From NCBI GenBank assembly GCA_024220525.1, contig JAMYWO010000169.1:44966-78771 (forward strand): a stretch of DNA of 33,806 nt, given 5' to 3'. The position numbers and the translations under genes were made by a program. The stretch is from Cochliopodium minus (taxonomy: Eukaryota; Discosea; Himatismenida; Cochliopodiidae). Positions 1 through 33,806 of the stretch are shown here, piece by piece (position 1 is the stretch's first letter; every line of letters begins with the position of its first letter). Below the pieces are notes generated by a model, which searched no databases, was not told where the DNA came from, and saw nothing but the letters and a program-made list of their open reading frames with translations.

Positions 1-938
1 AAAAAAAAACCTCCTTGAATTTTTGATCTTTCAATTACACTAACAACAAAATCGTCCAAGTCTTGTTTTCTAGGTCTTGAGTGATAAATGAAATTTACTG
101 AATCTGTTTTAAGAGGATCATAATGAAACTTAAGATCATGAGGTAAGTGCTTGATTTTTCTAGATCAAAATTCAAATTGAGATTAAATGAGAAAGAGAAA
201 AAGGATTATTATTTACCTTAAGTAACCAAAATCAATCCATCCATAATATTTAGGATTGAAATCAACTATCTTGTTATCAATTGTGTATTTGATGAAATCA
301 ATCTTTGATTTGGTGAAACAAGTGTACTTTGGGTAATTATACTCTGGACTTAATTTACGATTCCAGCTTATTTTCTTTTTAAACTCTTTATCACCAAGAA
401 TTTTCTCATCTTTTTTCAAATAAGACCAAGATTTAATATTTTTTGTCATGAATTCCTCATTGATTGGAATGATTTTTGTAAAAACACTGATTGAAATTAT
501 AAAAAATTTATAATTCAGAGAAAAAAAATGAATTTCTTTGATATTGATTGGTTACTTCTTATCTCTGGTTTGTTTAACAATTAATTTGATTTCATCCAAA
601 TATCTATCATCCATGTAAATTACCAAAGGAATTCTCATTAAACATAAATTTTGGAACTGGAGAAAATATTTTTCATTTGTTCTATTAAATAATATCCAAT
701 TCTTTCTATCAATATCATAAAAAGCAGTCACGAAACTATAATCTTCATATTTTTTGGAATCATCTTTATTTTTAGTCACTAGAGGTTTATCTTCAATATT
801 TTTTTTTGTATTAACTTCTTTTACTTTCTCATAAGAAATGCATTGTTGTTGTTTATTCATATTGTAATATAAGTTGAATATTTCAAGTATAACTATGAAA
901 AATAAAAGGTAATTAAATTTTGATTGATAATTGTACAT
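1..938 (-). CDS. HtrL/YibB-family protein, copy 1, N-terminal part (cut by window start)
   Basis: Exons read at 938-556, 486-217 and 159-1; the last runs off the window start. The protein starts at ATG 938 with a short N-terminal hydrophobic segment (about residues 8-24), fitting a type II membrane anchor. It then has the family signature VTAFYDIDRKNW, a PLVIYMDDRYLDEI block, YGWIDFGYLR at the end of exon 2, and IQGGFFF at the cut. These blocks match the HtrL/YibB family (PF09612), thought to be glycosyltransferase-like and known from bacterial surface-polysaccharide loci; the enzymatic role here is inference. The missing end is almost certainly the fragment at 26258-26629, whose end overlaps this start by 77 identical bases. 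Joined, exon 3 is 259 nt, as in copy 2, and the whole protein is 351 residues ending in TGA. Family call is good; function is open. Confidence 0.8.
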
Positions 939-1043
939 TTTTATTTTATTTTTTATTTTTTTTTCGAAAATAATGAAAAGGTTTTATTTTAAAATCAGAA
1001 TTGCACTCAAATATCAAATTAAATAAGTTTATTTTTACAATGA

Positions 1044-2358
1044 TTAATCATCAATTTTGATCAAATTATTCATATATAATCCTAGTTTGTTTTTCCTGAA
1101 CAATTGAAAGGCACAAAACCATCCATATTTATCTTGGATAGTATTTTTCCACAACCTCATTACATTATTTTTTTGAGTTAAAAACGCGTATTGCTTTAAT
1201 CATAAAAAAAGTTTTAAAAAAAAAGTTATAAATAAAAATATACAATACTAACCATTACTGCTTGATCATCTACAGCAAGGTCCTTAGAATAAAAATACTC
1301 TATTGCTTCGTAAAACATTTTCCAAAATTCTAATAGAGATTCTTTCTTCCCAAAAAAAAAACCTCCTTGAATCTTGGAAATTTCAATTACACTAACTACC
1401 AAATCGTCCAAATCTTCTTTCTTGGGTCTTAAGTGATAAATGAAATGAACATTTTCTGTTTTAAGAGGATCAAAATGAAATTTAAGATCGTTTGGTAAGT
1501 GCTTTATTTTTCTAGATCAAAATTTAAATTGAGATTAAATGAGAAAGAGAAAGAGAATTATTATTTACCTTATGTAACCAAAATCAATCCATCCATAATA
1601 TTTAGGATTGAAATCAACTATCTTGTTATCAATTGTGTATTTGATGAAATCAATCTTTGATTTCATGAAACATGTATAATCAGGATAATTATACTCTGGC
1701 AACAATGTTCGTCTCCATGTTATTTTTTGCTTGAACTCCAAACTATCAAGGATAGATTTATCCCTTTCAATAAAAGACCATGATTTGATATTATCTATCA
1801 TGAATTCCTCATTTATTGGAATGATCTTTGTAAAAACACTAATCATTTCAAAAAATAATAAAATAATGATTTTCTGTGAATTAATAATTTTTAAAATTAA
1901 AGTTATTTGATTATAATTAGGTTATTTGAGGAGATAATTTACTCATATGCTCTAGTTTGTTTTACTATCTCTTTTATTTTGTCAAGATATCTATCATCTA
2001 TATAAATCACCAAAGGGATTCTCATAATACATAATGTTTGAAATTGTCTAAAGTATTTATCATTTGATTTGTTAAATTTCGACCAATTACTACGATCTAT
2101 ATCATAATAAGCGGTAACGAAAACAAAATCTGTTTCTTCTATTCCCAAAATCTTATTTTTGGAGGGTAATTCATATTTCGTACGTATAATCTTTTTTTCT
2201 TTCTTGCAATCTTCATTCTCATTTGTGTTTGTGTTTAATTTCTTTATTTTTTCTTCAACTAATTCTTTTTTTGGTTTTTTCAACACATTGTACAAGATTA
2301 TTGCTTGCATTAATAGAATAATGAATAGTATAAAGTAAAGTTTATTTCCATAATTCAT
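1044..2358 (-). CDS. HtrL/YibB-family membrane-anchored protein, copy 2 (complete)
   Basis: Four exons: 2358-1943, 1838-1569, 1511-1253 and 1193-1044, total 1,095 nt, 364 residues, ending in TAA. All junctions are GT-AG and the frame closes. An N-terminal hydrophobic stretch (about residues 7-26) suggests a Golgi or ER type II anchor, followed by a lysine/glutamate-rich stem. Family blocks are VTAYYDIDRSNW, PLVIYIDDRYLDKI, YNYPDYTCFMKSKIDF, YGWIDFGYIR, GGFFFGKKES and VDDQAVM. The last exon carries MRLWKNTI and YGWFCAF, also present in copy 1. It is a tandem paralogue of copy 1 in the same orientation; 106 bp separate this stop from the copy 1 start. Exon 1 of the two copies has diverged strongly, while intron 2 and adjoining exon sequence are nearly identical. 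Acceptor specificity cannot be read from sequence. Confidence 0.85.
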
Positions 2359-2468
2359 CTTTATCCTTTTAATTTTTTTTTTTTTGTGAATAAATTTTTG
2401 AAAAGGTTTTTCTTTAGTTAAAAAAAAGAGAAAAAATTAAACACGAATACTCATATCAAATCACTTTT

Positions 2469-3498
2469 ATGAATCAAAATTGGTTCTTTATTCAATGTCA
2501 AGTGTTATATAATTTTTATGTAAGATTATATTTATGCAAATCATGTAAATATAGGTCACCAATAGATTAAGGAATAGAAATAATAAACTAATTCCAATTT
2601 TATAATGCCAACAATTTCTGAAAATATTAATTTTCAAAAAAAAAAAAGCAGAATGATACCTCCAAACAGGATATTTATTGCAAAGATTGTTTTTATTTCC
2701 ATAATCTTTGTGATAAACATCATTTATTTTGCATCTGTAAACACTGTGTTTATATTTTTTTTTGAGTGAAATCAATTTTATTTTTTTGGAATTTTAGTTT
2801 ATCCCCACAAGACCAATAAAAAATTGCAAAAATCTCCACAGTGGATCATTAGCTTTAGGAATACTTGATATTCTTCTATCAATAACATTAGTAGCAAAAT
2901 GGTATTACGATCATAAAAAAGAAAAAAAAGAAGGAGCAACATATTCAGATTTGAAAGAAGGAAATGATGAAGAATTTGAAGTGCAAGAAAACAATAATCT
3001 TGGAATGAAAGATAATATGAATAATAAAAGCAAATGCAAACGAGTATTTTGTTCAGTGAACTTCTATTTGATAATAATAGTGTCAATACTGACATTCATA
3101 ATGCTTATCTTTTCCATCATATCGCATCATTACATCAATTCCACATCCAATAATCTCTCTGGGAAAATCAAGGTGAAGGGATTGCAATCCTCGAAAGGAG
3201 TCACCATCAAAAGGGAACCAAATGGATTGTTACACATTGAAAGTGACAATGAAATAGATCTAATGTTTGCCCAAGGATTTGCAACAGCCCAAGTAAAAAT
3301 TTTTTTTTTGAAAATAAAAAAATAAAAAAAATAAAAAAAAAATTAATATTTTTAAAAAAAGAATAATTTTATAAATGTAAAATAATTATCTTATTAATAT
3401 TTTTTTAAGGACAGACTTTTTGAAATCGATTTTCATAGAAGAATTGGGTTGGGTAGATTGTCTGAGATTGTTGGTGAAGATGGATTATACATTGACAG
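2469..3498 (+). CDS. Penicillin-amidase (S45)-like membrane protein, N-terminal part only
   Basis: The secure part is exon 2798-3292 followed by exon 3410-3498. Their junction reads FAQGFATAQ then DRLFEIDFHRR, IGLGRLSEIVGEDG, the conserved N-terminal segment of penicillin acylase-family Ntn hydrolases. Upstream, IKREPNGLLHIESDNE matches the same family. A transmembrane helix lies just before the domain (VNFYLIIIVSILTFIMLIFS). A second hydrophobic stretch, around LGILDILLSITLVAKW, lies earlier in the exon. Two further upstream exons (2469-2554 and 2652-2736) keep the frame, begin with ATG and add another hydrophobic segment, but are less certain. The gene then enters an intron and is cut at the N at 3564, so the autocatalytic cleavage site and catalytic serine of the beta chain are not in the window. 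The expected product is an amide hydrolase held in a membrane; substrate unknown. Confidence 0.75.
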
Positions 3499-3563
3499 GT
3501 TATCATTTCATTTTGTATTTAATTTCATTTGCTAAAATTTTTTATTTTTTATTTTTTATTTTT

Positions 3564-3564
3564 N
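3564..3564. other. Single-N join (contig boundary)
   Basis: One ambiguous base sits in T/A low-complexity DNA. On its left the plus-strand amidase gene stops inside an intron. On its right a minus-strand lectin-filamin gene is already in mid-body. Two incomplete genes pointing at each other across one N indicate a scaffolding join rather than contiguous DNA. Confidence 0.8.
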
Positions 3565-3681
3565 ATTTAATTCATTTAATTCATTCATTTATAATTAATA
3601 ATTTATTCATTAATTTATAATATTTAATTCTTCAATATTCTTTAATTATAATAATCTTTAATAATTCAGAATTTATTTTAC

Positions 3682-4188
3682 CTGTAACATTTGTATCACT
3701 CATAACAATATTTCCATATTGGTCACTGAAAGAGATTTAAAATTATTCAAAAATAAAAAAATTAATATACAATTTCAATTCATTAATTTTTATTTTATTT
3801 TTATTTTCATTCATTAATTTTTATTTTATTTTCATTCATTTATTTTTATTTTATTTTTGTTTATTAAAATTTATTTATTTGTATTTTATTTTATTTTTAT
3901 ATTTATATTGAAATGATGAATTGGATAGATGTGAAATGAATGTGTTTATGAAAGAAAGTTACAAGAGATGAACTTCAAATTGTTGGTCATCACCAGAAAT
4001 GCCACCATGTAAACCATCACCAGAAGCGGTAGAGTAATTGGAAGAAGCAACAGAAGAAGAAATAGAAATGGAAAAAGGAGATCCCTTTATCCCCTCCCCA
4101 TTCAACAATACCCCTATCTTGTCTCCTTGTGCCACAAAACATTCTATTCTCACCCAATAACTCCCGCTATTTTTTAAAAAAAAAAAAT

Positions 4189-4221
<33 letters not shown>

Positions 4222-6250
4222 TAAAATAATAATAAAAATAAAAATTAAATTTAAAATAAAAATAAATCTTCAAAAAAATTAAAAAAGAAATTAAAAAAGA
4301 AATTATTTTTAAACAAAAAAAAAAAAAAGAAAGAAATCACTTATTATAGTCAGTAACAGAATAGTTAAATTGCTCTTTAGAATCCAAAAAAAGAGATATA
4401 TTAGCACCCCCTTTAAAATAGGATATAAAAAATAAAAAAGAGATTAAAAAGAGTGGGAGAAGAGAATTATCAATTTTTATCAAAAAAAAAAAAAGTGAAA
4501 AAAAAAAGAATTATAAATTTTTTCGAAAAAAAAAGACCAATGATTTCAGAATGGTTATAATTATCATAGGAAGTAATCCAAAAACCATCTTCTACACCTG
4601 CTTCTAATGTTGAAGGTGTTCCCACTGCAAAACTATTTCCTGCATCTACAACTGATCTATAAATGTAACTCCAATCTTTTTTGAAAACAATAAATTAAAA
4701 AAAAATGATTGATGTTTATTGTAATTATTATTTTTTATGAAATTTTTTGAAAATAAAAATTATTTAAAAAAGAAAGAAAATAGAAAATTTTTTTACCAAC
4801 AATGTAATGAGTATCCCCTCCATCAGAACCTTTTTTTTTTGATGAATAAATTTTTAAAAGTTTTTGATAAAGAAAAAATAAATTTTTTTTTTTTTTATTT
4901 TTGAAACCAGTAGAAGAAGTGAAACCAAGGAAAGCAGAACCATCAGAACCAATAACATTGGTGATGTCAACAGTTAGGTTGGTGATGATAGGAGAAGAAA
5001 CATCAGCAAAAGAAATGTTTAATAAAGGTTTTCTATAATTTATTGTCATTTTAAATGGTGTTGATGTTCTCACATTTTGTAAAGGTATAAAACTTCCTAT
5101 CGAATAGGTTTCGTATGCACTGTTTGGTAAATTCCCTTTATTTTTAATTTTTTTGGAAAAAAAAAATTGTATTTTTCCTCTTTAATTATTAGAAATCAAT
5201 ATTTAAAATGCTTTTATTAAATGGTTATTATAATTTTTTTTTTATAATTTTTTTATAATTTCTTTATAATTATTTATTTTTATTTATTTTTTTAAATTTT
5301 TATTAATTTTTATAAGTAATTTATTTTTTTCTATTTTTATTTTACCTCTAGTATGTATGGAAATGTGATTTTTATTAGGATCACCCAAATCTTCATTCAA
5401 ATAAGTATCTATTTCTATTGCAATACTTTTTGGTATTCCTGATGATCCTGTTTATTTTTCATTAATTTAAATTTTATTTAAAAAATTTTCGGAATATTTT
5501 AATATATCTTCTAATAAAATATGGAAATTTTTATTTTTTTAAAAAAAAAGATTTTATAAAATTTACCAGTAGGAGTCCTATCTCCATATCCTAATCCTCC
5601 TCCACTATTTATAAAAATATTATTAAAAAAAAAAAAAAAGGAAATAAAAAAAAATTACTTTGGACCTAGCTCAAAAGAACTCTCATCTTGTATGACAAAT
5701 GTTATTCCACTTTGTCCTCCGTATGTTTCACTGTTTGATTGTAAATCTGTGATTAAAAAAGTAAATTCTGCATCAAATCCATCTATATATACTTCGTCAA
5801 AAAACCTGTTTTTTAAAAAAAGGAAAAATCAAAAATTGTTTTTTTTTTTTTTTGAGGATTTTATATAAAATTCTTTTGAATATTCTAATTGATGATATTA
5901 TATATTTGATTAAAGATTTAAATCTTGGTATTCAAACAAAATATTCCAAAATCAATTTGAATAAGAAAAGAATTTTAAATTTTTGTATATTAAATTATAT
6001 ACCAAATAGATCCGATTTGATTTGTCATATTATTAGTTAATCGAAGATAATTATTTGAAACTAAAGCTCCTCCATTTGGTATCTTTAAAAAGAAGATTTT
6101 AAGGAAAGAGAAAAAATTTTTTTTAAAAAAAAATACCAAATTAACATTCAAATCTTGTTCAAGAAAATTGGTATATGTAAAGTTTCTTGTAATACAATTG
6201 ATAAATCCAATAGATATTAGGATAGTAACAAAATATAAAATTTTCTTCAT
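3682..6250 (-). CDS. Secreted L-type lectin fused to filamin-like repeats (3' end missing)
   Basis: Eleven exons read 6250-6137, 6082-6003, 5805-5659, 5604-5567, 5447-5346, 5135-4908, 4829-4797, 4675-4538, 4410-4341, 4166-3963 and 3725-3682, giving about 399 residues. Residues 1-19 look like a signal peptide ending FINC. An L-type lectin fold follows, with GGALVSNNYLRLT, GFDAEFTFLITD, GGQSGITFVIQD, SIAIEIDTYLN, DPNKNHISIHT and GSAFLGFTSSTGSDGGDTHY, the usual order in legume/bacterial-type lectins. From about residue 270 come filamin-type immunoglobulin repeats: GEGIKGSPFSISI closes one, GDGLHGGISG and DQYGNIVMSD belong to the next. The gene runs into the N at 3564, so repeat number and any membrane anchor are unknown. 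It is probably a surface or secreted carbohydrate-binding protein. The exon chain keeps frame throughout, which supports the model. Confidence 0.8.
3770..3915. repeat. Tandem AT-rich repeat inside an intron of the lectin-filamin gene
   Basis: Imperfect copies of a unit like CATTCATTAATTTTTATTTT recur here, shading into TTTTA runs. It fills most of the 237-nt intron 3726-3962, the longest in this gene. Related ATTCATTTAATTC copies occur beside the N at 3564, which may explain the assembly break. Confidence 0.7.
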
Positions 6251-6747
6251 TTTTTTTTTTTTATTTGAACTAATTTGGGTTTTTTTAATTTGAATTCAGC
6301 ATATTCTCACTCTTACCAGAAACCTATTCGTATAAAAGGGAATGGAATTTGATTAAAAAATGTATTTTCCAAATTGAAAAAATATTTATTTTTTGTCAAA
6401 AATTAAATTTTAATTATTTTTACTTTGTATATCAAAAAAGAAAACAACCCAATCATTCAATCAAAGCCGAAATTTGATCAATTATTTTTTAAAAACAAAT
6501 TAAAAATTGAAGATAATTTCAAAAAATCAAATCTTTTGTTCAAAGCTGGATCTTTAATTTGTGATTAAGCAAAATATTTTATTTTTTTTATTTCAAAATA
6601 TTTTTTTTTATCATCAATATGCTTCCTAAATAAGTGTTGAATTGTTATAATACCACAAATAAAATTCATCAATTAAAATATTATAAAAAAATTATATTCA
6701 AAAAAAATAAAAAAAATCTCTTTCATTTAAATAAATATAAAATATAA
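6251..6747. promoter_or_regulatory. Divergent intergenic region between the lectin-filamin and LIM genes
   Basis: These 497 bases lie between two genes transcribed away from each other, so both promoters should be here. The sequence is A/T-rich with poly-T and poly-A tracts. I see no coding exon, no RNA gene and no convincing specific motif. Confidence 0.5.
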
Positions 6748-7546
6748 ATGGCAAGTAAAAAGGTAAACACCTAATAATTTTAACTTTATATCCTCCTTCA
6801 AATAAATTGAAATTTAAAAAAATAAAACAATATATTTGGGCTTTTTAAAGTATTTACAAATTTTAAATTTAAAATTAGTGTGCTGCATGTACTAAAACTG
6901 TCTATCCTGTTGGTAATAATTTTTCAAAAATAATTTCAACAAAATAAAGAAAAAATTAAAATATTTTAGACAGTTTTGGTTTATTCATTTTTTAAATTTA
7001 AAAACATCAGAACAAGTAAGTGCTGCTGGAGTATTTTTCCATAAAAATTGCTTCAGATGCCAACATCAAGGATGTGGAACTCCTCTTAACTTGAAGAACT
7101 TTAAAGCTCATCAAAATAAGGTATACTGCGCTGTCCATTATCCTGAAGATCATCAAAAAGTTAAAGCAACCCAAGTCACTGATTCTTTGTCCACCAAACA
7201 CGCAGTTAATGCACCAAAGAAGACCAGTGAAGGTCTTTCCCAAGTTCACAAAGGAGATGAACGTTTCCGTAAAGAAGGAGGTGACTTCAAAGTTGAATAT
7301 AATCAAGATAACGTATTCAAAATTTTTCAAACAACAAAATCTTCAATTTAAGAATATAACCTAAAATATTTTTTCAATGATTAGGCATACTCTACCTCTG
7401 GTAACGAAAGTGAAGGAACCACAACCCATGTAGAAAGCGGAGAAGGAGAACAATATGCTGAAGGAGGAGAAGGAGAAGGAGAATATGCAGAGGGAGAATA
7501 TGCTGAAGGTGAATATGCTGAGGGTGAAGGAGAAGGAGAATACTGA
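6748..7546 (+). CDS. Single-LIM-domain protein with an EGEYAEGE-repeat tail
   Basis: Four exons (6748-6762, 6879-6912, 7011-7312, 7385-7546) give 170 residues; the first exon is only five codons. The LIM zinc ligands are C6, C9, H27, C30, C33, C38, C56 and H59. The second finger has four residues between C33 and C38, where LIM domains usually have two. After the domain comes STKHAVNAPKKTSEGLSQVHKGD, a linker of the kind that follows the LIM domain in several amoebal LIM proteins. The tail, from about residue 125, is acidic and made of Gly-Glu-Tyr-Ala repeats ending in EGEY. Such proteins usually bind actin-associated partners; that role is inferred from the family. An AATAAA lies 46 bp after the stop. 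Confidence 0.9.
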
Positions 7547-7591
7547 AAATTGAAACGTTCTCTTTCAAATTTTTTGAAACAATAATTGAAA

Positions 7592-7597
7592 AATAAA
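7592..7597 (+). terminator. Candidate polyadenylation signal of the LIM gene
   Basis: AATAAA 46 bases after the LIM stop codon, inside an A-rich stretch. Such hexamers are common by chance in DNA this AT-rich, so position is the main support. Confidence 0.4.
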
Positions 7598-7793
7598 TAA
7601 TATATAAAAAAAAAAATATTTATTCACTCTTTCTCGAAATTATTGAAACTTTAATGATGTTGAATTTGTTGCCAATTAATATTTTTTTTCTATAAAAGCC
7701 ATCAAAAATATGAACAAATATTTGTTGGCAATTTCTCTCTTTTTTAAAATTTATGCGAAAAAAAAAAAAAAAAAAATTTAAAAGATAAAAAAT

Positions 7794-10700
7794 ATGGAAG
7801 ATATTTTCAATAGAAGAAGAAATGATAACAGATCTTTTTTAAGAGATAGCAGTATTTTTTCTCAAGAACCAAAATATGATCAGGAACAAGAACAAGATCA
7901 AGATTCCTCTTCTGAAGATGAAGATATTAACGATATTTTTTCTCCATCTGATAATCAAGATAACATACAAGAAGAAAAATCAGTAATTCAATTTTTAATA
8001 TGAAATATCCAAAAATATTAACAAAATATCTTTTAGAATTTCAAAGAAGAAATGATTGGTCTCTTGGATGATCATCAAGAATTAATTACAAAAGCAATAA
8101 AACAATGGAATTCTGATCTTTCAAATCTATTTACAATTTCCAAAACTAATTTGCAATCATATATTTTGAAAAATTCTTCATCCCAAAAAAACTTTCAATC
8201 AATTTCAAAAGAAAATCAAATTGCAGAAAAATCTGAAGTAAATTTGGCCAATTTTTAGAAATAACAAGTTAATATTGTTTAATTTTTAGAGAGAAGATAC
8301 AATTGATAATGTACCAATAGTAGTAAGAATGGGAGTATTAACAATGTTTCCATTAATAGAATCACTTGGAGAAATACAAGGATCAAATTATGAGAAATTA
8401 TGTTCTTCAATAATGATAATGTTACAAAATGTACTCCAAGAATTAAAACCTATTGCTCTTTTTACTGAGCCATCTGATTGCATAAACACATTTTTTGATT
8501 GGATAATCACAATGATAGAAAACAAATTTAACTACAAATTAGATTCTCCCTTTAAACTTCAAACTCTTCATACTTTAGTTGCTCTCACCATTTCGAGAGC
8601 TTTTGCTTCTCAAATGGTCAAAACTGCAAATAAACTTTTACTCATTCAAAAAGAAAATGGCTCTCTTTTCAAATTAGATCTGGACTTATCCCCTCTTCTC
8701 GTCCATCTTTTTGAATACCAAAATCAAAAACCTTATCCTTTTTCTCAACTTTCTTTGAAAGGTTTTTTTTTTTCCTAAAAATTTATAATTTTTTTTGTTT
8801 TAAAAAAACTTTAATCTGTTCTTTTTGTTATAATTTTCAAACAAAATTTTCTTAATTACTTTTTCTTTTTACTTTTTTTTTTAAAGAAAAATGGAGTTTA
8901 CAATTATTTCCAACAACAAAGCTGGGAGAGAAAGCAAAAGGAAGTTCAATAGCTAGTGATGGGAACTTTTTGTATCTCATTTATTTCGGTTATCTTTTCA
9001 AAATAGGGACAGGGTTTTCAGAAACAGTGAAAGGGAGGATTTATGTGAAAAAACCTCTTTTCTTTGAAAAAGATGACACGGAATGTTCTCTCATCTACGC
9101 TTCTGGAAAACTTTATTTTTCATCTCTTCATTATCTCAATTTGGAATCAAATGAAAATAAAACAGCCAAACCTTTTAAAGTGGCAGTCGTGGATCCTGTT
9201 TCTCTCAAAATTGAAAATTCTTTCCATCTTCAATATTCCCTTCTTTCTCCTAGTGAAAATGCTTTTATGTTGTCAGATGGTGTTTTCATTTACCTCCTTT
9301 ATCGTAAATCCGAAGAAGATTCTTCCAATAAAGAAGAAGAATTAAAAGAGAAATATCACGAACATTTTTTATTGGACATTTATGATCCTTCTTCTTTGAC
9401 TTCTCCTTCCTCTTCTTTTTCTCCCTTTACTTTTGAAAATAAACAATTTTTCTCCCCTCCTCTTCTTAAATCCATCCAACTCTCTGGTTTAAAAAAAGAA
9501 TCCTCCAAAGATTTTGGTAATTCTCTTTTAAACTATTCCTTATCCATCTTGTTATTTTCAGTATTATTTCAAAATTATTTTAAAATTTAAATTTTATTTT
9601 GATATTTATTTTTTTAAAAATTTCCATTTAAATCAAAATTTTTTTAGAACCTGCATTTTCCTCTTCATCACAATTTGAAAAGAGTTCATTTTACACAAAT
9701 GGAAAATATTTGGTTGCAGTTTTACCTTGCGTTCAAAAAGGAGTACAAAGAGGATTCAAAATGTTCACATTACCAGAGGGTTCTTTTTATTGTGAAATGA
9801 CAAATTCAGTGAATGAAACTTTTCTTTCTTCTTCTTATGACATTCAAAACAATCTCATTTGGTCTTTTGAAGAAAATGACACTGAAATTCAATGTTGGAA
9901 TAACTTGGGAGATCATTGTGGAAGCTTCTCTTCTCCTTCCTCTTCCTCCTCCTCCTCCTCTTCTTCAGTTGTTTCATTGCCATGGTCTCCTCATCCTTTT
10001 TCTTCTCTATTCATCATGAATCTTTTCAATTTTCCTCTCTTTCTTTCTTTTTCTTCTACTTTCTCCTCTGAAAGTAATATAAATAGTATTAACAATAACA
10101 ATAAAAACAAACGTAATCTTAATAATGATAATAATAATAATAATCTTAATAATAATAATAATAATAATGATAATAATAATAATAAAAATAATAATAATAA
10201 TAATAAGAATGACAAGAATAATTATAAAAAAACAACAGAGGGAGAAAAGTATTCACCACTAGAAATAGGATGTATGCTCATTCTGAACATGGATAGAATA
10301 GCAAGCCAACATCCTTTTTATTATGATGTAGCAATCGTAGAAAGTGAAACGGGAGAAGGAGAAGAAGAGATGTTGAAAGAACAATTTTATTTGGAACCTT
10401 CTCTCCTTTTGTTTTCTCAATTATTAGATTTCTTTAATTTAATTCCCTCTTTAATTCCTTCTTCTAATCAATATCTTTACCTCTTTCTTTCTGCTTTACG
10501 TATCATAAAAGTAAATGTTTACCATCTTTTAAAACATACCAAAAAAGAGAAAATTAAAAAAGAAGATTTTCTTTCTTTAAAACTTTTCCTTCTTTCCCTC
10601 CTTTCTTCTCCACAATTATGTGAAGATGAAAAACTGGATCATCAAGTTAAATTGGAAGCTTCACGTGTCCTAGTGACTGGTTCTTTTCTTTTTTTCACCC

Positions 10701-13700
10701 CCTCTCTTCTTTTACTCTCTTTAACTGATTTAATGAAAGAGTTAACTAATGACAAAGATGATTCTTCTTCTCCATTAAACAAGAATGGGAAAAAGATTTT
10801 ATTGGAAATCTATTTCAGAGAACTTTCAAAATGGAATAACATTCAAAATCTTGTTTTAAAGGGTGACGATGGGGAAGATAATGACAACATGGATATTTCC
10901 ATTGAAGAAAAGAAAACAGATGTGATCAATTCTTCATCGGCAGACCCACAATTAAATGTCAATTCCTCTCCTTTCTTTGATTCTCTTCTTCTTTACTCTG
11001 TTAGATATTCTCTCAACAAAATAGAAAAGGAAATTTCGTCAAAAGTGGAAGTAAACAAAGAAGAAGAAGAACAAGCAGATTCTTATTTTCTTTTTTCTCC
11101 TTCTTTGCAACTTTTATTGCATTTACAGAAAAGTCTTTTGGATTTTCCCTACAAAAGCATTTTTCTTTATTACATGGAAAAGTTGTTTCAAGAAAGTTCT
11201 CTTTTTGTAGAAAAGATTTTAACTTTGATCAATTTTGAAATCTCGGAAAACAAGTTGAATCAAATAGGGAAAATTCTTGAAAATTCAGTATTGGGATCTG
11301 TTCTTTCTCAAATTTCTTATTGTTTGGTTTCTAAAAACTATTTTTCTGGAGATTTAGAAATATCTGAAAAAATTCTCCCTTCTCTTCTTTCTCTCAATAA
11401 AAATATTGATAAACTCAACAAAAAGTTTCCACAAATTTCTTTCTACGACTCCAAATACGTGAAGGGAATGTTTTTTGAGAAAAAGAGCACAAAAGAACAG
11501 GTAGTGGAAACAGTACATCCTTACCCAGAAGGTCATTACACTTTTAAGAAGACAATCACGATAAATGGGGCAAGTAACCTTCTTGTTTCATTTGATCAAA
11601 GAAGCAAAACAAATTCTTCTGCAGATTCCTTGAAACTTTTTGAAGATGCTTCTTACGCTTCTGCTTCTGTCATATTGGGAAGTAAAAAACAATCTTCTTT
11701 CAATCTCTCTTCATTTCCTTCGCATCCTATCATTCTTGAAGGAGATTCGGTAACTTTTGTTTTTAAATCATCATCCAGTGGGGGTGTGAATCGTTGGGGA
11801 TTTCGTTGTACAGTTTCAGAATTTGAAGAAAACAAAGAAGGAAGCAACAATGATGTCCAAGAAAAACAACACTGGGTTTTGGAATTGTTAAACTTGTTGA
11901 CTCTCTTATCTTCCAAGTTGTGCGGTTACTTAATCAGAGGAAATCCAATCACTGAAGAAGAAAGAAAAAGCAGTTCATGGATTCAATCGGGCCATTTTAG
12001 TGGAGGATTGGAACAAGGATCTGAACAATATTTTTCTCCTCAAGTTTCAAAATTAAATCTTTCTTCAAAGTTGGAGAGCAAATCCTCTCTTTCTACTCCT
12101 TCTAAATTGGAGAGCAGGTCTTCTCTTTTACCTCCTTCCTCTCCAAATACTGTTCCAACAAGAAAATTTCTTTTGTCGTTGATTTCAAACAAAGCACCTG
12201 CTAATACTCTTTATCAATGGATGAAGTCCAAATTGAAACGTGTTGGTGAACTTCCTCACATAGAAAATGCAGAAAGACATGTGATTGCAGCAATGTTGAA
12301 GCACATGGGTCTCGTTCATGAAGCAATTTCTTTCACAAATCTTCTTTCAACAAACATAAAAGAAGCGGAGAATTCTTTTTCTTGTGAAAAGTTTTTGTCC
12401 ATTCTTCATGAATCTGACAAAGTATTCGTCTCTTTAAGAAAAAGAATACAAACAGAGGGAATGTGGGAAGGATGGGTGAAAAAAGAAGAAGGAAATGAAA
12501 TGTTTAAACTTGGTGATTTGGATCCTGAACAACTCATGTATCTTTGTAAAACACGTGATGTCGAATTTGATTTGATGCAAACAGAAGAAACAATCAAACG
12601 TTTAACTGTAAAACTAGATCAACAGAAAGAAACACCTCATCTTTTCACTCTTTCTCCTCACCAACTTGTTTGTGATCCCATCATTGAAAAAGCTTCTTTC
12701 TTGTTGTGTCTTTTACCTGCCAACAATGTGGTGGAACATCCTACTGCTTTCTCTTCCAACCCCTTCTCCCTTGAAACAACAAGAGATGAAAAAACAGAAA
12801 ATAACAACAACAGTATCAGTAGCAATAATGGTAACAACAACAACAATGACATTGGTGTTGTTAATAAAAATAACAATGTAAAAGATGACACCACTCTTGC
12901 AAATGAAATGGATGAAGAAGAAGATAGCAGTGAAGAATTTAATTTTTCTCGTTCTCAATCTTATTATCCTCAAACCCAAACAACCAAAAATCAAGAAAAC
13001 ATCAAAGAAAAACAACAAGAAAAATCAAAAGAACTTACACGCAGAGTAAAAGAGTTTAGACAATGGATTGGTGCTTACGGAAGTTGGAAAAACTGGGCAG
13101 AAGGAAATATCCTCGAAAATGTGAGAAGAAAACAACAGAAAATACCAAAATCTCCTCTTGCTGCTGTCACCATTTTTGTTCAAAGTGACTTTTCTGTTGA
13201 AGATTTACAAAAAACTTTAAAAGTTCATGATCAAAGAGCAAGAATAAGAAACATTGGTATCTCTTCTCTTTTTGAGCTCTTAAAAAACATTTCTTTTGCT
13301 TCTTCAAGGGAAATTGTCTTGTTTTCAATGAAAAACACTTTGGCTCTCAAAAGTGAACATTACTTGTCCAACGTTCAAGTGTGCACCAGAGATCTCAAAA
13401 ATTTGTTGATTAATTCTTTTTCTAATCTTTTTGAATGTACCATTTCCATTTTGAAAGATGTCAACACGGATACCATTTCAAGATTGTATTCTCTTCAAAT
13501 CTTGAATCTTTCTTTTCAAGATTTTGATGCATCTTTGCTTTTAAAGACAAACATTTTCTCCATTCTCCAACAAATAATCCATCAAAAAGATTCTTCTTTC
13601 AAAAATTCTAAATCTCTTCTTTCTTCATCTTCCACCACCCCCATCAAAATGAGACAAGAAAAAGATGACATGGAAATTGATGAAATTTCTTCCAAAAAAG

Positions 13701-16700
13701 AAAACAAAGAACAACAAAACATAGAAAATGCAGATTTGACACAACTTTTGAGAGATGGAGCATGGATCGCATTCAGAGTGATTTCCTTTGTTTGTTTGAA
13801 TTGGGAAAAGGAACAAGTGATCATTTACAAAAGTGATGTAGAAAAGTTGTATTCTAAACTTTATGAAAACCTTGTTTCTGAAATAGAATTTCTTTCCAAT
13901 TTATTTTCTCTTCACAAACCTGTCTCTGAGGAGAATATCAACTATTGCTTTGAAGTATTGTCCACCACCTATTTGTTAACCACCATAGAAGGACAAGAAA
14001 AACAACTCATTAAACTTCTTTCTTCCCAAAAGATAGTGGATCAGTTGTTCATCATTTTGAAATCTGATCACAGTTCTCCTAAATCAAAGAGAATCATCCT
14101 TCGTTTGTTGAGAAAGTTGTTACCAAACTTGCAAGAAGAGATTCTTTCTTATGTTAAAGTTTTACTCAATGAAATCGGAAAATGGCTTCTTTTCGGAACA
14201 GAAGTAGAAGAAAATAAAGAAGACAACGTCACTTCTCTCCCTCGTGCCAACTCTTCTCTCCCTTCTTCTCAAGATCAAAACAAAGAAAATACAAAAATAG
14301 AAGAAGTAAAAGAAGAAAAAAGAGAAGATATGAAGATTTCAGAAGAAGGGGGAGAAGAGGAGGAAAATTTTTCATTTGAAAGTGAAGAAGTTTCTCAATT
14401 AAACAAACCCAACATTGTTGAAAAAGTAGATGAAAGTTTTGATTACTCTCTTTACATCCATCTCTCTTCCAGCATGCATCGTGTATTTGAAGAGTGTGAA
14501 AAACGTCAGCCAGGTATTTTCTCTTTGAAAAGAAATCCAATGGAATACGATCTTAAACAAGCAACCTTGGAATTAAAAAAGAATGGCAAAGTTTTGATCA
14601 AAAGTGGAACATTAGAAGAATGTGAAAAGTTGGCATCTTATCTTTGTCTCAGTGCTGCCACCATTTCAATTAACCCTCAAAAACCAAATAATGAACCTTC
14701 TCTTCTTTCCCAAACTTCTCCTTCCAATTTTAAAGAACAATCAAAGAATTGGACAGATGGACATAGTGCAATGTCTATTTGCTCTGAATACATTTCATTG
14801 TTTCGTTATCTTTCTACTCTTCCTTCTTTAAAACCTCTAAAAAAACCTTCTCTTTCTTCTTTCTCTTTGTCTTCTTCCTTCTCCGGTAAAACAGAAATAG
14901 AAGAAGTTAAATTGAATGTTTTCTCTCATTTGTGGAGTGAGGGAATAACCAATGTTTTGACAAACACCATCCTCTCTCTTCCTTCCTCTCTACAAAACTC
15001 CTCCCTTCCTATTTCTTCATTAAGAGAAATGATTGCAAGTTTGGCAGTGTGCGGAGGATTCAATGAATTTTTAAGGATAGGAGGTAAAGTGGAAGTGGAT
15101 GATCTTTCAGATCTTTCTTCTTCTTCCATCTACTCTGATAAATCTATCAATGAAAAAGTGAAAGAAAAAGAGGAGAAAAAAGAGAATAAAAAGAAAGGAT
15201 ACATTATAGACTATCATCCTTCTCTTCCTTCTTCTTCTCTTTTCCTCTTTTCTGATTCCACTCATTCTCCTTTAAATCTTTCCAATCAACTCATTCATCC
15301 TGTTCCAGAAATAGAAGCAACACCTAATCTTTTAAACATTTCTGTGGAAATTTTCAAATCAATTTTGTTAGTGTTGCATCCAAACTTTTCTTTTCCTTCC
15401 CTTTCTTCCATCTATAAATTTGATTTTCGTTCAAGAATTCTCAAAACTCTCAACACCATTCTTAAAGATCCTTCCAATTCTCTTTTGTTTCTCAGCAATT
15501 TTTCCAAAGATTGTGTTCCTCTTTTGATTGATATGGTAAAAAAAAAATTAATAAATCAAATATATTCCTTATTATTCAAAATGTATTTCTTATTATTCAA
15601 ATATATTCCTCATTATTCAAATATATTTCTTTTTATTTCAAAATTATTTTTTTAAATTTTATTAAAGGCTACATCATGTAAACCAACATCTTCTGTAAAA
15701 GTGTTGGAAGAAGAAGTGATAGAAATGGGGACAAAGCTGTGGGATCTTTCAAAACCATCTCTCAACACGTCTATTCCTGGCTTGGATAATTATTATGAAA
15801 ACTTACTTCCTCATTTTCCAAAGGAGTTTCTTTGTTTTGGTCTTCCAACTTATTTAAGTACTACTGGAAAATTACCAGGTTAATTAATTTTACTATTAAA
15901 TTTTAATTGATAATTTTTTTTTTAAAAAAATATCCGAAATGATTAAAATATACTAAAATTTTTCTTTTAGGTATTCTGTTTAGAGGAGCAGAACCAAGAA
16001 CGGCAGAGTTTAATGTTATAAAGAGATCAAACAGAGATCTAATACCCAAAGAAATAGAAGTTTTGATTTCTTCTCAAGTACCCATCCCTCTTCAATCTAA
16101 GAAGTACTATTTTGAAGTTTTTATTGAAAAAGGAGACATTAAAGGCAACAGAATAAGTATTGGTATTAATCCTCAACAAAGTTTGACTTGGCTCGAAAAA
16201 TCTTTTAGGTAATTTCTACCTCCTTCTTTATTTAATAATTTTTTTTTTTAATTTACTCTCTTAATTAATTTTAATTTATTTTTTTTTGTAATTTATTTTT
16301 TTCAATTTTTTTTTTAATAACTTTAGATTCCAAGCAGATGGACAAATAACAACAGTATCTGCTGGGAAATTGTTGAGAAAAGATTATGGTAGCTTCTATG
16401 GAATCAACTCTGTCATAGGTTGTCTTTTGAACAGAGAAGACAACAGCATTTCTTTCACCAAAGATGGTAAACTTGTTTTTCTTTTCACCAAAAGTAAATT
16501 ATTTTTTTTTTTTAAAAAAAAAACAAAAAAAATATTAAAGGAGTATTATTTGATGTGGCATATGAAGGTTTATCAACAGAAGTAATGTACTATCCAACAA
16601 TAGGATTAGGAAATGGAGTAAAAGTGAGAGTAAATTTTGGACAAGAAGAGTTTATCTACAATCCTTCCATTTCTCTTTCTCTCAAACACGAACAGAAGAA

Positions 16701-19700
16701 TGAGGAACAAAAACTTTTAGAGAAAAAAAAGTTGGAAGAACAAAGAAAAATAGAAGAAGAAAAGAAAAAATTGGAAAAACAAAAATTAAAAGAGAAAAAA
16801 CAAGTAATGATCAATACTCTCTTGGAATTTGACATGGGGTTTTCTGTTGAACAAATCAGAAGGGCTCTTCATGAAACACGTTTTCCAAAAGATCCTCAAA
16901 TCGCCATAAACTGGATTTTCGATAACCCCAATGCTGAGCCTCTTCCCGACAGTGATGAAGAAGAAAAGAAAAAAGAAAAGGAAGAAAAAGAAAAGAAAGA
17001 AAAAGAAGAGAAAGAAAATGAAAAATTGAAAAAAGAAGAAAATGAAAAAGTTGATAAAGAAGAAAAAGAAAAAGAATCTTCTGATCCTCTTCTTTCCTAT
17101 CTTCCTTCTTTTAACAAAGACTTGTGGGACTTTGATTGCTTTAGTTTTAAAGGATCTGAAGCTGAAAGCCAAGGAGATCAACCCAACAATGTACAAAAAA
17201 CTTTTTGGGAAGAAAAGTAAAAAAAGTTTTTTTTATAATTTTTAAAAAATAGAATAAAAAATAAAATAAAAAAATTCTTTTTTATTTTAGGGTGATACCA
17301 CATGTTCTCAAATTTATGCAACAACAAAAATACATGCCTCTTGAAATGGAAGATTCGATAGAAAAAATTAGAATAGCTTTGAATGAAGGAAACGAAGTTG
17401 CAGCAAAAGAAATAGTAACAACAATTTTGGGAGAAGAATTCAGATTGCCAAGAGTAGCAGAGGAGAAATATCTTTCTTCTAAACCTTCTTTTACTTCTCC
17501 TCTTTCAAGTAAAGATGTTAAAGTGGGTTTACATGTTTATTTGTCTCCCAACTTTTCCAACATTGTTGCTCCTTCTCCTTCCTCCTCTCTTTCCTCTTCT
17601 TCTCTCTCTTCTCTTTCCCTTTCTCTTTCTCAACCAATAAAAATAACACAAGAAAAAAGAAGAGGGAAAGAAGTGAAACATTTGAAGGGAGTTTTGGGGA
17701 AAATAGTGTCAATAGATTATATTTCTGAGAGAGCTTTAGTTGAATTTTATGAAAGTGAAAGAGGTGTTCTTGAAGGATGGTGGTTTCATTTTCATTCTTT
17801 GATTCTTTCTCCTTATCAATCTCCTAACAATAACAACAACAACAGCACCATCAACAATGAAAATGAGAAAAACTCTCAGATTTCTTCTCTCCAACAAAAA
17901 CTTTCTCAAACAAAACAAGAATTGTCTCATTTGTATGCTCGTGAATCCATTCTTCACTTGTTATTGAACACTTCTCTTTCTGTGGATGAAGCTTCTCCTT
18001 TCAACTTTAAAAAGATGTTGAATATTTTATCTCAACAAAATTTGAGTTGCCATTCTTTTGAATCCACCTATTTGCTTTCTTCCATGTCTCTTTCTGAACA
18101 AAAGTTGATGGATCTTTATCTTTCTCTCCCTACTCAAATTTCAAAAACAAATTTTTCTAATCTTTTGGTGAATGAATGTACCAATCTCTTCAAAAAATCT
18201 TCCAACTTTGTTTGTGATAAATCTTTATTCATCAAATCAGAAGTTTCACAAATAGAAAAAGAAAGAAAGATAGAAATACCTGGTTCCAAAACATTGTTGA
18301 TCACTTTCCACAAAGATTCATTCATTCCTCCTCAACAAAATGCAACAATAACTTTTTTCAAACAACAAAACTCTTCGGATCCAATCAAAGTGATAGAAAC
18401 AAGTGGAAAAAACTTGTTGCCATTTGTAATCAGCCAAGATCATTTTTACATTTCTGTTAAATCTCCTCCAAAAAATAATGTAAAATATTCTTTTTCTGTT
18501 ACTCCTGCTCATCCTGATCTCTCCCTTGCTATTTGGTTGACTCAATTTTTACTTTATCATCCTGTTCTACCTGTTAAACCAAAACTCTCTCTTTTGTTCA
18601 ACAGTATCCTTCAATGTTGCTTTTCAATGAAATATTTATCTGGTAACTCCTCTCTTTTTTTTTTTTTTAACATTTCTTCTTTTTTATTTTTAAAAACATT
18701 TCATTTTTGTAAAATAAAATTATTTTAATCTTTATCTCTTTTAAATTAGCCCAAAAAGAAGCAATATTGAATCTTCTTTCTCAACTGATGAAAACATACA
18801 CATTAGGAGTGGAAGAAGAAAAGAAAGAAATGAGTGAAATAAAAGAAAAAGAAGAAGAAATGGACACAAGCGAAGACAATAACGAAGAAGCTCTTCTCTC
18901 AATAGAAAAATTAGAAGAAGAAGTGGAAAACTTGTATCAATCTGAAAAATCAAAAGCAAACTTTTTCCACAGCGTATATTTCCAAACACTTGCAGAGTTT
19001 ATTGTTTGGTACTACATCTACAAAGAAAAACTTTCCCCTTCTGAAGTAAAAGTAGAAGAACAGTTGAGTAGTGGAAGTATGGACCTGGGTATTTCTATCG
19101 AACTCGTCAAAGCTATGCTTGGTAAAACAAAGGTAGAGGAGCCTCCTAAAGAAGAAAAAAAAGATGAGAAAGAAATTAAAGGAGAAGAAAAATCAGAACC
19201 TTTACAACTTTTAGAAGAAGAAAAGAAAGAGGAGAAACAAGTAGAAGAAAAGAAAGAGGAAAAACAAATAGAGGAAAAGAAAGAGGAAAAGGAGGAAGAA
19301 AAAAAAGAGATTTTCATTCCTTTTGAACCAAAAAAAGAAGAAGAACACTATTCTGATGAAAACCAAGGAGATGAGGACATTGACTTTGAAGATGAACAAT
19401 TAAGACAAGCCATTTTGCTTTCTCAAATGGAAGATGAGAATCATGTTGTTGTTGTTGTCGATAATCAAAAGAATCCTCCAAAAAATGAACAAAAAGAGAT
19501 TCCTCCTCAAAAAGAAGTTTTTTCTTCTCCAAGAAAAGAACAAAAAGAAGAGCTTCCAATACAAAAAGAATCTCCTCCTCAACAAAAAGAACTTCCTAAA
19601 CAAAAAGAAGAAAAATCTCCTCTCATCATCGAGAAAAAAGTGAAGAAATCACCCACTCTGAATAAAGAGAAAAAAGAAGAAAACAAACTTTCTGAATCCT

Positions 19701-22542
19701 TTTTGAAAAGTCTTCCTAAAAAAATGGTACAAAACAAAAAGCAATTATGGATGAATCAGTTGATAGAAACATCTTATCTTCTCGAATGTATAGTGCATCC
19801 CCAACAATACAAAAACATTCTAATCAAAAACTTGAAATCTTTTTGGCAAATAAAAAATGAAAGTATTTTGGAGAGAATGGTGATTGTTCAAAATATTCCC
19901 AAACTTTCTCTTCAAAAACAAAACAACATAAAACAAACTCTTTGCAAAAGTTTGAGGAGATTTACAAATTTGGAAGAATCAAACATCTTTTTACCTCTCA
20001 ACGAAAATGAAAAAACAAACTTTCCTTTCTGCATCATTACTCTACCTAATCCTTCTCTTCTTCCTACTGTCATCTCTAAACTTGAATCTGCGAAAATAAA
20101 AACGAAAAGAGTTTCAAAGACATTAAAAGTGGGGAGAGTGGATCAAGCTTTTTTCATTGACAACTTGTCTTCTCTTCAAGAAAGAAACAGTGACACCAAA
20201 ACTCTCCTTTATTTATTTTTGCAATCCAAATTGGTTTCCTCAACAAACAAACATTCCCTTTCTGTAAGTTCTTCTTTTGCAAAAGCTCTTCTTTCTCTTT
20301 TTCTTCAATTTACAGGGAAAACCATTTCAAAGAAAAATCTCCTTTCTTTTCCAAATCAATACTTTATCTCCAAAAAACAATTTGATTCTCTTTACTTTCA
20401 CGCAAACAATACTCATCTCAAAGAAGAAGAGATTAATCACATTTTCTCCAAACACAAAAACAAAGAAAACAACTTTAAAACAGAAGATCTTTCCTTATTT
20501 ACTGAAGAACCTTTTCAAAAAGAAACAATTTTGGATCAACTCCACTCTAAAACTGGAAAAGAAGAGGAGTCACTCAGTTTTGTTGATTTCGTTTTTTATT
20601 TTGATGATTGTGCAAAGGAGAATCCTCTTGAAACATGGAGACTTCTTTCCAAATTGGGATTTGATTACAATGTGGATCAAAGTTGTTTCAATGATCTCGA
20701 AGATGCTTATCAATCTCTCCTTTTGTTTTCTCCAAAGAAAGGGAGAAGAATCTACGATGAACACATTATCTCTTATGCTCAAGAAATTTCTAATCAATAC
20801 GGCTATTCTTTATCTAATCTTCCTCTTGATTTACTTTTCCCTCTTTCTTCTCAGTACACATCTCAATACAAACTTTTGTTGGACTTGACTATTCCTGCTT
20901 TGAGACTCAGATTTTCTCTCATAAAACATTTCAACTCTTGTTTAGAAAAAGTGTTACCTCTCATCAACATGTATTCCTCTTTTGATGGTAGCATTTCTGA
21001 TTTACTTTCTAAATCTCGAGACTTGATCTTTCTTTCTGTAAAAACAAACTTTTCTTTGATTGTTTTCGACAAAACATCTACAAGTGGAAATCAACCAACA
21101 GTAGTGATTGAAAGATTAAATCTTTTGGCAGGAAAAAATGATTCTCAATCAAACAAATCAAACAATGAAAACAAAGATGATCTCCTCAATAACACTTCTT
21201 TTGGTCTTGCTATGCAACAATTATCCAAATCAAACGATTCTGTACTTAGACAAAAGAAACCTCCTGGTAAACTAATTTTTTTTTTTAAACTTTTTCTTTT
21301 TTTTTTATTCCAAATTCATTCCAAATTTTTATTCATTTTAATTTTTTTTTTTCATTTCAAATTTACATTTTGTTTTTAGGAACCGAACCACACTTTTCAT
21401 TTGTGATAGAATTTAAAGGGGAGAATGTAGAGGGACAAGGTGGACCATATCGCCAATTTTACTCGGATGTATCAAGAGAATTAAAGGATAGACTACCTTT
21501 GTTGATTCCTTGCCCCAATGCTCAGATACAAAATGGAGATAACAGAGACAAATTTATCATTTCCCCTTCTGCCACTTCTTCTCAAGACTTGAACATGTTT
21601 GAATTTTTCGGTAAATTGATTGGTATTTCGATGAGAACTGGTGTTTTGTTGACTCTTGATCTTCCTTCCTTCTTTTGGAAATCTCTTGGTAATAAAAAAA
21701 AAACAATTTTTTTAAAAAAAATAATAAACATTTTAAAAAAAAAACGAAATTTTTTAGTTGGAGTAGAAGTTACAGAAAAGAATTTGCAAGAAATAGATAT
21801 CTTCTCAAAAACAACTTATTCACCTAATGTAGATGAGAATGAATGGGAAGAAACACCAAGATATTGGGGAGTTGTTTTATCTGATAAAACAAAAGTAGAA
21901 TTAGTAGAGAATGGATTCGATAAATTAGTTTCTTTTGAAGACAGAAAAAAATATTGTGAATTAGCACTAAAAACTAGATTGAAAGAAAGTGAAAAACAAA
22001 TGAAATACATCTTGAAAGGTTTTCACAGCATAGTTCCTTCCAATTTGATGAACATGTGGACATGGAAAGATATTCAAATGAGAGTTTGTGGTTCTCCTTT
22101 TATAGATGTTCAACTCCTAAAGAGACACACAAAGTATTCTGGTCTTTCTAGCAAGTCTCCTGTTGTAGAATGGTTTTGGAATACCCTTTCTGAAATGAAT
22201 CAAGAACAATTGAGAAGATTCATAAGATTTTCTTGGGCACAAGAAAGACTTCCAACTGATGATGAAGATTTCAAAAGAAATGGAACAAGAATGTTAATCA
22301 AATCTTATGTCAGTAATTCTCCTCCTGATCAAGTTTTTCCAAAGGCTGATACTTGTTTCTTCAATCTCATCCTCCCTAATTACTCTTCTCAAAAAGTTTT
22401 GAAAGAAAAATTATTGACAAGTATTTACATTGATATCGATAGCATGGACAGTGATGTTCAAGAAGATCAAGAAGAAGAAAACTTGGGACTTGGAAGAAGA
22501 TCTAATCTTTTTGGAGGATTTAATTTGAACAACAATTTTTAA
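7794..22542 (+). CDS. Giant HECTD4-like HECT E3 ubiquitin ligase (4,535 residues)
   Basis: Thirteen exons: 7794-7982, 8037-8237, 8290-8761, 8887-9516, 9648-15535, 15668-15878, 15971-16208, 16327-16466, 16541-17216, 17291-18642, 18750-21266, 21380-21688 and 21758-22542. They sum to 13,608 nt and every junction keeps frame. Modules in order: SDGNFLYL and GTGFSETVKGRIY in the N-terminal part; a CUB-like segment at about 1117-1222 (HPYPEGHY to WGFRCTV); SPRY at about 2532-2690; UBA-like helix bundle at about 2745-2786 (MGFSVEQIRRALHE, AINWIFDNP); UIM near 3547 (DEQLRQAILLSQME); HECT from about 4172 (EGQGGPYRQFY) with PKADTCFFNL, the catalytic Cys at about 4474. The order resembles animal HECTD4. 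An acidic 62-residue tail follows the Cys. Asn-, Ser- and Glu/Lys-rich spacers separate modules. It should transfer ubiquitin from E2 to bound substrates; substrates unknown. Confidence 0.9.
10081..10232 (+). repeat. Asparagine-coding AAT/AAC repeat inside the HECT ligase gene
   Basis: A near-perfect run of AAT and related codons encodes mostly Asn with scattered Asp, Lys and Leu. It interrupts the N-terminal third of the ligase. Just upstream (about 9935-9970) a TCC/TCT run encodes poly-Ser. Confidence 0.85.
19145..19345 (+). repeat. Glu/Lys-rich repeat (EEKKEEKQ type) in the HECT ligase gene
   Basis: Repeats of GAAGAAAAGAAAGAGG-like units encode EEKKEEKQ-type peptides just before the UIM. 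This is probably a charged single helix or flexible linker. A similar Lys/Glu-rich stretch flanks the UBA-like segment at about 16690-17080. Confidence 0.75.
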
Positions 22543-22564
22543 AAAATTAAATGAAATAGAATCA

Positions 22565-22570
22565 AATAAA
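22565..22570 (+). terminator. Candidate polyadenylation signal of the HECT ligase gene
   Basis: AATAAA lies 22 bases after the ligase stop and only about 20 bases before the next ATG at 22590. Position supports it, but the motif is frequent in this DNA. Confidence 0.35.
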
Positions 22571-22589
22571 ATTAATAAAAAAAAAAAAA

Positions 22590-24051
22590 ATGGAAGACAA
22601 TTTTAAAAGTTCAAATAATGATTTAAGAAAGGAGATTGAAAAATATTTTGAAGATCCAACTATAATTGAGAATATTTATTTAGGTAATATTTTATATTTA
22701 TTATTTTTCTCTTCTCAAAATTCAAATAAAAAGGAGGAAGTAGGTAATAATTTGAACCCTATTAAAAAGATTAAAATAACAACTTGAAAAAAAGAATATA
22801 TGGTACAAATGATGAAAAGAGTGATTACGATTTTCGGATTGTTGTAAAAGAAAATTATGAAGGAGAATACTTGAGAGAAGAAAAAAAAGGATTATTCAAT
22901 TTTACTGTTTATAAAAAATCAAAATTTGAGGAATTAATCTCTTTTCATGAAATAAATGTTCTCATTTGCCTTTTTCTACCTCCAAAATACATTTTGAAAG
23001 AAAATTTAAATTATGAATTCAAATTGGACGAAAAAACTTTAAAATTCAGCATTTTAAGAAAAAGTAATTCCTGCTTTAATCAGTGAGTATCTCTTTTTTT
23101 TTTTTTGTATCTTATTTTTTTTTAAAATTATTATTTTAATAAGGGCAAAAAAATACTTTGAAAATAATGAAATTTACAAATGCAAAAAGATGATAGTTCA
23201 TTGTAAAGAAAATTAAATTTTTTTAAAATAAATTCATTTATTTCTTTGTAGGTTTGAGATTTTTGAATTTTGGGTTACAAATAATTGAAAAAGGAAAAAT
23301 TCATAACTTGGAATGTTTAAAAGAGATATGGGAAGAAATAAAGGAAGAGGAAGGTGATTGGGATTTTTTTAACAATAAATATCATCCTCTCAAAAAACAT
23401 GCTATATCTCTTCTTCCCAAAAATGGTACCTTTTTTTTGTTAAATTTTAAAAAATTAAAAAAAAAAATCAAAAAAGAAAATAAAGTTGAAGAGAAAATAC
23501 CTTCTTATATTAAAGGAAATGTAGAAGAAGGAATGAATCCCGAATTAAAAAAAGCGTACAGACTCTTACTTTCAAGCCAAGTTTTGAATGGAGCTTTTAC
23601 TGAAATATCTAAAAATACTTCTATTTTGGAATTTTTGAAAAATTATTATCTCACTTCTTTTCAATACAATGAATCTAACAATCAAAATAATGAAGAAACT
23701 TTAGAAGAGAAAGAAAAGGAAAAAAGAAAGAAAATAGAAAAGGTTTTAAAATGTAAAAAGTTTGATTTTGAGAAATTATTTGAAGGAAATTTGGTTGAAA
23801 AATACAAAAAAATGAAAGAAGGATTGGATAAAGGAATTCTTTTCATCAATGAAAAGTTTGAAGAAGTTAAAAAAGATTGCATAAATTTATTTCCTCCTCT
23901 CCCTCTTTCTCATTTCATTAAAAAACAACCCCAATGGATCTCTTCTATTCTTTTCAAACTAGATAAAGGAAAACCTTTAATCATTTACCTTTTTTATTTG
24001 ATACCAACTTCTGCTTTGTATCATTTTCTCGAAAGATTTATTGATTTATAA
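22590..24051 (+). CDS. RlaP-like nucleotidyltransferase (PF10127-type)
   Basis: Exons read 22590-22683, 22734-22743, 22795-23082, 23144-23202 and 23252-24051, total 1,251 nt, 416 residues. The 10-nt second exon is needed to give GGSRIYGTNDEKSDYDFR, the GS...DxD active-site signature of polymerase-beta-type nucleotidyltransferases. FTVYKKSKFEELI and LICLFLPPKYILKE follow, then HCLRFLNFGLQIIEKGKI, resembling bacterial RlaP proteins linked to RNA repair. The position where relatives carry a third metal-binding Asp reads Asn (LFNFTVY), so activity is not assured. The C-terminal half is Lys/Glu-rich and unfamiliar. Bases 23426-23476 (51 nt, GT...AG, AT-rich, in frame) may be a further intron, which would give 399 residues. 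The start lies 47 bp after the ligase stop. Confidence 0.7.
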
Positions 24052-24107
24052 AAAAATGTATAAAAAAAAAAATTTTGGAAAAAGAAAAATAAATATTTTT
24101 TAATCAA

Positions 24108-24716
24108 TCAGTCTTCTCTTAAATTATTATTTTTTAACATTTTCTTATAAATCTTTTTTACTTCAAATTTTGATAGTCGAGAATTATTTTTTATTGTTTC
24201 AATATTATCCCTTCTCATGAAATAAGAATATGGCTCTATTTGTTCGTGATTATAGTCATTGATTGTAGAGGTTTTCATGTTTTTAGTTTTATTTTCTTTA
24301 TTATTTATTAATTTTTCAGTATTGTTAAAAAAATCGAATAGTGTAGTCTTCTTTAAAACTGGTTGTTTAATTTCTGATAATTTTTTGGTAGAAATTGTTT
24401 GGGCAGTAATTTCCTTTTGTTCATTTTCAATATCATCCCCTTCTTCACCTATTTCCTCTTTTTTCTCAATTTTTTCTTCATTTTTGGTTTCTTCTGCACC
24501 AAATGTTCCAAATAAAGAAAAATCTTTTGCTGCACTTCTATCATAAGCAACATTTGACCATAAATCATTTACTTCAATTTTAATTTCCTTTGTTTTAATT
24601 TCTTCATCTTTCTTTTTATCAACCCCACTAATTGATGTTTGGGAATTCTTACTTTTTTTTACACCAATCTTTGTTGATTTTTTCTCTTTTTTTCTCTTTT
24701 TATTATTTTCTTTCAT
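24108..24716 (-). CDS. Small basic/acidic protein with a PIP-box-like motif, function unknown
   Basis: A single open frame from ATG 24716 gives 202 residues. The N-terminus is highly basic (KENNKKRKKEKK), like a nuclear or nucleolar targeting signal. An acidic middle follows, then LKKTTLFDFFNN at about residue 117-128. This fits the core of a PCNA-interacting (PIP) box (x-x-L-x-x-F-F), except that Lys stands where Gln is usual. The C-terminus is again basic (SRLSKFEVKKIYKKM). I do not recognise the family. It lies 53 bp downstream of the TatD-like gene on the same strand and ends 56 bp from the convergent nucleotidyltransferase gene. A nuclear protein that may contact PCNA is inference only. 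Confidence 0.6.
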   Translation of the reverse strand: MKENNKKRKKEKKSTKIGVKKSKNSQTSISGVDKKKDEEIKTKEIKIEVNDLWSNVAYDRSAAKDFSLFGTFGAEETKNEEKIEKKEEIGEEGDDIENEQKEITAQTISTKKLSEIKQPVLKKTTLFDFFNNTEKLINNKENKTKNMKTSTINDYNHEQIEPYSYFMRRDNIETIKNNSRLSKFEVKKIYKKMLKNNNLRED

Positions 24717-24769
24717 TTTTTTTATATTTTTTTTATTCAAAATAAAATTTGAATAAATATAAAATTTTT

Positions 24770-26139
24770 TTAATTGATCCCAAAAAACTTTTTTGTAGTT
24801 TCCAAAGTCTTTTTAGCCAACTCCTCTTCACTTATTCCCAAAATATTAGCACATTTTCTAAGTACATAAGGAAGGAAACAGGGTTCATTTCTTCTTACTC
24901 CTCTTTCTTTGATTTCATCTGGTGTCAAAAAAGGAGCATCCGTTTCAATCTACAATAAAAAATTTATAAAAAAAACAAAAAAAACAAGAAATTGAAATAA
25001 AACAGGAAATTAAAGAAGAAAATGGATGAACCATGAGTTTGTCCAAAGGTATTAGTTTTAAAAGTTTTTGCAAGGTTTTTCCTCTTCTTTCATCACAAAT
25101 CCAACCTGTGATTCCAATATAAAACCCAAAGTCTAAATACCACAAAAGTTCTTCTTTTGTTCCAGTAAAACAATGAACCTTTTGTCATTTAAATTAAAAA
25201 AGGGTATAATAAAGTTTTAATAAAAAATATAATTTTAATTTTAACATTTAATAAAAGTTTAATTAATGAGTATTTAATTTTAAATAGAGACTTACACATC
25301 CTCTTATAATTTTATCTTTGTTTTTAGTACAAACTTCCTGAAAAGTTTTACTGGCTGATCTTTCGTGCAAGAAGAGAGGTTTCTTCAACTCAAAAGCCAA
25401 TTCTATTTGCTCTTCAAAACATTTTATCTTTTTTTTATTTTTATTTTTTGAAAAAATTTTAAAAAGAAAGAAAATTTTTTTTTTATACTTGAATGTCTTC
25501 TGGGCTAAAGTTTCTATCGAAATCCAATCCACATTCACCAATTGCCACTATTTCCTTGTTTTTTTGGGCTAATTCTTTCAAGTAGGGAATGTAATTGAAA
25601 GAAGCATTTCGTGAATCATGAGGGTGAATTCCAGCAGTGCTGTATAGAGCAAATTTCTTTGCTAATTTTACTTTTTATTTTTGTTGAATATTGAATTTCC
25701 AATTAGAAAAAGAGATCTAGTTGATTAAGGTCAAGATATATTCGTTATGATATGATATAATAAATTTAAATAGTGATTCTCTCTTCTAATGAAAGTAAAA
25801 ATTTCTTACAACATTCATTTGTACTCTTCCTGTAGATTAATTAATCGAATTAAATTGTTTGGAAAGAAATTTTTACTCTGATGTTCCTGTTAAAATCAAT
25901 AATTTTACATTTTTTTCCAATGATCGTTGAACAATACTTTCTACATCTTGATCAAATGATTTATGCGCCAAATTCAAACCTATATCTGCTATATCTCCAC
26001 TCACCAACAATTCATCGTAATTTATAAACACATTTTCAACTTGGTTTTTATTATTATATCCCCTTCCACCTCTACCTCTTCCTCTCCCATAATTACTGTT
26101 ATTATTATTATTATTATTATAACCACCTCTTCCTTTCAT
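24770..26139 (-). CDS. TATDN1-like TatD-family metal-dependent DNase with an RGG-type N-terminus
   Basis: Six exons: 26139-25877, 25829-25810 (20 nt), 25670-25489, 25427-25296, 25178-25032 and 24949-24770; 924 nt, 307 residues. Residues 1-32 are Gly/Arg/Asn-rich ([10 protein letters not shown]). The catalytic domain follows: DIADIGLNL (eukaryotic TATDN1 has DIGINL at this place instead of the bacterial HxH), [35 protein letters not shown] and IETDAPF, holding the metal-binding His, Glu and Asp residues. TatD enzymes are 3'-5' exonucleases/endonucleases linked to DNA repair and apoptosis-like DNA degradation. The RGG-like extension could bind nucleic acid, which is inference. Intron 2 is 139 nt, the longest in the gene. 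The catalytic set looks complete. Confidence 0.88.
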
Positions 26140-26257
26140 TTTTTTTTTATTTTTTTCAATTTTTTATTTTTTTATTTTTGTTAATCAAAAATTTCAGAAA
26201 ATTATAGGAAATTTAAGATTAATACAAAAAATAAATATTTTTTTAATTTGAAGGTCT

Positions 26258-26629
26258 TCAAATTTGTTTCAATCTGTACTTGTAATTACGTCTTTTATTT
26301 TTCATGAATAGTTTAAAAGCACAAAACCATCCATGTTCACCCTCAATGGTATTTTTCCAAAGCCTCATCAAATTTTTCTCTTGATTTATATAAGCCAAAT
26401 TCTTTTAAAAGAACAAAAATAAAGTTGAAATGTTTCATTTTGAATTTATTACCATAATTGATTGATCATCTGCCACAAGGTCTAATGCATAAAAAATTTC
26501 CACAGTTTCATGATGAATTTTCCAAAAATCTAACATTGATTCTTTCTTTCCAAAAAAAAAACCTCCTTGAATTTTTGATCTTTCAATTACACTAACAACA
26601 AAATCGTCCAAGTCTTGTTTTCTAGGTCT
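26258..26629 (-). CDS. HtrL/YibB-family gene, C-terminal part (cut by N at 26630)
   Basis: Two exon segments, 26629-26453 and 26401-26258, encode the end of a YibB-family protein: IQGGFFFGKKESMLDFW, LVADDQSIM, NLMRLWKNTI and GWFCAFKLF, ending in TGA. The 5' part is absent because the sequence stops at the N. Bases 26553-26629 equal window bases 1-77 exactly, and joining there restores copy 1 with correct frame and exon length. I therefore read this as the missing end of copy 1, not a third gene. If instead it is a separate copy, it is a truncated, very recent duplicate. It lies 118 bp upstream of the TatD-like gene on the same strand. Confidence 0.8.
26553..26629. repeat. 77-bp exact direct repeat of window bases 1-77
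   Basis: Identity spans all 77 bases, from nine A residues through to TAGGTCT at the N. The same region in the divergent paralogue (from 1353) differs at many sites. The repeat runs to the very end of both pieces, as overlapping contig ends do. Confidence 0.9.
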
Positions 26630-26630
26630 N
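26630..26630. other. Single-N join (contig boundary)
   Basis: One ambiguous base separates a YibB-family exon, cut in mid-codon series, from sequence next to a truncated SET-domain gene. Neither gene continues across it. Confidence 0.85.
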
Positions 26631-26830
26631 AATTACAACTTTGTTAGCGGATAATAATTAATAACTAACAAATTTTGAACTGTTGTAAAGTTTTGGACAT
26701 CTCCAATAAAAATTAAAATTGAAATAAATGTAAAAAAAAAATAAAATAGTTTAAACATGAAAAAATGCAAAAAATATAAAAAAAAATGAAAAAATGTTTT
26801 TAAAATGTTTTTTAAATTTTTTTTTTTTAC

Positions 26831-27505
26831 AAATCTAGCCACAGAACCTTTCTTTCCGGCATCAATAAATTCACCACCACCCAAAGTGAGGATGTAAAAA
26901 TGTTTTTTGTTGGAGGGAAGTTCCAATCTACGAACACATTCTTCAGAATTGATCACCTCACCAATATACTCTATGATAAACTCTCCTTCTTTAATGTTTT
27001 GTTTAGTGATTACTCCAAACCCTTTTTTTTCTGTTTTCACAACTTTTAATTTTTTCCACAATTTGTTGCAAAACCTTTGATTTCTGCAATACTTTCCTAC
27101 TGGACATGTGTTTGGACATTCCATTGATTGCAATCTGTTGACGCAATTATCATCTCCACATTCCGATATTCCTTTTATATAAAAACAATGACATTCTTGT
27201 ACTTTCTCTTGATTCTTTTTTCTGTATAAAATTTCATCTTTTTTTCAGTAAAAAAAGAAAAACAGTTTTTTTTTTTGAAACAATTAATTTTGAATCTTTT
27301 ACTATCAGTCATTTCCTTCCATCCCTCCAAATATTCTTTATCATCCTCTAATATATATTTAATTAATTGTTTATTTTTCTTGATTTTTAAATTTTATAAT
27401 CAAACCTGATTCTTCATTTTCGAATCTTTTTTTTACACTCAATATATTTGCATTTTGTTCAATTTCTTGGATTGATTCAACCTCATTCAACAAGATTTTC
27501 TTCAT
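26831..27505 (-). CDS. AWS-SET histone-lysine methyltransferase, C-terminus missing
   Basis: Three exons: 27505-27406, 27347-27282 and 27237-26831, all in frame, about 191 residues. After roughly 60 N-terminal residues comes an AWS zinc region (ECHC, ECGDDNCVNRLQSMECPNTC, GKYCRNQRFC). The first half of a SET domain follows: KGFGVITKQNIKEGEFIIEY, IGEVINSEEC, YILTLGGGEFIDAGKKGSVARF. This combination is typical of the SETD2/ASH1/NSD group that methylates histone H3 lysine 36 (family knowledge). The next exon should carry the NHSCxPN motif and the catalytic tyrosine. None is found in the 200 bases before the N at 26630, so the gene is cut by the assembly or is broken. The compact N-terminus lacks the extra domains of animal relatives. 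Confidence 0.82.
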
Positions 27506-27644
27506 TTTTTTTTTTATTTTTTTCTAAATTTTTAATTTTTTCATAATTGGGAAAATATTTGAATTTCCAGAAAAAAACAAGGAGATAGAAGATTAAAAGC
27601 TTTTTTTAATACATAAATTTCTCATTTTTTTGGATTTTCTATTA

Positions 27645-28486
27645 TTAATTTGATACCAAAGCAACCTTTTTATTAGTTTGTTTGGTTTGAGTTGTTGTTT
27701 TCTCAACTTTAGGAACATCATGCTGTGGGACATTGGGTAAATCTTGAGTATTTTCAAGGTCCTCTTCTTCAATTAATTTGTTTAATTCATTTTCAATTTC
27801 TTCATCCTCTTCTTCATTGAATTTTCCTGTCAATAATTCTTCCAATTCCTAAATCATATATTATAAAAAGGGAGGTTGTTGACGAATTCAAATAAAAATA
27901 AGCTATATATAATGTGGTATTTCAGAATTATTTTTACTCTCGCTTTTTGTAAAGCCTCTTCGTTTTCCAACATCAATTGTTCAACATCTTCAATTTTCAT
28001 CATGTCATTTAATTCTTCTAAAGCATTTTTACCTTGTTTCATTGCTTCTATAACTTGTAATTCTTGAACTTTCCAATCAACAGTCTGAATCATTTGGTCC
28101 AAATTAAATATTTGATTTTCCACCTTTTCTAATTGTGTTTCTTGTAATTTCTTTTTCTTAAGAGCCAATAATGCTCCCTTTTTATCTCCCTTTTTCTTCA
28201 ATTCTTTTGCTATTTCCACTTCTCTTGCTATTGTGGTTTCACACTAATGTATTTTTGATGTTGTAATTATTTGTTATAATATTCTTAAAATTGGTTCAAA
28301 AAAAAATAACCTTTTTCTTTATTCTCTTCAAATTATTTTGTGCATTTTTCATGTCAAGAATTACTTGATCTTGTTGGGTCACTTTATTGTTCTTATTTTC
28401 TTTTGATCTAAATAATAATTGATTATAGGATGTGTTTTCTGTTTAAATACATACCCATTCTTGTTCTTTGAAAATAGAAAACCCAT
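27645..28486 (-). CDS. VPS20: ESCRT-III subunit Vps20/CHMP6
   Basis: Four exons: 28486-28455, 28407-28311, 28243-27938 and 27848-27645; 639 nt, 212 residues, close to human CHMP6 (201). The start MGFLFSKNKNG has Gly2, fitting N-myristoylation as in CHMP6. The Snf7 core follows: VTQQDQVILDMKNAQNNLKR, KKGDKKGALLALKKKK, LEKVENQIFNLDQMIQTVD, then the acidic C-terminal segment LEELLTGKFNEEEDEEIENEL. Vps20 is recruited by ESCRT-II on endosomes and starts Snf7 filament growth for vesicle budding and receptor sorting. The gene sits head-to-tail between the VTT and SET genes with 111 and 139 bp gaps. Confidence 0.92.
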
Positions 28487-28597
28487 TTGATAGAAAAAAT
28501 TAGATATTTGCTCAATTTTTTTTTTTTTTTTTTTTTTGAAATGGATTAAAAACAAACCTTTTTGGGATTTGAACAAGTATTTGACAAATTATTTTAA

Positions 28598-30465
28598 TTA
28601 ATTATTAATTTCTTCTTTAACACTTTTGTTCTTCTCTTCTATAATTTCATTTTCTATTTGATTGAGATGATTTTCAAGATTTGAAATTGTGGTTATTTCT
28701 TTTATTTGTAGAGAATCATTTGGAGATAAGTCTTCGAGTTCGATGGGGATAGGATTTTCAGAATCCAAATTTGGATCCATCAAATGATGCTGAAAATCAG
28801 GCATATTTAAGGTATCTTTTATGATCTTTCTTCCTGCTATGAATAGTATCACAAAAATTACAAAAAAAAAGCATATTTCCAAAAGAAATGTTATCTTTTT
28901 TGTCTTTGTCCATTTGTTTTCCCCTTTTATTTTGAATTTTGAAAAATAATTTAAATTTGTACAGAAATTCACAAACCTGAAACAGCACTTGCAAGAGATT
29001 CCATAGTAGATCCTAGCGTTAACGAAAGAGAAAATTATTTCAAAAAAGTTTTTCTATTTAAAAATATACCAGCCACAACCCCAACAAGCACCTGTTAAAG
29101 TAGTTTTTTCAAAAAAAAATGAATAAAAAAATAAATAATAAATTAAAAAACAAAAGCGAACAGTTGGTATCATCCCAAAAAAGGTAGTAACAACAAATCT
29201 GTTTTTTTTTTTTTTTTTGAATTAAATATAACAAAATAATTGAAATAAAAGGTACGGAAGAAACTCAATTTTAGTGACAGAAAGAAAAGCATTAACCATT
29301 CCTTTTAATTATTATTTTTTACTTCAAAAATGAAATTTATTGAAAAAAAAAGAATACCAAAAGGGAGAGGAGAAAGGCGAATTAGAAAACATATTTTCCA
29401 TGATTCTTTTTTTTTTTTTTTTTAAAAAAAGAAATGAAAAAAAGCTGTTTAAAAATTTTTTTTTTTTTTTTTACCAGATCTGAGTCTAATATCAAGCTAA
29501 ATTTTTAAAACAAAAGTTCTTAAAATTTTCTTCTTATATTTATTTTTCTTTTCATATTAATTGTTTTGATATTAATTTTTTTTTTGTATTATTTCAATAT
29601 TATTTATTTTTGTGTTCAGTTTATATGAATTTGTTCATCTTATTTATTTTTACATTCATTTTAAAAAAGAATTACTTTTTTGAAAAAAGGGTTTTGGTCG
29701 ATTTTTTGTTTCACTGTTTTACGAAGAAAATATCTACAAACTAAAAATTTTATTTTGTAAAAAAAATAAAAACTAAAAGAAAAAAAGGATCACTTGTAAA
29801 GCAAAAAATGGCTCCAATGGTCCCTTTAATTTTGTTTTGAAATTTATTTAAAATTTAAAGAGATAAAGAATTTACCAGAAATAACCTAATTTTCAAATAT
29901 TAAATTAGTTAAAAAAAAAAACAAATTATTTTTGACTAAATTATTTAAAACTCAAATTAAAAGTTTTCATTTTTCTTTAATGTCGGCATGAATATTGAAT
30001 AAGTTTGGATTGATGAAATTCTATTTAAATTTAGAAAAGAATTACAACAAGAGGTAATCCAAGAAATAATCCAAATAAGAATCCAGCTGTCATTTCAAAA
30101 ATTGAAAAGAAAAGGATAACAGGAAGAGAAGATAAAATGATGCAAATAGCGATTATGATAGATGGCAAAAAGGTTCCCAAATTAGATATCCAATTTATAA
30201 ACCTCAAAATAATCCCTTTTTTCCACAAAATGGCAATAGTGGTGAATAATACCAATAATAAAATTAAGAGAATTATTAATTTCATTTTATTTTCTTTTGC
30301 ATATTCAATCGATTCATTCCAACACTTTTTATATGAGGGTAAATTTTTTTCTTCAATTTCTTGTTGATCTTGGTGGATTTGTTCATTTGGATTTGAATGT
30401 ATTTCCAATAATTCATTTTCTTTGTCTTTTTTATCAATATTTTCTGTATTATTATCAAACTCCAT
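28598..30465 (-). CDS. VTT-domain membrane protein, TMEM64-like, eleven exons with micro-exons
   Basis: Exons 30465-30046, 29885-29876 (10 nt), 29823-29794 (30 nt), 29740-29676, 29496-29475 (22 nt), 29405-29358, 29301-29256, 29198-29162, 29091-29070 (22 nt), 29012-28977 and 28923-28598 sum to 1,062 nt, 353 residues, with frame kept throughout. The joined protein shows the VTT/DedA pattern: hydrophobic helices, MTAGFLFGLFLGLPLV, VISGTIGAIFCFTICR, FLIRLSPLPFGMVNAF, TKIEFLPFVVTTFFGMIPT and VAGSTMESLASAVSG, then a final transmembrane helix. Order and spacing are closest to TMEM64. VTT proteins (TMEM41B, VMP1, TVP38, DedA) act in ER/Golgi membranes, several as lipid scramblases; that function here is inferred. 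The soluble N-terminus (about 65 residues) is Asn/Glu-rich. A longer in-frame start at 30606 exists but looks like leader sequence. Confidence 0.88.
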
Positions 30466-30648
30466 TTCAAATAAATCAAAATAGGAGTATTCCAATAAAT
30501 AAATAAATAATTTTTTTCCTTTTTTTTTATTTATTTCAATTTTTTTTTTCAATTTAATTAATATACAAACAGAAAAAAGTTCCGACAAATAAATTTGTTT
30601 GTGCAAAAAAGTAGGAACTTTTTGGGTTTATGAAATATTAACTTTAAT

Positions 30649-32994
30649 TTATTCAGCACATTTTCGAATATGATCATCAATTTCTTTTACAGATAAATTT
30701 TCAAAAGAAAAATCACACAAAGGACAAATTAAAGGTTTTTCATTGTTAGGATTATTTTCAGGTTCAAATTCCTCTATTTCTTCCAAATTTTCTTCTTTCT
30801 TTTCATTTTTGTTTTTGTCAATCTTATTGTTAAAATTACTGTTGAGAGGTTTGTTCGTGTTGATGTTGTTTTTGTTAAAAATTAATTTATTTTCATTTTT
30901 TTTATTTAAATTGAATTTAAAATTATTATTTATAGTATTGTTGATACTATTATTTACACCGAGACTATTATTCATTTTTTTAAATCCATTGTTATCATTT
31001 ATTGGGTTATTGTTATTATTTACTTTGATGTTGATATTTTTGTTAGTATTGCTATTATTGTTTGTAGAGTTTTGAGGAATGATAGGTTTGGGATTGTTGA
31101 AGGAGCTCTTATTGGAAGGATTAACAAGCGAAGTGATTTTATTACCAGAGCTATTGTTTTTAAAGTTATGATTATTGTTATTATTAGTCTTGTTTGAGTT
31201 ATTAATATTATTACTATTATTAATATTGTTATTATTATTAGTCTTGTTTGAGTTATTATTATTATTATTATTATTAATATTGTTATTATTAATATTGTTA
31301 TTATTAATATTGTTATTATTATTAGTCTTGTTTGAGTTATTAATATTATTACTATTATTATTATTAATATTGTTATTATTATTAGTGTTGTTTGAGTTAT
31401 TATTATTATTATTAATATTGTTGAAGATTTTATTACCAGAGCTCTTGTTTAAGTTACTATTAAAGTTATTATTTGTCTTGTTATTATTGTTAAAGTTATT
31501 ATTTGTCTTGTTAATATTATTATTATTACTATTATTAATACTATTATTATTACTATTATTGAAGAATATATCAGCAGAGCTATTGTTGTTAAAGTTTTTA
31601 TTATCAGAAATATTTTTAGTAATAGAGTTAATAATATAATCATTTTTATTATTAAGTTTATTTAAATTATTGTTTGAAATATTTTTGTTAGAAACAGTAT
31701 CACTATCATTTTTACTTTCAATAATATTTTTAATATTTTTAATAGAATTGATTTTATTGAGAGAATTGTTATTATTAATGAGAGGAGAGTTATTGAGGGA
31801 AGTTTTAAAAGAAGATGTATTTTTGAGAGAGTTTTCTATATTTTTTTGAGTATAATTATTAATGTTATTATTTTTTTGATTGTTATTATTCTGATTGCTA
31901 TTACTCTTATTGTTATTACTCTTATTATTAATTTCATCATTTTCATTATTATTATTAATGTTATCTTTAATCCGATTATTATTATTAAGAAGTGGTTTAT
32001 GATTATTAGGAGGGGTTTTATTGTTGTTAGTATTTTTGTTTAAAAAAAGAGAATTAACAGCGCTTTTAGCATTAAAGTTATTTTTATTATTATTTACATT
32101 ATTATTAATATTTATATTATTATGATTATTTATATTATTATTATTATTATTATGATTATTATTTATATTATTATTATTATTGTTATTATTATTATTATTA
32201 TTATTAATATTTTTATCATTATTTATATTGTCATTGTTATTATTATTATTTATATGATTATTATTGTTATTATTAATATTATTATTTATATTAATATTAA
32301 TATCATTGTTATTGTTGGAATTGCTATTACTAGAGATTAAATTATTTGTTGCAATTATGTTAATATTATTTTTATTGTTATTTATTTCTCTATCGTTATT
32401 TGTTTCTTTTTTATTATTTATTTCTTTATTATTTGTTTCTTTATTGTTAATATTCATTTCTTTACTTTTATTATTTATTTCTTTTTTATTTTTATTTATG
32501 TCTTCCTTATTTTTGTTTTTAATGTCACTAATGTCATTATTAATAAAATTATTATTGTTATTACTATTCTCAACTTCATTGTTATTGTTTTTGTGGCTGG
32601 GGATGACACTTGTATTACTTTTGGTTTTATTGATGTGATTTTTAGTGATAAGAAGATGGGTAGACTTTTCCTTGTTTTTGTTCAAGGGAGGGGGAGATGG
32701 TTTTTTTTGGTTAAAATTTAATTTTGGTAAATAATTCTCGTTTATTTCCTTTATCTCTTTTTCTTTGAGGGAAGAATCATTATCATTAGAATTATTATTA
32801 TTTTCTTGAAGGAAAATGTTTTGGGTTGAAAATTTTTGTTCAATTTGTATCAATAATTTTGTTAAATCTTCAAAATTATCTTTTTTGGGAAAATATTCAG
32901 GGAAAAAATATATTGTGTCCTTTTGAATATCTGTATTTTTCATTTTCTTATTTTTATCAAAATAAAGAAGGTTTTCTTTTCTTTTTTTATCCAT
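30649..32994 (-). CDS. Asparagine-rich protein with a C-terminal UBZ-like zinc finger
   Basis: One uninterrupted frame gives 781 residues. More than half is Asn, in runs mixed with Lys, Ser, Ile and Thr, so most of the chain is low complexity. The N-terminal 65 residues are ordinary (YFFPEYFPKKDNFEDLTKLL) and may hold a short helix. The last 25 residues hold CPLCDFSFENL and IDDHIRKC. Ligands C757, C760, H775 and C779 match the C2HC ubiquitin-binding zinc finger (UBZ) spacing of Rad18/TAX1BP1-type proteins. Ubiquitin binding is a reasonable inference but not shown. Neighbours are the VTT gene (183 bp downstream) and a filamin/TM gene (87 bp upstream), same strand. Confidence 0.75.
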   Translation of the reverse strand: MDKKRKENLLYFDKNKKMKNTDIQKDTIYFFPEYFPKKDNFEDLTKLLIQIEQKFSTQNIFLQENNNNSNDNDSSLKEKEIKEINENYLPKLNFNQKKPSPPPLNKNKEKSTHLLITKNHINKTKSNTSVIPSHKNNNNEVENSNNNNNFINNDISDIKNKNKEDINKNKKEINNKSKEMNINNKETNNKEINNKKETNNDREINNNKNNINIIATNNLISSNSNSNNNNDINININNNINNNNNNHINNNNNNDNINNDKNINNNNNNNNNNNNNINNNHNNNNNNINNHNNININNNVNNNKNNFNAKSAVNSLFLNKNTNNNKTPPNNHKPLLNNNNRIKDNINNNNENDEINNKSNNNKSNSNQNNNNQKNNNINNYTQKNIENSLKNTSSFKTSLNNSPLINNNNSLNKINSIKNIKNIIESKNDSDTVSNKNISNNNLNKLNNKNDYIINSITKNISDNKNFNNNSSADIFFNNSNNNSINNSNNNNINKTNNNFNNNNKTNNNFNSNLNKSSGNKIFNNINNNNNNSNNTNNNNNINNNNSNNINNSNKTNNNNNINNNNINNNNINNNNNNNNSNKTNNNNNINNSNNINNSNKTNNNNNHNFKNNSSGNKITSLVNPSNKSSFNNPKPIIPQNSTNNNSNTNKNINIKVNNNNNPINDNNGFKKMNNSLGVNNSINNTINNNFKFNLNKKNENKLIFNKNNINTNKPLNSNFNNKIDKNKNEKKEENLEEIEEFEPENNPNNEKPLICPLCDFSFENLSVKEIDDHIRKCAE
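31175..31420 (-). repeat. Higher-order repeat coding SNKTNNNNN units in the Asn-rich gene
   Basis: On the plus strand the block TTAGTCTTGTTTGAGTTATT recurs near 31182, 31237, 31321 and, with one change, 31381, separated by TTA-type triplets. On the coding strand this gives NNSNKTNNNN peptides. A second pair (TTATTACCAGAGCT near 31140 and 31431) encodes SSGNKI twice. Confidence 0.85.
32095..32215 (-). repeat. Dense TTA/AAT triplet repeat coding polyasparagine
   Basis: Nearly pure ATT/TTA triplets on the plus strand, AAT on the coding strand, give the longest Asn runs of the UBZ protein, broken by His and Ile. Confidence 0.8.
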
Positions 32995-33081
32995 TAATCG
33001 TTTTTTCTTTTCAATTTTTTTTTTTAATTTTTTGACAAAATATTATAAAATTAAATTTAAATTGGTAAAGAGAAAAGTTTT

Positions 33082-33664
33082 TCAGAGAGTGGTATATCTT
33101 TGCCTTTGTCTTCTTATTACAATGATAATGAAAGCAATGATTGCAATAACCCCAACACATGCGGCAATTATAACAATTATGTATCTTTTAAAAAAATTTA
33201 AATATAAAATAAAATGTTATACAAAAAGGCATTTTACGGCAAAGTGAATCTGAATCCAGGAACCTCAACTTTTTAAAAAAAAAAATTAATTTGATTTATT
33301 TTGAAAAAAAGGGAAGAATGGAAGAAATTACCTTCCCAAGGAAAACCGGGGATGGGGAGAGTATTAATGGAGGCATCAATAGAATATTTTCCAGTTTTGT
33401 AAGGAACCCAAACAACGTTGTAAGTACCATTTTGAAAATTGGAAATGATGGCTTCCACATTATTGTTACTTCCCGTGTTATTGTTATTGTTGACATATTT
33501 TCCACTGAGATAAGTAATGTTTACAAAATAATCCAATTGTGAAGCGATTACATTTCCAAAACGATCATAAAAAGTGACCTGAAATTGGTTTATTTCATCT
33601 TTTGTTGAGTTTGTTGTTTTCCCAGTTATCACTGATTTTGTTGCGTCCACACTTGAATGATCCA
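33082..33664 (-). CDS. Filamin-type repeat, transmembrane helix and short basic tail (5' part outside)
   Basis: Three exons: 33664-33332, 33268-33238 and 33184-33082, ending in TGA. The first encodes one filamin-type immunoglobulin repeat: QFQVTFYDRFGNVIAS, SNFQNGTYNVVWVPYKTGKY and LPIPGFPWE. After a short linker (VEVPGFRFTLP) comes one long hydrophobic helix, IIVIIAACVGVIAIIAFIII, then a short tail RRQRQRYTTL. This is the C-terminus of a type I surface protein with extracellular filamin-like domains; the upstream exons are not found before the window end. It could be the missing end of the lectin-filamin gene at 3682-6250, since both run on the minus strand and each lacks the half that the other has, but no shared sequence proves it. 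Confidence 0.75.
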
Positions 33665-33806
33665 CTATGTTTTTTTATTTTTTAGATTGTTAAATTAATC
33701 AAAAGTTTTTAAAAAATAAAATAAAATTAAATTAACAAAATAAAAACTGAAAGTTATAACTAAAAAATAAAATATAATTAATAAAAGTTAACTAAAAAAT
33801 AAAATA
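33665..33806. other. AT-rich end of window, no feature seen
   Basis: These 142 bases are almost pure A/T and follow the splice acceptor of the filamin exon, so they are probably intron. I see no coding sequence. Confidence 0.5.

Follow-up and report, generated by a model that had tools for sequence, protein, structure and literature searches.

Adjacent contigs in de Bruijn assemblies overlap by k bases, and k = 77 is a usual setting of SPAdes. The DNA described here resembles such assemblies in the constant 77 bases shared at sequence edges, in forks at which two sequences start with the same 77-mer, and in the tandem arrays at the edges sampled here, none of which exceeds 77 bases; it differs in that the 77 could stem from another program. 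In the scrambled genes of ciliate germlines the DNA is continuous and the pointer repeats within it are short and differ in length. Programmed scrambling of this kind is rejected here, as the non-array overlaps that were read all have 77 bases and sit at edges next to N or at scaffold ends. Misordering of linked contigs has also been published, and as far as those accounts describe it the present case is alike in that true neighbours are linked and their order is wrong, but differs in that the reversal looks systematic and keeps the strand, rather than being a local misplacement. In the part of the Meraculous description that deals with gaps, overlapping contigs give negative gaps (PMC3158087); here too the flanking contigs overlap despite a scaffold gap, although the overlap sits at the ends opposite to those joined by N. 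A search of the literature on contig overlaps, gaps and contig order gave, among the titles listed, no description of the assembly itself.

The window, that is the whole stretch of DNA analysed, comprises 33,806 nt of Cochliopodium minus (GCA_024220525.1, contig JAMYWO010000169.1 positions 44,966-78,771, forward strand), corresponding to C169:44966-78771 in a genome of 44.65 Mb and 598 contigs. It prints three pieces, A, B and C, separated by single Ns (Table 1). The whole of C169 consists of piece 0 (1-10150), piece 1 (10152-31199), piece 2 (31201-32352), a run of 12,613 N, and then A, B and C. Window base 1 (C169:44966) directly follows this N run (C169 32353-44965) and is thus the edge of a piece; nothing seen to its left contradicts a join to B. 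The original prediction held that the pieces stand in the wrong order, that the last 77 bases of B equal the first 77 of A with both copies stopping at the edge of their piece, and that placing B before A joins two half genes. The identity is indeed exact and each copy does end at its piece's edge, the second copy starting one base into a run of ten A (26552-26561). It is the only terminal overlap of at least 12 bases among the three pieces in all orientations, and for this particular 77-mer the rounded base composition of the window gives a probability near 10^-43. The placement of B before A appears well supported by the sequence; the scope of the prediction was too narrow, as the pieces of the scaffold seem to be reversed throughout. 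What we see is very probably an assembly artefact in which the pieces are listed in reverse order with their strands kept, and not biology.

Table 1. Pieces, overlaps, gene exons and repeats in the window (positions of the window unless a contig is named).
Feature	Position	Strand	Remarks
Piece A (piece 3 of C169)	1-3563		12,613 N before A
Shared 77-mer, first copy	1-77		A's left edge
YibB copy 1 exon 3, 5' part, on A	1-159	-	
YibB copy 1 exon 2	217-486	-	270 nt
YibB copy 1 exon 1	556-938	-	383 nt
YibB copy 2 exon 4	1044-1193	-	
YibB copy 2 exon 3	1253-1511	-	259 nt
YibB copy 2 exon 2	1569-1838	-	
YibB copy 2 exon 1	1943-2358	-	
Penicillin-amidase-like gene, N-terminal exons, cut at A's right edge	2798-3532	+	PF01804
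Single N, printed A/B join	3564		
Piece B (piece 4 of C169)	3565-26629		
Filamin-repeat exons, cut at B's left edge	3635-4336	-	PF00630 on 3962-4336
YibB copy 1 exon 4, including stop codon	26258-26401	-	
YibB copy 1 exon 3, 3' part, on B	26453-26629	-	100 nt + shared 77
Shared 77-mer, second copy	26553-26629		B's right edge
Single N, printed B/C join	26630		
Piece C (piece 5 of C169)	26631-33806		right end = scaffold end
Dispersed repeat holding C's left edge	26631-26703		456 first-look candidates, best 40 scored
AWS and SET domains, cut at C's left edge	26636-27244	-	SET positions 1-73 of 105
Filamin repeat at C's right edge	33276-33674	-	PF00630 positions 2-92, 41.5 bits
Places sharing 77 bases with other sampled edges	C17:241576, C1:130854, C184:3744, C578:1, C169:10152, C53:184792		

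The gene restored by placing B before A is YibB copy 1. Joined over the 77 bases, its third exon becomes 100 + 159 = 259 nt, the same as in copy 2, and with introns placed by hand at GT-AG boundaries the four exons encode a protein of 351 residues; exon length, exon number and protein length are all as had been proposed from inspection of the letters. Copy 2 encodes 364 residues, and the two proteins are identical in 226 of 365 aligned columns. The half on A matches PF09612 (HtrL_YibB) at positions 3-168 (51.3 bits) and the half on B at positions 189-266 (32.0 bits), and the joined product matches positions 3-266 of 267 with 78.8 bits, against a curated cut-off of 24.1. Since the joined score does not exceed the sum of the halves, what matters is that the two matches complement each other, not that the score gains. 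Nor is the 259-nt exon proof by itself, because the shared 77 bases would also align the halves of two different, closely related copies. The pattern of edges elsewhere in the genome and the absence of a third YibB copy among the matches of the genome search are stronger evidence than the exon length, and with them the reading of YibB copy 1 as one gene cut in two is supported.

The edge pattern was examined in a sample of 91 edges (80 scaffold ends, nine piece edges of C169 and two N-flanking edges in C118), of which 14 read N and were left out, leaving 77. Perfect tandem arrays of at least 40 bases occur at 28 of these 77 lettered edges, the longest being of 77 bases; away from an edge, just one array of at least 50 bases is present in 68,660 bases examined. 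An earlier query of concatenated edges was crowded by repeats (best 40 of 307 candidates scored). From it five repetitive edges were removed and three edges added, A's left edge included, giving a set of 18 edges, picked by eye as non-repetitive, that were searched together. Among the best 40 of 54 candidates scored, an exact 77-base partner was found for six of the 18 edges, A included, and not found for the other 12. For the five edges besides A we read six partner places (Table 1), chosen because the match starts at an edge, with inexact matches (72-97%) left aside. All six matches are of exactly 77 bases, and all six lie at a piece edge that adjoins N or a scaffold end. One of the six is the overlap of piece 2 into piece 1 inside C169, and two are forks that share their initial 77 bases and then diverge: C595 and C184 start with one 77-mer, and C213 and C53 with another. 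Edge overlaps are also seen between scaffolds (C592 with C17, C508 with C1). Within the 18-edge search, eight are left ends from C201-C213 and C403-C418, and for none of these does the scaffold itself hold a partner of 77 bases, a null result that says little, since two such overlaps per 13 joins would lead one to expect about one among those eight, if they belong to multi-piece scaffolds. The constant of 77 is thus directly observed, in keeping with the earlier suggestion that it is a k-mer overlap, and a k-mer graph assembler would be its source. The right end of C595 starts with what we take to be Illumina adapter sequence, which fits short reads.

A consistent direction is seen in C169. 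The scaffold has two 77-base overlaps, from piece 4 (B) into piece 3 (A) and from piece 2 into piece 1, and both run opposite to the printed order. An open frame of 333 residues runs uninterrupted through the second of these and adjoins RIO1 exons on piece 1 (PF01163); it may be the tail of the RIO1 gene, although Pfam gives no match for the stretch on piece 2. MMS19_N (PF14500) lies at the right of piece 1 and MMS19_C (PF12460) at piece 0's left, both on the + strand, and the latter is the only place that a genome search with PF12460 matches; the split of this gene in reverse order points to a join from piece 1 into piece 0. The relationship between C and B is less exact. B's left edge cuts through a filamin-type gene, whose PF00630 match on 3962-4336 scores 21.8 bits, below the cut-off of 26.9, and a further filamin exon with the motif DQYGN is recognised by eye at about 3635-3736. 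The filamin repeat at C's right edge may, more weakly, continue this gene, and as part of one repeat is missing between the two edges, C and B do not abut exactly. Reverse order is thus supported at four of the five joins of C169 (2 into 1, 4 into 3, 1 into 0 and 5 into 4), with the 2/3 join providing no evidence.

At the printed joins the picture is different. The original prediction noted that B was offered two right-hand neighbours, A by the overlap and C by a bare N, which cannot both be right, and we see no real continuity across either printed join. The amidase-like exons at A's right edge match positions 2-39 and 32-64 of the 675 of PF01804, and in a genome search with this model (8 matches) no continuation is found on B; the matches outside A are in C118, C568 and C588, with no clear continuation there. 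At the printed B/C join the cut SET gene of C faces YibB on B, as judged from the list of open reading frames at B's right edge. A DNA search from C's left edge, which lies inside a dispersed repeat, did not find a left neighbour. With the C169 pieces in reverse order, however, both single Ns probably join true neighbours at the wrong ends.

Overlaps were then tallied (terminal overlap of at least 40 bases) at 13 internal joins of C169, C118 and C211, the three of the 598 scaffolds that were examined end to end. Printed neighbours overlap at 0 of the 13 joins and reversed neighbours at five, with lengths of 77, 77, 68, 61 and 43 bases. In the controls, overlaps are present in one of 46 other same-strand pairs of the same scaffold, in 0 of 176 opposite-strand pairs and in five of 504 pairs from different scaffolds. 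The overlaps of 68, 61 and 43 bases are the weaker ones, being low-complexity arrays whose units match other pieces too, and in each of the three both unit and strand agree. The reversal of C211 is suggested by one such array. At six of the 13 joins neither order has evidence in its favour (C169 2/3; C118 0/1, 1/2 and 2/3; C211 1/2 and 2/3).

Genes that continue on the reversed neighbour are also found in C118, with exons picked and spliced by eye. An alpha/beta hydrolase matches PF07859 positions 1-29 at the right of piece 4 (24.1 bits) and positions 77-206 at the left of piece 3 (83.4 bits); joined, it scores 105.1 bits, with no gain over the sum of the halves, and positions 30-76 of the model were not found. 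The same array unit stands at both edges of this join. An RCC1-like gene may span the join from piece 5 into piece 4, scoring 31.7 bits joined versus 29.8, with the piece 5 half giving no match alone. Continuation is clear for YibB, MMS19 and the hydrolase, and less so for filamin, the 333-residue frame and RCC1. Pfam scans were confined to chosen edge frames that had been filtered by composition. Ten further edge frames contained glycosyltransferase 61, SAM, AAA and F-box domains, none of which pairs, and five or more had no Pfam domain. As a wider check for split genes, 76 myosin head matches included no split inside a scaffold in either order; by eye, the list holds three partial loci (C84, C79 and C496) whose other half is never on the same scaffold.

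In the mechanism that we propose, the assembler would have built a k-mer graph from short reads, leaving adjoining contigs with 77 bases in common, contig B running into A within exon 3 of a single YibB gene. The break between B and A might have arisen at a branching k-mer, and as a guess we point to nine versus ten A residues in the A run within which the overlap begins. The scaffolder would then have recognised the true neighbours and written one N for each non-positive gap; the linking itself seems to have succeeded, since it is true, overlapping neighbours that the single Ns mark. At output the list of pieces would have been reversed without a change of strand or, equivalently, the pieces flipped with the list order kept; put right, the scaffold would run C, B, A, the long gap, 2, 1, 0. 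An error in writing the scaffolds would be the simplest cause of this mismatch between list direction and strand, and we regard it as the probable one.

If this is so, the half YibB, half SET and half amidase genes of the window need no biological story, and the split genes and surrounding gene order would be products of scaffold writing. Studies of synteny, gene loss, gene models or the number of tandem genes that relied on the assembly would go astray at the joins. We lean, by a little, towards the view that every multi-piece scaffold of the 44.65-Mb assembly has its piece order reversed while the pieces themselves are sound. Were that true genome-wide, all long-range gene order and all genes that span joins would be wrong as written, and a mechanical reordering of the pieces could put this right. 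Comparing the terminal bases of pieces is a cheap test that can be applied to any short-read assembly.

The same reversed order might instead have been produced by misreading the orientation of a mate-pair library, with outward pairs taken as inward, which we consider possible though rather unlikely. Such a misreading would turn the order, keep the strand and yield gaps of strongly negative size, each printed as a single N, and the long gap of C169 does lie between its two shortest pieces (1,152 and 3,563 bases). It should also make gap size fall with the length of the neighbours, however, and this is not seen in C118, whose gaps are in order 178, 1,664, 1, 1 and 1 N: 178 N stand between pieces of 16,206 and 30,512 bases, 1,664 N between those of 30,512 and 2,441, and one N between those of 2,441 and 41,507. 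Some N runs may not be assembly gaps, so that gap sizes are weak evidence and the argument is confounded for both causes.

A more local error, in which A and B alone have changed places and all other pieces of the scaffold are correctly ordered, would account for the overlap of B into A and for the YibB join. It is very unlikely, as the overlap of piece 2 into piece 1, the split MMS19 gene, the filamin edges and the two other scaffolds are all reversed too.

Extremely unlikely in our judgement is a reading in which the printed order is right and a third YibB copy stands at the end of B, the 77 bases being common to it and copy 1 by chance or conversion and both sequences having been cut at a repeated k-mer. 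A branching 77-mer does also create such edges, and the forks described above exist. The copies moreover share close tracts: A's first 300 bases are 91% identical to copy 2, and identity per 50 bases peaks at 1.0 near 258-307 and is lower on either side, a tract that could reflect gene conversion between the YibB copies. Against this, identity to copy 2 across the junction is 0.80, 0.88, 0.76 and 0.88 per 50 bases, with no step. No third copy appears in a protein search of the genome, all eight matches of which are exons of copies 1 and 2, as are all three matches of a second genome search, although the smallest scaffold seen is 10,038 bases long (the last-numbered contig), so that short scaffolds are probably missing from the set and a YibB copy on one of them could have been missed. 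Two lost half genes would also be required, and the other reversed joins would be left over. Gene conversion between YibB copies is likewise rejected as the reason why the 77 bases are identical. A circular molecule or a tandem array of a 26.5-kb A+B unit would let B run into A and the scaffold print A before B with both being true, yet it is so improbable as to be nearly negligible, as the amidase-like gene is cut at A's right edge without a match on B, the gene interrupted at B's left edge is a filamin gene on the opposite strand, and such a unit does not account for the reversal seen in other pieces and scaffolds.

Among various other features of the window and the assembly, we note that the two YibB genes form a tandem pair of HtrL_YibB family members in a eukaryote, whereas Pfam describes the family as bacterial. 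The dispersed repeat at C's left edge belongs to an element of about 80 bases with inverted ends recognised by eye (TGTCCAAAATTTACAAC...GTTGTAAAATTTTGGACA), which is present also at the left end of C583 and the right end of C487, and which in C adjoins the SET domain, perhaps in its intron. It looks like a very small MITE, as judged from these letters; an automated repeat search did not report its inverted ends, and Rfam gave no match for three scaffold-end sequences, two of them with the inverted ends. The ends of C584 (11,047 bases), at 1-120 and 10928-11047, look like near-identical inverted copies, much as in a mobile element with terminal inverted repeats. Of 60 scaffold left ends sampled, 14 start with N, C118:1-12209 is likewise N, and contig numbers do not follow length order, as if stretches had been removed after numbering. 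On the - strand of C, a 797-residue open frame rich in asparagine runs (30649-33042) ends in a CPLC...H...C motif. On the + strand of B, one or more very long genes (8290-22542) are represented by frames of 2007, 487 and 888 residues, the end of which looks HECT-like.
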